A DNA stretch of 64,000 nucleotides, taken from Yponomeuta sedellus (lineage: Eukaryota > Arthropoda > Insecta > Lepidoptera > Yponomeutidae). Below the pieces are notes generated by a model. That model worked only from the letters and a program-made list of their open reading frames with translations. It did no database searches and was not told the origin of the DNA. Shown here piece after piece: positions 1 through 64,000 of the stretch; the stretch's first letter is position 1; every line of letters begins with the position of its first letter. Where the stretch lies: the NCBI GenBank assembly GCA_934045075.1, contig CAKOGX010000010.1:1-64000 (forward strand), read 5' to 3'. The translations under genes were made by a program, and so were the position numbers.

Positions 1-1
1 G

Positions 2-469
2 GCGGTAAAGTGCGGTGAGGTGCGCCCTGGCGCGACCGGCGCTTGCGCAGCTTGGGTGCGCTGCCCCGTGTCTGCGGCGAAGAAGGTCCTCGCGGCGGGC
101 CGCCTCTCAGTCGGATGGGGCATGGCCCGAGTAGAGCTGCTGACGGCGCGCCCACTGCGCTGCTACAGGTGCTTGGAGCCTGGCCACACGCGTGCGCTAT
201 GCCCGTCGACGGAGGACCGCAGTGATCTGTGTTATCGCTGCGGTGAGCCCGGCCACAAGGCCGGCGCCTGCCACGCCACGCCGCGCTGCACCCTGTGCGC
301 GGCGGCGGGTAGGCCTTCTGAGCACACGTGCGGCAGCAAAGCCTGCCCTGCACCGAGGAGAGCGCCGGCGGCGAGTCTGGGCCCACAGGCCCCTCCCCAG
401 CCACAGCGCCAGCCGACCCCCGGTGCAGGGGCGGCTACTGCGGAGGCTGACATGGACACTGCCGCGTAA
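2..469 (+). CDS. ORF1 (Gag-like nucleic-acid-binding protein) of element A, C-terminal fragment
   Basis: The reading frame is open to the left window edge, so the true start lies outside. The visible part matches the C-terminal third of E ORF1, including the shared segment CPVSAAKKV. It carries three zinc-binding motifs: two CX2CX4HX4C knuckles (CYRCLEPGH and CYRCGEPGH) and a third, spaced-out CX2C...H...C. ORF1 proteins of this clade bind element RNA, form the ribonucleoprotein and, for SART1, help bring it to telomeres. The TAA at 467-469 is followed at once by the ORF2 ATG in the same frame. Confidence 0.85.
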   Translation, partial: AVKCGEVRPGATGACAAWVRCPVSAAKKVLAAGRLSVGWGMARVELLTARPLRCYRCLEPGHTRALCPSTEDRSDLCYRCGEPGHKAGACHATPRCTLCAAAGRPSEHTCGSKACPAPRRAPAASLGPQAPPQPQRQPTPGAGAATAEADMDTAA

Positions 470-3400
470 ATGGCCACGTGCAGATTCCTGCAGGCCAATC
501 TGAACCATTGCGCGAGAGCACAGGACTTGCTGATCCAGAGCCTTGCGCAGTGGCAGATACACGTGGCGGTTGTCGCTGAGCCTTACCGGGTTCCGGCGCA
601 CGCCGGCTGGGCGGGTGACGACGACGGCACTGTCGCATTGGTCGTGAGGACGGGCGCTGGGGCACCACCGTTGGAGCGGCTGTCGAAGGGGCGCGGGTGG
701 GTCGCGGGGGAGGTCGATGGCACGATGATCGTCGCCGTGTACTTCTCTCCGAACGGCTCACTTGCGCAGTTCGAGCGATACCTCCGCCAGCTCGAAGTGT
801 TGGTGGCCGGGCGCCGTCCTCGCCACGTACTCGTCGTTGGGGACCTCAACGCCAAGTCACCGATGTGGGAGTCCACGGTGACAAACGCGCGAGGCAGGGA
901 GGCGGAGGACTGGGCCGTTGCGGGAGGATACACGGCACTGAACAGGGGAGGGGTGCACACTTGTGTACGACACGAGGGAGGATCGGTCGTGGACGTCACG
1001 TTTGCGACACACTCCCTTGCGCGCCGCGTCACGGGTTGGGAAGTCTTGGAGGAGGTAGAAACTCTGTCGGACCACCGATACATTCGGTTCGATGTGACGG
1101 CCCTCTCTACGGCTCCGACCGACCTGTGGCACCCTCTGCCGGGAGAGCCCCCGCGCTGGGCTGTCAAACAGCTGGACAGGGAGCTGCTGCACGAGGCTGC
1201 CGAGGTTGAGGCCTGGGTCAAGGGCTCCGCCGCCAGCCCCGAGGATATAGACGTTTCGGCCGAGGTTGAGTGGCTTCGTGGGGCGCTAACGCGAGCCTGT
1301 GACGTCGCGATGCCCCGTCTTCGGCCTGGTGCCCCCTTTCGCCGCGTGCACTGGTGGTCATTGGAGATCGCGGAACTGCGGCTCGCCTGCGTGCGCGCTA
1401 GGCGTGCACACGCCCGCATCCGCCGGCGGCGACTCCGCGATCCCGAGGAGGAGGACCGCCTGCTTGCGGCATACAGGGAGAGCAAGACTGCTCTGTCGAC
1501 AGCCATTGCGGCGGCAAAGGACGCCGGATTTGCAGAAATGCTGGCCTCCCTTGACGCAGACCCGTGGGGCCGTCCGTACCGAATGGTGCGAGACAAGCTC
1601 CGCCCGTTTGCGCCGCCGCTCACCCGGAGCATGAGGCCGGAGACGGTGGACACTGTGGTCGCCGGCCTATTTCCACCCGCGAATGGACTTACGCCTCCCC
1701 CGATGGGACTACCGGATGGGACGGCCGAAACCGAAGCGCCGGAAGTGACGGCGGCAGAGCTCGGTGCCGCTATGCAGCGCCTTCGCGGCCGCAGAAAGGC
1801 CCCGGGCTTGGACGGGATCCCGGGGCGCGCGTTGATCATCGCCCTGGACCCTCTGGAGGAGAGGTTCAGGGCCTTGCTCACCGCGTGCCTCGTGCGGGGC
1901 CAGTTTCCCCAGCCGTGGAAGGTGGGTAAACTTGTCCTGCTGAGGAAGGAGGGCCGACCGGCGGACTTGCCATCAGGCTACCGCCCGCTCGTTCTCTTGG
2001 ATGAGGTGGGGAAGCTGTTCGAGCGCATCCTGGTGGCCCGACTCGTGCGGCACATGGAGACGGTGGGGCCGGACCTTTCCGAGGCCCAATTTGGATTCCG
2101 GCACTTCCGGTCCACCGTCGACGCGATCCGCAGAGTGAAGGGGATGGCGGAGGAGGCGCTGGCGGGACGCGATATGTTACTCGCTGTTTCGCTCGACATA
2201 GCGAACGCGTTTAACACCCTCCCCTGGGCCTGCATTGAGGAGGCGCTCCAGTACCACGGCTTCCCGGAGCACATGCGCCGCATCATCGGAGCTTACCTCT
2301 CCGAGAGGGAGATCCGGTATCCGGCGCGGGACGAGTGGGCGGCGAAACCCATGTCACGCGGCGTTCCGCAGGGTTCGGCCCTTGGCCCTACGCTGTGGAA
2401 CATCGGCTTCGACTGGGTGCTGCGGGGTGCGCTACCGGAGGGGGCCGGCGTGACCTGCTATGCGGATGACACGCTGGTCACCTCCCGCGGCGCTAACTTT
2501 AGCGAAGCGGCCGCGCTCGCTACCGCGAGTGTAGAGGAGGTGCTTCAGCGCATCCGAGGACTGGGGCTGGAGGTGGCGCTCCACAAATGCGAGGCCCTGT
2601 GCATTCATGGGCCGCGGAGGGGGCCGCCGAATGGGGCTCGAGTGACGGTGGATGGGGTGGGGATCGATGTCGGGTCGGCCATGCGCTACCTCGGCATCGT
2701 TCTGGACTCGCGTCTGACGTTTTGCGAGCACTTCCGACGGCTCGCGCCGCGACTCATGGCCGCGTGCAGTGCCCTCGGCCGCCTGCTGCCGAACGTCGGT
2801 GGGCCGAATGCGGCTTGCCGGCGGCTTTACGCGCTGGTGGTGCGGTCGATGGCGCTGTACGGAGCACCCGTGTGGGAGGACTCCCTGGGGCGGGCGAACA
2901 GGGCCCTGCTGCACCGTCCGCAGAGGGCTATTTGCCTGCGAATGGTGCACGGCTACCGCACCGTCTCTTACGAGGCGGCGTGTGTGCTGGCTGCTTGCCT
3001 GCCCTGGGAGATGGATGCACGTGTGCTCACGCTGGTGTACGACCGCGTCGCCGAGTGCCGGGCCGCGGGGGAGCCCCCGTCGAGGGAGGAGATGCTGCGT
3101 TGGCGCATGCGAGCTCGCAGACGTCTGCTCATCAGATGGCTGCGCGCACTCGAGGAGCCTACGGCGGGCCACGACACTATCGCCGCGGTGAGGCCGGTTC
3201 TCGAGCGTTGGCTGACGAGGAGGCACGGAGTCCTCTCCTTCCACCTTACGCAGCTCCTCTCGGGGCACGGTTGCTTCGGGAGATATCTGTGGAGGGTGGC
3301 GGGAGCGGAACCCACACCCGAGTGCCACCACTGCGGTCACGACGAGGACACGGCACATCACACGTTGGTGGAGTGCCCGGCGTGGGCGGACGAGAGGGCG

Positions 3401-3628
3401 GCGCTGACTGTCGTGATAGGGGTGGACCTGTCGCTGCCGGCCGTCGTGCGCTCGATGGTCGACAGCGAGGTAGCTTGGCGGGCCGTCCAGGACTTCGCTG
3501 AGGCAGTCATGACTGCTAAAGAGGAGGCTGAGAGGCAGCGCGAGCGTGACCCCGAGGCACGGCGCGGAAGGCGGGAGCGCAGAAGGCGCAGAGCGGGTGT
3601 CGGTCAGAGGGTGCAAGACCCGGGGTAG
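470..3628 (+). CDS. ORF2 of element A: endonuclease-reverse transcriptase, SART-like
   Basis: This 1052 aa protein is the target-primed reverse transcription enzyme. An APE-type endonuclease occupies about residues 1-230, with QANLNHC near the start, AEPYR, GDLNAKS and the catalytic SDH. The RT domain lies at about 420-760, with the signatures SLDIANAFN, GVPQGS, YADD (664-667) and YLGIVLD. A C-terminal CX2CX8HX4C motif (CHHCGH) lies near 955. There is no RNase H domain. The ATG at 470 immediately follows the ORF1 stop in the same frame (UAA-AUG), much like the stop-start coupling known for SART1. The frame is intact to a basic, Arg-rich C terminus. Confidence 0.92.
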   Translation: MATCRFLQANLNHCARAQDLLIQSLAQWQIHVAVVAEPYRVPAHAGWAGDDDGTVALVVRTGAGAPPLERLSKGRGWVAGEVDGTMIVAVYFSPNGSLAQFERYLRQLEVLVAGRRPRHVLVVGDLNAKSPMWESTVTNARGREAEDWAVAGGYTALNRGGVHTCVRHEGGSVVDVTFATHSLARRVTGWEVLEEVETLSDHRYIRFDVTALSTAPTDLWHPLPGEPPRWAVKQLDRELLHEAAEVEAWVKGSAASPEDIDVSAEVEWLRGALTRACDVAMPRLRPGAPFRRVHWWSLEIAELRLACVRARRAHARIRRRRLRDPEEEDRLLAAYRESKTALSTAIAAAKDAGFAEMLASLDADPWGRPYRMVRDKLRPFAPPLTRSMRPETVDTVVAGLFPPANGLTPPPMGLPDGTAETEAPEVTAAELGAAMQRLRGRRKAPGLDGIPGRALIIALDPLEERFRALLTACLVRGQFPQPWKVGKLVLLRKEGRPADLPSGYRPLVLLDEVGKLFERILVARLVRHMETVGPDLSEAQFGFRHFRSTVDAIRRVKGMAEEALAGRDMLLAVSLDIANAFNTLPWACIEEALQYHGFPEHMRRIIGAYLSEREIRYPARDEWAAKPMSRGVPQGSALGPTLWNIGFDWVLRGALPEGAGVTCYADDTLVTSRGANFSEAAALATASVEEVLQRIRGLGLEVALHKCEALCIHGPRRGPPNGARVTVDGVGIDVGSAMRYLGIVLDSRLTFCEHFRRLAPRLMAACSALGRLLPNVGGPNAACRRLYALVVRSMALYGAPVWEDSLGRANRALLHRPQRAICLRMVHGYRTVSYEAACVLAACLPWEMDARVLTLVYDRVAECRAAGEPPSREEMLRWRMRARRRLLIRWLRALEEPTAGHDTIAAVRPVLERWLTRRHGVLSFHLTQLLSGHGCFGRYLWRVAGAEPTPECHHCGHDEDTAHHTLVECPAWADERAALTVVIGVDLSLPAVVRSMVDSEVAWRAVQDFAEAVMTAKEEAERQRERDPEARRGRRERRRRRAGVGQRVQDPG

Positions 3629-3860
3629 GTCTTGCGCCTGAATGACGAAGTGTCGGTCGGCGCCGTGTCTAGTGTCCCTGACACGGCGGTCGGCAAGATA
3701 GAGGGATGAAAGTGATTTCATGAATGAGGATTAATTTATGGGGCGGCGGGCACCAGCCGCGCCGCCCGCGCACGCGAGGAGTGCGTGAGTAAATGTGATG
3801 GATGAACGGTGCAGAGGTCGTGCTGAATCTGGAGTTGTGATCTGGGTAGCATGACCGGCA

Positions 3861-4454
3861 CATAAGACGAGGAGAGGGATGGCGCTCAGGTCGTGCCTGC
3901 TGGCTGGCGCGGAGCGCTCGTCACTGACCTGCGACCCGCGTCTAGTACGGTACGATCAGCGACAGAAGAAGAATGAATGGCTCGTTATACATGCCGGACC
4001 GCGGGCCGGGCGTTACCACGCGCTTGCCCCGCGATCCGAATGGTGTGCCGAGCAGATATACCAGGTGATGGATGAGTGGTGCTCGGATCGTGCTAGATCG
4101 ACGTGGAGCGGGCGCCACCACACGTGCGACCCACGATCGTAACTGGTGCGACCGTCACATAAGACGAGGAGAGGGATGGCGCTCAGATCGTGCCTTCCGG
4201 CTGGCGCGGAGCGCTCGTCACTGACCTGCGACCCGCGTCTAGTACGGTACGATCAGTGACAGAAGATGAATGAATGGCTCGTTATACATGCCAGACCGCA
4301 GGCCGGGCGTCACCACGCGCTTGCCCCGCGATCGGAATGGTGTGCCGAGCAGAAACACAAGGTGATGGAAGAGTGGTGCTAGGTACGTGCTAGATCGACG
4401 TGGAGCGGGCGCCACCACACGTGCGACCCACGATCGTAACTGGTGCGACCAGCA
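3861..4454 (+). repeat. 297 bp tandem repeat x2 in 3' UTR of element A
   Basis: Two head-to-tail copies start at CATAAGACGAGGAGAGG (3861 and 4158). They differ by scattered substitutions, so the duplication is not brand new or has been maintained through several rounds of transposition. No ORF is conserved between the copies. Confidence 0.9.
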
Positions 4455-4632
4455 CAACAAACAAGATATGATGGATGCTATGATGAAGAGAATGGGGGTA
4501 GCGGAGCGCCTATGGCTCCTCCACCGCTACCCTATGCGGAAACGCAAAAGGTGGGGACGGGGTCGCCAGCCGAGTTGCGGAGGTGTCTTTGCGAATCACG
4601 TAGCTGGGTGTGAATGGCGAGAGACGGAACAC

Positions 4633-4716
4633 CGGAGGGGTTTTAGTGGGTGCGAGCCCCACATAACTCGGCGTTTTCCCCGAGACGCCGGGTATCTGTC
4701 AGAGATTTCCCCTCCG
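4633..4716 (+). ncRNA. Conserved 3' terminal RNA fold of element A
   Basis: CGGAGGGG (4633-4640) pairs perfectly with CCCCTCCG (4709-4716), which abuts the poly(A). Inside are GUUUUAGU, a GUGGG/CCCAC stem before ACAUAAC, and CGGCGT/ACGCCG. The same layout closes B, C, D, E and F, so it is a likely recognition element for ORF2. Confidence 0.75.
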
Positions 4717-4776
<60 letters not shown>

Positions 4777-4778
<2 letters not shown>

Positions 4779-4783
4779 TTAGG
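4777..4783 (+). repeat. Single telomeric repeat between A and N1
   Basis: GGTTAGG is all that separates the poly(A) of A from the poly(T) of N1, so two oppositely oriented elements lie tail to tail across about one repeat. Confidence 0.9.
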
Positions 4784-5823
4784 TTTTTTTTTTTTTTTTT
4801 GGTAACGCGGGGGAATGCATTTACGCACTTCACCACTCTGCTGTCAGGGGACAACAGAGTGGCTTCGTGTGGGACTCCCAGCCCGAGGGCTGGACTACCC
4901 ACTAAACCCCCGCGGTGATCCTCCTCTCCTCTACCGGGTCGCGGGGTAGGCCAGAGGTTAAGTCACCGCGACCCGGCAAGAGGTCGCCCCTCCACATGAG
5001 GGGCTCGACTGGTGGGGGAGCCAAAGTGGCTCCCCAGCGGCGCCCCCTGCCCCATCGTTACGACGGGGCAAGGAAACGCCGCGTCTCCTCAGGGGGGCCA
5101 TATAGGCCCCCATACGCTCCAATGCGCCGCCACCCCTCATCCCCCGAGTAGAGGGGAGGCGGCGCATCGCTGCGAGGCCCGTCGCGTCGCTCACCAGCGC
5201 TTCTCTGAGAGCAGAGAAGGTGGAGAGCGAGCGCGCGGGCCCTCTCTGTGACGGAAGGCAACCCCGGATCACGCAGGGGCGCCTTCCGGCCCGCCGTGTT
5301 AGAGGCGGAGAGTCCCCTGACCCTCCGCCCACGGCCCTGGTCCGACTGGTACGAGGCGCACAAGGCGCCCCCCCCAGCCGGACCTCCTCCTCTTGGTCGC
5401 CCGGGTCCCGCTCCACAGTGTGAAACAGGGCCCAGGCGACTAGACGGTCGCAGGGGATAGGGAGAGAGGCGCACCGTAATACCAGCACTCCTCTTCCCCT
5501 GCGACCCCACCGCGTCCGCCATCAACCGGTGGCGGCCCCGGTAAGGCCGCGGCAGGCAGGGAGAGCGGCGCACCGTAATACCGGCACTCCTCTCCCGCCG
5601 CGGCCTCCTCCTTACGGCTGCGATGCCGCCCATACGGCATCGCAGCCCGCCTCAGTGGCGGTGCTGCCCATACAGCACCGCCACCTACTGACCGCTCGAC
5701 TCGCAAGCGAGGAGCGGTCCCTCCGCGGTTGCTCTTGGTTTCACCGTGGGTGTGTTCCCGCCCGTAGGCCCCCACGGCTACTTAGCCCCCTCGCCACGAC
5801 AAGGCGGCAACCGTCGAGGGGGA
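4784..5823 (-). mobile_element. N1: non-autonomous telomeric retroelement, full length
   Basis: A 17 nt poly(T) on + (poly(A) on -) is followed by a GC-rich body of 1.02 kb without a convincing gene. The left end carries a GCGGGGG/CCCCCGC-closed 3' fold (4807-4913) with GUUUAGU. The right end (5' on -) is identical in all five copies and forms a pseudoknot. Many perfect hairpins run through the body. Long open frames exist in several frames on both strands, but they are a by-product of high GC and are not consistent between copies. Confidence 0.8.
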
Positions 5824-5850
5824 GGTTAGGTTAGGTTAGGTTAGGTTAGG
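5824..5850 (+). repeat. Telomeric TTAGG block
   Basis: About five perfect units lie between N1 and N2. Confidence 0.95.
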
Positions 5851-6906
5851 TTTTTTTTTTTTTTTTTTTGGTAACGCGGGGGAATGCATTTACGCACTTC
5901 ACCACTCTGCTGTCAGGGGACAACAGAGCGGCTTCGTGTGGGACTCCCAGCCCGAGGGCTGGACTACCCACTAAACCCCCGCGGTGATCCTCCTCTCCTC
6001 TACCGGGTCGCGGGGTAGGCCAAAGGTTAAATCACCGCGACCCGGCAAGAGGTCGCCCCTCCACGTGAGGGGCTCGACTGGTGGGGGAGCCAGAGTGGCT
6101 CCCCAGCGGCGTCCCCTGCCCCATCGCAACGCCTCATACGATGGGGCAAGGAAACGCCGCGTCTCCTCAGGGGGGCCCTATAGGCCCCCATACGCTCCAA
6201 CGCGCCGCCCCCCCCCGACCCATTGCCCATACAATAGGACAAGAGGAGGGCGGCGCATCGCTGCGAGGCCCGTCGCGTCGCTCACCAGCGCTTCTCTGAT
6301 GAAGCAGAGAAGGTGGAGAGCGAGCGCGCGGGCCCTCTCTGTGCTGGAAGGCACCCCCGGATCACGCAGGGGCGCCTTCCGGCCCGCCGTGTTAGAGGCG
6401 GAGGGTCCCCTGACCCTCCGCCCACGGCCCTCTGGTCCGACTGGTACGAGGCGCACGAGGCGCCCCCCCCAGCCGGACCTCCTACTCTTGGTCGCCTGGG
6501 TCCCGCTCCACGGTGTGAAGCAGGGCCCAGGCGACTAGACGGTCGCAGGGGATAGGGAGAGAGGCGCACCGCTATACCAACACTCCTCCTCCCCTGCGAC
6601 CCCACCGCGTCCGCCATCAGCCGGTGGCGGCCCCGGTAAGGCCGCGGCAGGTAGGGAGAGCGGCGCACCGTAATACCGGCACTCCTCTCCCGCCGCGGCC
6701 TCCTCCTTACGGCTGCGATGCCGCCCATACGGCATCGCAGCCCGCCTCAGTGGCGGTGCTGCCCATACAGCACCGCCACCTACTGACCGCTCGACTCGCA
6801 AGCGAGGAGCGGTCCCTCCGCGGTTGCTCTTGGTTTCACCGTGGCGGTCCTGAACCACGGCTACTTAGCCCCCTCGCCACGACAAGGCGGCAACCGTCGA
6901 GGGGGA
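5851..6906 (-). mobile_element. N2: non-autonomous telomeric retroelement, full length
   Basis: This copy has the same ends and body as N1, with a 19 nt poly(T) at 5851-5869. It differs by small indels in hairpin loops, for example a longer loop in the GCCCCATCG hairpin and an added CCCATTG hairpin near 6220-6240. Its P4-like loop near the right end is shorter than in N1 while the stem is kept. Confidence 0.8.
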
Positions 6907-6943
6907 GGTTAGGTTAGGTTAGGTTAGGTTAGGTTAGGTTAGG
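6907..6943 (+). repeat. Telomeric TTAGG block
   Basis: About seven perfect units lie between N2 and N3. Confidence 0.95.
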
Positions 6944-7995
6944 TTTTTTTTTTTTTTGGTAACGCGGGGGAATGCATTTACGCACTTCACCACTCTGCTG
7001 TCAGGGGACAACAGAGCGGCTTCGTGTGGGACTCCCAGCCCGAGGGCTGGACTACCCACTAAACCCCCGCGGTGATCCTCCTCTCCTCTACCGGGTCGCG
7101 GGGTAGGCCAAAGGTTAAATCACCGCGACCCGGCAAGAGGTCGCCCCTCCACGTGAGGGGCTCGACTAGTGGGGGAGCCAAAGTGGCTCCCCAGCGGCGC
7201 CCCCTGCCCCATCACTACGACGGGGCAAGGAAACGCCGCGTCTCCTCGGGGGGGCCATATAGGCCCCCATACGCTCCAATGCGCCGCCCCCCCCCATCCC
7301 ATTGCTAAAACAATGGGACTAGAGGGGGCTGCGCATCGCTGCGAGGCCCGTCGCGTCGCTCACCAGCGCTTCTCTGAGAACAGAGAAGGTGGAGAGCGAG
7401 CGCGCGGGCCCTCTCTGTGCCGGAAGGCGCCCCCGGATCACGCAGGGGCGCCTTCCGGCCCGCCGTGTTAGAGGCGGAGAGTCCCCTGACCCCCCGCCCA
7501 CGGCACTGATCCGACTGGTACGAGGCGCCCGGAGGCGCCCCCCCCCAGCCGGACCTCCTCCTCTTGGTCGCTTGGGTCCCACTCCACGGTGTGAAGCAGG
7601 GCCCAAGCGACTAAACGGTCGCAGGGGACAGGGAGAGAGGCGCACCGCAATACCAGCACTCCTCTTCCCCTGCGACCCCACCGCGTCCGCCATCAACCGG
7701 TGGCGGCCCCGGCAAGGCCGCGGCAGGCAGGGAGAGCGGCGCACCGTAATACCGGCACTCCTCTCCCGCCGCGGCCTCCTCCCTTCGGCTGCGATGCCGC
7801 CCATACGACATCGCAGCCCGCCTCAGTGGCGGTGCTGCCCATACAGCACCGCCACCTACTGACCGCTCGACTCACGAAGAGGAGCGGTCCCTCCGGGGTT
7901 GCTCTTGGTTTCACCGTGGGTGTGTTCCCGCCCGTAGGCCCCCACGGCTACTTAGCCCCCTCGCCACGACAAGGCGGCAACCGTCGAGGGGGAGG
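6944..7995 (-). mobile_element. N3: non-autonomous telomeric retroelement, full length
   Basis: A complete copy with a 14 nt poly(T) at 6944-6957. Its right end abuts the poly(T) of N4 with no whole TTAGG unit between them. N4 therefore inserted next to the 5' end of N3, or the repeat was lost. Confidence 0.8.
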
Positions 7996-9047
7996 TTTTT
8001 TTTTTTTTTTTTGGTAACGCGGGGGAATGCATTTACGCACTTCACCACTCTGCTGTCAGGGGACAACAGAGCGGCTTCGTGTGGGACTCCCAGCCCGAGG
8101 GCTGGACTACCCACTAAACCCCCGCGGTGATCCTCCTCTCCTCTACCGGGTCGCGGGGTAGGCCAAAGGTTAAATCACCGCGACCCGGCAAGAGGTCGCC
8201 CCTCCACGTGAGGGGCTCGACTGGTGGGGGAGCCAGAGTGGCTCCCCAGCGGCGCCCCCTGCCCCATCGCTACGACGGGGCAAGGAAACGCCGCGTCTCC
8301 TCAGGGGGGCCATATAGGCCCCCATACGCTCCAACGCGCCGCCCTCCCCCGACCCATTGCCCATACAATAGGACAAGAGGAGGGCGGCGCATCGCTGCGA
8401 GGCCCGTCGCGTCGCTCACCAGCGCTTCTCTGATGAAGCAGAGAAGGTGGAGAGCGAGCGCGCGGGCCCTCTCTGTGCCGGAAGGCACCCCCGGATCACG
8501 CAGGGGCGCCTTCCGGCCCGCCGTGTTAGAGGCGGAGAGTCCCCTGACCCTCCGCCCACGGCCCTGGTCCGACTGGTACGAGGCGCACAAGGCGCCCCCC
8601 CTAGCCGGACCTCCTCCTCTTGGTCGCCCGGGTCCCGCTCCACAGTGTGAAACAGGGCCCAGGCGACTAAACGGTCGCAGGGGATAGGGAGAGAGGCGCA
8701 CCGCAATACCAGCACTCCTCTTCCCCTGCGACCCCACCGCGTCCGCCATCAACCGGTGGCGGCCCCGGTAAGGCCGCGGCAGGCAGGGAGAGCGGCGCAC
8801 CGTAATACCGGCACTCCTCTCCCGCCGCGGCCTCCTCCCTTCGGCTGCGATGCCGCCCATACGACATCGCAGCCCGCCTCAGTGGCGGTGCTGCCCATAC
8901 AGCACCGCCACCTACTGACCGCTCAACTCGCGAGCGAGGAGCGGTCCCTCCTGGGTTGCTCTTGGTTTCACCGTGGCGGTCCTGAACCACGGCTACTTAG
9001 CCCCCTCGCCACGACAAGGCGGCAACCGTCGAGGGGGTCGAGGGGGA
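7996..9047 (-). mobile_element. N4: non-autonomous telomeric retroelement, full length
   Basis: A complete copy with poly(T) at 7996-8012. The extreme right end has a 9 bp direct duplication (GTCGAGGGG twice, near 9029-9046), of the kind produced by template jumping at the end of reverse transcription. Confidence 0.8.
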
Positions 9048-9074
9048 GGTTAGGTTAGGTTAGGTTAGGTTAGG
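9048..9074 (+). repeat. Telomeric TTAGG block
   Basis: About five perfect units lie between N4 and N5. Confidence 0.95.
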
Positions 9075-9916
9075 TTTTTTTTTTTTTTTTTGGTAACGCG
9101 GGGGAATGCATTTACGCACTTCACCACTCTGCTGTCAGGGGACAACAGAGCGGCTTCGTGTGGGACTCCCAGCCCGAGGGCTGGACTACCCACTAAACCC
9201 CCGCGGTGATCCTCCTCTCCTCTACCGGGTCGCGGGGTAGGCCAAAGGTTAAGTCACCGCGACCCGGCAAGAGGTCGCCCCTCCACGTGAGGGGCTCGAC
9301 TGGTGGGGGAGCCAGAGTGGCTCCCCAGCGGCGCCCCCTGCCCCATCGCAACGCCTCATACGATGGGGCAAGGAAACGCCGCGTCTCCTCGGGGGGGCCA
9401 TAAAGGCCCCTATACGCTCCAATGCGCCGCCCCCCCACATCACATTGCTAAAACAATGGGACTAGAGGGGGCGGCGCATCGCTGCGAGGCCCGTCGCGTC
9501 GCTCACCAGCGCTTCTCTGAGAACAGAGAAGGTGGAGAGCGAGCGCGCGGGCCCTCTCTGTGCCGGAAGGCACCCCCGGATCACGCAGGGGCGCCCTCCG
9601 GCCCGCCGTGTTAGAGGCGGAGAGTCCCCTGACCCCCCGCCCACGGCACTGATCCGACTGGTACGAGGCGCCCGGAGGCGCCCCCCCCAGCCGGACCTCT
9701 TCCTCTTGGTCGCTTGGGTCCCACTCCACGGTGTGAAGCAGGGCCCAAGCGACTGAACGGTCGCGGTGCTGCCCGTACAGCACCGCCACCTACTGACCGC
9801 TCGACTCACGAAGAGGAGCGGTCCCTCCGCGGTTGCTCTTTGTTTCACCGTGGTCCCGCAACCACGGCTACTAAAGCCCCCTCGCCACGACAAGGCGGCA
9901 ACCGTCGAGGGGGAGG
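9075..9916 (-). mobile_element. N5: non-autonomous telomeric retroelement with internal deletion
   Basis: Both ends match N1-N4, but about 200 bp of the body is missing at about 9765, where the CGGTCGC segment jumps straight into the GGTGCTGCC hairpin. The terminal pseudoknot and the 3' fold are kept. Confidence 0.8.
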
Positions 9917-10023
9917 TTAGGTTAGGTTAGGTTAGGTTAGGTTAGGTTAGGTTAGGTTAGGTTAGGTTAGGTTAGGTTAGGTTAGGTTAGGTTAGGTTAG
10001 GTTAGGTTAGGTTAGGTTAGGTT

Positions 10024-10026
<3 letters not shown>
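9915..10026 (+). repeat. Telomeric TTAGG block
   Basis: About 22 perfect units lie between N5 and J. Confidence 0.97.
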
Positions 10027-10077
<51 letters not shown>

Positions 10078-10079
<2 letters not shown>

Positions 10080-10374
10080 GTTGGAGGAGGGGAATACTCA
10101 TGTATACCACCGAACCCGTGCTCGGTGGCATGCCCGACTCTACTGGGAATTTCTCCCAGCAGCCTACGGACTAAACCCCTCCCCCTGTTAGTTCCTGTCG
10201 CTATTTATTATGCGACAACTTTTGTCACTGCAATGTTAAAATGCTGATACACAATTTTCCCTTTCATATTTCTTATCCTATATTACATAATTACACAGCA
10301 ATTACACAGCAAGAATACATTTATCCTTACACAATTTTCCTTGCACATAATTATAATCTTTTGCACTTAATAAT

Positions 10375-10444
<70 letters not shown>

Positions 10445-10576
10445 TCTATTCTTATACTAGGTTAGATACTATTTACAGTCTTGTCTTAATCTGACTTAAA
10501 ATAAACATGTATGACATAATCTGACTTAAAATAAACATGTGGATATGGGTGTGGACGTGGAGCGGTCGCTTCCTTT
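10078..10576 (-). other. 3' UTR of element J
   Basis: The outer part (10078-10187) folds like the ends of N and the SART-like elements: GGAGGGG (10086-10092) pairs with CCCCTCC (10176-10182) and encloses two hairpins. Next comes a GTCGC/GCGAC hairpin with the loop TATTTATTAT (about 10198-10216), which I also has. A 66 nt T run (10377-10442) lies inside the AT-rich remainder. GACTTAAAATAAACATGT is repeated at about 10492 and 10524. Confidence 0.75.
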
Positions 10577-13500
10577 TTAGTCAAAGCAGATACTACCGTT
10601 ATTTTTGTTAGCCCGCATCGCGATTTGTTCCGCGTAATCGAGGAATGTCTCCCTATATTTGTCGTTATTGACTAATATAGCGTAATTATCATTGCAAATC
10701 TTTATCCCTAATTTCTGTTCAATGTCCAATCTTTGTTTACCGTAAACCACGCATTCGTTTAATAAGTGGGGTACATCCTGGGGGCTGCTTCCGTCACAAT
10801 CACAATATGGATGGTCTTTAATTTTAAATCTGTACAAGTATGCGCCAAAACCACCATGCCCGGTAAGTATTTGTGATCTTAGATTGTACATTTCCATTTT
10901 TGTGAGCGCTTTGTAGGCCTGTCTCACGTCCGGGAAGAATAATTTGGTTACAGCTCCTGTGCTTCCGCTGCTGTACTCTTGTTGCCAATCGCAGATTGTG
11001 CTTGTTCTGAGGCTGTACTTTAAGTATGATATAGGGACCCCGTCGTAGACAGCTCTCTGCTTATTTTTTAACGCTGCTTGCTTAGCAAGTTCGTCTGCTC
11101 TCTCATTTCCTGGGATTCCGGCGTGGGCTTTAATCCAGTACAACTTGATGTGGCCTCCGTTACTCTCTAGTGAGCTCAAGTCCTCGTGTACTTTTACCAC
11201 GAGCGGGTGGGTACTAGTGGGGTCTTTTATAGCCTCAAGCGCCGATCTGGAATCGCTGATGATGTTGGCTTTCTTGCCTCTGTCTTCCCGTGCCATTTTT
11301 ATTGCGCAGATGATTGCAGTCAGTTCAGCCTGGTACACTGTGCAATAATTTTCAAGCCTGCAACCTCGCTTTTTGACTTCGTTGCCGTCTTCCCACCAAG
11401 ATACAGCTGCACCGACCCTGCCTTCAATTTTGCTCCCGTCCGTGTAGATCTGCGGCCAGCCGTTGCTGATCTTGTCAACGTCACTGGCATGGTTGATGAT
11501 GTCGAACCCTGGCCCCCTACGTTCGGCTGGATGCGGAAGGTGGAAGACACTCACTCTCTTCTCGATGGTTCGCCCCGGAAGCTCCTCAATTGGTTTCCCT
11601 CGTTTCATCCCGTATAGTGCTGCTGCCTCTTTCAGTCTGAGGTCTAGGGGAATTATTCTTGCAAGTGTGGAGCTTGACGCGAGAGAAGCGGTCTTGTGTG
11701 TCTTTGCAGACCTTATAGCAAACATACGTGTTAGCTTATCTAACCATCGTTTGACGTTCTTATTATCTATAGCTGGAGCCCAAACGCTAGCGGCGTAGAG
11801 AACAATCGGTTCGATGACTGCTGTATATATTGTTCTCACAATGTCCGCGTTTAGGCCCCAGGTTGCTCTTGCAGCTTTGGATACTGCTCTGTAAATGTTG
11901 GTAACCTTTACTGCTATTTTCTTGAGGTGCGGTATGAAGTTCAAGTGTTTGTCAATAGTTAATCCTAGCAACATTATTTCGTCGGACAACATGATGTCGG
12001 TACCGTTCATTTTAAAAGCTGGTTCATCGTATTTCAGCTTCTTTGTCACTATCATGGCTTGTGTTTTGTGGGCCGCAAAATTCAGCTTGTTTTCGCCGCC
12101 AAAAGCTGATATGTCGTTCAGCGTTTTGTTTACTATGGCCGTAAGATCTCGAGTATTGTCGGAGTACGCTATCAGCAGCAGATCATCGGCAAAAGCCTGA
12201 ATGTGAGCCTCCATGTGGTCAGCTTTCCTAAGCAGCGGGTCGAGTAGGATGTTCCACATCAGGGGGCCACAAGTTGATCCCTGTACGCAACCTTTATTGG
12301 TTGCTCTCTCGATGAAGTTACCCCCATAACTTACTCCCACCGAACGCTCCTCCAGATAGCTGTATACAAGAGCGAGTATGTAAGGGTCACACTTCTTTTT
12401 AATCAGTTGTTCCTTTATGGCTGGCCACCATGCGTTGTCAAATGCGCCTTCAATGTCAAGGGATATTACCGCTACGATCTTTTTATTGCGTACTTGATCC
12501 CTCACTAAGGTGACGGCGTCGTATAGGGCATCCTCGGTGCTGCGTTGGGGCATGAAGCCATACTGACGAAAGCTCAGTTGATTGCTCCGTCCCAGTGACC
12601 ACAGCAATCTGTTGGTGAACATTTTCTCCATAATTTTGCCAAGTACAGGCAGGAGGCCAATTGGTCTGTAGGATTTAGGTATTGAGTAATCATCCTTCCC
12701 TGGCTTCCTCAAAATCCTTACAAAGGCGACCTTCCAGATTCTAGGGAAACAACCGAGAGACAGACACTTATTCAGTATGGCCAGGAATATGTTCGGTGCG
12801 GCCAGGATTGCCCGGAGGCATATGTCTGCCGTAAAGCCGTCTCTCCCTGGGGCCTTCTTAGGGCTGATGTTGGTTGTGACTCTCATCATCTCGTCCCTAG
12901 TAAATGGAATGAAAGTGGTTCGTTCCTTAAGGGATCCGAGTTCGCTCCTAAAGTCGTCCGTGCCAGTCCTGATCGTCGTCTGTGCCATCGAGTCTGAGTT
13001 GGGGTCATCGTTAGGGTAAAAGGTTGTCGCGATAAGTTCAGCCGACTCCTTTGGGTCAAGCTCAACTCCGTTGCAGTCCCTCAGCATGCACTCGTCGGAT
13101 CTTCCCACGGATCTTATTATCCTATAGATTTTGTCCCAAAGGGTTTCGCGTGATTGTCCCGTGCAGAAGTTCTTCCAAGAAGTAGTTCGGGTATTTAAGA
13201 GGGCCTTTTTATAATCTTCCAGGTGTTCTTTATACTCGGCTATGACCAGAGGTTTCCTTCTCGGGTTCGCTTTTCGTATCTTCTTGCACAACCTTATTAC
13301 TTCCCTCTTTTTGTCTCTCAGCTCATTGGTCCACCAACTGTTGGTTTTTATTTGGCGGGGCTTTAGTTTGGGTATGGATGATTCGCACGCTTGCTGTATG
13401 CATTGTGTATATTTGCAGACCAGATCTTCCATCTCCTCATTCTCCGCTATTGTTTCGATGGAAGCTTCGCGTATGGCCGCATCCTCAAAGTTGGCTACAA

Positions 13501-14311
13501 GATTTTCGGCGAACGAAGCCCATTTAGCCTTTTTCAGATCGTAGAGCCTTGTAGATGTCACCTGTTCTGGGTGAATTTGCGTTCGATCTCCCACATTAAC
13601 GTCGAAGGATATGGCCCTGTGATCCGAAGTGACTACTAGGTCAGGATCGACTTTCCAGTTGGCCACTCTTGTCAGTAGCGTTTGCGAGCAAGCGGTGACA
13701 TCTACAATGCTCCGACAAACGCGCCCCTGTCGCAAGGCATAATAGGTAGCCTCGGAGCCCTCGTTGAGGACATACATATCCTTTCTAGATAGGAAGCTAG
13801 AGTATGCCTCCCCTCTGCGGTCCTCCGTCTCACAGCCCCACCAATGGCTTAACGCGTTACAGTCGCCTCCCACCATTACATGGGGTGTATTTAGGGCAGA
13901 CATGATAAGCTCTAGTTTCTGAATGTATCCATCTATGTCCTCGTAGTCCTCCCAGTAAATTGATATTAAACCCATTTTGAAGCCGTTCTTGATCGCTGTT
14001 ACCGCTACTATATTTTCGGTTATCAGGCTATCTTTCTCGATAATGGCGATGTTAGGGTCTACAATGACAATCGAGGCTTTGACCGGTTTGACGCGTCCTG
14101 CCATTTTTTGTACTACCCTGTGGGTCAGCGTTAGCTGTCCGGCGGCTCCAACATATGGCTCCTGCAGAAGGAGCACCGAAAACCCTTTCATGGTAGCCAC
14201 CTGGATGCATTCTTGCGTGGCCGCCAGGCCCCTACCCAGATTGGCTTGAATTATCCTGAAGTTGCCTTGCCCTCTTTGTTCTCTTTGGATCTCGGCAGTC
14301 ACCACTTCAGC
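10577..14311 (-). CDS. ORF2 of element J: endonuclease-RT-RNase H, TRAS-like
   Basis: About 1244 aa. The APE endonuclease occupies roughly the first 240 residues (IIQANLGRG, QEPYVG, GGDCNAL, SDHRAI). The RT lies at about 470-760 (SLDIEGAFDN, GCVQGSTCGP, FADD near 705). RNase H type I lies at about 950-1085, with its Asp in YTDGSKI, Glu in YQAELT, Asp in SDSRSA and a final NERADELAK. A C-terminal CX..C...H...C cluster follows (YCDCDG). No ATG opens the frame. It overlaps the ORF1 stop in the +1 frame, and the first candidate start, GTG at 14305, lies 2 nt after the ORF1 TGA. A +1 frameshift or a non-AUG restart is inferred. Confidence 0.9.
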   Translation of the reverse strand, partial: AEVVTAEIQREQRGQGNFRIIQANLGRGLAATQECIQVATMKGFSVLLLQEPYVGAAGQLTLTHRVVQKMAGRVKPVKASIVIVDPNIAIIEKDSLITENIVAVTAIKNGFKMGLISIYWEDYEDIDGYIQKLELIMSALNTPHVMVGGDCNALSHWWGCETEDRRGEAYSSFLSRKDMYVLNEGSEATYYALRQGRVCRSIVDVTACSQTLLTRVANWKVDPDLVVTSDHRAISFDVNVGDRTQIHPEQVTSTRLYDLKKAKWASFAENLVANFEDAAIREASIETIAENEEMEDLVCKYTQCIQQACESSIPKLKPRQIKTNSWWTNELRDKKREVIRLCKKIRKANPRRKPLVIAEYKEHLEDYKKALLNTRTTSWKNFCTGQSRETLWDKIYRIIRSVGRSDECMLRDCNGVELDPKESAELIATTFYPNDDPNSDSMAQTTIRTGTDDFRSELGSLKERTTFIPFTRDEMMRVTTNISPKKAPGRDGFTADICLRAILAAPNIFLAILNKCLSLGCFPRIWKVAFVRILRKPGKDDYSIPKSYRPIGLLPVLGKIMEKMFTNRLLWSLGRSNQLSFRQYGFMPQRSTEDALYDAVTLVRDQVRNKKIVAVISLDIEGAFDNAWWPAIKEQLIKKKCDPYILALVYSYLEERSVGVSYGGNFIERATNKGCVQGSTCGPLMWNILLDPLLRKADHMEAHIQAFADDLLLIAYSDNTRDLTAIVNKTLNDISAFGGENKLNFAAHKTQAMIVTKKLKYDEPAFKMNGTDIMLSDEIMLLGLTIDKHLNFIPHLKKIAVKVTNIYRAVSKAARATWGLNADIVRTIYTAVIEPIVLYAASVWAPAIDNKNVKRWLDKLTRMFAIRSAKTHKTASLASSSTLARIIPLDLRLKEAAALYGMKRGKPIEELPGRTIEKRVSVFHLPHPAERRGPGFDIINHASDVDKISNGWPQIYTDGSKIEGRVGAAVSWWEDGNEVKKRGCRLENYCTVYQAELTAIICAIKMAREDRGKKANIISDSRSALEAIKDPTSTHPLVVKVHEDLSSLESNGGHIKLYWIKAHAGIPGNERADELAKQAALKNKQRAVYDGVPISYLKYSLRTSTICDWQQEYSSGSTGAVTKLFFPDVRQAYKALTKMEMYNLRSQILTGHGGFGAYLYRFKIKDHPYCDCDGSSPQDVPHLLNECVVYGKQRLDIEQKLGIKICNDNYAILVNNDKYRETFLDYAEQIAMRANKNNGSICFD

Positions 14312-16496
14312 AATATGCGACTGCAGAGCGAGCTATTCTGTCCCATTTCTGCCACTCTGGGCAGCTAGAGCTGAATGCTGGATGTGCATGGTTGCCGTCG
14401 GGTTGGATTTTTGCGCAGTTTGTGCACTTCGATGGTGTTGTCTGGTTACAGTCGCGTGTATCGTGATTCCCAGTGCAATAAGCGCAGGTCGGTTCCTCGG
14501 TCCTACACTCTCTCGCCCTGTGACCGAAACCCAGGCAGCGATAGCATTGGATCAGTGGAGACTGGTCCAGTGTCGCCACTATCTGGTAGCCTATGTGGAT
14601 TTTGTTGTCCTTAAGAGCACTCCAGATTTGCGGGCTGACCTGCATTATAATGTTGCTCATTTCCTTAGTGCGTCCTTTGGTTCGTCGGATTACCTTTGCC
14701 GTGGCACCAGCTCGGTTTACGCCTTTGAGTAGATGATTGTTTTGGCACCACAGGCCCTCCTCCACTTCCTTATCAGTCAGGTAGTTCGCTACTCCAACCA
14801 GTTTGAGCAGAGGGTTCTTGTTGGTCGTTCTCTGGACTATTATTTTTTCAGCTTTGGATCTTATGGCTTGTTCCAATTTGCCGCGATCCTCTTCGGTTCG
14901 GCAGGTTATCACGACTTTCTGTTGTCTAACCTTTTTCACCCTGGTTACTCCCACGCCAAGCTCTATCACGTCCACCTTGGACTTCAGTGCACCAGCTACA
15001 TCGTCACTGGTATGGTGGGGATCCATGGATTCCAGTATGAGGCCATATTGCGGTGATGTCAGGCTGTCGGCGTATGTTTTAGCGGTGCGGGTGTTGGCTT
15101 CCCTTGGCAAATTTGGTTCTAATTGGCCAAGGGTCTCGGCTTTTTTCGTGTTTAGCTGGCCCTGTATCTCGTTCAGCCTAGCCTCGATTCCTGCTACAGC
15201 CATCTCGGTTCCCACTCCTGGGTCCGGCAGCGGCCGCTGCAGGCCAGCGATAGTCTCCTCATGGAGCTCCGCCACCTCACGCCTTATTGTTCTTAGCAAG
15301 CCGTCCATTGGTTCCATAACTCTGGTTACCGCTTCCTCCATGGCTTCGGCTGGAGGAATAGAGCTGCCAGCAGGTCTCTCGATAAGATGTCCCACCGCGT
15401 CATGGATTTCGACCACCGCCTTCAAAATGGCATCCATCTGTGGGTCCTGTGCCGCAGTCGAGGGTACGGGTGAGGGTGCCCTTTCTCTCTCACGACGGCT
15501 CTCCTCGGAGGCCATCATGCGCTGTGCCGATCTTTCGCATACTTTGAGCAGATCGTCAATCCGGCTCCCCATAGCTGCGACACGGTGGGATATGTTGTCC
15601 ATTTGTGATGTCAGTGCTGCTACCAGGCGTTCGTGAGCACTCCAGTCCTTGCTTACCACTGCTGAGGGCGTTAGGTCCGTTCCAACCGCTCCCTCTATCA
15701 TCCGCGCATTAATGGCCTTTATGGTTCGGATAGGCTCATCCAGCTCATAGTTCAGCCACCCCGCAATGTCTGAGACTCCCTTACGGATCAGCTTGACCTC
15801 CCCTGAGATGTCCAGGGTGCGTTCTCCCGCTACGTCGCTTAGCTCCTTGATTCGTTTGGCGTGGGCGCGCTCGACATTCAGCAGTTCCCGCGCCGCCCTG
15901 GCACGTTCGGTCTCTACCGTGGCTCTATGGCGTGATCTTGAGTCCGAGAGAGACAGCGCCAACTGGTAGAGGCCTTGCAGGCATTCCAGGGCCTCGACCT
16001 TGCACTCTCTTTTCATGTTGCCCGCTTTTTCAAGGGCATCTTTGCCGGAGAGGAAGTATTCGTTCGCTGTTCTGGTAGCCAGGTCCATTGATACCCCGGT
16101 CCTGCCTCTCATAGGGGGCAGCATGCTAGCTCTACCCCTAGACACAAAGCTGGCCTCGCTATCAGCATCGGAATGTTCGGGAATTGGTTCCGGTCTGGCT
16201 ATACCCAATTCGTCCAGGTCAGAGTCCACATCGGTGTCAACGCGAGTTCCGGTGCTGAGATCGTCGGAGTCTAATGGTTCAGCCTCACGCAGAGCTATGG
16301 TCTGTTCTTCGGCCCCCGCAGCCCCGATCTCCGTTGGCGCTGGAGTTTCCGCCTGTGCGGAGGCAGCAACCGCCACCAGTGCTATTTTCCTAAGCGATGC
16401 ACCCTTTTCCCCGCGTGATTGTGCTTTCCTGGGTTGAACTGGACCTCCCGTGGATACAGGGTTTGGCTTAACCCTGGTGTTCGGAGCTTTGCTCAT
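14307..16496 (-). CDS. ORF1 of element J: Gag-like zinc-knuckle protein
   Basis: 729 aa from the ATG at 16496. The frame extends upstream to a TTG at 16562, but the ATG (MSKAPNT) is the first plausible start. The N-terminal third is low-complexity and acidic. A predicted helical region follows (GKDALEKAGNMKRE to ERAHAKR, about 175-245). An RRM-like segment lies at about 525-590. Three zinc motifs close the protein (CYRCLGFGH, CAYCTGNH, CTNCAKI). The end reads ..AYC-stop, the same Tyr-Cys-stop as in G, H and I. Its role is RNA binding and RNP formation. Confidence 0.88.
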   Translation of the reverse strand: MSKAPNTRVKPNPVSTGGPVQPRKAQSRGEKGASLRKIALVAVAASAQAETPAPTEIGAAGAEEQTIALREAEPLDSDDLSTGTRVDTDVDSDLDELGIARPEPIPEHSDADSEASFVSRGRASMLPPMRGRTGVSMDLATRTANEYFLSGKDALEKAGNMKRECKVEALECLQGLYQLALSLSDSRSRHRATVETERARAARELLNVERAHAKRIKELSDVAGERTLDISGEVKLIRKGVSDIAGWLNYELDEPIRTIKAINARMIEGAVGTDLTPSAVVSKDWSAHERLVAALTSQMDNISHRVAAMGSRIDDLLKVCERSAQRMMASEESRRERERAPSPVPSTAAQDPQMDAILKAVVEIHDAVGHLIERPAGSSIPPAEAMEEAVTRVMEPMDGLLRTIRREVAELHEETIAGLQRPLPDPGVGTEMAVAGIEARLNEIQGQLNTKKAETLGQLEPNLPREANTRTAKTYADSLTSPQYGLILESMDPHHTSDDVAGALKSKVDVIELGVGVTRVKKVRQQKVVITCRTEEDRGKLEQAIRSKAEKIIVQRTTNKNPLLKLVGVANYLTDKEVEEGLWCQNNHLLKGVNRAGATAKVIRRTKGRTKEMSNIIMQVSPQIWSALKDNKIHIGYQIVATLDQSPLIQCYRCLGFGHRARECRTEEPTCAYCTGNHDTRDCNQTTPSKCTNCAKIQPDGNHAHPAFSSSCPEWQKWDRIARSAVAYC

Positions 16497-16626
16497 GTTT
16501 TCGGTCTTGTTACAAGAAACTCGATGGTGTCGCGTTTTTAGCGGGTCAGTACAACGTCCCAACTCGAATAGCTTATAAATTACGAGATTTTTACAGATAG
16601 CTCGAGTCTTGTCTGTCTAGCTTACA

Positions 16627-16746
16627 AACTTATCAAGACTCGCTGTGCCCGAGGGACGTCGGCTGGTGTAATGTGGCACTCAGTAACTTATCAAGACTCG
16701 CTGTGCCCGAGGGACGTCGGCTGGTGTAATGTGGCACTCAGTAACT
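16627..16746 (-). repeat. 58 bp tandem repeat x2 in the 5' UTR of element J
   Basis: AACTTATCAAGACTCGCTG begins identical 58 bp copies at 16627 and 16685, with a 4 nt start of a third copy. It sits at the transcript's 5' end, where tandem promoter-bearing monomers occur in some non-LTR elements. A regulatory role is inferred. Confidence 0.85.
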
Positions 16747-16771
16747 GCACAACAAAGAAAGGAAACTGCTC

Positions 16772-16873
16772 GGTTAGGTTAGGTTAGGTTAGGTTAGGTT
16801 AGGTTAGGTTAGGTTAGGTTAGGTTAGGTTAGGTTAGGTTAGGTTAGGTTAGGTTAGGTTAGGTTAGGTTAGG
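16772..16873 (+). repeat. Telomeric TTAGG block
   Basis: About 20 perfect units lie between J and F. Confidence 0.97.
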
Positions 16874-16960
16874 ACCGACTGGGGGGGGCGCCGCTGCGCG
16901 AAAGCGCGCGCGCCTCGTACCAGTCGGACCAGAGTGGCCGCCGGGACGCGGAGGGTCGGG

Positions 16961-17120
16961 GGGGTGCGATGCCAGATAACCTTCACGTGTACCCCTCCGC
17001 TTTCCGTTCCATCTGATTCTATGAACCAGGTGGAGGGGCAAGTGGTGGGGTCGGTGCACCCTGAGCGTTAGTCAGTAAGTTGTTAACGGAACTTACTGGC
17101 TAACGGCGAATAATCTGGCG
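16961..17120 (+). ncRNA. HDV-like self-cleaving ribozyme fold in F
   Basis: P1 is GGGTGC with GCACCC (16962-16967/17056-17061), plus a G16961-U17062 wobble. P2 is TGCCAGAT/ATCTGGCG (16970-16977/17113-17120). P3 is ACC/GGT. P4 is a 16 bp stem CGTTAGTCAGTAAGTT/AACTTACTGGCTAACG. J4/2 reads GCGAA with the putative catalytic C17107. The P4 and L3 stems differ in sequence from B and D but keep pairing, which is covariation support. Here the fold lies 87 nt inside the element. Confidence 0.75.
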
Positions 17121-17181
17121 GGAGGGGTCGCGTGGGCCCTGTTTCACTTTGTGGAGCGGGACCCAGGCGACCAACCGATTG

Positions 17182-17480
17182 AAGGACCGACTGGGGGGGG
17201 CGCCGCTGCGCGAAAGCGCGCGCGCCTCGTACCAGTCGGACCAGAGTGGCCGTGGGCGGAGGGTCGGGGGACCCTCTGCCTCCATCACGGCGGGAGGGGT
17301 CGCGTGGGCCCTGTTTCACTTTGTGGAGCGGGACCCAGGCGACCAACCGAATGAAGGACCGACTGGGGGGGGCGCCGCTGCGCGAAAGCGCGCGCGCCTC
17401 GTACCAGTCGGACCAGAGTGGCCGCCGGGACGCGGAGGGTCGGGGGACCCTCTGCCTCCATCACGGCGGGCCGGAAGGCG
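17182..17480 (+). repeat. Internal direct repeats of F
   Basis: The segment starting GACCGACTGGGGGGGG and ending near GGACCAGAGTGGCC occurs at 16872, 17183 and 17354. The last two are part of a roughly 170 bp unit that also includes CGCGTGGGCCCTGTTTCACTTTG and the flanking GCGACCAACCGA. Copies carry GC-rich hairpins (GCGCCGCTGCGCGAAAGCGC). Confidence 0.85.
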
Positions 17481-18021
17481 CCCTTGCGTGTTCCGAGGGT
17501 GCCTTCTGGCACGGAGGGGGCCCGCGCGGTCGCTCACCGCCTTCTCTGCTTTCAGAGAAGTGCTGGTGGGCGACGTGACGGGCCTCGAGTGTGGGGCGTG
17601 TGGGGGCCAACAGTTGACATTGGCCCCCATGCGCCCCAACGAGGAGGTGCGCCGCCCTCCTCTAATCCCATTGGACCACACAACAATGGGATGGAGGGGG
17701 CGGCGCGTTGGGGCGTGTGGTGGCCAAGGGGTTCGCACTTGGCCACTATGCGCTCCAACGAAGAGATGCGGCGTTCCCTCGCCCCGTCGTTCGGTCCGAT
17801 GCGATGGGGCAGGGGCGCCGCCGAAGGAGTGCCCGAAAGGGCGCCCGCAGACGGGGTCGCGGAAGTGTGCGTAAGCGTCCCCGTGGCCCCGTCCTTTGCG
17901 GTGCGGAGGAACACCCCAGGAGTTTTAGTCGGTATACCGCCCTTTTCAGGGCGGGGAGTCCGACATAACCACTGTGCTCCCCCGAGCCGGTGGTACCCGT
18001 AATTGGGGTTTCTCCTGGGTG

Positions 18022-18078
<57 letters not shown>

Positions 18079-18080
<2 letters not shown>

Positions 18081-18127
18081 TTAGGTTAGGTTAGGTTAGG
18101 TTAGGTTAGGTTAGGTTAGGTTAGGTT
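18079..18127 (+). repeat. Telomeric TTAGG block
   Basis: About ten perfect units lie between F and B and end TTAGGTT before the first G of B. Confidence 0.97.
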
Positions 18128-18292
18128 GGGGTGCGATGCCAGATTACCTCCCCGTGTGCCCTTCCGCTTCCGTTCCTACTGATTCATCTTGAATCAGTGG
18201 GAAGGGTAAGTGGCAAGGGCCGGTGCACCCTGGGCGCTGGTCAGTAACTTCTCTTTATGGGATCTTGCTGGCCAGCGGCGAAAAATCTGGCA
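18128..18292 (+). ncRNA. HDV-like self-cleaving ribozyme at the 5' end of element B
   Basis: The double-pseudoknot order P1-P2-P3-P1'-P4-P2' is complete. G18128 forms the G-U wobble with U18231, and GGGTGC (18129-18134) pairs with GCACCC (18225-18230). P2 is TGCCAGAT (18137-18144) with ATCTGGCA (18285-18292), 8 of 8. P3 is ACC/GGT, and P4 is CGCTGG/CCAGCG. J4/2 is GCGAA with the putative catalytic C18279. Cleavage before G18128 would release exactly the element RNA from upstream telomeric transcript. HDV-like ribozymes are known at the 5' ends of R2 and other non-LTR elements. Confidence 0.82.
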
Positions 18293-18594
18293 GACGAGGG
18301 CGCCTGGACCCTGTTCTCACAGAGTCCGGGTGGGGGCAGCCCATCTGGGTTTGCGTGAGCAGATCGGAACCCCGACTCACTGGGACCGAGGGCCCTGCCG
18401 CTAGCGGTCGGGCTGCGAGGAGTTAACCTCTATAAAAAATCCTGGAAGTGGTACGTGCGCGGCGCTTTCCAGTACTGGGCTTAAGCCGATAAGGCCGACG
18501 TGGAGCCGAAAGGGTTAAGCTCAGGCATCGGCTGTCTGGTTCACCCAGGCAGGCGTACCGCAAACTATATCTTTGATATATCGAGATAAAAAAA
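18293..18594 (+). other. 5' leader of element B between ribozyme and ORF1
   Basis: Noncoding and strongly conserved with D. It contains GCTGCGAGGAG...AACCTCTATAAAAAA (18412-18439), a segment also kept in E, so it may act in transcription or translation initiation. The ORF1 context is AAAAAAATGG. Confidence 0.6.
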
Positions 18595-20694
18595 ATGGAC
18601 GCAGCACAGTTTAAAAAGAAACTACCCCAGGAGGGTACCGGCACCACCGGTGTCGGAGAATCCCTCTCCGAGCTTCTTAGCTCGGGCAGTCCCACGTATT
18701 CTGGGGGGGACAAAATTATGCTGGACGTTGATAGGGAGAAAGAGTCGGAGAAGGAGAAGGAGGAAGAGGAGGATGAGGGAAAGAAGGAGATAGGAGAGGA
18801 GAAGGAGAGGGAGAAGGACGAGGTGGAAAAGGAAAAGCAGCGAATTATCGCGAACTGCTTTGCCATTCCGGCTGTCGTCGAGTTAGAAAGAATGTCGGAG
18901 GCCGATTATGAGTCCGACTGTTCGCAAGCCTCACAGTGGTCAACCGGCTCTGCGAGGAAGAGAAAGCGGGACATTGCAGTGCCTGCTCGCGGTGGTGCGA
19001 AGAGGGCCAGGGGCAAGCGGCCGCCACTCGACGAAACTGTTGACCTGACACAGCCTCCCCCGGTCACACGTACGTCACTGAGCCTTCCGTCACCGGAAGA
19101 TCTCAGTGAGCATATGAGGCAACAGCCCACTGCTGACCTGGGTGCTCATATAAGTGAGAAAATGACGGTTGTTGAATCCATCGCGGCCAAGTCGACAAAC
19201 CTTCAAGGTTTCCTTGTGCGGGAGCTGCGAGTTGCGGCGAGAACCGCTAGGGCCGCGATGGAGGAGATAGTACAGCGAGCATCGGGTCCGGAAAGGATGC
19301 AGCAGCTTGAGAGCGAGAACGCCTCCTTGCGCTCTCAACTAACTGCCCTCGAGACGCAGGTGTCCACACTTGCTGCTGAAGTCCAGACCATGCGGCGGAA
19401 AGAGGTCGGAAGAACTTATACCTCTACCGTCACGCCTCAAGCTGCTCAGTCACATCAGCCCCAGGGCTCTTTCCTAGAGCAGGTCGGGGCACTGATAGAG
19501 TCGAAGCTTGTAGCTTTTAAGGCAGAGCTTTTTCCTGAACGGGCCATCCGCCCCCCGCTGGGGCAGAAGCAGGCGGTTCCTCCCAAAGCTGCCGACCGCC
19601 TGCTGACAGGAGAAAAAGCCGCCCCTGTGCCGAGTGCTAAGGGGAAGCCGGAAAAAAAGCGGAAGAAGAAGACGGTGGGTAAGACACCTCTGGCAGTGGA
19701 GCCTCTGCCTCCGGTACCCGCGGCCCCCGTTGCACCAACGGAGCGACGAGACCCGTCATCTTGGGCTGAAGTGGTAGCCAAGAAGGCAAAGCCTGGCAAA
19801 GGGGCGGGGAAGAAGACAGCACCGAAGCCTGCTAAGCAGAAGGCAAACCACAAGGCGAAGCCTCCGCGACCTCCGAAGTCGGCGGCAATTATGCTCACGA
19901 TTGCGGAGGGCTCGGAGGCCACGTATGCGCAAGTAATGGCCACTGCCAAGACAAAGGTTAAACTTAGCGAGTGTGGGATTGCTGACATACGGCAGAGGAG
20001 GAGTCGAGGCGGGGGCATCTTGCTGGAAATAAACGGTCCTGAAAGTGCTGGCAATGCCGATAGACTGGCGGGGCGCCTCAGGGAGGCCCTAGCGGACCTG
20101 CCTGTCAAAGTGGCTCGTCCCGTAAAAACGGGCGAACTAAGAATCATGGATCTCGACGACTCGGTCACCCCAATAGACGTGGCAGCTGCAGTCGCAGCTG
20201 TGGGTGGCTGCAGCGTCGACGAGGTTAAAGTGGGTGTGATTCGAGGAAGCGGGCGCCAATTGGGCACAGTGTGGGTCCGTTGCCCTCTCACGGCAGTAAA
20301 GAAGGTGACAGCAGAACCCCGAATTCGGATAGGTGATTGGACGGCTGCCCGTGTAAGGTACTTGCCCGAGAAGCCAGCCCGTTGCTTTCGATGCCTTGAG
20401 ACCGGTCACGTAAGGGATGGGTGCAAAAGCGCAGTGGACCGAGGCAACGTCTGCTTCCGCTGTGGGCAACCAGGTCACAAAGCGGCAACTTGTTCTGCCC
20501 CACCTAATTGCCCAATCTGCTCCGACCGTGGTTTGCGCGCTGACCACGAGATGGGACAGAAGTGCGCCGTCCCTGAGAAGAGAAACAAGAAGAGGGGAAA
20601 GCAGGCCCCTCCCGTCTCTAAGACTGCACAGGGAGCCTCGTCATCGCCGAGTCAGCCGGGCCCTAGCTCGCAGCAGGAGGGAACGAAAGCCTAA
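18595..20694 (+). CDS. ORF1 of element B: Gag-like zinc-knuckle protein
   Basis: 699 aa. The N terminus carries a motif shared with D and E (LPQEGT, GESL, YSGG). A highly charged Glu/Lys region follows at about 45-85, then probable coiled coils at about 200-270 (heptad-like MQQLESENASLRSQL). A Lys/Ala/Pro-rich basic stretch spans about 335-420, and a conserved RNA-binding-like domain spans about 425-590 (YAQVMATAKTKVKL to GTVWVRCPL). Two CX2CX4HX4C knuckles (CFRCLETGH, CFRCGQPGH) and a third variant motif (CPICSD) follow. The Met at 18595 is the first ATG after the leader. ORF2 overlaps in the -1 frame. Confidence 0.9.
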   Translation: MDAAQFKKKLPQEGTGTTGVGESLSELLSSGSPTYSGGDKIMLDVDREKESEKEKEEEEDEGKKEIGEEKEREKDEVEKEKQRIIANCFAIPAVVELERMSEADYESDCSQASQWSTGSARKRKRDIAVPARGGAKRARGKRPPLDETVDLTQPPPVTRTSLSLPSPEDLSEHMRQQPTADLGAHISEKMTVVESIAAKSTNLQGFLVRELRVAARTARAAMEEIVQRASGPERMQQLESENASLRSQLTALETQVSTLAAEVQTMRRKEVGRTYTSTVTPQAAQSHQPQGSFLEQVGALIESKLVAFKAELFPERAIRPPLGQKQAVPPKAADRLLTGEKAAPVPSAKGKPEKKRKKKTVGKTPLAVEPLPPVPAAPVAPTERRDPSSWAEVVAKKAKPGKGAGKKTAPKPAKQKANHKAKPPRPPKSAAIMLTIAEGSEATYAQVMATAKTKVKLSECGIADIRQRRSRGGGILLEINGPESAGNADRLAGRLREALADLPVKVARPVKTGELRIMDLDDSVTPIDVAAAVAAVGGCSVDEVKVGVIRGSGRQLGTVWVRCPLTAVKKVTAEPRIRIGDWTAARVRYLPEKPARCFRCLETGHVRDGCKSAVDRGNVCFRCGQPGHKAATCSAPPNCPICSDRGLRADHEMGQKCAVPEKRNKKRGKQAPPVSKTAQGASSSPSQPGPSSQQEGTKA

Positions 20695-23600
20695 CGTTCA
20701 ATGCCCAATTTAAGATCCTCCAGGGCAACCTTAACCACTGCCGCAGGGCGCAGGACCTGCTATTGCAGACCCTCGCGGAGCATAAGGTTGCCCTGGCCAT
20801 TGTGGCGGAACCCTATAGGGTGGCTGCTCATCCCCGCTGGTTCGGCGATGACAACAACTCGGTCGCTGTGTACTGGGGAGGAGGCGATGGAACTCCACCA
20901 TGTTCCCTTCTGGAGAAAGGGCCGGGCTTCGTGGCAGTGCTGTGGGGCTCGGTAGCAATCGTTGGCTGCTACATATCGCCCAACGTTAGTCTGGCAGCTT
21001 TCAAGGTCTATATGGACCAGCTCGCAGCATGCGTCCGGCGCTGCCAGCCTCGCCCGGTTCTAATACTAGGCGATTTTAACGCCCACGCACGTGCATGGGG
21101 TGGGCCCCGGGACGAGCCCAGGGGGGAGGCCGTCCTAGATTGGGCGGCGGGCCTAAACCTTGGGCTCTTAAACCAGGGGTCGGTCAGCACCTGCGTGCGC
21201 TGGCAGGGCGAGTCAATTGTAGACTTGTCGTGGGCATCCCCAGCGGCGAGCGCCCTAGTCTCGGGATGGCGGGTTGCCGAGGAACTGCTGACCCTATCGG
21301 ACCACAACTACATCCTTATGGATGTAGCGGTGCGCTCCAGCCACGGAGCTCAGAGCCGACACATCGCACGGCCTAGACGATGGGCACTGAAGAAACTTAA
21401 CCGGGACCTGCTCGTGGCCGCCGCGAACACTGCAGCATGGGTGGAATCACCGAACACTGCCGACGCGGAGGCGGAGACAGCATGGTTCCGGGAGCGGATG
21501 ATTCAGGTGTGCGATGCCGCGATGCCTCGAACACGCCCGATCGAGTGCACCGCCACCTATTGGTGGTCCGACAGCCTGGCAGAGATGCGGGCGACGTGCA
21601 TGAGGGCCAGACGAGCATATCTGCGAAGCCGTAGGCGACGACAGGCTTCCCCCGAGGAGCGGACGGCGGCCTACGCCGTTTACCGTGAGGCTACCACGAG
21701 CTTCCAAGCGGCTGTAGCAGACGCGAAGGAGAAGGCGCACCACGAGCTCGTCGAGAGCCTCAACGAGGACCCATGGGGGCGTCCATACAAAATGGTTATG
21801 GCCAGGCTCAGACCGTGGGTTCCTCCGTTGACTGAGACGCTTGAGCCGGGCCTTGTGGTGAACGTGGTGGACACTCTATTCCCACGAGCTACCGACAGTC
21901 CGCCAAGCGCTCCACACTCGGCGTCGACGACCCCACCCTCGGATGAAAATGTGGAAGTTGGAAAGGAGGAGCTGTTGCGAGCCGTGAGGCGCCTAGCAGT
22001 GCGGAATACCGCCCCAGGTCCTGACGGAATTCCAGGTCGCGCCTGGGTGCTTGCACTCGGCGCCCTCGGCGAGCGGTTTCAGTTCCACCTGACCAACTGC
22101 CTGAGGTCTGGACGCTTCCCTTCGGACTGGAAGCGAGCGCGGCTGGTCTTGCTGAAGAAGGAGGGCAGACCGGCGGACTCGCCGTCGGCGTACCGGCCTA
22201 TCTGCTTGCTGGACGAGGCGGGCAAGCTCCTCGAGCGAGTGATAGCGGAGCGTATAAACCTCCATCTGTGGAGCGTCGGTCCGGACCTATCGGACTGCCA
22301 ATTTGGCTTCCGACACGGACGCTCCACGGTGGATGCCATTCTCCGCGTCCGTTCCATCGCACAAGAGGCGGTGTCCCAGGGCAGGGTGGTGCTAGCGATA
22401 AGCCTAGACATCGTAAACGCGTTCAACTCCCTGCCCTGGAGGGCGATAAGAGAGGCACTCGCCTACCATGGTTTGCCCGAACATCTGCGGACCGTTGTCG
22501 GCGATTACTTTCAAGAGCGCGGCATTGAGTACACTGGCCGGGACGGTGCTTCACACAGCCGGGAGATGTACTGCGGGGTTCCGCAGGGATCGGTCCTGGG
22601 GCCTCTCCTGTGGAACCTCGCGTACGACGTGGTTCTGCGGATAGCTCTCCCCGTTGGTGTCCAGGTTGTGTGTTACGCCGACGACACGCTCGTGCTGGCC
22701 GAGGGAGAGGACTTCGACCGAACGACTCGTGTTGCAGAGTGTGGAGTTGCGTGTGTGATACGCAAAATTCGAGCCCTGGGACTACAGATCGCCCCACAGA
22801 AGACCGAAGCCTTATGGTTTCACGGCCTCCCCAGGGGCGCTGAGCCACCAAACTCTGTCGTTCGCGTCGGTGACGCCGTCGTTCAGGTGGGGAGATACCT
22901 GAAGTATCTCGGCGTTGTCCTTGACGGTCGCTGGGAGTTCGTCGAGCACTTCGACCGTCTGGTCCCCCGGATCGAGAGGGTAGCGGGTGCCCTTCACCGA
23001 ATCCTGCCCAATCTTGGGGGGCCGCGGGAGAGTGTTCGGCGGCTCTACTCGGGAGTCGTGCGGTCCATGGCCCTATACGGTGCGCCAATCTGGGCGGATG
23101 AGCTGGCCGGCAATCGCGCATGCAAGGCAAAACTGCTAAGCGTGCAGCGCCGGCTAGCCATAAGGGTGGCGCGCGGATACCGCACGATCTCCCACGAGGC
23201 GGCGGGTCTATTAGCCAGGTTTCCCCCCCTGGACATTCTGGCGTCAATGGACGCTATCGTGTATGGAGAGCTTCGTCGCAAGCGGGATGGTGGAGAAGAT
23301 CTACCCCCCAGAGCTGTCACTCTGCTGCGCCAAGCAGCGCATGACGACGCGCTCGAAAAATGGCGTGTGCGACTGCAGGAGCCGGCAAGCCAACGGCAAC
23401 GAGTCGTGGGGGCAATTCTCCCTGTTTTCCATGAGTGGATGAGCCGAGGGGAAGGCCAAATAGGATACCGGCTGACGCAGGTGCTTACCGGACACGGGTG
23501 CTTCGGTGAGTACCTGCACAGGATTGGCAGAGAGCAATCGGCAACATGCCATCACTGCAACGCCAGCAGCGACGACGCCCAGCACACTTTGGAGATCTGC

Positions 23601-23843
23601 CCCGCGTGGCAATCGCAGCGGCAAGACCTCGTCGCTGCGATCGGGGGAGATCTCCGGCTGCCCTCCGTGGTTGCGGCAATGGTGCAGGGCAAGCCTCAAT
23701 GGGATGCGATGGCTGCCTTTTGTGAGTCAGTGATGACCCTCAAAGAGGAGGCTGAAAGAGAGAGGGAGAGGGCCGACCCCGCAAGGAGGCGGAGTCGCAG
23801 ACGTGGCGCTGCCCAGCCCCGTCCTGGCCCGACCGCCCTGTAG
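20691..23843 (+). CDS. ORF2 of element B: endonuclease-reverse transcriptase, SART-like
   Basis: About 1050 aa. The frame overlaps the ORF1 stop in the -1 register and has no ATG ahead of the essential QGNLNHC endonuclease start, so a -1 frameshift or unconventional reinitiation is needed. The ATG at 20701 is in another frame. Endonuclease about 1-230 (AEPYRV, GDFNAHA, SDHNY). RT about 420-760 (SLDIVNAFN, GVPQGS, YADD near 662, YLGVVLD). C-terminal CHHCNA...H...C motif near 955. The basic tail ends at a TAG that lies inside the first 75 bp repeat unit. Confidence 0.9.
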   Translation, partial: LTFNAQFKILQGNLNHCRRAQDLLLQTLAEHKVALAIVAEPYRVAAHPRWFGDDNNSVAVYWGGGDGTPPCSLLEKGPGFVAVLWGSVAIVGCYISPNVSLAAFKVYMDQLAACVRRCQPRPVLILGDFNAHARAWGGPRDEPRGEAVLDWAAGLNLGLLNQGSVSTCVRWQGESIVDLSWASPAASALVSGWRVAEELLTLSDHNYILMDVAVRSSHGAQSRHIARPRRWALKKLNRDLLVAAANTAAWVESPNTADAEAETAWFRERMIQVCDAAMPRTRPIECTATYWWSDSLAEMRATCMRARRAYLRSRRRRQASPEERTAAYAVYREATTSFQAAVADAKEKAHHELVESLNEDPWGRPYKMVMARLRPWVPPLTETLEPGLVVNVVDTLFPRATDSPPSAPHSASTTPPSDENVEVGKEELLRAVRRLAVRNTAPGPDGIPGRAWVLALGALGERFQFHLTNCLRSGRFPSDWKRARLVLLKKEGRPADSPSAYRPICLLDEAGKLLERVIAERINLHLWSVGPDLSDCQFGFRHGRSTVDAILRVRSIAQEAVSQGRVVLAISLDIVNAFNSLPWRAIREALAYHGLPEHLRTVVGDYFQERGIEYTGRDGASHSREMYCGVPQGSVLGPLLWNLAYDVVLRIALPVGVQVVCYADDTLVLAEGEDFDRTTRVAECGVACVIRKIRALGLQIAPQKTEALWFHGLPRGAEPPNSVVRVGDAVVQVGRYLKYLGVVLDGRWEFVEHFDRLVPRIERVAGALHRILPNLGGPRESVRRLYSGVVRSMALYGAPIWADELAGNRACKAKLLSVQRRLAIRVARGYRTISHEAAGLLARFPPLDILASMDAIVYGELRRKRDGGEDLPPRAVTLLRQAAHDDALEKWRVRLQEPASQRQRVVGAILPVFHEWMSRGEGQIGYRLTQVLTGHGCFGEYLHRIGREQSATCHHCNASSDDAQHTLEICPAWQSQRQDLVAAIGGDLRLPSVVAAMVQGKPQWDAMAAFCESVMTLKEEAERERERADPARRRSRRRGAAQPRPGPTAL

Positions 23844-23985
23844 TCATGGGCTTAGAATAAGACTACGGTATCCCCTGCCTGTCGTAGGAGCCGACTAAAA
23901 GGGGGACCAGCCCTGTAGTCCCGGGCTTAGAATAGGGCTACGGTATCTCCTGCCTGTCGTAAGAGGCGACTAAAAGGAGACTGGG
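23836..23985 (+). repeat. 75 bp tandem repeat x2 spanning the ORF2 stop of element B
   Basis: CCCTGTAGTC...CTTAGAATA...CTACGGTAT...CCTGCCTGTCGTA...CGACTAAAAGG occurs at 23836 and 23911. The first copy supplies the ORF2 TAG. D has the same duplication and C has one copy. Confidence 0.9.
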
Positions 23986-24282
23986 GTCGCGGGTGGCGAG
24001 AGTGGGGGCTCGAGCCACCGTTCTAGGCGATCCCGTGGAGGCGGCGGTGTGTGGTGGCCGCACACTGCCGTTTGGTGAGGCTGCCCCGGCATTAGCCGGT
24101 AGCGAAGACGGGCGCGTAAAGCGAAGTGCGCGAGGGCTCCGGTGCGTTCATTGAGATCCCGGAGCCCTCCTCCACACGCACGGAGAGGGCCACCGGGGGG
24201 GTTTTAGTTGGTAAAAATCCAACATAACCCGGCTTTCCCCCCAGAAAGTCGGGTATCTTTGGAAGATTTCCCCCCCGTCAAC
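23986..24282 (+). other. 3' UTR of element B with terminal fold
   Basis: Noncoding. CGGGGGGG (24194-24201) pairs with CCCCCCCG (24270-24277) around GUUUUAGU, GUUGG/CCAAC before AUAACC, and CCCGGCTTTC/GAAAGTCGGG, matching the folds in A, C and D. Confidence 0.75.
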
Positions 24283-24300
24283 AAAAAAAAAAAAAAAAAA

Positions 24301-24394
24301 GGTTAGGTTAGGTTAGGTTAGGTTAGGTTAGGTTAGGTTAGGTTAGGTTAGGTTAGGTTAGGTTAGGTTAGGTTAGGTTAGGTTAGGTTAGGTT
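24301..24394 (+). repeat. Telomeric TTAGG block
   Basis: About 19 perfect units lie between B and C. Confidence 0.97.
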
Positions 24395-24396
24395 CG

Positions 24397-25353
24397 GCTG
24401 GTGGGTCCTGGGCCACAGTTGCTGCCACGAAGAAGGCGAAACCAACTTCGAAACCGGCTGGAAAAGTGACTCGACTGAAGCCTGCCACAAAACCAAAACT
24501 GGCACGACTGCCCTCGTCAGCGGCTATTACGCTGACGGTGCCCGAAGGGTCCGATGTTACCTACGCCCAGGTGATGTCCACCGCCAGGACCCAGGTGAAG
24601 TTGACGGACTTCGGCATCAGCGAGATTCGCCAGAAGAAGGCGATGACGGGAGGACTCGTCCTCGAGATCAGCGGGCCCGAGTGTTCTACAAAGGCCGACC
24701 AGCTGGCTGAACGTTTGACCACGGTTCTCGCGGACCTCGGGGTAAAGGTCGTGCGTCCGGTCAAAACCGGTGAGCTGAGGGTAATGGGGCTCGACGAGTC
24801 CATTACGCCGGAGGAGGTCGCGGCTGCGGTCGCTGAAGCGGGGGCCTGCAGCGCTGACCAGATCAAGGTTGGCGCGATACGCCACTCCACCCGCCAGCTA
24901 GGGACGGTATGGGTTCGATGCCCGCTCGCGGCTGTTCGCAAAGTCGTGGCATCATCCCGGCTGCTCGTTGGAGGATGGATTTCCGCGCGGGTCGAGGCTC
25001 TGGCAACGCGGACATTGCAATGCTTCCGGTGTCTTGAGGCCGGGCACGTCCGCAGCCAATGCCCAAACACGGAGGACCGAAGCATGCGCTGCTACGCGTG
25101 CGGGGAACCAGGCCACACTGCAAGGATTTGCACCGCCCAGAACCTTAAGTGTCCGCTGTGTGCCGACCTCGGCCGGCCCTCGGACCATCGGCTGGGCGGC
25201 AAACAGTGCGCTCCCCCCAAAAAGAGCAAAGGCAGGAAGAGAGGGGTGCAGGACCCTCTCCCCCAAAGACCCAAAGAGGCAGAGACGGCTATGCAGAGCC
25301 AACCGGGCAATAGCCCGCCGGAGGCCATGGAAGCCTCATTTTTAGATCCCTAA
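24397..25353 (+). pseudogene. ORF1 of element C, N-terminally truncated
   Basis: The C-terminal 318 codons remain, starting in the basic region (GGSWATVAATKKAKP aligns with the SSWAEVVAKKAKP part of B). The conserved domain (TYAQVMSTARTQVKL to GTVWVRCPL) and three zinc motifs (CFRCLEAGH, CYACGEPGH, CPLCADL) are intact. There is no start codon or promoter of its own. Confidence 0.85.
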
Positions 25354-28300
25354 AAGTACTTCAGGGCAATCTGAACCACTGCCGCGGGGCGCAGGACCTG
25401 CTACTGCAGACCCTCGCGGAGTGGCGGATTGCTCTGGCGGTAGTCGCGGAGCCGTACACCGTTCCAAACCATCCTCGTTGGTTTGGTGATAACGGGGGCT
25501 CCGTGGCAATATATTGGGGAGGCGATGAGCTGGCTCCGGCATGCTCCTTGCTCCATAAGGGCCAGGGCATCGTAGCTGTCCAGTGGGGACCGCTAGCGAT
25601 TGTTGGTGCCTACGTGTCGCCCAACATATCCCTGGCCCAGTACGAGACGTACCTGGAGGAGCTTGCTGCGTGCGTTCGAAGGTGCCAGCCCCGCCCGGTG
25701 ATTGTCGCAGGGGACTTCAATGCTCACGCCCGAGCGTGGGGCGGGCCACGGGACGACGCGCGAGGCGAGACGGTCCTTGAGTGGGCGGCTGCTCTCGACC
25801 TCGGTCTCCTGAACCGGGGCTCCGTCAGCACCTGTGTGCGATGGCAGGGGGAGTCTATCGTCGATTTAACCTGGGGAAGTGCCGCAGCCATCAGACTGGT
25901 GTCCGACTGGCACGTGGCGGAGGATCTGGTGACCCTTTCGGACCATCGCCACATCCTCCTTGAAGTAACACTGGGCCCCGCCGAAGGTGTCCGAAGACCA
26001 ACCGCGGAGGCTCCGAAGCGCTGGGCCTTGAACCGCATGGACCGGGACGCTCTCCTTGCCGCCGCAAACACGGCAGCTTGGTCAGAGGTGCCGGACGAAG
26101 CGGAGCCGGAGGCTGAGGCAGCCTGGTTTGGGCAGTGTATGGCGGACATATGCGACGCTGCAATGCCCCGATCCAAGCGCTCGAGCCGAAGAACCGTGCA
26201 CTGGTGGTCGGAGGAGCTGGTGCTACTGCGGGAGGCATGTCTGCGCGCTCGGCGCACCTTCACCAGGGTCCGAAGACGTCGCCAAGCCACGGCTGAGGAG
26301 AAAGCCGCAGCGTACACTCCGTATCGGGATGCCGTGAAGGCGTTCCAGATCGCGGTTGTAAACGCCAAGGTCAGGGCCTGGGAAGAGCTTCTCGAAACGC
26401 TCAATGGAGACCCATGGGGGCGCCCGTACAAAATTGTACTGGGCAAGCTCAGACCGTGGGTCCCTCCTCTGACGGAGACGCTCGACCCAGAATTAGTGAC
26501 GGAAGTGGTAGATACCCTCTTTCCTCGGGTCGAGGATACCTCACAGGTCGCGGCCGCGATAACGGCAGACTGGTCCGGGGATCTGGACGTAACCCAAGGA
26601 GAGCTGGACAGGGCCGTAAAACGGCTGGCAGCGCGCAATACCGCCCCGGGCCCAGACGGCATACCAGGCCGCGCCTGGGTTTTAGGCCTGGCCGCTTTGG
26701 GGGACCGGTTTAGGGCGCTGCTCTCCAACTGCCTACGCACCGGGTTTTTTCCCTCCGGTTGGAAACGGGCGAGACTCGTCCTCCTAAGGAAGGAGAACCG
26801 GGTCGCAGACTCTCCCTCTGCGTACCGGCCCGTATGTCTTCTGGACGAAGCGGGTAAGCTCTTCGAGCGGGTGGTGGCTGAGCGCATCACGCTTCACCTA
26901 TGGCAGGTCGGTCCGGATCTGTCGGACTTCCAGTTTGGATTCCGGCGTGGCCGCTCCACGGTGGACGCTATTTTCATGGTGCGTTCAGTCGCCGAGCAGG
27001 CGGTGTCCCAGGGCAGGGTGGTACTGGCTGTGAGCCTAGACATTGTTAACGCTTTCAACTCCCTGCCCTGGAGGGCAATCAGGGCGGCACTGGCTTACCA
27101 CCAGTTGCCTCCGTACCTGCGGTCCGTTGTGGCAGCTTACCTGCGGGACAGAAGCATCGAGTACCTGGGTCAGGACGGGACTGTCCACCGGAGGGAGGTC
27201 TTCTGCGGCGTTCCTCAGGGGTCCGTTCTGGGGCCCCTCTTGTGGAATCTGGCGTACGACGCGGTCCTTAGAATCCTCCTCCCCAACGACGTGCGTGTGG
27301 TCTGCTATGCGGACGACACGCTGGTGTTGGCGGAGGGCGCTGACTTCGGGGAGACCACGCGGCTGGCCGAGCTTGGAGTGGCGTGCGTCGTACGCAAGAT
27401 CAGGGAGCTTGGACTCGAGGTGGCCCCGCACAAGACCGAGGCTATGTGGTTCCACAACCTTCCGCGAGGTGTGGAGCCACCAAGCTTGTCGGTGAGCGTG
27501 GGCAGTACGAGGGTACAGATCGGTCGGTACCTAAAGTACCTGGGCGTCATCCTAGATGGCCGGTGGGATTTCGTCGAGCATTTCGACCGTTTGGTTCCCC
27601 GGATCGATAGGGTAGCGGGTGCTCTGCACCGTATCCTGCCCAATCTCGGGGGACCAAATGAGAGCGTTCGCCGCCTTTATGCAGGGGTCGTGCGGTCCAT
27701 AGCCCTTTACGGAGCGCCCCTGTGGGCTGAAAGACTGTTCAGCGATCCACGCTGCAGAGGGAAGCTAAAGAGTGTGCAGCGCCGAATGGCAATCAGGGTT
27801 GCGCGCGGGTATCGCACGATATCCTTTGAGGCGGCGACGATCTTGGCGCGGTTTACGCCCCTTGACTTACTGGCGAATATGGACGCGAGGGTGTACCACC
27901 GACTACGCGACATTCGCCAGGGGGGCGAAAACCCGCCGCCCAGGGAGGTCGGAATGCTCCGACTCCACGAACATCGCCAGGCGTGGCGCGAGTGGCAGGA
28001 GCGGCTCAGAGAGCCAAGAAGTACTCGTCAGAGGGTGGTCAGGGCAATTCTGCCGAACTTCGACGGCTGGCTCAACCGGGGGTATGGCACCGTAACGTAC
28101 AGGCTTACTCAGGTGCTCACTGGACATGGCTGTTTCAGTGAGTACCTGAATAGGATCGGACGTGAGGAGTCGGCGCGGTGCCATCACTGCGGCGGTGAAT
28201 GCGATGACGCGCAGCACACCCTCGAGGTGTGCCCGGCGTGGCGGGCCGAGCGGAGCGAGCTGACCGCTCACATAGGACAAAACCTCTCCCTGCATAGCGT

Positions 28301-28472
28301 GGTAGCTGCTATGGTTCAGGGAGAGGTAGAATGGAGGGCTGTGACCACCTTCTGCGAGGCCGTGATGAGCCGGAAGGAGGAAGCCGAGCGGGAGCGGGAG
28401 AGGGCAGACCCCGCTCGGAGACGGAGCCGCAGAGGCGGCGGTGGCGGTGGGCGCCGCCGTCCAGGCCCCTAA
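25350..28472 (+). CDS. ORF2 of element C: endonuclease-reverse transcriptase, SART-like
   Basis: About 1040 aa, unbroken, overlapping the ORF1 stop in the -1 frame with no ATG before the endonuclease start (LQGNLNHC). The last ORF1 codons include A-UUU-UUA, close to but not a perfect slippery heptamer. Endonuclease motifs AEPYTV, GDFNAHA and SDHRH; RT motifs SLDIVNAFN, GVPQGS, YADD and YLGVILD; C-terminal CHHCGG...H...C. The very C terminus is Gly/Arg-rich (RRGGGGGGRRR). Confidence 0.9.
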   Translation, partial: LKVLQGNLNHCRGAQDLLLQTLAEWRIALAVVAEPYTVPNHPRWFGDNGGSVAIYWGGDELAPACSLLHKGQGIVAVQWGPLAIVGAYVSPNISLAQYETYLEELAACVRRCQPRPVIVAGDFNAHARAWGGPRDDARGETVLEWAAALDLGLLNRGSVSTCVRWQGESIVDLTWGSAAAIRLVSDWHVAEDLVTLSDHRHILLEVTLGPAEGVRRPTAEAPKRWALNRMDRDALLAAANTAAWSEVPDEAEPEAEAAWFGQCMADICDAAMPRSKRSSRRTVHWWSEELVLLREACLRARRTFTRVRRRRQATAEEKAAAYTPYRDAVKAFQIAVVNAKVRAWEELLETLNGDPWGRPYKIVLGKLRPWVPPLTETLDPELVTEVVDTLFPRVEDTSQVAAAITADWSGDLDVTQGELDRAVKRLAARNTAPGPDGIPGRAWVLGLAALGDRFRALLSNCLRTGFFPSGWKRARLVLLRKENRVADSPSAYRPVCLLDEAGKLFERVVAERITLHLWQVGPDLSDFQFGFRRGRSTVDAIFMVRSVAEQAVSQGRVVLAVSLDIVNAFNSLPWRAIRAALAYHQLPPYLRSVVAAYLRDRSIEYLGQDGTVHRREVFCGVPQGSVLGPLLWNLAYDAVLRILLPNDVRVVCYADDTLVLAEGADFGETTRLAELGVACVVRKIRELGLEVAPHKTEAMWFHNLPRGVEPPSLSVSVGSTRVQIGRYLKYLGVILDGRWDFVEHFDRLVPRIDRVAGALHRILPNLGGPNESVRRLYAGVVRSIALYGAPLWAERLFSDPRCRGKLKSVQRRMAIRVARGYRTISFEAATILARFTPLDLLANMDARVYHRLRDIRQGGENPPPREVGMLRLHEHRQAWREWQERLREPRSTRQRVVRAILPNFDGWLNRGYGTVTYRLTQVLTGHGCFSEYLNRIGREESARCHHCGGECDDAQHTLEVCPAWRAERSELTAHIGQNLSLHSVVAAMVQGEVEWRAVTTFCEAVMSRKEEAERERERADPARRRSRRGGGGGGRRRPGP

Positions 28473-28881
28473 GCCCAAAGACGTCGGGCTGCCACAACCC
28501 TGTAGTTTCGGGTTTAGAATAGGACTACGGTATCCCCTGCCTGTCGTAAGAGGCGACTAAGTGGGGACCTTGGAGTCGCGGACGGTGAGAGTGGGGACTC
28601 GATCCGTCCGTACATGCGTCTCCGGGACGTCGGCAACGTAGGGTGGCCCTGCGGCGCCGAGGGTTGCGCAGCACCCGTGGAAGACTACGGTTTTAACCAG
28701 GGCGAGGTGCACCACGCACCATGTGCCAGGGGGGCTCCGGATGAGTTCGTCAGAGTGCCCGGAGCCCTCTTACCATGCACGAGGTAGGCCACCGGGGGGG
28801 TTTTAGTAGGTGGAAATCCTACATAACCCGACTCTGTCCCCGAAGAGTCGGGTATCTTTAAAAGATTTCCCCCCCGACAAC
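28473..28881 (+). other. 3' UTR of element C
   Basis: It holds one copy of the 75 bp segment (about 28496-28568) seen twice in B and D, a stretch without recognisable content, and the terminal fold CGGGGGGG/CCCCCCCG (28793-28800/28869-28876) with GUUUUAGU. Confidence 0.75.
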
Positions 28882-28898
28882 AAAAAAAAAAAAAAAAA

Positions 28899-29027
28899 GG
28901 TTAGGTTAGGTTAGGTTAGGTTAGGTTAGGTTAGGTTAGGTTAGGTTAGGTTAGGTTAGGTTAGGTTAGGTTAGGTTAGGTTAGGTTAGGTTAGGTTAGG
29001 TTAGGTTAGGTTAGGTTAGGTTAGGTT
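28899..29027 (+). repeat. Telomeric TTAGG block
   Basis: About 26 perfect units lie between C and D. Confidence 0.97.
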
Positions 29028-29192
29028 GGGGTGCGATGCCAGATTACCTCCCCGTGTGCCCTTCCGCTTCCGTTCCCACTGATTCATTTTGAACCAGTGG
29101 GAGGGGTAAGTGGCAAGGGCCGGTGCACCCTGGGCGCTGGTCAGTAACTTCTCTTTATGGGATCTTGCTGGCCAGCGGCGAAAAATCTGGCA
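29028..29192 (+). ncRNA. HDV-like self-cleaving ribozyme at the 5' end of element D
   Basis: All helices of the B fold are present at the same offsets: P1 29028-29034/29125-29131, P2 TGCCAGAT/ATCTGGCA (29037-29044/29185-29192), P4 CGCTGG/CCAGCG, GCGAA in J4/2. The hairpin inside L3 has base changes relative to B, one of which (T to C next to ACTG) adds a pair. G29028 is the first base after the telomeric TTAGGTT. Confidence 0.82.
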
Positions 29193-29496
29193 GACGAGGG
29201 CGCCTGGGCTCTGTTCTTACAGGGGTCGGGCGGGGCTGCCCATCTGGGTATGCGTGAGCACATCGTAATCCCGACTCACCGGGACCGAGGGCCTTGCCGC
29301 TAGCGGGAAGGCTGCGAGGAGTAAACCTCTATAAAAAATCCTGGAAGTGGTACGTGCGCGGCGCTTTCCAGTACTGGGCTTAAGCCGATAAGGCCGACGT
29401 GGAGCCGAAAGGGTTAAGTCCAGGCATCGGCTGTCTGGTTCATCCAGGCAGGCGTACCGCAAACTATATCTATGATATACCGAGAAACGACGAACA
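29193..29496 (+). other. 5' leader of element D
   Basis: Noncoding, near-identical to the leader of B, including the CTGCGAGGAG...AACCTCTATAAAAAA block. The ORF1 ATG follows ACGAACA. Confidence 0.6.
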
Positions 29497-31593
29497 ATGG
29501 AATCAGCACAATTTAAACAGAAACTACCCCAGGAGGGTACCGGCACCTCCGGTGTCGGAGAATCCCTCTCCGAGCTTCTTAGCTCGGGCAGTCCCACGTA
29601 TTCTGGGGGGGACAAAATTATGCTGGATGTCGATAGGGAGAGACACGTGGAGAAGGAGAAAGATAAGGATGAGGAGAAGAAGGAGAAGGATGAGGAGAAG
29701 GAGAAGGAGATGGATGACGTGGAAAGGGAGAAGCAGCGGATTATCGCTAGCTGTTTCGCTGTTCCCGCCGTTGTAGAGCTGGAGCGGATGTCGGAGGCGG
29801 ACTATGAGTCTGACTGCTCTCAGGCTTCACAATGGTCGACGGGTTCCGCCAGAAAGAGAAAACGGGAGAGTGGTGTGACTGTTACGGCCACCAGGGGTGC
29901 GAAGAGGCCGAGGGGTAAGCGTCCTCCACTGGATGAAAGTGTGGACCTCACGAAGCCCCCGCCGGTTACACGGACGTCTCTTAGCCTCCCCGCTCCAGAA
30001 GAACTTGCGGAGCACATGAGGCACCAACCAACAGCTGATCTCGGGGCTCAAGTTAGCGAGAAAATGACAGTGGTTGAGTCGATCGCGGCGAAGTCGACGA
30101 ATCTCAAAGGATTCTTAGTGAGGGAGCTGCGAGTTGCGGCAAGAACCACCAGGGCAGCCATGGAAGAAATGGCGCAGAGGACAAGCTCAGAGAGAGAGCA
30201 GCGGCTTGAAAGCGAAAACGCCTGTCTGCGCGCTCAACTGGCTGCTCTCAAGACACAGGTGTCCGACCTTGCCGCCGAGGTGCAAAGCATGCGCCGGCAA
30301 GACGCCAGGAAGGTTGCCAGCCCACCCCGAGTCGCACAGCCTCAGCCCCAGGGCTCATTTTTGGAGCAGGTCGGGGAAATCATCGATGCGAAACTGGCAG
30401 CCTTCAAGGCGGAAGTTTTCCATGACCGGGTTAGCCTCTCTGCGCTGAGACTTAATGAGGCAGTTGCACCCATAACTGCTGGCAGCGAACCACTTGCAAC
30501 TGAAGCGGCCCCCGCATCTGGCGTTAAGCGGAAACCTGTGAAACGGAAGAAGAAAAAGACAGCCGATCAGAAGCCTCTTCCGGTGGAACCTCTGCCTCCA
30601 ATACCCGCGGCTTCCGCTGCATCGGCAAAGGCGCCGAACCCGAAGTCATGGGCCGAAGTGGCAGGCAAGAAAGCCAAACTCAGGAAGGCGGTGGCCAAAC
30701 AGGCGGCTCCAAAGCCTGCAAAGAAGAAGGCTAAGCAGAAGCCGAAACCGCCAAGGCCACCAAAGTCGTCGGCGGTTATGCTGACGCTTTCCAAGGATGC
30801 TGAGGTCACCTTTGCGCAGGTGATGGCCACCGCCAAAGCCAAGGTGAAGCTCACCGAATGCGGAATTGCTGACATACGGCAGAGGAAAGGCCGAAACGGA
30901 GGTATCCTGCTAGAGGTGACCGGCGCGGAAAGCGTCAGCAACGCCGATAAGCTGGCAGGACGCCTTAAAGAGGCCCTCTCGGATATGCCTGTAAAGGTGG
31001 TGCGTCCCATGAAAACTGGCGAAATCCGAGTCATGGACCTGGACGAGTCAGTAACCATAGAGGAAATTGCGGCTGCAGTCGCTGCCAAGGGCGGCTGTAG
31101 TGCCGACGATGTTAAAGTCGGCACTATACGGGCAAATGGTTACCGACTTGGTACAGCATGGGTACGCTGCCCTCTGACGGCGGTGAGAAAGGTCCTGGAG
31201 GAACCTCGACTTCGCATCGGCGACTGGGCGACTGTCCGGGTGGCGTATCTGCCAGAAAAGCCCGTCAGATGCTACCGATGCCTAGAGACCGGGCACGTAA
31301 GGGACGGGTGCAAGAGCACAATCGACAGAAGCAGCGTCTGCTTCAAGTGCGGAGAACCAGGCCACAAAGCCGCAACGTGCCTTGCCCCACCTAAGTGCCC
31401 CCTCTGCGCAGATCGCGGACAGCGCGCCGACCATAAGATGGGTCAGAGCTGCGCCGCCCCTCCAAGAAAAGGCAATAAGAAAAGAGGAAAGCAGGCCTCT
31501 CGTATTTCCAAAGCCGCAGTGGGAGACTTGGTGTCGCCGAGTCAGCCGGGCCCAAGCTCGGAGCCGGAGGGAAGTCAGGCTTTAAATTCGTAG
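29497..31593 (+). CDS. ORF1 of element D: Gag-like zinc-knuckle protein
   Basis: 698 aa, the closest relative in the window of B ORF1. It has the N-terminal LPQEGT/GESL/YSGG motif, a Lys/Glu-rich stretch at about 45-85, coiled-coil-like heptads near 225-265, a basic Lys-rich middle, a conserved domain (FAQVMATAKAKVKL to GTAWVRCPL), two CX2CX4HX4C knuckles (CYRCLETGH, CFKCGEPGH) and CPLCAD. The final codons are GCU UUA AAU UCG UAG. U UUA AAU is an in-frame -1 slippery heptamer, and ORF2 lies in exactly that -1 frame. Confidence 0.9.
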   Translation: MESAQFKQKLPQEGTGTSGVGESLSELLSSGSPTYSGGDKIMLDVDRERHVEKEKDKDEEKKEKDEEKEKEMDDVEREKQRIIASCFAVPAVVELERMSEADYESDCSQASQWSTGSARKRKRESGVTVTATRGAKRPRGKRPPLDESVDLTKPPPVTRTSLSLPAPEELAEHMRHQPTADLGAQVSEKMTVVESIAAKSTNLKGFLVRELRVAARTTRAAMEEMAQRTSSEREQRLESENACLRAQLAALKTQVSDLAAEVQSMRRQDARKVASPPRVAQPQPQGSFLEQVGEIIDAKLAAFKAEVFHDRVSLSALRLNEAVAPITAGSEPLATEAAPASGVKRKPVKRKKKKTADQKPLPVEPLPPIPAASAASAKAPNPKSWAEVAGKKAKLRKAVAKQAAPKPAKKKAKQKPKPPRPPKSSAVMLTLSKDAEVTFAQVMATAKAKVKLTECGIADIRQRKGRNGGILLEVTGAESVSNADKLAGRLKEALSDMPVKVVRPMKTGEIRVMDLDESVTIEEIAAAVAAKGGCSADDVKVGTIRANGYRLGTAWVRCPLTAVRKVLEEPRLRIGDWATVRVAYLPEKPVRCYRCLETGHVRDGCKSTIDRSSVCFKCGEPGHKAATCLAPPKCPLCADRGQRADHKMGQSCAAPPRKGNKKRGKQASRISKAAVGDLVSPSQPGPSSEPEGSQALNS
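31579..31593 (+). promoter_or_regulatory. Probable -1 ribosomal frameshift site, U UUA AAU
   Basis: The heptamer fits X XXY YYZ in the ORF1 frame and lies just 5' of the TAG at 31591-31593. Slippage by -1 reads on as ..FKFVAPLKILQGN into ORF2 with no stop. The site is absent in B, where a TAA falls at the same place, and imperfect in C. Confidence 0.65.
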
Positions 31594-34500
31594 CCCCACT
31601 TAAAATCCTCCAGGGCAACCTTAATCACTGCCGCAGGGCACAGGACCTGCTACTGCAGACCCTCGCGGAGCATAAGGTTGCCCTGGCGATTGTCGCGGAG
31701 CCCTACAGGGTAGCTGTTCATCCCCGCTGGTTCGGGGATGACAAAAACTCGGTAGCGGCGTATTGGGGAGGAGGAGAAGGGTCTCCGCCATGCTCCCTGC
31801 TAGAGAGGGGATCGGGCTTCGTTGCTATTCTATGGGGCTCAATAGCAGTCATCGGCTGCTACATCTCACCCAACGTCAGCCTGGCGGTGTTCGAGGCGTA
31901 CTTGGACCGGCTCGCAGCATGTGTCCGCCGCTGCCAGCCTCGCCCGGTTCTTGTTCTCGGGGACCTCAACGCTCACGCACGTGCGTGGGGTGGGCCCCGG
32001 GACGAGCCCAAGGGGGAGGCCGTCCTAGATTGGGCGGCGTGCCTGAACCTTGGGCTCCTAAACCGGGGGAATACCAGTACCTGTGTGCGCTGGCAGGGAG
32101 AGTCGATAGTAGACCTGTCCTGGGCATCCCCGTCGGCGGGCGCCATGGTGTCGGACTGGCGGGTAGCGGAGGAGCTGCTGACGCTGTCGGACCACCACTA
32201 TATTTTTATGAACGTGGCGGTGCGTTCCGGCCAAGGAGCGCAGAGCAGCGATATCACACGATCCAGACGCTGGGCACTACGGAAGCTCAACCGGGACCTG
32301 CTTGTGGCCGCCGCGAACTCCGCAGCGTGGGTGGAGCCACCGGTCACTGCCGACGCGGAGGCAGAGACAGCATGGTTCCGGGAGAGGATGGTGCAGATCT
32401 GTGATGCTGCAATGCCTCGGACACGGCCAGTCGAGCGCACCGCTACCTACTGGTGGTCTGACAGTCTGGCAGAAACGCGGGCATCGTGCATCGCAGCCAG
32501 AAGAGCCTACCTGCGAAGCCGGAGGCGGCGACAAGCTTCCTCTGAGGAGAGGCAGGCAGCGTATGCCGCGTATCGGGAGGCCACCACGACCTTCCAAGCG
32601 GCTGTCGCGGACGCGAAGGAGAGGGCGCACCGCGAACTTGTCGACAGCCTAAACGAGGACCCATGGGGGCGTCCGTACAAAATGGTACTGGACAAGCTCA
32701 GACCGTGGGTCCCTCCGTTAACGGAGACCCTGGAGCCTGGTCTCGTGGTCAAGGTGATAGACACTCTGTTCCCGCGAAATGTCGACAGCCCGCCGGGCCT
32801 TCCGTGCACGAGAACAACGCCGCCTCCCTGGCCGGAGAACGCGGACGTCGGTAAGGAGGAACTGGGGCGAGCCGTGAGACGCCTGGCAGTGCGGAACACC
32901 GCCCCAGGCCCCGATGGAATACCAGGTCGCGCCTGGGTGCTCGCGCTGGGCGTCCTCGGTGAGCGGTTCCAGGACCACCTCAGCAACTGCCTGAAGACTG
33001 GGTGCTTTCCGTCGGAGTGGAAGCGGGCGCGGCTGGTTCTACTTAGAAAAGAGGGCAGACCGGCGGACTCACCATCGGCATACCGGCCTATCTGCCTGCT
33101 CGAAGAGGCGGGCAAGTTGTTTGAGCGAGTGGTGGCGGAGCGTATAAACCTCCATCTGTGGAGCGTCGGTCCAGGCTTATCGGACTGCCAGTTTGGCTTT
33201 CGACACGGGCGCTCCACAGTGGACGCAATCCTTCGTGTCCGCTCTATTGCGCAGGAGGCGGTGTCCCAGGGCAGGGTGGTGCTTGCAGTTAGTTTGGACA
33301 TTGTGAACGCATTTAACTCCCTGCCCTGGAAGGCGATCAGAGAGGCTCTCATCCACCACAACTTGCCCGTCTATCTGCGGAGCGTCATCGACGACTATTT
33401 CCGGGACCGCAGCATAGAGTACACTGGCCGTGACAGGGCTTCGCACAGCCGGGACATGTACTGCGGGGTCCCACAGGGGTCGGTCCTGGGGCCACTCCTG
33501 TGGAACCTCGCGTACGATGTGGTTCTGCGAATCACTCTCCCCGTCGGTGTACGGCTGGTTTGCTACGCCGACGACACGCTTGTCCTGGCCGAGGGCGACG
33601 ACTTCAGCCGCACATCTCGCGTCGCTGAGTGTGGTGTCGCATGCGTGATCCGCAAAATCCGAGCCCTAGGGCTACAGGTAGCCCCGCAGAAGACCGAAGC
33701 CTTATGGTTTCATGACCTCCCTAGGGGCTCGGAACCGCCTAGCTCTACGATTCGCGTCGGAGACACTGCGGTCCAGGTGGGGAAATATATGAAATACCTC
33801 GGCATCGTTCTGGACGGCCGTTGGGAGTTCGTCGAGCACTTCGACCGTCTGGTCCCCCGGATCGAGAAGGTAGCGGGTGCCCTTCACCGTATCCTGCCTA
33901 ATCTTGGGGGGCCGCGGGAGAGTGTTCGGCGACTCTACTCGGGGGTCGTGCGGTCCATGGCCCTATATGGAGCGCCAATATGGGCGGATGAGCTGGCCGG
34001 CAATCGCGCATGCAGAGCTAAACTGCTTAGCGTGCAGCGCCGGCTAGCCATATGGGTGGCGCGCGGGTACCGCACGATCTCCCACGAAGCGGCAGGTCTA
34101 CTAGCGAGACTTCCCCCCCTGGATATCCTGGCGTCAATGGACGCGAAAGTGTACAGGGAGCTTCATCACATACGTGAGGACGGACAGGATTTGCCTCCCA
34201 GAGCGGTAGCCCTGATGCGCCAATCGGCACATGTCGAAGCGCTCGAAGAGTGGCGAGCCCGACTGCAGGAGCCGGCTAGTCAACGGCAGAGAGTCGTGGG
34301 GGCGGTCCTGCCCGTCTTCCATGAGTGGATGAGTCGCGCCGACGGCCAGATAACCTACCGGTTGACGCAGATGCTCACCGGACACGGGTGTTTTGGCGAG
34401 TACCTGCACAGGATTGGAAAGGAGGAGTCACCCAGATGCCACCACTGTAACTCCACCACTGATGACGCCCAACACACCTTGGAGGTCTGCCCCGCGTGGC

Positions 34501-34733
34501 AATCGCAGCGACTCGACCTAGTTGCTGCGATCGGAGCAGACCTCCAGCTGCCTGCCGTAGTAGCGGCCATGATACAAGGCAAGTCACAGTGGGACGCAAT
34601 GGCCGCCTTTTGCGAGTCAGTTATGACTCAAAAGGAGGCGGCAGAAAGAGAGAGGGAAAAGGCCGACCCCGCAAGGAGGCGGAGGCGCAGAGGCGGCGCA
34701 AATCAACCCCGCCCTGGCCAAAATGCCCTGTAG
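31590..34733 (+). CDS. ORF2 of element D: endonuclease-reverse transcriptase, SART-like
   Basis: About 1047 aa in the -1 frame relative to ORF1, open from the overlap to the TAG in the first 75 bp repeat. The first GTG-type start (31887) would delete the endonuclease N terminus, so that is not the real start. Endonuclease: QGNLNHC, AEPYRV, GDLNAHA, SDHHY. RT: SLDIVNAFN, GVPQGS, YADD, YLGIVLD. C-terminal CHHCNS...H...C zinc motif and Arg-rich tail. Confidence 0.9.
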   Translation, partial: VAPLKILQGNLNHCRRAQDLLLQTLAEHKVALAIVAEPYRVAVHPRWFGDDKNSVAAYWGGGEGSPPCSLLERGSGFVAILWGSIAVIGCYISPNVSLAVFEAYLDRLAACVRRCQPRPVLVLGDLNAHARAWGGPRDEPKGEAVLDWAACLNLGLLNRGNTSTCVRWQGESIVDLSWASPSAGAMVSDWRVAEELLTLSDHHYIFMNVAVRSGQGAQSSDITRSRRWALRKLNRDLLVAAANSAAWVEPPVTADAEAETAWFRERMVQICDAAMPRTRPVERTATYWWSDSLAETRASCIAARRAYLRSRRRRQASSEERQAAYAAYREATTTFQAAVADAKERAHRELVDSLNEDPWGRPYKMVLDKLRPWVPPLTETLEPGLVVKVIDTLFPRNVDSPPGLPCTRTTPPPWPENADVGKEELGRAVRRLAVRNTAPGPDGIPGRAWVLALGVLGERFQDHLSNCLKTGCFPSEWKRARLVLLRKEGRPADSPSAYRPICLLEEAGKLFERVVAERINLHLWSVGPGLSDCQFGFRHGRSTVDAILRVRSIAQEAVSQGRVVLAVSLDIVNAFNSLPWKAIREALIHHNLPVYLRSVIDDYFRDRSIEYTGRDRASHSRDMYCGVPQGSVLGPLLWNLAYDVVLRITLPVGVRLVCYADDTLVLAEGDDFSRTSRVAECGVACVIRKIRALGLQVAPQKTEALWFHDLPRGSEPPSSTIRVGDTAVQVGKYMKYLGIVLDGRWEFVEHFDRLVPRIEKVAGALHRILPNLGGPRESVRRLYSGVVRSMALYGAPIWADELAGNRACRAKLLSVQRRLAIWVARGYRTISHEAAGLLARLPPLDILASMDAKVYRELHHIREDGQDLPPRAVALMRQSAHVEALEEWRARLQEPASQRQRVVGAVLPVFHEWMSRADGQITYRLTQMLTGHGCFGEYLHRIGKEESPRCHHCNSTTDDAQHTLEVCPAWQSQRLDLVAAIGADLQLPAVVAAMIQGKSQWDAMAAFCESVMTQKEAAEREREKADPARRRRRRGGANQPRPGQNAL

Positions 34734-34875
34734 TCATGGGCTTAGAATAAGACTACGGTATCCCCTGCCTGTCGTAGGAGCCGACTAAAAGGGGGACCAG
34801 CCCTGTAGTCCCGGGCTTAGAATAGGGCTACGGTATCTCCTGCCTGTCGTAAGAGGCGACTAAAAGGAGACTCCG
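34726..34875 (+). repeat. 75 bp tandem repeat x2 spanning the ORF2 stop of element D
   Basis: Copies start at 34726 and 34801 (CCCTGTAGTC). Same structure and internal differences as in B, so the duplication predates the split of B and D. Confidence 0.9.
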
Positions 34876-35174
34876 GGGTCGTAGGTGGTGAGAGTGGGGG
34901 CTCGAGCCACCGGTCCAAGCGACCCCGTGGAGGCGGCGGTGTGTGGTGGCCGCACACTGCCGTTCGGTGAGGCTGCCCCGGCATAGCCGGTTTCGAGGAC
35001 GGGTGCATAAAGCACAGTGCGCGAGGGCTCCGGTGTGTTCATTGAGATCCCGGAGCCCTCCTCCACACGCACTGAGGGGGCCACCGGGGGGGTTTTAGTT
35101 GGTAAAAATCCAACATAACCCGGCTTTCCCCCCAGAAAGTCGGGTATCTTTCTGAAGATTTCCCCCCCGTCAAC
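34876..35174 (+). other. 3' UTR of element D with terminal fold
   Basis: Noncoding, very similar to B. CGGGGGGG (35085-35092) pairs with CCCCCCCG (35162-35169) around GUUUUAGU. Confidence 0.75.
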
Positions 35175-35192
35175 AAAAAAAAAAAAAAAAAA

Positions 35193-35206
35193 GGTTAGGT
35201 TAGGTT
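35193..35206 (+). repeat. Telomeric TTAGG block
   Basis: Only about two and a half units separate D from E. Confidence 0.95.
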
Positions 35207-35686
35207 TCCGTGTGGAGTTTCTGGTCTCCCATCGGACGCGTCCCCAGGTGGCGGATAGGGGAACGCCCTCCAGATATGGGGGGTACCGGCTTCGGCCGGC
35301 GCGGACCAAAACCAGGTGGGGGGACATCCAGTGGCAATCTGCTGCTGGATGTCCGGCGGGGCCCAATTTGGGCTTCGCACTTGGCGGCGGGCCCGGTATG
35401 TGCGCTTGCGTAGCTACCGGGCAGGCTTCGGCCACCGTCGGCAAACCCGGAGTCCCACACTGAGTGGGACCGGGGGCTTTCGGGCTGCGAGGAGACAACC
35501 TCTATAAAAAACCTCAATCCTCGGCGCTGGGGCACGTGGCGTCGGGGTGCTCGCAAGAGCGGCTGGGGAGGTCATCAGCCACTAGCGGCCAAACCTGCAG
35601 GCTTAGTGCTGGCCCTGGGTTCTAGCCCCAAAAAGAGCACCCGCGTCGTGTTGGGAAAGCGGCGCGTGTAACCTCCCACGAAAAAC
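35207..35686 (+). other. 5' UTR of element E
   Basis: Noncoding. The first 130 nt can form an interleaved CTGGT/ACCAG and TGGAG/CTCCA pairing around a CCGGCTTCGGCCGG hairpin, reminiscent of the ribozyme layout in B and D but much less clear. GCTGCGAGGAGACAACCTC TATAAAAAA lies at about 35483-35510. Confidence 0.5.
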
Positions 35687-38041
35687 ATGAAGTCGACCGG
35701 AAAAAAGTTATTACCCCAGGAGGGTACCTGCTCAGCAGGAGAATCCCTCCCCGGCGCCACATCGGCGCCGGGCTGCCCCTCGTACTCTGGGGGGGGCAAC
35801 CTCGACTCTTACTCCTTGAGGCCGGGCGCCTCAAGTGAGTCTCCTACTGCCACGGGTAGTTTTGCCGCTCCTTGCGCCACAAGTGGCGTTGGAAGCGGCA
35901 AGGTCGTGGCAGACCGTGCGGACATACGTCCGCGAAGCCCCATCGTATCGGGGGCGGGGGGCGTTTACCGCTCTACCCGGTCCCGGTCGATGGCAGACCT
36001 GGCGCGCCTTACGGACGCCGATCTGCGCGCGGAGGGGAGCCGACCTGGCTCCTGTAAGGGCTCGACGTCGAGCGTGGAGGCGATGGACTCTACCAGCGTC
36101 TCCGCACTCGACGGGCGAGTGTGGAGAAAGAGAAAGCCCGAGAGCGCGGCTCTCGGCTCCGACTCGGGGTCAGGGGGGGAGGAGCACCCTCCCAAAGTCG
36201 CGGCCAAGGAGCCGCGACTATCCCAGGGACGGCCCTTCACGGCGAGGAGCGCCTTCGTGAGGGGCCAGAGGGCCGAGAAGGAGCAGAGAGCCGAGCAAAG
36301 GCTCGAGGAGCTGGACGCGGAACTCCGGGAGGTCCGCGCCCGCAACTTCGGAGCTGATGGGGTCTCCGAGTCCGAGGCGTCTCAGCCTGTCCGCGCCGAC
36401 AAGACCGCTTCTGACCTGATGCTTCAGGTCAGAAGCAGCGTGGACATGGTGGAATCGGTGTCCAAGGGTTCAAAGAACCTGAAGGGCACCTTCCAGAGGC
36501 GCCTCAACGACGCTGCGGCCTCAATCCGGGAGGCGGCGGAGGCTTTTTATAGCCGCACCGCCTCCGAGGAAACGAGGGTCCTGCAGGCGAGCAACGCCCG
36601 CCTCCAGAAGGAGGTAGAGGAGCTCCGTAAAGAGCTCACCGAGCTGCGGGCGGAGCTTGGGAGACCCCGGCAGGCAGTGGCCTCAGCCCCTGCCAATACC
36701 CCCGAAACGGGCGCGGGATCCCCCTCGAGGGAGGAGGCTCTTGGTCGCAGCCTGGTGTCGCAGATCGGGGCGATGCTTAATGCTCGCCTCGCCTCGATTG
36801 AGGACCGGCTCCTCCCGGAGCCTCGCTTGCGGCCGCCTCTCGCCGCAGACAGAAGGGCAGGCCGGACCTCGACCGAGGCTGTGACACCGGTGCCGGCCCC
36901 CCCTGTTAAACCGCCCGCAGCCTCGGATGGGAAACAGGGTAAAACCCAAAAGGCCGGGGCCCACCAGCGTGGGCCAACCGTAGCCCCTAGGCCTGCCGTA
37001 GGGGGCACGCCGATGCCGGCACCAGGGGCGGCCCCCAGGAAGCCGTGCCCACTGCCGCCGCCGCCACGATCCATGGAGGAGCCATGGAACGTGGTGGCCC
37101 GGCGCGGCCGGAGAAAGAAGAAGGGCGCTACGGTGCCACTGCCGGCGGCGACTCCTGCGCCTAGAGCTGCGCCTCGAGCTGCGCCTGATGCGCCTAAGTT
37201 GCGCCCGCCTCGCTCGTCAGCCGTCGTGCTGACCTTGCAGCCGAGCGCTGGGGAGCGGGGGGTGACGTACGCCTCGGTGCTGGCCGAGGCCAAAGCGCGG
37301 GTGGATCTGGCGGCTTTGGGGATCGAGGGCCTCAAATTCCGCACTGGGGCTACTGGTGCCCGCATCTTGGAGGTGCCGGGCACCACCAGTGCGGACAAAG
37401 CGGACTCCCTAGCCGCAAAGCTGCGGGAGGCCCTCAGGGACGAAGACGTTCGGGTCTCCAGGCCGACGAAGTGCGCGGAGATGCGCATCGTTGGTCTGGA
37501 CGACTCGACATCCAAGGCGGAGGCGGTCGCGGCGGTGGCAAAGGCCGGAGGCTGCACCCCGGACGCAATAAGGTCCGGAGAGATCAGTCGGGGCCCATCC
37601 GGGATGGGCTCCATGTGGCTGAGCTGCCCCGTCGCGGCCGCCAAGAAGGTGCTGGGCGGGGGTCGCCTCCTCGTGGGTTGGACCTCTGTGCAGGTGAAAC
37701 TGCTCGAGGCCCGACCCATGAGGTGCTTCCGGTGCCTGGAGCACGGGCACGTGGGAGCCAAGTGCCCCGGCACAGACCGCAGCGGGTTGTGTTTTCGCTG
37801 CGGGAAGCCGGGGCACAAGGCGGCCCAATGCACCGCCGCCGAGCCGCACTGCATTTTGTGCGCCGCGGCCGGCGGTTCGCCGGTGGACCACCCCTTGGGG
37901 AGCAAGGCGTGTCCAGCCTCGCTCCCCAAGAGGCGGGGTCGAAAAAGGGGGGGGCGGAAGCGCAGCGATGGCCTGAGGGTCCCCTCGCAGCCTTCTCGGC
38001 GGCCAGCGCCGCAACGGGAGGATTCCATGGACACTGCGTAG
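35687..38041 (+). CDS. ORF1 of element E: Gag-like zinc-knuckle protein
   Basis: 784 aa. N-terminal LPQEGT/GESL/YSGG motif, a Ser/Gly-rich first 150 residues, a heptad-rich region at about 300-330 (LQASNARLQKEVEELRKEL), and a long Pro/Ala/Arg-rich linker at about 340-500. The conserved domain (TYASVLAEAKARVDL to MWLSCPVAAAKKV) follows, then two CX2CX4HX4C knuckles (CFRCLEHGH, CFRCGKPGH) and CILCAA. It ends in two tandem in-frame TAG codons (38039-38044) directly before the ORF2 ATG. Confidence 0.9.
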   Translation: MKSTGKKLLPQEGTCSAGESLPGATSAPGCPSYSGGGNLDSYSLRPGASSESPTATGSFAAPCATSGVGSGKVVADRADIRPRSPIVSGAGGVYRSTRSRSMADLARLTDADLRAEGSRPGSCKGSTSSVEAMDSTSVSALDGRVWRKRKPESAALGSDSGSGGEEHPPKVAAKEPRLSQGRPFTARSAFVRGQRAEKEQRAEQRLEELDAELREVRARNFGADGVSESEASQPVRADKTASDLMLQVRSSVDMVESVSKGSKNLKGTFQRRLNDAAASIREAAEAFYSRTASEETRVLQASNARLQKEVEELRKELTELRAELGRPRQAVASAPANTPETGAGSPSREEALGRSLVSQIGAMLNARLASIEDRLLPEPRLRPPLAADRRAGRTSTEAVTPVPAPPVKPPAASDGKQGKTQKAGAHQRGPTVAPRPAVGGTPMPAPGAAPRKPCPLPPPPRSMEEPWNVVARRGRRKKKGATVPLPAATPAPRAAPRAAPDAPKLRPPRSSAVVLTLQPSAGERGVTYASVLAEAKARVDLAALGIEGLKFRTGATGARILEVPGTTSADKADSLAAKLREALRDEDVRVSRPTKCAEMRIVGLDDSTSKAEAVAAVAKAGGCTPDAIRSGEISRGPSGMGSMWLSCPVAAAKKVLGGGRLLVGWTSVQVKLLEARPMRCFRCLEHGHVGAKCPGTDRSGLCFRCGKPGHKAAQCTAAEPHCILCAAAGGSPVDHPLGSKACPASLPKRRGRKRGGRKRSDGLRVPSQPSRRPAPQREDSMDTA

Positions 38042-38044
38042 TAG

Positions 38045-41000
38045 ATGGCTGCTCCATATCTGCAGGCGAATATCAACCACTGTGCCAGAGCTCAGGATCT
38101 GTTGGTCCAGAGCATGGCAGAGTGGTTGATTCAAGTAGCCGTGGTCTCTGAGCCCTACCTGGTTCCCGCTCGGGATAACTGGGTGTCGGACCGGGAGGAC
38201 TTGGTGGCCATCGTCGCCCGTCCGGCGGCGGGCTCCTGTCCCTTCGACGTCATTGCGAAGGGCAAGGGATGCGTGTTGGCCGTTACGGGCGGCGTTGCAG
38301 TTATTGGGGTGTACTTTTCGCCCAGCAGGAGCCTCGCTGACTTCGAGCAAATGCTCGTGGAAGTCGGGGCTCTGATGGGACAAGCACACCCCAACCCCGT
38401 GCTGGTCGCGGGGGATTTCAACGCCAAGTCAACGGCGTGGGGATCCTCAGCGACTGATGCGCGGGGGGAGGAGCTAGAAGATTGGGCAGTGTCGATGGGG
38501 TTGGTCCTCCTCAACAGGGGATCGGTGGACACTTGCGTGCGGCAACAGGGCGGGTCAATCGTGGACATCACGTTCGCGAGCCCCGCCCTCGCCCACCGAG
38601 TGACGGGCTGGTGCGTCAGGGAGGATGTGGAGACATTATCAGACCACCGGTACATACGGTTTGATGTCTCCGCACTGCCTGACGCTCCGGCTGCGGATCG
38701 CCGATCCCCGGTTGGTGGGGGTCCGCGCTGGCAGCTGAGGCGGCTGGACCCTGAGGTCGCCAGGGAGGCGGCCCTGGTGGAGGCCTGGGTGGCTGGGCCT
38801 GATCCCGGGTCAGATGTGGACGGCGGAGCGGAGCGGCTCGTCGGTGCCCTCGGCCGCATCTGCGATGCAGCTATGCCGAGGGCAAAGCCGGCGGCTTCGC
38901 CGAGTCGCCGGGTGTATTGGTGGCGTGACGAGATTGGCAATCTGCGTCGAGAGTGTGTGGCGGCACGCCGCCAATACACCCGGTGCAGAAGAAGGAGAGC
39001 TCGGGATCGGGCCGAGCAGGACACCCTGTATGCCACATACAGGGCCGCCTGCAAGAGGCTACAGGCCACCATCGCCCAGGCGAAGGCGGCGGCTTGGGAG
39101 GAGTGGCTCGAGACTCTGAACGCGGATCCGTGGGGGCGCCCCTACAAGGTGGTCAGGCGGAAACTTCGCCCCTGGGCTCCCCCACTGACCAGGAGTCTCG
39201 AGCCAGACTTCGTCGCGAGGGTCACTTCGACGCTGTTTCCGCGGAGGGCGGAGTTTAACCCTCCGCAAATGGTACCCTTGCCTCCCTCTGCGGAAGCAGA
39301 GCCGGAGGAAGTGCCGCCGGTCTCAGCGGCAGAGCTCGGGGCGGCGATTCTGAAGCTTCGGTCGAAGAACACCGCCCCGGGCCCAGATGGTGTGCCGGGA
39401 CGCGCCGTGGTGCTGGCGATGACGCAGCTGGGAGACCTGGCGGTGTCCTTGTTTTCCGCGTGCCTCGTCGAGGGTCGATTCCCGCGACCCTGGAAGACGG
39501 GTAGGCTCGTCCTTCTGCGGAAGGACGGCCGTCCGGCCGAATCGCCGTCGGGCTATCGGCCCATCGTGCTGCTCGACGAGGCGGGCAAGCTCTTTGAGCG
39601 AGTGCTCGCTGCACGTCTCGTCGAGCATATGACATCGGTGGGCCCCGATTTGAACGACGCGCAGTTCGGCTTCCGTCGCGGGCGATCGACAATCGACGCA
39701 GTTGCGCGGGTGCGAGACATCGCCGAGGGAACGGTCTCACGGGGTGGGGTGGTGTTGGCGGTTTCGCTTGATATCGCGAACGCCTTCAACACCCTGCCCT
39801 GGGAGACCGTGAAGGAGGCCCTAAGATACCACGGCGTGCCCCGGTACTTGAGGAGGGTGATGGCGGACTACTTCGTCGACCGGACCATAGTATATCCGGC
39901 CCGGGACGAGTGGTCCGCCTTCGCGATGTCGTGCGGTGTTCCGCAGGGGTCGGTCCTCGGACCGCTCCTGTGGAACATCGGCTACGACTGGGTGCTGCGT
40001 GGGGCCAATTTGCGGGGGGTCGGCGTGACATGTTACGCCGACGATACCCTCGTGACGGCCCAGGGCAGCACCCACAGGGAGGCGGCTCTCCTCGGCACGG
40101 CGGGTGTCGCCCATGCCGTGCGGAGGATTCGCAGCCTCGGCCTGGAGGTGGCGCTCAATAAGTCCGAGGCTGTGGTCTTTCACGGCCCTCGGAACGCGCC
40201 GCCTCCAGGAATGAGCATTGTGGTGGGTGGGACCTCCATCGCCGTCGCACCGCACATGCGCTACTTGGGCATCGTGCTCGACGGTCGATGGAGGTTCACG
40301 GAGCACTTCCGGCGCTTGGCCACCAGGCTGGTGGCCTCGGCCGGAGCGCTCTCGGGGCTGCTCCCTAATATCGGGGGGCCTGGAGAGAGCTGTCGCCGCC
40401 TGTACGATGGTGTGGTGCGCTCTATGGCGCTCTACGGGGCGCCAATATGGGTGGACGCCCTAGGGTCCGTGAACCGGACCCTCCTGCGGCGCCCGCAGCG
40501 GGTCATGGCGACCCGGCTGGCCCGAGCGTACCGCACCACCTCGTATGAGGCGGCGACGGTGCTGGCTGGTAGCCCTCCGTGGGACCTCGAAGCCGAGGTA
40601 CTCGCGGAGGTCTACTGGCGCAGCGCGGAGGTTCGCGCCAACGGCGGGATGCCTCTTCCGGAGCAGATCGTGCGGTGGAGAGAGGGAGCCCGCGACGGTC
40701 TGTTCCGGGAGTGGGGGGAGAGGTTGGCGCGACCTACCGCCGGCCTCGAGGTGGTGGCCGCCGTTCGGCCCGTCCTTCGGGACTGGGCCGACCGCAGGCA
40801 CGGCGCCCTGACCTACCGTCTGGCGCAGGTCCTCACCGGGCATGGATGCTTTGGTGTGTACCTGTGCCGGATAGCGGGTCGGGAGCCGTCGACGGCGTGC
40901 CACCACTGCGACGCGGCGGAGGACACGGCGCAGCACACGCGCGCCGTGTGCCCCGCATGGGCGGAGCCGCGTGCCCAGCTGGCCGCGGCTATTGGGGCGG

Positions 41001-41200
41001 ACCTCTCGCTGCCGGCGATCGTCAGTGCGATGGTCGGCAGCGAGGAGGCCTGGGGGGCGGTCCTCGCGTTCTGCGAGGCCGTCATGGCGAGGAAGGAGGC
41101 GGCGGAGAGGGCGCGAGAGGATGATCCTCTTGCGCTCCCTCTCCGCCGTCGGAGAACCGGGCGCAGACGGCGGGCGTATGCCGACCGTCTGCCGCCATAA
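38045..41200 (+). CDS. ORF2 of element E: endonuclease-reverse transcriptase, SART-like
   Basis: 1051 aa. It starts at the ATG following UAG-UAG in the ORF1 frame (stop-start coupling, or double readthrough). Endonuclease about 1-230 (LQANINHC, SEPYLV, GDFNAKS, SDHRY). RT about 420-760 (SLDIANAFN, GVPQGS, YADD 664-667, YLGIVLD). C-terminal CHHCDA...H...C near 955 and a basic tail. Same length and motif spacing as A ORF2. No RNase H. Confidence 0.92.
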   Translation: MAAPYLQANINHCARAQDLLVQSMAEWLIQVAVVSEPYLVPARDNWVSDREDLVAIVARPAAGSCPFDVIAKGKGCVLAVTGGVAVIGVYFSPSRSLADFEQMLVEVGALMGQAHPNPVLVAGDFNAKSTAWGSSATDARGEELEDWAVSMGLVLLNRGSVDTCVRQQGGSIVDITFASPALAHRVTGWCVREDVETLSDHRYIRFDVSALPDAPAADRRSPVGGGPRWQLRRLDPEVAREAALVEAWVAGPDPGSDVDGGAERLVGALGRICDAAMPRAKPAASPSRRVYWWRDEIGNLRRECVAARRQYTRCRRRRARDRAEQDTLYATYRAACKRLQATIAQAKAAAWEEWLETLNADPWGRPYKVVRRKLRPWAPPLTRSLEPDFVARVTSTLFPRRAEFNPPQMVPLPPSAEAEPEEVPPVSAAELGAAILKLRSKNTAPGPDGVPGRAVVLAMTQLGDLAVSLFSACLVEGRFPRPWKTGRLVLLRKDGRPAESPSGYRPIVLLDEAGKLFERVLAARLVEHMTSVGPDLNDAQFGFRRGRSTIDAVARVRDIAEGTVSRGGVVLAVSLDIANAFNTLPWETVKEALRYHGVPRYLRRVMADYFVDRTIVYPARDEWSAFAMSCGVPQGSVLGPLLWNIGYDWVLRGANLRGVGVTCYADDTLVTAQGSTHREAALLGTAGVAHAVRRIRSLGLEVALNKSEAVVFHGPRNAPPPGMSIVVGGTSIAVAPHMRYLGIVLDGRWRFTEHFRRLATRLVASAGALSGLLPNIGGPGESCRRLYDGVVRSMALYGAPIWVDALGSVNRTLLRRPQRVMATRLARAYRTTSYEAATVLAGSPPWDLEAEVLAEVYWRSAEVRANGGMPLPEQIVRWREGARDGLFREWGERLARPTAGLEVVAAVRPVLRDWADRRHGALTYRLAQVLTGHGCFGVYLCRIAGREPSTACHHCDAAEDTAQHTRAVCPAWAEPRAQLAAAIGADLSLPAIVSAMVGSEEAWGAVLAFCEAVMARKEAAERAREDDPLALPLRRRRTGRRRRAYADRLPP

Positions 41201-41519
41201 CGGGGGCCTTCGGGCGGTGGGTCGGGGGGCCCGCCGCTCGACTAAGAGGTCCCGTGCTGGAAGGCGCTCTGCGTGTTCCGGAGTGCCTTCAGCGGAGTAG
41301 GGGGGACAAAGATCCCCCCGGAGGAGTGCCCGCAAGGGCGCCCGCAGACGGGGTCGCGGAAGTGTGCGCAAGCGTCCCCGTGGCCCCGTCCTTTGCGGTG
41401 CGGAGGAACACCCCAGGAGTTTTAGTCGGTATACCGCCCTTTTCAGGGCGGGGAGTCCGACATAACCACTGTGCTCCCCCGAGCCGGTGGTACCCGTAAT
41501 TGGGGTTTCTCCTGGGTGG
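41201..41519 (+). other. 3' UTR of element E
   Basis: Noncoding. A GGAAGGCGC...GTGCCTTC imperfect hairpin (about 41257-41293) also occurs in the cores of F and N. CCCAGGAG (41412-41419) pairs with CTCCTGGG (41509-41516) around GUUUUAGUCGGUA, CCGCCC/GGGCGG and GUCCGACAUAACC. From about 41316 on it is almost identical to the end of F. Confidence 0.8.
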
Positions 41520-41582
<63 letters not shown>

Positions 41583-41584
<2 letters not shown>

Positions 41585-41619
41585 TTAGGTTAGGTTAGGT
41601 TAGGTTAGGTTAGGTTAGG
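41583..41619 (+). repeat. Telomeric TTAGG block
   Basis: About seven units lie between the poly(A) of E and the poly(T) of G, a tail-to-tail pair. Confidence 0.97.
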
Positions 41620-41777
41620 TTTTTTTTTTTTTTTTTTATATATAGTAGTCTTTTACCCTCTTGCGTAACAAGAGACTTTGTTTTTCGTTACAATTATTTC
41701 CAAATATAAATATTTTCTGCCCCATTTCCAACTTGTTAAAGGTTAATAATGTTTGTGATAGGGAAAAACAGACAGGT

Positions 41778-44700
41778 TTATGCCTCTTTGTTTCTCTCTA
41801 TCACCGTTTTACATATTTTTTCGGCATAATCGAGGAACTGCCATCTTGTATTTTTGTTCGCAATTATGTTGTGCGCTTCCTTTTCCACGATATTCACTCC
41901 TATTTTCTGTTCCAGTTCATGCCTAAGGATGCAGAATACTGGGCACTCAAATATTATGTGCTGCACCCCCTCCTCTACCGCTGGATCGCAGGTACATGAA
42001 GGACTCTCCCGACACCTGAATCGATTCAAGTATTGGGAGAATCCCCCATGGCCCGTAAAAATTTGTGTTATTACGCCCTGCGGTTGGATCTTTCGCACCA
42101 ATTTATGCGCCGCTATCGCATCTGGGAAGAACACCTTCGTGACGGAGGCCGTCTCCCCAGACCTGTATCTCCGGTTCCATTCGTCAAGTGCACGATTTCT
42201 CAGATCCTGCCTGACGAATGAGATGGGACACAGGTCATAGTCAGGCTTTTTCCGGCTCGAAAGTGCTGCTTCTTTTGCTAGGTCATCGGCGCGCTCATTG
42301 CCATCAATGCCAGCGTGGGCTTTGATCCAAAACAAAGTTATATCTTTGCCCCGGGTCAAAGCCTCGCTAAGGTTGCGGCGCGCTTCCAGCGCGAGTGGAT
42401 GCAGGGACCCCGGGTTAGTTACTGTCTGCAGTGCCGCTCTAGAGTCGCTGTAGATGCCGCAGCTCTTGAGGCCGCGCTTGAGGATTTCGCTTGAAGCTCT
42501 GCATATGGCCAGGAGTTCAGCCTGGTAGACAGTGCAGTACGCCGGCAAGCTGAGTTTACGGCACCCAATTTCGGCTCGGCTGTCCCACAGAGACAGCGCG
42601 GCGCCGACTTTGCCCTGTATCTTGCTACCATCGGTAAAGATGCGAAGCTCCTGCACATTATGTTGGTCTACCTGGCCTTGGTCTTCGAGATTCGTGATTC
42701 TCATGTCCATACGCAGAGCTGGATGTGGAAGCTCCGCAAACCTCACCACACGCTCTACCTCCCGATCCCCTAGCACTAGCCGGGCTTGCCCCTTACGCGC
42801 TTCGTATAGCGCCGCCATTTCTTTAATGCGGAGGTCCAGGGGCAACAAACCGGCCAGTAACAGGGCCGAGTTTAGGGAGACAGTGCGGTACGATTTGCAG
42901 ATCTTCTGGGCGAATCCTCTTTGCACGGCGTTCAAGAGCTTGCGAATACCGAGCTTCTCCACAGCAGGTGCCCATGCTGCTGCAGCGTAGGTTATGATGG
43001 GCTCCACAGTCGCAGTGTATATGACGCGAACGACGTCCGGGTGCAAACCCCAGCCTATCCTCGCCGCTCTTGTGAGCTGCTTTGCGATGTTTAGGGCCTT
43101 CCTACAGACGTTGCTGACGTGGGTGTTAAAAGTCAGCTTATCGTCTATAGTAAGGCCCAGGATCTTCATCTCGCGGGACATGCCAATGTCGACCCCAGCC
43201 ATGCTCAGCAGGGGGATGTCATGCTTCAGCTTGTTCGTCAAAAGCATTGCACAGGTCTTTTGAGGGGCAAATCTGAGTTTATTTAGGACACCCCACCCGT
43301 GAACAAAGCCGAGCGCGGCATTGGCACTCCGCTGCAACTCCAGCGCTGTGCTCCCGGCGAAAAATAGGACGACGTCATCCGCAAACGCCTGGCAGCTGAC
43401 ACCACGCTGCTTTAAACCCGCTAGGAGCGGATCCAGGAGGACGTTCCAGAGGATTGGCCCACCTATTGACCCCTGGACACATCCCTTCTGGGTTTCTCTG
43501 CGGTGCTCTGCTCCGTCGTACCTCAACCTGACACATCTGCCGTCTAGGTAACTATCCAGTAGCCGCCTCGTGTTTACCGGGCACTTTTCCTCAGCCAGTC
43601 TGACCCTGATGGCCGGCCACCATGCATTATCAAAGGCTCCCTCTATATCCAGCGAGACGAGCAACACCATCTTTTTTAGCTTTAATTCCGCTCTGATTTG
43701 GTTCACTAGGGTATAGAGGGAGTCTTCGGTACTCCTTTGGGGCATAAAGCCATACTGACGAGTACTCAGCCTCGGCACCAGATGCCACTGGAGCCTCGCT
43801 ACTACCATTTTCTCCAAGACCTTGCCGAGAACAGGTAGAAGACCGATTGGCCTGTAAGATTTCGGGTTCTTGTAGTCATCCTTGCCTGGCTTCCTTAGCA
43901 CCACGACTGTGGCCTCTTTCCACTTCTTGGGGAAGTGGCCGAGGCTGAGACACTTGTTGGCTAAGGCAAGGAATGAGTCGGGGTCCTGGTAAACGGTTTG
44001 ACGGCAGATATCAGCTGTGAAACCGTCCACACCCGGCGCCTTCTTCGGGTTGAAGCTTGACACTGCGGTCGTCAGCTCGAGCGCTGTAAAAGGCGGGTCA
44101 TGAATCTCAGCATGGACTCGGTCATTTACGCCCCGGGCCAGTTGCCGAGTGTCCTTGTGGTGTCCGTTGTCCGACAACTCTGAGTCCTCTGGATAGAAGG
44201 TTTGCGCCAGGTAGGACGCAGACCCAGCGGAGTCAAGGGGTACTCCATCCCTTTCCAGTGTCAAGTCCTCATGTCTTGTTGCAGTCCTCCCAATCACCCT
44301 ATAGATCCCCTCCCATACTCCCTCTCTGTCTTGCTTGGTGCAGAAGTCTTTCCAGCTTTGTATCTGGGCGCATTTGGCCTTTAATTCGTACTCTTGCTTT
44401 TTCTCCAGGTACGCAGCAACGACACCCTCCCTACGAACTGGTGCAGCACAGCGGATCCTTCTCTTCCTGGTGGCGACTTCTTTTTTCAGGATGGCTAGGT
44501 CCTCGGACCACCACGGCAATGTAAATTTTGGTTGTTTTTTCTTTTTTGGTATACTAATTTCGCATGATTTTTGGATAATGTCTAAATATAATTCTGTTTT
44601 TATTTCTAATTCTTTGATATTGTTAATTTTTTCTATTGCGTTTTTATTTATTTGGTGTTCTATTTTTAATTGTTCCAATTTCTCACGAAATTGGCTCCAA

Positions 44701-45464
44701 TTAGCCTTTTTTGTATTATATAATCTGGTGGTGGTTTCTATTTTAATGCCTGTGGATTTCTTTAATCTAATATTAAAAGTTATGCCATTGTGGTCCGAGG
44801 AGGTCATTCCTACTTCGACTTTCCAATCTGCCACCAAGCTGAGAAGGTCCGCCGAGCAAGCGGTGACATCCACATGACTGCTATAAATTTTTCCACCCCT
44901 GATAGTGTCAAAGGTGGGTGTGGTGCCGCCGTTGAGCACATGCATGTCCATTTCATCTAGTGTGCTAGACAGTTCTTCACCCCTATGGTCTTCGATTGTG
45001 CTCCCCCACCAAGGGCTTTTGGCATTAAAATCACCTCCAATTAGCAGTCTGTTTGGCCCTAGCTTCCGCCGAACTGCTCCGAGGTGCTCCAAATACGGCC
45101 CAATGGGCTGATCCGGCTCAAAATAAGTCGATACGACTGCGATTTCCCAGGCGCGGGTTCGGATCCTTACAACTGTCATATTGTGTGTGGTGAGATCCGG
45201 ACACTGTATAACATCTAGGTCGTTGTCGAAAACCACAATCGCTGCCTTTACGGTTCCACTTCCTTCCTCCGACGCCTGGAAAATTCTTGTGCCACGATAC
45301 TGTCGCATTCTCCTGATTCCGCCCACATACGGCTCCTGTACTAAGGCAAGAGCCGCATTCTTTGCTGTGGCATCCCGGAACAATTCGGCAGTCGCCAGTT
45401 CCTTCCGTTGGAGGTTGGCCTGAACAAATCTGTACGCCCTAGTTTCCGCGGCGGTGCCCTCAGC
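41778..45464 (-). CDS. ORF2 of element G: endonuclease-RT-RNase H, TRAS-like
   Basis: About 1228 aa, overlapping the ORF1 TGA in the +1 frame. The frame reads ..AYRFVQANLQRKELATAEL with no ATG before the endonuclease core. Endonuclease motifs QEPYVGG, GGDFNAKS and SDHNGI; RT motifs SLDIEGAFDN, GCVQGSIGGP and FADD (near 690); RNase H about 940-1070 with FTDGSKI, YQAELL, SDSRAA and NERADDLA; C-terminal CTCDP...H...C. Base composition drops in GC at 44530-44780 within the endonuclease-RT linker, unlike the rest of the frame. Confidence 0.9.
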   Translation of the reverse strand, partial: AEGTAAETRAYRFVQANLQRKELATAELFRDATAKNAALALVQEPYVGGIRRMRQYRGTRIFQASEEGSGTVKAAIVVFDNDLDVIQCPDLTTHNMTVVRIRTRAWEIAVVSTYFEPDQPIGPYLEHLGAVRRKLGPNRLLIGGDFNAKSPWWGSTIEDHRGEELSSTLDEMDMHVLNGGTTPTFDTIRGGKIYSSHVDVTACSADLLSLVADWKVEVGMTSSDHNGITFNIRLKKSTGIKIETTTRLYNTKKANWSQFREKLEQLKIEHQINKNAIEKINNIKELEIKTELYLDIIQKSCEISIPKKKKQPKFTLPWWSEDLAILKKEVATRKRRIRCAAPVRREGVVAAYLEKKQEYELKAKCAQIQSWKDFCTKQDREGVWEGIYRVIGRTATRHEDLTLERDGVPLDSAGSASYLAQTFYPEDSELSDNGHHKDTRQLARGVNDRVHAEIHDPPFTALELTTAVSSFNPKKAPGVDGFTADICRQTVYQDPDSFLALANKCLSLGHFPKKWKEATVVVLRKPGKDDYKNPKSYRPIGLLPVLGKVLEKMVVARLQWHLVPRLSTRQYGFMPQRSTEDSLYTLVNQIRAELKLKKMVLLVSLDIEGAFDNAWWPAIRVRLAEEKCPVNTRRLLDSYLDGRCVRLRYDGAEHRRETQKGCVQGSIGGPILWNVLLDPLLAGLKQRGVSCQAFADDVVLFFAGSTALELQRSANAALGFVHGWGVLNKLRFAPQKTCAMLLTNKLKHDIPLLSMAGVDIGMSREMKILGLTIDDKLTFNTHVSNVCRKALNIAKQLTRAARIGWGLHPDVVRVIYTATVEPIITYAAAAWAPAVEKLGIRKLLNAVQRGFAQKICKSYRTVSLNSALLLAGLLPLDLRIKEMAALYEARKGQARLVLGDREVERVVRFAELPHPALRMDMRITNLEDQGQVDQHNVQELRIFTDGSKIQGKVGAALSLWDSRAEIGCRKLSLPAYCTVYQAELLAICRASSEILKRGLKSCGIYSDSRAALQTVTNPGSLHPLALEARRNLSEALTRGKDITLFWIKAHAGIDGNERADDLAKEAALSSRKKPDYDLCPISFVRQDLRNRALDEWNRRYRSGETASVTKVFFPDAIAAHKLVRKIQPQGVITQIFTGHGGFSQYLNRFRCRESPSCTCDPAVEEGVQHIIFECPVFCILRHELEQKIGVNIVEKEAHNIIANKNTRWQFLDYAEKICKTVIERNKEA

Positions 45465-46689
45465 AATACGCTATTTTTGCTCGAGCCAGTGCATCCCACC
45501 TTCGGCGAACCGGGCAGTCTGTGCTAAATGCGTTATGCCTCGGTGACTCCATGTTTGCTTTTACACAGTTGCAACACGTGGGGGATGCACCGGCGAGCGC
45601 TTCCGGACAGTCTTTGCGCTGGTGAGGGCCACCGCAGTAACCACATAGCTCGTCATTTTCATTGCAGAGACGTCTGCTGTGCCCATACCCCAGGCACTTG
45701 GAGCATTGAACCAGGGGAGACTGGTCCTCTACTTTAATACGCTGTATGTCAATGTATACAGCGGACGCCTCCACTAGCCGGCTCCAGAGCGCAGGTGACG
45801 CCCTCGCGACCACATGGCACATTAATGTGTTTCTTGCCGGTTTTCTGAACCTTATCTCGAGCCTGTCATCGCCCTCTCCCAGGCCGGAGAAAAGCGAATT
45901 GTTTTGATTTCGCAGAGCCTTCACGATATCCTCGTCATTATTTATCTTTAAGACATCTCTGAAAATTACGAGAGGGTCCTGGTTTCGGACATCTTGAACC
46001 TCAAGCTGATGTTCCTCTTTTTCCAGTTTGTTCCGGACCCTGCTCCGCTCTTCCTCACTTCTACAGCTGATAATTATTTTGCTGTTTTTTATTTTCCTAA
46101 CTTTATCTATGCATATGCCTTCTTGATTCGCGTTAATCGCCTGCCTAATCTTTCCGATTACCTCCTCTCCTGTGTTTTGGGTGTCTTTGGAAGCGACCAC
46201 TACCGAGTGCAGCGTTGTCTGCACCTGGCGCGGCGCAGCTCCGATAGGTTTAGTGCCCGCCGTCACACTCGCGTAGGTGATCGCTTCCATGGCCTTGCAT
46301 TGCCTCGAGAGAGCCCCTTTTAACTCCTCTATTTTCTCGTTGCTATCTCTTATTAGCTTCTCGTGATCAGCCAGGGAGGTAAGCAGCCTTGAGATCCCCT
46401 CACTATCTGCTCTGGTTTCATCTTGTTGGGTTTGAAGTTCTTCAACCCAAGCCTCCTTTTCTTTCTCCCTCTCTTTTCCTTTCAATGCCTCCTTAACCAG
46501 CTGGAATAGTTTGTCAATGACCTGGGTAACATCCGCTTTTATATCGGTTTTTAGATTGCGGGAGTTCTTTAGGGCGATTTTGCCCTTGGTTACCCAGTTT
46601 CTTGCCTCTTGTAATTTTTTAGATGTTGGCGTGCTGGCTGCTGTAGGACTATCCACCGCACTCGAAGAAGCCATGGGATGGGAACCCAT
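45460..46689 (-). CDS. ORF1 of element G: short Gag-like zinc-knuckle protein
   Basis: 409 aa against about 730-765 in J and H. It opens directly at the insertion junction. Its first part (ARNWVTKGKIALKNSRNL) aligns with the helical segment that lies at about residue 170 of J ORF1, so the N terminus is probably lost. A charged coiled-coil region, an RRM-like segment and three zinc motifs (CSKCLGYGH, CGYCGGPH, CCNCVKA) remain. It ends in Tyr-Cys-TGA like the other TRAS-like ORF1s. Confidence 0.85.
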   Translation of the reverse strand: MGSHPMASSSAVDSPTAASTPTSKKLQEARNWVTKGKIALKNSRNLKTDIKADVTQVIDKLFQLVKEALKGKEREKEKEAWVEELQTQQDETRADSEGISRLLTSLADHEKLIRDSNEKIEELKGALSRQCKAMEAITYASVTAGTKPIGAAPRQVQTTLHSVVVASKDTQNTGEEVIGKIRQAINANQEGICIDKVRKIKNSKIIISCRSEEERSRVRNKLEKEEHQLEVQDVRNQDPLVIFRDVLKINNDEDIVKALRNQNNSLFSGLGEGDDRLEIRFRKPARNTLMCHVVARASPALWSRLVEASAVYIDIQRIKVEDQSPLVQCSKCLGYGHSRRLCNENDELCGYCGGPHQRKDCPEALAGASPTCCNCVKANMESPRHNAFSTDCPVRRRWDALARAKIAYC

Positions 46690-47188
46690 GGTTAGGTTAG
46701 GTTAGGTTAGGTTAGGTTAGGTTAGGTTAGGTTAGGTTAGGTTAGGTTAGGTTAGGTTAGGTTAGGTTAGGTTAGGTTAGGTTAGGTTAGGTTAGGTTAG
46801 GTTAGGTTAGGTTAGGTTAGGTTAGGTTAGGTTAGGTTAGGTTAGGTTAGGTTAGGTTAGGTTAGGTTAGGTTAGGTTAGGTTAGGTTAGGTTAGGTTAG
46901 GTTAGGTTAGGTTAGGTTAGGTTAGGTTAGGTTAGGTTAGGTTAGGTTAGGTTAGGTTAGGTTAGGTTAGGTTAGGTTAGGTTAGGTTAGGTTAGGTTAG
47001 GTTAGGTTAGGTTAGGTTAGGTTAGGTTAGGTTAGGTTAGGTTAGGTTAGGTTAGGTTAGGTTAGGTTAGGTTAGGTTAGGTTAGGTTAGGTTAGGTTAG
47101 GTTAGGTTAGGTTAGGTTAGGTTAGGTTAGGTTAGGTTAGGTTAGGTTAGGTTAGGTTAGGTTAGGTTAGGTTAGGTTAGGTTAGGTT

Positions 47189-47191
<3 letters not shown>
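46690..47191 (+). repeat. Longest telomeric TTAGG block, about 100 perfect units
   Basis: About 502 bp of uninterrupted TTAGG lies between G and H, with no variant unit seen. The exact number may be affected by assembly. Confidence 0.97.
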
Positions 47192-47243
<52 letters not shown>

Positions 47244-47244
<1 letters not shown>

Positions 47245-47428
47245 TGATACTTCTGTTTCCACAGACTCTGGGTCCGTGCCTTTTTTCTGTGCGTTACATT
47301 ATTTATTTTTCCCATGGTACTCTATCTCTCTGAGCTACATTATCTTGCGTACTGTTGTTGTCGTACTACACACACACTTATTCTAGCCTATAGTAACTTA
47401 AGTAACTTATATATATATATTTTTTTTT

Positions 47429-47493
<65 letters not shown>

Positions 47494-47748
47494 TTTATTT
47501 TTTACTTTTTTTTTTTTTTACTTTTTTTTTTTTTTTTTTTTTTAATTTTTTTTTTTTTTTTTTTATTATTATTTTTTTTTTTTTTTATATACAATCATGC
47601 TCTTTTTTTTTTTTTTTTTTTATAACTCTTTTATAAAATCCTGCAATTTTTCTATTCCCTTATTTTCATTGTTTTTTTTTTTTTTTTTTGCCATTTAACC
47701 TTATCTTTACCTGTGATTACATTATTACATTACTTGTTTTTAGATTAC
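47244..47748 (-). other. 3' UTR of element H
   Basis: On + it is dominated by T runs (about 47419-47695) interrupted by single bases, which means long internal A-rich tracts in the transcript. No GUUUAGU fold is seen at its end, unlike J. The F-rich open frames here are homopolymer artefacts. Confidence 0.7.
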
Positions 47749-50700
47749 CTATATGTGTTCCGTGATTGTGTTTGAGCAGGTCGGCCGCGGCGCGTCTACT
47801 TCGTTCAGGTGGTTTTGGACGATCGACATGTCTCGGGATTTCAGTGCCATTTTGAGGTTGTAGTCCGTTATTTTCTTCGAGGCTGTTTCCGCCGCTTGCT
47901 TTGCAAAACTGCCGACCGCGTCCATTCTGCTGTCGGTGTAATAAGTGCAGCTATCGGTGTGCCGTGATATTGCCACTACTGCATGTGGGACGCTCTCGAA
48001 CAGCTTGTGCGATTTGGTCTGCGTTCGGACGATTATCACCGACTCGTAGGTTAGACCCTGAGCTTCGTGGATTGTTAGTACGCACGACCCGTAGCCTATA
48101 CCGTATCCCTGGCTGGTTAGGGATTTCTTTTCCTCCTGTGTATGGGTGAGGAAAAGGGTTTTTGGTTGGCTTTTTGGTATTTGTGCGCCGCTAAATTTTT
48201 TCAGCTCGATGGAATGTACCCGAGTTCTTGACGAGTACATTCCTGGGTAAACTTCTCTGAGAGCGTACGCCACGTCCATCGGGTTTCGGTGCGTGCATAG
48301 CAGCTCCTGATCGATGGTCGCCATCAGGCTAGGGCGGCTGTAGCGCATCTCGAACAGATTTTCACGGTCGATGTATGGTAGTTGGTTGACATCTCCAACG
48401 AGGACGATCTCGCCCGCCTTTGACAGTCGGGCGGCCATTACTATAGCCCCAAAGTGGTTCATGAGAGCCTCGTCGACCAACAAGCGTTTGATCTTAACGG
48501 GCTCCCTGAATCCATTTGCTAATATTGAGGCCATAGTTCGCACCTTTGAGTTTGCTTCTTCGCCCAGACGGTGCGAAAGCTTCTCTCTCAGGTTTTTGAC
48601 CGCTTCGGCTGTCGTGGCTACCGCCATGTCCCCCTCGCTGAAAAGGTCCACCAACCACGTCGTCTTCCCGCATCCCGGTACTCCGTTTGTCCATCGAATC
48701 TTTGGAACCTCCCACGAGTCTGACTGCTGGTCGACCGACTTTGCCTTGTTGAGGATTTTGTCCTCCAGCATGATTTTGGTGCATCGGGCGACGACCACCA
48801 CCGGGTGCTTTCCTGTGTCTCGGAATCTCAGCTTGCCTGTACGCCTCGTCTCCTCCTCGTTCAGGACCACGAAAACTCCCGACTCGGTGTATGCAGCCAT
48901 GTATTGACCTGACATTGTTCCTCTGAGGGTCTGACTGGTGTCGTTGTCATAGATGGCTGCCTCGGCCTCCTCGAGTCTCACCTTCAGCAGCCTCTCATTT
49001 CCGAGCTGGAAGGACTGCAGTATCTTTTTGCATGTAGCTAGACTTACTTCTTTGTAGGCTTTTGTCATAGCTTGAAACTCGAGGAAAGCGTTTCTCAGGT
49101 GGTCCTCCGGCCTCCTCACTGTTACGAGACTTGGCGGGCTGACTTGCCCCTTGTCGGCTCTCGTTCGGTTGCCCTGCACCGGTTCTCGCTGTTTCGCTGG
49201 TGTTTTTAGGTATTTAGACGCGGCGGCCTCCTGCCTTTCTGCTGCCTTGGATGTGCTTGGCTGTTTTCTGTAGATGGCTGTTCCAAGGGCGTCCATGAAC
49301 GCTTTGATAAGGCCTCTCGCCCCCGCGTCTCCTGCGGGACTAGCTTTGTCTCTTTTTTTTGCTTCTTTTTCCGCCGCACGCTTTTTTTGTAGTCTCTCTG
49401 ACCCGCTTTGCGCGTCCGAGTCGGCAGGCTGTGTCGCTTTTGCCTTGTGGTGTCTAAGGAAGTCCAGGCTTTGTCCTCGGTCCTCGTACACCACCACCTC
49501 GTGGTTTTTAGAGGCTTTTAGGCAACCTACGTAGTCTGCGACCTCCCCCGCGTCGATCCCGGTGCGCATTACGTCCACGCTGATTTTTTTGGCGGTGATG
49601 GGCTCGCCCACTTTTGGTTCTCCCATTTTTGAGAGCACTGAGCATACCTGAGCAAACGGCGACTCCGTGCCCCAGCCGAATAGTGCAATCGTTTTGTTTC
49701 GTAGTTGCACTAGTCGGCACGGGCAACCTCCCGCCTGTGACTCAGGCAACGCGTCGAATGTTCTTCGTTTCATCTTTGTACTGGCGGTGTTCCCGTTCAG
49801 CATGGACGCGAGGCCTGGTGATACTGACACTTGCTTTCCTGTCGCGCGGCAGAAGCTTATCCCTAGGGTTTCGTCATCGCCGTCCATGAAGAGAGCCACT
49901 CCCCGCACTCTCATTCCCGGTTCACCGCTCTCTCCGCTCTCCAAGATGTTTGCGGTTGCGTTTCCGGTGCCCGTGGCCTGCGTTGCTGGTGGAGTCCCCG
50001 TGTCCTGCACGGCGGCGGCGCTCGTGTCGTTCGTGGAGGCATCTGTGACAATGGCTGCGGGTGCTTTGGCAGTCGTGCTGTTTCCCTGAGCGGCGATTCG
50101 TGCGGCTTTGCTCGCAAAATCGAGGAACGGTGTTTTCATGGCCTGATTTGTCATGATGGTGGGGAGCGCAGCCTGTTCCAGTTTTATCTGGAGCCTCTGT
50201 TCCAGCTGTAGCCTTTCCCGGCCGAATCTCGGACAGTCGAGCAAAACATGCCATATAGTTTCATCGCAGTTTGGGTCACAGGGGCAAGAGGGGCTGTCCT
50301 TTAGGTGGAAGCGGTGGAGATACGCGGCGAATCCTCCGTGTCCGGTCAGAATCTGCACATGCACCGGTGTTATAACTGTGTCTTTTAGCACTTGTCTTGC
50401 TGTATGGACCGTTGGTAGAAACGTTTTTGTGACCGAACCTGTCTCGGAGGACCCGTATCGCTGCTGCCACTTCCTTACAGTGTCCTCCCGTATCTGCCTC
50501 CTCACGAACGACAAGGGAACTTTATCGTAATCCGGGGCCGTCTTCTTTGTAAGGGCTGCTTTTTTGGCCAGGGCGTCTGCTCTTTCGTTGCCGGGGGTGC
50601 CCACATGAGCTCTTAGCCAGAAGAACCTCACGCTCCTGTTTTCGGCTCGGATTTCTTGTACGAGTCTCTTAATCTCTAGAGCTAGTGGGTGGGTTACTGA

Positions 50701-53700
50701 CGGACAACTCAGGAGATCGAGCGATGATCTTGAGTCGCTCAGTATGTTGGCTGTGTCCGTCTTTTTGTCTCTCACCATTTTCACTGCTCTGTAGAGAGCG
50801 TACATTTCCGATTGGAACACGGTATTGTGGGGCTCCAGGCGGAAGGTCGAGTATTTGGACTCTTTTCCATTGGACCACCATGTTAGGGCAGCCCCTACTT
50901 TGCCTTCGATTTTACTGCCGTCTGTGTATATCTGCGGGCCGACCATCTGTAGGTCCTCCAGTGTTTTGGGCTCCATATCTTCGAGGCGCTCGTACTCCGT
51001 TGTTGTCAGTTGGGATGGGTGGGGATGGTCAAAGTATCCGACCTTGCGCTCTAGCTCTCTGCCCGGTGGCATGAACTCCTTAGAGTGACCTTTCTTTACT
51101 TTAAAGAGCGCGGCAGCCTCCATGACACGGAGGTCCAGTGGCAGTTGGCCCGACAGTATCAGTGCCGATGTTAGAGACACCGTGCGGTACGCTTTGATGG
51201 ATTTCTGCGCAAAGCCCCTTTGCAGCGAGTCTAGCTGATTACGTATCATCAACTTCTCCGCCGCCGGGTGCCAGGCGCTGGCCGCGTATAGCACGATTGG
51301 CTCTATCACCGACACATATATGGTTTTGATGATGTCCGTGTTCAGTCCCCAGCTCACCTTTGCTGCGCACGCTAGCTGTTTGTATATGTCCGCAGCCTTT
51401 TTGCAAGTTGCGGCCACGTGCGCATTGAAAGTGAGCTTTCGGTCGATGATAAGGCCCAGTAGCTTGATTTCCTCAACGAGTTTTACCTGGGTGCCTGCCA
51501 TTTGGATTTCTGGGTTGTCGTACTTAAGTTTTTTCGTTATGACCATTGCGTTTGTTTTGTGCGGGGCGAAGTTGAGCTTGTTTTCGTCTCCCCAGTCTGA
51601 CACTATTTTTAGAGTCTCGTTGGCTCTTTGCTGGAGGGCATCGACGCTGTGGTCTGAGAACACGAGGACAACGTCGTCGGCGTAGGCTTGGCAGAAGATC
51701 TTGTTGCTCGCCATTTTCAGTAGCAGTGGGTCCAGGATGAGGTTCCAAAAGGTTGGTCCGGCTATACTGCCCTGTACGCAGCCCTTCGTGGTTTCTTTTT
51801 CGCTCGTTCTTCTGGCGTAGTTGACTAGGACTTTTCTGTCTTGAAGGTAAGAGGCCACCAGCTTGTACAGATTCTTAGGGCACTTATTTTTCCTCATTTG
51901 TAGCTTTAGGGCGGGCCACCACGCATTGTCGAAGGCCCCCTCGATGTCCAGCGAGACAACGAGTACGAGTTTTTTCGATTTTACCTCTGCTCGTATATGG
52001 TCTAGCAGGTCATAGAGGGCGTCCTCGGTTCCGCGCTGAGGCTTGAACCCGTACTGGCTGAGGCTTTGGGTGGGAAGGAAGTGCCACTGAAGCCTGCACA
52101 CCAATAGCTTCTCCACGATTTTTCCGAGGACCGAGAGTAGCCCGATTGGTCTGTAAGATTTTGGGTGGGTGTAATCTTCTTTGTTGGGCTTCCGGAGGAT
52201 GCACACGTGGGCGATCTTCCATTGCTTAGGGAAGTGCGGCAGCTCTAGGCATTTGTTTGCCATTGCCAGGAACACATCACTGTTGCATCGGATTGCTGCT
52301 GCGCAAATGTCGGCCGTTAGTCCGTCCGGGCCGGGAGCTTTTTTCGGGTTGACGTCCTTGAGTACCATTTCCAGCTCCGCGGCCGTAAAGGGGGGGTCGT
52401 CACTTGTTAGGCATTGCGACTCCGTTTCGGTGCCCTCCTCCGTGAGCCTTCTCAGGTTTGTGTGGTGTTCATTGTCGGTTTCTACAGAGTCGTCAGGATA
52501 GAACGTTTTTGCCAGAAGCTCCGCCGACTGTTCTGGGCTCAGTGTTTCGCCCGCGGGGCTTCTTAGCAACATGTCGTCGTATCTCCTGGACGTTCTCCTC
52601 AAAACTCTGTAGATGCCGTCCCACATACTCTCTCGGTCCTGGGTCGAGCAAAACTCCTTCCAGCTTTGCGTGGCGGCGTCGGCGGCGCGGAGTTTGTAGT
52701 TTTCTTTGGATTCGAGGTATTGGTCGATCGTGAGTTGTCTTCGAGTTGGGGCTGCGTTTCTGATTCTCCTTTTTCTCTTGAGCACCTCTCTCTTTAGTGC
52801 GTCAAGAGCGTGGGACCACCATGGGGGCCTTGCATCGCCCTTCCGTGGGCTGATTTTCGGAATTGCTTCCTCGCATGCATCGCGGATGGTGTCTGTATAT
52901 GTTGTCAACATGTTTTCCAAATCCTCCGGGTTACGCACGTACGAGACTGTTCTTGGTGTTATGCTGTTTTCGGTTAGGCCAGCAGTGAAGAGTGCTTTGA
53001 AGTCGGACCACTTAGCTTTTTTGGTGTTGTACTTTCGAGTTGAGACTGTTCCTAAAGGTTCCAAGGCCTTTCCCAATCTCAGCGAGAATGTTATAGCGTT
53101 GTGGTCGGAAGTGGTGAGATTTTTGTTCACTCTCCACCCTGCGATCTTACCCAGCAAAGGGAGGCTGCATACAGTCACGTCTACGATGCTTTTGTACTCT
53201 CTGCCTCCCCGGTAGTCTTCGTAGGTTGGTGTTTGGCCCGTGTTGAGGATCTGGAAATCCATTTCGTTGAAGAAGGCGGTACACGCCGCTCCGCGGTGGT
53301 CCTCGGAGTTGCTACCCCACCATACACTCCATGCGTTTAGGTCCCCGCCCACCAGAATGTTGTTTGTTCCCAGTTTGTCGCATGCTGCTTTGGTTTTTGC
53401 CAGGTATGGCTCGACGTTCTCTGTTCCTTTGTGGTTCCCGTAGTAGACGGATACTACTCCAAGTTTTAGTTGATCTGCCTTGATAAGGACGGCTGCGACG
53501 TCTTCGGTGACTAGTTGAGGGTCGTGAATGACCTCCAGACTGTCTCCGAATATAACAATCGCCGCCCTTACCGGCTTCTCGCGGTGCAGTGTGCATTGGA
53601 TGACACGGGTACCAGGGCTTTGTTTCAGTACGCCTGCACTTCCCACGTAGGGTTCCTGTACAAGTGCAATCGTAACTCCCTTTTCACGTGCTAGTGCCAT

Positions 53701-53814
53701 TAACTCAGCTGTTGCTAGCTTAGAACGCTGGAGGTTCGCTTGGATGAAGAGCAGTTTACTTGTTGATCCGTCCACTTGAGTTCCACAGTCGTCGGTTGTT
53801 CCGTTTTGTGCCAT
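47749..53814 (-). CDS. ORF2 of element H: endonuclease-RT-RNase H fused to a superfamily 1 viral-type helicase
   Basis: 2021 aa from the ATG at 53814; the frame runs on upstream into the +1 overlap with ORF1. Endonuclease about 1-240 (QANLQRS, QEPYVG, GGDLNAW, SDHNAI). RT about 480-770 (SLDIEGAFDN, GCVQGSIAGP, YADD). RNase H about 955-1090 (YTDGSKI, FQSEMY, SDSRSS, NERADALA). CPCDP...H...C follows near 1190. An unassigned region of about 180 residues comes at about 1300-1480, then a basic linker. The helicase covers about 1700-1960: P-loop GVPGCGKT (1711-1718), VDEA (1780-1783), GDVNQLP (about 1816), HEAQGLTYESV (about 1920) and VAISRHTD (about 1950). The motif set is that of alphavirus-like (+)RNA virus helicases. 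No RdRp follows. No frameshift or stop interrupts it. Confidence 0.9.
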   Translation of the reverse strand: MAQNGTTDDCGTQVDGSTSKLLFIQANLQRSKLATAELMALAREKGVTIALVQEPYVGSAGVLKQSPGTRVIQCTLHREKPVRAAIVIFGDSLEVIHDPQLVTEDVAAVLIKADQLKLGVVSVYYGNHKGTENVEPYLAKTKAACDKLGTNNILVGGDLNAWSVWWGSNSEDHRGAACTAFFNEMDFQILNTGQTPTYEDYRGGREYKSIVDVTVCSLPLLGKIAGWRVNKNLTTSDHNAITFSLRLGKALEPLGTVSTRKYNTKKAKWSDFKALFTAGLTENSITPRTVSYVRNPEDLENMLTTYTDTIRDACEEAIPKISPRKGDARPPWWSHALDALKREVLKRKRRIRNAAPTRRQLTIDQYLESKENYKLRAADAATQSWKEFCSTQDRESMWDGIYRVLRRTSRRYDDMLLRSPAGETLSPEQSAELLAKTFYPDDSVETDNEHHTNLRRLTEEGTETESQCLTSDDPPFTAAELEMVLKDVNPKKAPGPDGLTADICAAAIRCNSDVFLAMANKCLELPHFPKQWKIAHVCILRKPNKEDYTHPKSYRPIGLLSVLGKIVEKLLVCRLQWHFLPTQSLSQYGFKPQRGTEDALYDLLDHIRAEVKSKKLVLVVSLDIEGAFDNAWWPALKLQMRKNKCPKNLYKLVASYLQDRKVLVNYARRTSEKETTKGCVQGSIAGPTFWNLILDPLLLKMASNKIFCQAYADDVVLVFSDHSVDALQQRANETLKIVSDWGDENKLNFAPHKTNAMVITKKLKYDNPEIQMAGTQVKLVEEIKLLGLIIDRKLTFNAHVAATCKKAADIYKQLACAAKVSWGLNTDIIKTIYVSVIEPIVLYAASAWHPAAEKLMIRNQLDSLQRGFAQKSIKAYRTVSLTSALILSGQLPLDLRVMEAAALFKVKKGHSKEFMPPGRELERKVGYFDHPHPSQLTTTEYERLEDMEPKTLEDLQMVGPQIYTDGSKIEGKVGAALTWWSNGKESKYSTFRLEPHNTVFQSEMYALYRAVKMVRDKKTDTANILSDSRSSLDLLSCPSVTHPLALEIKRLVQEIRAENRSVRFFWLRAHVGTPGNERADALAKKAALTKKTAPDYDKVPLSFVRRQIREDTVRKWQQRYGSSETGSVTKTFLPTVHTARQVLKDTVITPVHVQILTGHGGFAAYLHRFHLKDSPSCPCDPNCDETIWHVLLDCPRFGRERLQLEQRLQIKLEQAALPTIMTNQAMKTPFLDFASKAARIAAQGNSTTAKAPAAIVTDASTNDTSAAAVQDTGTPPATQATGTGNATANILESGESGEPGMRVRGVALFMDGDDETLGISFCRATGKQVSVSPGLASMLNGNTASTKMKRRTFDALPESQAGGCPCRLVQLRNKTIALFGWGTESPFAQVCSVLSKMGEPKVGEPITAKKISVDVMRTGIDAGEVADYVGCLKASKNHEVVVYEDRGQSLDFLRHHKAKATQPADSDAQSGSERLQKKRAAEKEAKKRDKASPAGDAGARGLIKAFMDALGTAIYRKQPSTSKAAERQEAAASKYLKTPAKQREPVQGNRTRADKGQVSPPSLVTVRRPEDHLRNAFLEFQAMTKAYKEVSLATCKKILQSFQLGNERLLKVRLEEAEAAIYDNDTSQTLRGTMSGQYMAAYTESGVFVVLNEEETRRTGKLRFRDTGKHPVVVVARCTKIMLEDKILNKAKSVDQQSDSWEVPKIRWTNGVPGCGKTTWLVDLFSEGDMAVATTAEAVKNLREKLSHRLGEEANSKVRTMASILANGFREPVKIKRLLVDEALMNHFGAIVMAARLSKAGEIVLVGDVNQLPYIDRENLFEMRYSRPSLMATIDQELLCTHRNPMDVAYALREVYPGMYSSRTRVHSIELKKFSGAQIPKSQPKTLFLTHTQEEKKSLTSQGYGIGYGSCVLTIHEAQGLTYESVIIVRTQTKSHKLFESVPHAVVAISRHTDSCTYYTDSRMDAVGSFAKQAAETASKKITDYNLKMALKSRDMSIVQNHLNEVDAPRPTCSNTITEHI

Positions 53815-53821
53815 GGCGCCC

Positions 53822-56119
53822 TTAGCAATACGACACTCTGGATCGGGCTATGTGGTCCCACTTTTGTCGTTCGCCGCATGCGTCGCTGAAGGCCACGTGT
53901 GCCAGGTCAGTTCCCTCCTTCTTTGCTGTCTTGCAGTTAACGCATACCGGAGCCTTGCCGTCGTTCTTCAGGGTACAGTCCCGACCAGTGTGTGTCTCTG
54001 CACAGTAACTGCACGTGTCGTGCGCTGCCCTGCACACAGATTTTGTGTGTCCGTAGCCTAGGCACTTCATACACTGCACCAGAGGGGACTGGTCCTCTAT
54101 TCGGCATCTTTGCATTCCTATATGCACCTTTTCTGCCTCCATAAAACGCTTCCATACGCACGGCGAAAGCTCCACGACTGGGTGGCATTCGTGCGGGTTT
54201 CTTGCGCGTCTTCTGTAGCGCATTCTGACTATCTGTTCGTCAGCTTTGATGTTTTGCAAAAGGTGTTGGTTCTGCGCCTTCAGTAGCTCTACGATCTCCT
54301 CGTCAGTGTTGACAGACAGAACTCCTCGAATGCACGCCAGGGGGTTGGCCGGCTTTGGCTCCTGCACCGTTAGACCTCCGCTGGCCTGAACTTTGTCACG
54401 TACGAGCTTCAGGTCTTCCTTGCTCGCACAGCTGACAACAATCTTCCTGTTCCGGGCCTTCCTGACCTTGTTGACTTTGGCACCGGTCTTTTTGAGCTCT
54501 AGTGCCTTGGTTACGTCGTCGATAACATTTTGCCCTGTGTGGTCTGGGTTTTTCGACGCTATGATCAGCGTATGGTTGGGTTGTTTAGGCGGCGGCGGCC
54601 TCGTCAGCGCCTGGGCGAAGGTTTTTGGTCCTTGCGTAGGTTTTTCTGCAGTATTCAGGACGGATACGCCTTTTTCGATTTTTTCCAGTTTTTCTTTGAC
54701 CTCGGCCATGGCAATTTCCGCTTCCAGGTTCGGCGCGGGAGGCGCCGGCGCCTGCGGTTTCGCGTCGCGCAAAGTGCGGATGTCTGACGACACTATCTGC
54801 AGGCGTTCGGAGAGCGGTTCAAGTTCTTTTGCCAAGTCGGGGTGAGGAGGGGGCGGTGGAGGGGGGGAGCAGGGTGGCCTTGCGAGGATCTGCAGTGCGA
54901 TGGCTTTGACCGCAGTCACTTCTTCCTCTACTCTTGCGATGGCGGGGGCGTCGTCGTGCCAGCCGCCCGCAGACACTTTTCCATCTGGGGAGGCCGGGTC
55001 TCGGTGTTGATGTTCGGCTTCCGCGGTCCTTCTCATAGCGTCCAGTTGGTTCGAGAGGCTTTTGATACTGGACCCGACTTTGGAGAGGCTCGCCTCTATG
55101 TTCGCCAGTTTTTGGCATTCGGCAGTCTTTGAACCGTCTCCGCCGTCGGTTTTTAGGCTGCCTTCGAGTTTGGTTCCCAAGGCCTCTATCGCTTTTCTTG
55201 CTTCGCCAACTTCCCGGAATGAGGTCGCCGTTTCCAGACCCAGCCAGTCTCTCACGGACTTCGCCTCCTTTAGAGTTTCGGCAATGTTCGTGTTTGCCTG
55301 GAGAAGTTCCGCCGTGAGATTTTGGCGCACTAGAGCTTGTTCCTTTGCGTGCGCCCTCTCAACCCTCACTAGTTCTTGTGCGTGGCGGGAGCGTTCCTTC
55401 TCCAGGTTGAACTTGTGCCTGGCCCGCGAGTCCGACAAGGAGAGGCAGATTTCGTAGAGAGCTTGCAGGCAGTCGAGGGCGGTCGTTTTGTACTCCTTCT
55501 TTATGTTTCCGGACGCTTCGAGAGCGTCCTTGCCCTTCTGGAGCATCTGGTTGGCCTCCCTGGTTGCGCAGTCCATCTCTACGCCCGTACCTCTCCTCGG
55601 CGTTGAGTATAGAATGCTTGGTCGCGACCGGCCGCCCGCCGACGATGCCACGGAGGACGTCATAGAACTCTCGTCGTCCGTCGGAAGTGGCTTGGGGGGA
55701 GATATGCCGCATTGCTCCCAGTTGGTGATGCGGTCGACGGCGTATCCGACAACATTCTGGGCCTCAGGTTCCGCCGTCGGTGTTGTCTGCTGGTTGTTTG
55801 TGGGAGGTCCAGCTTCCCCGTCGGCGACCCCCGATGTCGTGGCGATCGTTTCGATCGTTGTGGCTTCGCAGGTCGCCGCAGGGGGCTCAATATTCTTCAC
55901 GGGTGTCTCGGTGCTTGCGCGGTTTTTTGCCTTGCTGTTTCTCTTTTGGTCGTCCGCCGCGGTCCTGGACGCTGCTGACTGTCGCGTCTGCGTTGCTGGC
56001 TTTGCCGGCCTCTCCGATTTAACGGACCTGGCAACTGCTGCTTTTGTTAGTACTTTTTCCCTTAGCGATCTACCCGACTTGGTTGACGCTCCCGCGGACG
56101 GTCTGCTCTGGGTTGACAT
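53822..56119 (-). CDS. ORF1 of element H: Gag-like zinc-knuckle protein
   Basis: 765 aa, starting MSTQSRPSAG. An Ala/Thr-rich N terminus is followed by a helical region (GKDALEASGNIKKE to ERAHAKEQA) homologous to J, and a Pro-rich spacer near 430 (CSPPPPPPPH). The RRM-like domain lies at about 530-610, and three zinc motifs close the protein (CMKCLGYGH, CSYCAETH, CVNCKTA). It ends Tyr-Cys-TAA. ORF2 begins 7 nt later at an ATG, but its frame is also open across the stop in +1. Confidence 0.9.
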   Translation of the reverse strand: MSTQSRPSAGASTKSGRSLREKVLTKAAVARSVKSERPAKPATQTRQSAASRTAADDQKRNSKAKNRASTETPVKNIEPPAATCEATTIETIATTSGVADGEAGPPTNNQQTTPTAEPEAQNVVGYAVDRITNWEQCGISPPKPLPTDDESSMTSSVASSAGGRSRPSILYSTPRRGTGVEMDCATREANQMLQKGKDALEASGNIKKEYKTTALDCLQALYEICLSLSDSRARHKFNLEKERSRHAQELVRVERAHAKEQALVRQNLTAELLQANTNIAETLKEAKSVRDWLGLETATSFREVGEARKAIEALGTKLEGSLKTDGGDGSKTAECQKLANIEASLSKVGSSIKSLSNQLDAMRRTAEAEHQHRDPASPDGKVSAGGWHDDAPAIARVEEEVTAVKAIALQILARPPCSPPPPPPPHPDLAKELEPLSERLQIVSSDIRTLRDAKPQAPAPPAPNLEAEIAMAEVKEKLEKIEKGVSVLNTAEKPTQGPKTFAQALTRPPPPKQPNHTLIIASKNPDHTGQNVIDDVTKALELKKTGAKVNKVRKARNRKIVVSCASKEDLKLVRDKVQASGGLTVQEPKPANPLACIRGVLSVNTDEEIVELLKAQNQHLLQNIKADEQIVRMRYRRRARNPHECHPVVELSPCVWKRFMEAEKVHIGMQRCRIEDQSPLVQCMKCLGYGHTKSVCRAAHDTCSYCAETHTGRDCTLKNDGKAPVCVNCKTAKKEGTDLAHVAFSDACGERQKWDHIARSRVSYC

Positions 56120-57637
56120 TGTTTTCTGAGAGCTAGAATTCTACTTACTTAGCTTACAACTAATAGTCGATATCCGCAGGAAAACCTGTCTCTCTGCGGC
56201 GATCCAAACTTACTTAGATGCGCCTTTGCTATACGGTTTTCTACAGGCGTTTTTTTTTTTTCGGCTTAATGCTGTTAAGTTTGGCCGTTCCCACTGAGAT
56301 ATTAGTGGCGATTTAGGGTTTTCCGAGGAGATCAACTGTTTAAATCCAAATAACCAAATCCCTATAGGTCTGTGCCGCTGCGTTTGTTTGTTGTTTGCAC
56401 TTTTGTTCTGGCGGGGTGAGCCGGGCCGTGAGCGAGGTTTGCGAGGCTTAAGGGCTGTTTTCAAACGGGGTTTTACCTATTTACTGACAAGATGTTTAGT
56501 TTTAGGCCGCGACCTACTTTTTGTCTCTAGGGCTTTGGTTATTGCTAAAACTAACTTATAACTACTTAATTACTATGTTTATACTAAGGCTATGGGGCGT
56601 GTGTTGTGTGGTTTTGTAGCCTCGCTGATGGAATGCGGATGAGCTTAGAGTACTTGCGCCGTTCGAGCCTATTGTTGGTGAAGGCTCTAGGTGGTGGTGT
56701 TAAGTGATTTTGAACGAAACAAGTTGGTAGCGGTTGGAGGGGAGGGGGGGGGGGGGGCAAATTTGTGTGAGTGCGGGTCCTCAGGGCTTGACCTTAGGGA
56801 GCGGATGTTCACTGTGTCCCCGGAGACTCTTCGGGCGCGAGTCAACTCCAAAGCGGGCCTGGCTTGACCTGCCTCTTTGTCTGCTTCGCGCTCGTCGGAA
56901 TTCGGTCACAATCGCTTCCGTATGAAACGCACTCGATGTAATGTTTTTGGTGAGCTCTACTTTGTAGCAATCTCCTTTATAGCGGAGCGCACCGCCTTCG
57001 ACGCTCGAAACCGCTGAGCGCGCACGTTCGCTCGCTGTTCTTGAAAACTAGGTCGGCGTATTTTAGCCGCTGCAGCTGGCTGTGGATCTTCTGGTGACCT
57101 CTCGTTTCATTCGTAGCCAGTGGGGAGCGAGATAACCAAAAATTACACTGACCTTTGTTTGGGAGCTGAATTTTGAAACTTTAGGCGACTGTTTCTCGGC
57201 CCAGGGTGGTCCGATCGGGCTGCGGTTTTCAGCGTTAGCTTCGTTGTTGTCTGCTGCGTGTAGGGGTGTCAATTGCGATGGTGCGATCAAGGCGGGTCAC
57301 CCCGAAAAGACGGAGGGGGGGTTTTTTGGCTGTAGGGGGTGACTGAGTGCTCCGATCAAGGTGGGGTTTTCTATTCCGTGTTTAATGGGTCCGGTGTGGT
57401 GTCACTGGGCACTCGCGGTCGTCGCGTTCACAGATTCACTGCGTGAAAACAGGTAGTTGGGTTTTATCTTTTGCTGTGATCCTGGAACCCGATGGGATAG
57501 GGTGCCACCTCCAATGTCACTTGTAACTTGCACTATTATCTTCACTTTGAAACACTGTTAGGGCGCGTAGCTCCTTTTTTGCGGGAGTTATGATTTTTTT
57601 TCCGCGGAGCGTTTTGTAATGTTTTGGTCTCTTGACT
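56120..57637 (-). other. 5' UTR of element H
   Basis: About 1.5 kb without any convincing ORF, much longer than in J. It includes a G run of about 14-15 on + (56743-56757), in which small sequence length errors are likely, and AT-rich stretches. No ribozyme-like pseudoknot or tandem repeat was found by eye. Confidence 0.6.
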
Positions 57638-57868
57638 GGTTAGGTTAGGTTGGTTAGGTTAGGTTAGGTTAGGTTAGGTTAGGTTAGGTTAGGTTAGGTT
57701 AGGTTAGGTTAGGTTAGGTTAGGTTAGGTTAGGTTAGGTTAGGTTAGGTTAGGTTAGGTTAGGTTAGGTTAGGTTAGGTTAGGTTAGGTTAGGTTAGGTT
57801 AGGTTAGGTTAGGTTAGGTTAGGTTAGGTTAGGTTAGGTTAGGTTAGGTTAGGTTAGGTTAGGTTAGG
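57638..57868 (+). repeat. Telomeric TTAGG block
   Basis: About 46 units lie between H and I. The third unit from the left is a variant (GGTTGG, one A missing), the only clear imperfection in any block. Confidence 0.97.
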
Positions 57869-57894
57869 TTTTTTTTTTTTTTTTTTTTTTTTTT

Positions 57895-58077
57895 ATTAAG
57901 GTTTCCTGCCACTATTTATTGTGTGGCATCCTTGAGTCTATAATTGATAGATGCTAATTTTAATAATGTTAAATATTTCAACTATGCTTAATCTAATGGG
58001 TTCGTTGTTGTGGTGTCTGACAGGGTGTCCTTTTTTTTTTTTTTGTTGTCCTTTTTGTTTCATTGTCGTTTTATCAT

Positions 58078-58108
<31 letters not shown>

Positions 58109-58113
58109 TATAT

Positions 58114-58144
<31 letters not shown>

Positions 58145-58686
58145 CCCTGTTTTTTTTTTTTTTTTGCAAAGCCCATTTACATAATAAGACCTAAGGTGAC
58201 CTTTTGTTATATTCAAATTACAAAATTAATTATTTGTATTCGAAGATGCCTGCATTCCCCGGCGCCTTATCTCTGTTTACTCCATAGAGTAGTCACAAGC
58301 AAGGCGCCGGGGCATTACATAATTGAATTGTCTAATGTTTAAAAATAAGTATTAATAAAATTTAATTTAATTAAAATAAAATACAGTGAATTGAGGTTAC
58401 ATTAAAATAGGAATTACAATAAGTTAAAATAGATGTCATTAAAATTATAATAAAATATCAGTACATTCAATTTCTTAAATTTAAAATTCAAGTCGCATTA
58501 TATTAATATAAAATAAAGTACGACTGTCTAATTATACTATTGTTACATAAGGTGTGTTCCCCGGCGCCTTATCTCTGTCTACTCCATCGAGTAGTCACAA
58601 GCAAGGCGCCGGGGTCCTTTAACAGTTGTCAACTCTATATCTTGCTCTCTCCCTCGGCTTAAAAATGGGCATCAGGGTCGCCCGGG
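57895..58686 (-). other. 3' UTR of element I
   Basis: Next to the poly(A) is a GCCAC/GTGGC hairpin with loop TATTTATTGT (about 57907-57926), the counterpart of one in J. T runs (58029-58165 on +) follow. Two 56 bp GC-rich hairpins bracket an AT-rich 246 bp stretch (58257-58614). Confidence 0.75.
58257..58614 (-). repeat. Pair of 56 bp hairpins in the 3' UTR of element I
   Basis: CCCCGGCGCCTT pairs with AAGGCGCCGGGG in copies at 58257-58312 and 58559-58614. The inner TACTC and GAGTA arms can pair too. The copies differ at only two or so positions, whereas the AT-rich spacer is unrelated to either. Confidence 0.85.
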
Positions 58687-61600
58687 CTAGAACCGGCCCC
58701 CATTCGCCCTTGAGGCCGCACGCACGACCCCCAAGGCGAAGGCAAGGAAGGCTTCTCGACTATCGGAGTCAGCCATAAAGGCGGCGAAAGCCTCGCACCT
58801 CACCGCCCTTCCCAGGCGTATCTCGCAGTCGGCCCTAGCAGCTCCGAAACGGGGACACTCCTCCAGCAGGTGCTCCAGCGTTTCGGGAGTCACGTCATCG
58901 CAAATGCATGACGGACTCCCCGCGAGCTTAAACCTGTGGAGGTACGCTCGAAAGCCGCCGTGCCCCGTAAGGAGCTGCGCCTTGGCATTGCACATTGTGA
59001 ATTTGCCAAGGACTTTGTGGGCCGATGCGACGTCCGGGAAGAACAGCGAGGTGACGCGGCCTGTGGCAGACTCGCTGTAGCGAGCCTGCCACTTTGCCAC
59101 TGTCTCCCGTCTCACCTGCAGTTTTGCGTGTGAGACGGGATACAGGTCGTAGGCTGCCGCGTCCTTGCGAGACAACGCCGCCCTCTTTGCCAACTCGTCC
59201 GCGCGTTCGTTGCCGGGGATCCCGACGTGGGCCTTGATCCAGTAGAACCGGATCAGGCCCCCGTTTTGTTGGATGTGCGCCAGCTGGCCGTGAATCTTCA
59301 CGGCCAGCGGGTGTGTGGGCGAGGTACTCCTGAGCAACTCCAGAGCGGATCTGGAGTCGCTCAGAACACTCGCCCTGATGGGAGCGGGACCCCCGGCAAC
59401 GAGGTCGAGAGCCTTAGAGATCGCCACCATCTCCGCTTGGAAGACGGAGGCGAATCCCTCCAGCCTAAACCCCCTGGTGCGGACCTCAGCGCCGCCCTTC
59501 CACAGTGTGACCGCTCCCCCCACCTTGCCCTCGATCTTACTGCCGTCCGTGTAGGCCCTGGGCCAGTCGTCGGGCACCTTACTGAGCTCCTCCACGCTGG
59601 CCACCTCCTCAAACTCCACCGGAGTTCTGAGAGCGGGGTGTGCCAGCGTGAACGGGCTGCATCGGTGCTCGACTTCCCGGCCCGGGAGCGGGGCGAAGGG
59701 CCTCCCCCTCTTCAGCTCGTAGAGTTGAAGGGCCTCCTCGGCCCTTAGGTCGAGGGGGAGGATCCTCGCCAGGAGGACGGCAGCAGTGAGGGAGGTGGTG
59801 CGATGGGCCTTAGCGATGCGGATCGCGAAGGCCCTGGTCACCCTGTCGAGCACGGCCCTGGGGCCCGCACGTTGCGCGACAGGCGCCCAGACGTTGGCCG
59901 CATAGAGGATGGTAGGCTCGATGACGGTAGTGTAGAGCAGCCGGACGATATCGGCATTTAAGCCCCAAGTCGCCCTGGCCGCTCTAGACACCATCTGGAA
60001 CCTAGCCATAGCTTTGCCGCAGACCCTGTTGAGGTGGCCAAGAAAATTGAGGTTCTTGTCGATCGTCAGACCCAGTACGGTGATCTCATCCGAGAACGCG
60101 ATGTCCTCCCCCCCAAGACTCAGTTTGGGCGGGATTACATCGCGCTTCTTGGTGACCACCATAGCTTGGGTCTTTCGAGCGGCGAACCTCATCTTAGCCG
60201 CCTCTCCCCACTCAGACACGGCTTCCAGCGCGGCGTTGAGGATCCCCTCAAGCTCACCCGCAGTCTGCGCCGCGGCGATAATCAAAATATCGTCCGCGAA
60301 CGCCTGCAGGTGAGCTCTCAGGTCCTCGCCGCGCCGGAGCAAAGGGTCGAGTAGCAGGTTCCACAGCAGGGGACCGCACGTCGAGCCTTGGATGCAACCT
60401 TTCGAAGTAGGTCTGTCTACTTGTGCTCCAGCGTACCTGACTGTGACCTGTCTTTCGCTCAGGTAGCTGCACAGAAGTTGGTAGACAGACTGGTCGCATC
60501 CAGTGGCCAGGATCTGGTGTTTTATTCCGGGCCACCACGCATTGTCGAAGGCCCCCTCGATGTCGAGGGAGACTACTCCGACAATGCGTTTCTGCCCGAC
60601 GTGATCTCTTATGAGCTGAACAGCATCATACAAAGCGTCCTCCGTGCTGCGCTGCGGCATGAAGCCATATTGGCGCGGGCTCAGTCCTCCGCCCAACCCG
60701 AGCTGCCAGAGCAGCCTCCCGGCCATCATCTTCTCCAAGATCTTCCCCAGGACGGACAGGAGCCCGATTGGCCTGTATGACTTAGGCCGCGTGTAGTCAT
60801 CTCTGCTGGGCTTAGGCAGGATTTTGACTACAGCGGCCTTCCAATCCTTGGGGAAGTATCCCAGAGAGAGGCAGGCGTTCATCAGGGCAACAAATACATC
60901 ATTTCTTGCCCTGATGGCCGCACTGCAGATGTCGGCCGTGAGGCCGTCCCCCCCGGGCGCCTTTTTAGGGTGGATGCCCTTCAAGACGCCCGAGAGCTCG
61001 TGCTGGGAGAAGGGAATAAACTCCCGCGGCTTGGCACTGGCTTCATCCTCCATGCGGGCAACTGCCTGCCTGACGCGGGCATGAGTGTCTAACTCGGACT
61101 GTAGATCGTCAGCTGGGTAGAATGTGTCAGCTATGAGAGCTGTGGAGCCCTCGGCATCCAGGGTGCGTCCATCCGCGCCGCTGAGGAGGGTGTCCTCCTT
61201 CCGACGAGCGGCGCATCTTAGCACCCTATAGATACCGTCCCACACGCTCTCATGCTCCTGCTTTGTGCAGAATTCCACCCAGCTGGCGGTCTTGGCCGCC
61301 TCTATGGCGGCCTTGTAGTCCTCCTTGGCCACCAGATACTCCTCAACTACCCTATCCCTTCTGCGGCGATTCGCGTGCCGGATTCGACCCCTCAACGTGA
61401 TGAGTTTGCGCTTCTTCTCCTGCAACTCAGGGCTCCACCAAATCACCCGTTTGGGTGCCTTTGGTGGAGCCAGAAGAGGGATCGAATCCTCGCACGCACC
61501 GTGAATCGCCCCAGTGTACCTTCCAATGGCCTCCTCAAGACCGCGGGGCGTCTCGATAGCCTCGATTTCGTCGACCGTCCAGTCTCCTAGACGGTCGACG

Positions 61601-62472
61601 AACGAGGCCCGAAAAAGGTCCCAGTCGGCCTTCGCGGCGTGGTAACGCCTGGTGGATCCGCTGGGTCTGGCTGGCTCCGTCTCGGGCCCCACCCCCACCT
61701 CGAACGTGATCGCCCGATGGTCCGGGGCGGAGGGGATGAGGTCCGGACGGACCCTCCAGTCGCTCACTCGATGGAAGAGCGCCGATGTGGCGAGGGTTAC
61801 ATCAACTATGCTGGTGAACAGCTTGTCCCCCCGCCAGATGTAAAACGTCGGCGCCCCTCCCTCGTTGAGGACCTGCAGATCCACCTGGGCTGCGAACTCG
61901 GAGAACAGAGTACCCCTCTGGTCCTCGCGCTCGCAGCCCCACCAAAGGCTTTTGGCGTTAATGTCCCCGCCGAGAAGGACCGCGCTGGTGCCCATGCGGT
62001 CCATGAAGGCCTGGATGTCGCGGAGATAGGGGCTGAGGTCTTGGTCTCCCTCAAGGTACACCGAGACCAGGCCGATCTTCTGCCGCTCCCATTCCACCAC
62101 CACCGCCACGACATTCTCCGTGATGGTGGTGGCGTCCTGGACGACAGAGAGGGCCGGGTTGATGACTAGGATAGCCGACTTGACCGGTTTAGCCCCGGTG
62201 GCCATCTTTTGTATACAAGTATACCGGGTGTCCACTCGGCCCACCGACCCAGTGTAAGGTTCCTGGATCAGTACGGCCGAGTAGCCACCCTCGATGGCCA
62301 CCTGGACGACCTCGTGGAACGCGGCGCGGCAACGGCCTATGTTGACTTGCAACAGCCGTATAGTGCCCCGCCGCGCTCCCCGTGGCCGCCCCGCGGCGTC
62401 CCGGCCATCGTCGGCCACCCCATCCCCCGGTGCACCCCGAGGCCGTGGGGGGGCCAAGGTGCCCGCATCAAC
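58687..62472 (-). CDS. ORF2 of element I: endonuclease-RT-RNase H, TRAS-like
   Basis: About 1261 aa, open across the ORF1 stop in the +1 frame; the first start-like codon is a TTG (62457). Endonuclease about 30-270 (LQVNIGRC, QEPYTG, GGDINAKS, PDHRAI, with Pro in place of the usual Ser before Asp-His). RT about 490-780 (SLDIEGAFDN, GCIQGSTCGP, FADD near 724). RNase H about 975-1105 (YTDGSKI, FQAEMV, SDSRSA, NERADELA). C-terminal CICDD...H...C. Intact. Confidence 0.9.
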   Translation of the reverse strand, partial: VDAGTLAPPRPRGAPGDGVADDGRDAAGRPRGARRGTIRLLQVNIGRCRAAFHEVVQVAIEGGYSAVLIQEPYTGSVGRVDTRYTCIQKMATGAKPVKSAILVINPALSVVQDATTITENVVAVVVEWERQKIGLVSVYLEGDQDLSPYLRDIQAFMDRMGTSAVLLGGDINAKSLWWGCEREDQRGTLFSEFAAQVDLQVLNEGGAPTFYIWRGDKLFTSIVDVTLATSALFHRVSDWRVRPDLIPSAPDHRAITFEVGVGPETEPARPSGSTRRYHAAKADWDLFRASFVDRLGDWTVDEIEAIETPRGLEEAIGRYTGAIHGACEDSIPLLAPPKAPKRVIWWSPELQEKKRKLITLRGRIRHANRRRRDRVVEEYLVAKEDYKAAIEAAKTASWVEFCTKQEHESVWDGIYRVLRCAARRKEDTLLSGADGRTLDAEGSTALIADTFYPADDLQSELDTHARVRQAVARMEDEASAKPREFIPFSQHELSGVLKGIHPKKAPGGDGLTADICSAAIRARNDVFVALMNACLSLGYFPKDWKAAVVKILPKPSRDDYTRPKSYRPIGLLSVLGKILEKMMAGRLLWQLGLGGGLSPRQYGFMPQRSTEDALYDAVQLIRDHVGQKRIVGVVSLDIEGAFDNAWWPGIKHQILATGCDQSVYQLLCSYLSERQVTVRYAGAQVDRPTSKGCIQGSTCGPLLWNLLLDPLLRRGEDLRAHLQAFADDILIIAAAQTAGELEGILNAALEAVSEWGEAAKMRFAARKTQAMVVTKKRDVIPPKLSLGGEDIAFSDEITVLGLTIDKNLNFLGHLNRVCGKAMARFQMVSRAARATWGLNADIVRLLYTTVIEPTILYAANVWAPVAQRAGPRAVLDRVTRAFAIRIAKAHRTTSLTAAVLLARILPLDLRAEEALQLYELKRGRPFAPLPGREVEHRCSPFTLAHPALRTPVEFEEVASVEELSKVPDDWPRAYTDGSKIEGKVGGAVTLWKGGAEVRTRGFRLEGFASVFQAEMVAISKALDLVAGGPAPIRASVLSDSRSALELLRSTSPTHPLAVKIHGQLAHIQQNGGLIRFYWIKAHVGIPGNERADELAKRAALSRKDAAAYDLYPVSHAKLQVRRETVAKWQARYSESATGRVTSLFFPDVASAHKVLGKFTMCNAKAQLLTGHGGFRAYLHRFKLAGSPSCICDDVTPETLEHLLEECPRFGAARADCEIRLGRAVRCEAFAAFMADSDSREAFLAFALGVVRAASRANGGRF

Positions 62473-64000
62473 AGTACTTTATGGCCTGCCGCGCTATACT
62501 GTCCCAACGCATGCGCTCGGGACAGTCGGCGGCGTATGCAGGGTGCGAGGACTCTGCCCCTGACACTTTCGCGCAGTGGCAGCAGCGCGGCCCCTCAGCC
62601 CGCGCCGACGGGGGGCAGTCCCTGGTTTGGTGCTCACCGCTGCACCGGCCACACTTGGCTTCGGCGCGACAGATTCGCGCCGTATGCCCGTAGCCCATGC
62701 AGCGGTAGCACTGCACCAGTGGGGACTGATCCACCGCCAGCACGACCTGGTAGCCCAGCCTTATCCTCGCTCCCTCCATACGCCGCCAGATTTCGGGGGT
62801 CACCTCTAAGATGACGTTGCAGAGTGCCCCGTTTCTGCCATTGGTGCGCCTAAGGACCCGGGCCTCCTCTTTATTGAGGGCGATGCCCGCCATCAAGTCC
62901 CTGTTCTGGGACTTGATGGCGGCCATCACCTGCTCGTCTGGGGTGTCTCTCGCGACCCCGGCGAGGCGAATCAGGGGGCGCTTGTCGGTGGGCTCGGTGA
63001 CTGTAAAGAGGCCACCGGCCCCCTCCAGCTCCTTCTTGAAAGCCTCCCTGCCCTCGCCGGTGTCGCAAGAGAGCAACACTTTCTGGTTCCGCAGCCTCCT
63101 GACCGCGTTGACTCCAATCCCGAGGGTGATGACGTCGACCTTCGCCTTGATATCTGCAATTGTTGCTTCGGCTGTCTTGTTGGGGTCGGTCGACTCCACC
63201 ACCATCGGGTGGCGCGGTGAGGAAGCTGCCTCGGCATAGGTTTTTGGCGAGACCCGACCTCGCTGGGAGGGCCGCGGGACTGCGGCCGTGGCGGGGAAGT
63301 TGTTCTGTCGGGTCGGGCCGGCGGGGGGAGACAGGTCGGGCCCCGCGAGCGGCGCAGGCTGCTGCCTGTCAAGCCGCTCGCGAAGCCCGCGGAGCTCCCC
63401 CCTCACCTCCTCCGCCCATTCCACACCCACTTTGGTGTTGGCTGCCCCGGCCACGCCGCTCAGCTCCTTGCTGAGGCCCTCGCACCGCTCCGTGAGCGCC
63501 TGCATCCCCTTGGTAAGGGATGAAACCGCCCCCGGAGCAGGCAGTGCCTCCTTGTCCCGCAGCTCTCCCAATACGTCAAAGGAGATCAGGTCTCGTGCCG
63601 CCAAAACCTCTCTCTTTATCTCTCCCAGGTCCTTGGCTATTGTGGGCAGCACCGCGCCCGCGGCCAGCTTTTCCAGGCGGGCCGCGTGAGCCTCCTCTCT
63701 ACGGGTCGCGTCCGCGGCGAACTCCGCCCTGGCGGCCTCCATCCTCAGGCTAAGAGTCTGCCTGGACTCGCTCAGCCTGAGTACCATCTGGTACAGCTCG
63801 CCGAGCGAGCCCACGACAAACTCACGGGTTTCCCGCTTCAGGTTGCCTGAGGACTCCAGCCTCTCCTTCGCCGCCAGCATAACGTCGTTGGCCATCCTTG
63901 GGAGATTGGCCAGTGTTCCGGTCACTGACCCTCCCAACGATGGCCTGCCGGTCTGGGGCGAACGGGAGGCCGGTAAGATGCCGCCAGGGACGACAGTCTC
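62468..64000 (-). CDS. ORF1 of element I: Gag-like zinc-knuckle protein, N terminus outside window
   Basis: The frame is open to the right edge. The visible 510 residues include the helical segment (AKERLESSGNLKRE) homologous to J and H, an RRM-like region (MVVESTDPNKTAEATI onward) and three zinc motifs (CYRCMGYGH, CGRCSGEH, CCHCAKV). It ends Tyr-Cys-TGA with ORF2 overlapping in the +1 frame. Confidence 0.88.
   Translation of the reverse strand, partial: ETVVPGGILPASRSPQTGRPSLGGSVTGTLANLPRMANDVMLAAKERLESSGNLKRETREFVVGSLGELYQMVLRLSESRQTLSLRMEAARAEFAADATRREEAHAARLEKLAAGAVLPTIAKDLGEIKREVLAARDLISFDVLGELRDKEALPAPGAVSSLTKGMQALTERCEGLSKELSGVAGAANTKVGVEWAEEVRGELRGLRERLDRQQPAPLAGPDLSPPAGPTRQNNFPATAAVPRPSQRGRVSPKTYAEAASSPRHPMVVESTDPNKTAEATIADIKAKVDVITLGIGVNAVRRLRNQKVLLSCDTGEGREAFKKELEGAGGLFTVTEPTDKRPLIRLAGVARDTPDEQVMAAIKSQNRDLMAGIALNKEEARVLRRTNGRNGALCNVILEVTPEIWRRMEGARIRLGYQVVLAVDQSPLVQCYRCMGYGHTARICRAEAKCGRCSGEHQTRDCPPSARAEGPRCCHCAKVSGAESSHPAYAADCPERMRWDSIARQAIKYC

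Follow-up and report, generated by a model that had tools for sequence, protein, structure and literature searches.

Element H, a LINE in the telomeric window analysed here (the 64,000 nucleotides from the start of Yponomeuta sedellus contig CAKOGX010000010.1), appears to be a telomeric TRAS LINE in which the C-terminal ~730 residues of ORF2 come from a contiguous stretch of a virga-like (+)RNA-virus replicase, with a helicase that would aid retrotransposition, a reading to which a probability of about 0.7 can be given. It is based on comparisons of sequences and structures, which show the ordered domains in an unbroken frame, homology to the viral protein P0054 across the entire block, and the telomeric site. 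The acquired block would comprise a macrodomain-like domain (domain A), the N-terminal accessory domain of the helicase itself (domain B) and the SF1 core, all from one replicase polyprotein, and its transfer as a block is supported. What has been regarded as a LINE with a viral helicase becomes a LINE carrying a contiguous piece of a viral replicase, whose three domains are to be tested jointly, and a closer virus lineage, P0054-like, can now be named as donor.

The original prediction referred to reports of helicase-bearing TRAS elements in Lepidoptera, and the literature does describe exactly such a fusion (PMC4686597, Lazareva 2015; PMC5563155, Morozov 2017; PMC5803895, Geisler 2018). The fusion type is known, and H adds one example. 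Like H, the published TRAS-SF1H LINEs have ORF1 followed by an ORF2 with the order EN-RT-RNase H-zinc-spacer-SF1 helicase. In the available text of these three accounts the spacer is similar to nothing and the viral likeness is limited to the helicase, whereas the spacer of H is homologous to part of a virus replicase and resembles two folds of the virus type. Neither a viral homology or macro fold of the spacer nor a TTAGG-flanked helicase copy is reported in the accessible parts of the fusion papers within the open-licence PMC literature.

Element H in its telomeric setting

The window contains 12 exact runs of at least three TTAGG units (1360 bases when counted in this way). In every run the plus strand is the G strand, and the runs are set between LINEs of both orientations. 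Element H lies within (TTAGG)n on the minus strand and extends over about 10.4 kb, from 57637 to 47192 (Table 1). Its ORF1 stop (53822) and ORF2 ATG (53814) are separated by 7 nt, the first ATG of ORF1 being found at 56119.

Table 1. Features of element H and of the flanking repeats (window positions)
Feature	Position	Strand	Remarks
(TTAGG)n array, ~100 units	46690..47193	+	3' side of H; GGTT abuts the element's poly(A) (poly(T) on +)
3' UTR and poly(A) tail	47192..47748	-	tail 47192-47243; extent from sequence reading
ORF2, 2021 aa, unbroken	47749..53814	-	ATG at 53814
SF1 helicase core	47935..48687	-	residues 1710-1960; Viral_helicase1 E 3.2e-35
Domain B	48712..49146	-	residues 1557-1701; homologous in P0054 and P0056
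Domain A, macrodomain-like fold	49450..49947	-	residues 1290-1455; homologous in P0054
RNase H	50554..50931	-	residues 962-1087; RNase_H E 9e-12
Reverse transcriptase	51454..52185	-	residues 544-787; RVT_1 E 7e-37
Endonuclease	53092..53730	-	residues 29-241; Exo_endo_phos_2 120-241 E 5e-16; Exo_endo_phos 29-217 E 0.05
ORF1, gag-like, cysteine-histidine knuckle-like runs near end	53822..56119	-	ATG and knuckles by eye from translation
(TTAGG)n array, ~47 units	57638..57870	+	5' side of H; one irregular step in first units

The 3' junction of H reads (GGTTA)n GGTT with the poly(T) of the tail directly after it, and the exact insertion base is ambiguous by up to 2 because of the T run there; the 5' junction reads |GGTTAGG. 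Elements I, G and J, the other TRAS-like LINEs considered, have a 3' junction identical to that of H, and G and J also have the 5' GGTTA start, the 5' end of I lying beyond the window. TRAS1 is described as cutting at the T-A step on the TTAGG strand and at the C-T step on the other strand (PMC2868851, PMC7265360), and the insertion of H agrees with such cuts, T|A on the TTAGG and C|T on the CCTAA strand. With its intact frame and TRAS1-type junctions, H is a telomeric LINE of the TRAS family (R1 clade) and looks complete. In the published descriptions available, TRAS1 and TRAS3 share with H the EN-RT-RNase H-zinc order, the poly(A) tail and TTAGG insertion at the T-A and C-T steps; unlike H, they are without the helicase block. 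The available text of PMC6338049 states that helicase-bearing TRAS copies are absent near (TTAGG)n, and H, as read from this assembly, is a counter-example to that statement.

In the neighbouring element G, the start codon of ORF1 (45460-46689) lies right at the TTAGG boundary (46690), so that its 5' UTR is seemingly absent or very short.

A viral helicase and its preceding domains

The original prediction placed five ordered helicase motifs of the virus type, rather than the cellular one, in a single frame with endonuclease, RT and RNase H. All five are located, in that order, at residues 1711-1954 (window 47953-48684, minus strand), starting at 1711 (GVPGCGKT), 1780 (VDEA), 1807 (GDVNQLP), 1916 (HEAQGLTYES) and 1947 (VAISRHTD), and Pfam finds all four domains in an ORF2 without a stop. 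A Pfam search with the whole protein confirmed Viral_helicase1 (E 3e-35) as the best helicase family, next to weaker helicase-type matches to AAA_19 (7e-8), AAA_30 (5e-7) and AAA_11 (0.04). Among PDB sequences, the top solved relatives are those of the tomato mosaic virus helicase (3.6e-28 and 4.3e-28), followed by alphavirus nsP2 (7e-8 and 3.5e-7) and then RecD (0.03), while Upf1 and Pif1 are absent both among the 11 distinct sequences listed to E 10 and among the 6 to E 0.1 with the helicase piece. A cellular Upf1/Pif1-type origin was rejected given the lack of such a match among these PDB sequences and an AAA_11 match of only E 0.04. The ordered motifs and the best Pfam family support an assignment of the H helicase to the alphavirus-like, virus-type SF1 group. 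With regard to its relatives, the alphavirus-like type that had been predicted stands, and the closest ones are invertebrate virga-like viruses (as published; here P0054) rather than tobamoviruses, whose replicase helicase (3vkw, 3wrx, 3wry) is at most about one third identical according to published figures, in a comparison without the macro-like domain.

The helicase region of H matched 72 proteins in a large collection, 54 of which also align by BLAST with H residues 941-1240, the RNase H/zinc part; the other 18 are viral replicases. The possibility that the assembly joined an unrelated insertion to the RT part, raised at the outset, was discarded because 54 other proteins carry both parts and the frame of ORF2 is unbroken. 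The H helicase is 63-65% identical to its closest database relatives, and the TRAS-type relatives bearing species names are all lepidopteran, for example Spodoptera, Plutella, Vanessa, Ostrinia and Plodia. Across 55 TRAS rows, Walker A, motif II and GDxNQ are conserved in 55/55, HE[AV]QG in 49/55 and motif VI in 54/55.

The helicase does lie within 47749..49000, as first delimited, while the viral-like block begins further upstream, near residue 1290 (window ~49947) and not at 49000. When H residues 1240-2021 were used in BLASTP, residues 1290-1498 aligned with P0054 1518-1743 (E 3e-13) and residues 1467-1999 with P0054 1827-2376 (E 2e-112), with the order preserved. P0054 has 3147 aa, is encoded on one contig of 10,908 nt, and contains methyltransferase, FtsJ, helicase and RdRP_2 domains. 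Profiles of the TRAS spacer built without P0054 match it at 1.3e-23 (residues 1285-1470) and 8e-36 (1550-1700), and the latter also matches P0056 (3.6e-11), P0058 (1e-3) and P0057 (8e-3); in a shuffled control of 900 replicases the best E values were 0.12 and 0.17, respectively. The TRAS alignments A1 and A3 comprised 48 of the 54 proteins (without P0015, P0027, P0043, P0045, P0046 and P0048). A search with the spacer gave 42 matches among the 7988 candidates scored, all of them TRAS-type proteins. With residues 1450-2080 of P0054 as query, the 7981 candidates scored, out of a larger number, yielded P0042, a TRAS protein, besides P0054. Three pattern matches to relatives of P0054 were obtained in viral contigs, none of which was confirmed.

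Domains A, B and helicase occur in the same order in P0054 and H, and P0056 shares B and helicase with H. Unlike in TRAS, the block is flanked in the viruses by a methyltransferase and an RdRp, neither of which is retained in the LINE. Domain B corresponds to the accessory domain at the N-terminus of tobamovirus-type helicases, and its presence in viruses is old, because P0056 and, weakly, P0058, which lie outside the TRAS/P0054 clade, carry it before the helicase. Domain A was looked for in P0056-P0058 and not found; within the searches made, it is present by sequence in TRAS and P0054 only. Its predicted fold is macrodomain-like, and the domain was folded alone as a check, with the macro matches already visible beforehand. 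Residues S1332, P1333 and G1334 are invariant in 55/55 rows. The Asn motif by which macrodomains bind ADP-ribose is NAAN. A motif of this type is absent from residues 1303-1345 of domain A, as judged from sequence, and the nearest position, 1323, is N in 29/55 rows and R in H. The macro folds of the SARS-unique domain, which bind G-quadruplexes, are low in the Foldseek list.

Possible roles of the fused block

In the proposed mechanism, the endonuclease would nick the TTAGG strand at its T-A step, and the RT would copy the element RNA starting at the poly(A). The fused helicase would use ATP in the same ribonucleoprotein to open RNA structure or the RNA-DNA hybrid, or to strip proteins, with domain B serving the core as it does in the virus and domain A possibly binding some ligand (ADP-ribose, RNA or protein). 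The role of the helicase would be RNA unwinding in the retrotransposition complex. Should it aid target-primed reverse transcription, its contribution to a retrotransposon could readily be examined by comparing R1-clade elements that have a helicase with those that lack one.

The chief rival, possible although clearly behind the preferred reading, is that the helicase has been retained as a suppressor of RNA silencing, which would unwind or sequester dsRNA or small RNAs of the element against siRNA/piRNA control and take no direct part in reverse transcription. Such a function is proposed in the available text of PMC4686597 and PMC5563155, with a reported plant-virus complementation experiment on the domain from Plutella, termed preliminary by the authors, and the conserved catalytic motifs are compatible with either role. 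Silencing suppression leaves unexplained, however, both the retention of the helicase in one protein with the RT (54/54 TRAS rows) and the conservation of domain A, and the window itself offers nothing on it.

Distinctly less probable is an old passenger block, fixed by chance and with an idle helicase, or else an antiviral device of benefit to the host, acting through chimeric cDNA with viral RNA (2019). The ORF2 of LINEs tolerates C-terminal additions, as noted in the text available from PMC4686597, the antiviral scheme has been put forward in PMC6338049, and neighbouring TRAS elements without the block are also telomeric. A passenger would nevertheless not be expected to keep its catalytic motifs in nearly all 55 rows and the S-P-G residues of domain A in every one. 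The 2019 scheme, as given in the accessible part of PMC6338049, leans on the absence of helicase-bearing TRAS near TTAGG; the position of H in (TTAGG)n counters both the printed claim of a departure of helicase copies from the telomere and the scheme derived from that claim.

As predicted, the ORF2s of the neighbours J, G and I (1251, 1201 and 1263 aa, respectively) show EN, RT and RNase H in Pfam and match none of its helicase families at E<=1. They had been put forward as a natural comparison for H, a use for which they are poor matched controls, since their RTs are 49-55% identical to that of H (G 55%, J 53%, I 49%; P0001, 77%) and fall outside its well-supported clade. In a quick RT tree, from which P0015 and P0043 were dropped as too short, H is within a clade made up of 52 helicase-bearing rows (SH-aLRT 100), with G and the helicase-bearing P0044 at its base in an unsettled order. 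A loss of the helicase by G, J and I was rejected, as all three are outside this clade, and on their RT sequences they are separate TRAS lineages, not copies of H minus the domain.

With regard to other LINEs, the available text of PMC5563155 describes a virus-type SF1 helicase in Jockey-family elements as well, which, unlike H, belong to a different clade, carry the helicase in ORF1 and are considered of independent origin. The same work proposes an Upf1-like organisation in which the zinc domain acts with the helicase. Such an organisation is unsupported in H, though not disproved, because ~400 residues of virus-like A and B separate the zinc part from the core.

Origin of the block

A helicase tree of 73 rows, none dropped, groups the 55 TRAS rows in one clade (96/59), within which H pairs with P0002 (96/95). 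P0054 is sister to this clade (joint clade 100/98), P0056-P0058 are next, and the other viruses lie outside. In a tree of domain B plus helicase (52 TRAS rows and 4 viruses, omitting P0014, P0027, P0049 and viruses P0059-P0072), P0044 falls outside P0054 in the best topology; 60% of the 200 bootstrap trees have a single TRAS clade, which the AU test does not reject (p-AU 0.345). The trees therefore call for a virus-to-TRAS transfer from a P0054-like lineage. One acquisition by TRAS is likely, with two acquisitions, or a later return to the virus, still within what the trees allow. P0044, a TRAS protein that branches basally by its RT and falls outside P0054 when domain B and helicase are combined, may represent either a lineage that split off early or a second acquisition.

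The P0054 helicase is 51% identical to that of H over 90% of the query and 48-51% identical to the four TRAS helicases compared. Identities between P0054 and P0056-P0058 are 37-40% for the helicase, 41-44% for the RdRp and 29-32% for the methyltransferase. Such tables are uninformative on the direction of transfer because the TRAS helicases are about equally distant from P0056-P0058 (33-42%) as P0054 is.

It seems improbable that TRAS took the helicase only and that the spacer was born in the LINE, the P0054 lineage having received spacer and helicase from TRAS, even though domain A is found by sequence in TRAS and P0054 only and in one of the two trees P0054 is nested within TRAS, with one row making the difference. 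Against this, domain B occupies the same pre-helicase place in two viruses outside the TRAS/P0054 clade, P0056 (3.6e-11) and, weakly, P0058, the helicase-only tree keeps P0054 outside 55/55 TRAS rows, and an initial virus-to-TRAS transfer is required anyway. A more elaborate form of the preferred reading, in which the telomeric TRAS took the three-domain viral module whole and uses it at the chromosome end, is a long shot. In it, the macro-like domain would bind G-rich nucleic acid or telomere proteins that are ADP-ribosylated, while the helicase would clear the template or target for reverse transcription; the transfer as a block is supported, the telomere-specific use being speculation.

Other repeats were observed in the window. 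Between 4777 and 9913 there are five minus-orientation units of ~0.84-1.06 kb, 91-97% alike and with poly(A), mostly between short (AGGTT)n runs; their longest minus-strand open stretches are of 149-202 codons, and parts of them are ~76-82% alike to 17127-17587 on the opposite strand. From its sequence, this family looks like a non-autonomous retroelement inserting in telomere repeats. Two plus-strand SART-like elements (18128-24299 and 29028-35191), in the orientation opposite to the TRAS-type ones, are 81% identical over their full length. At 3853-4456, just past a plus-strand LINE ORF, a 297-bp unit is present as a tandem pair with 93% matches.
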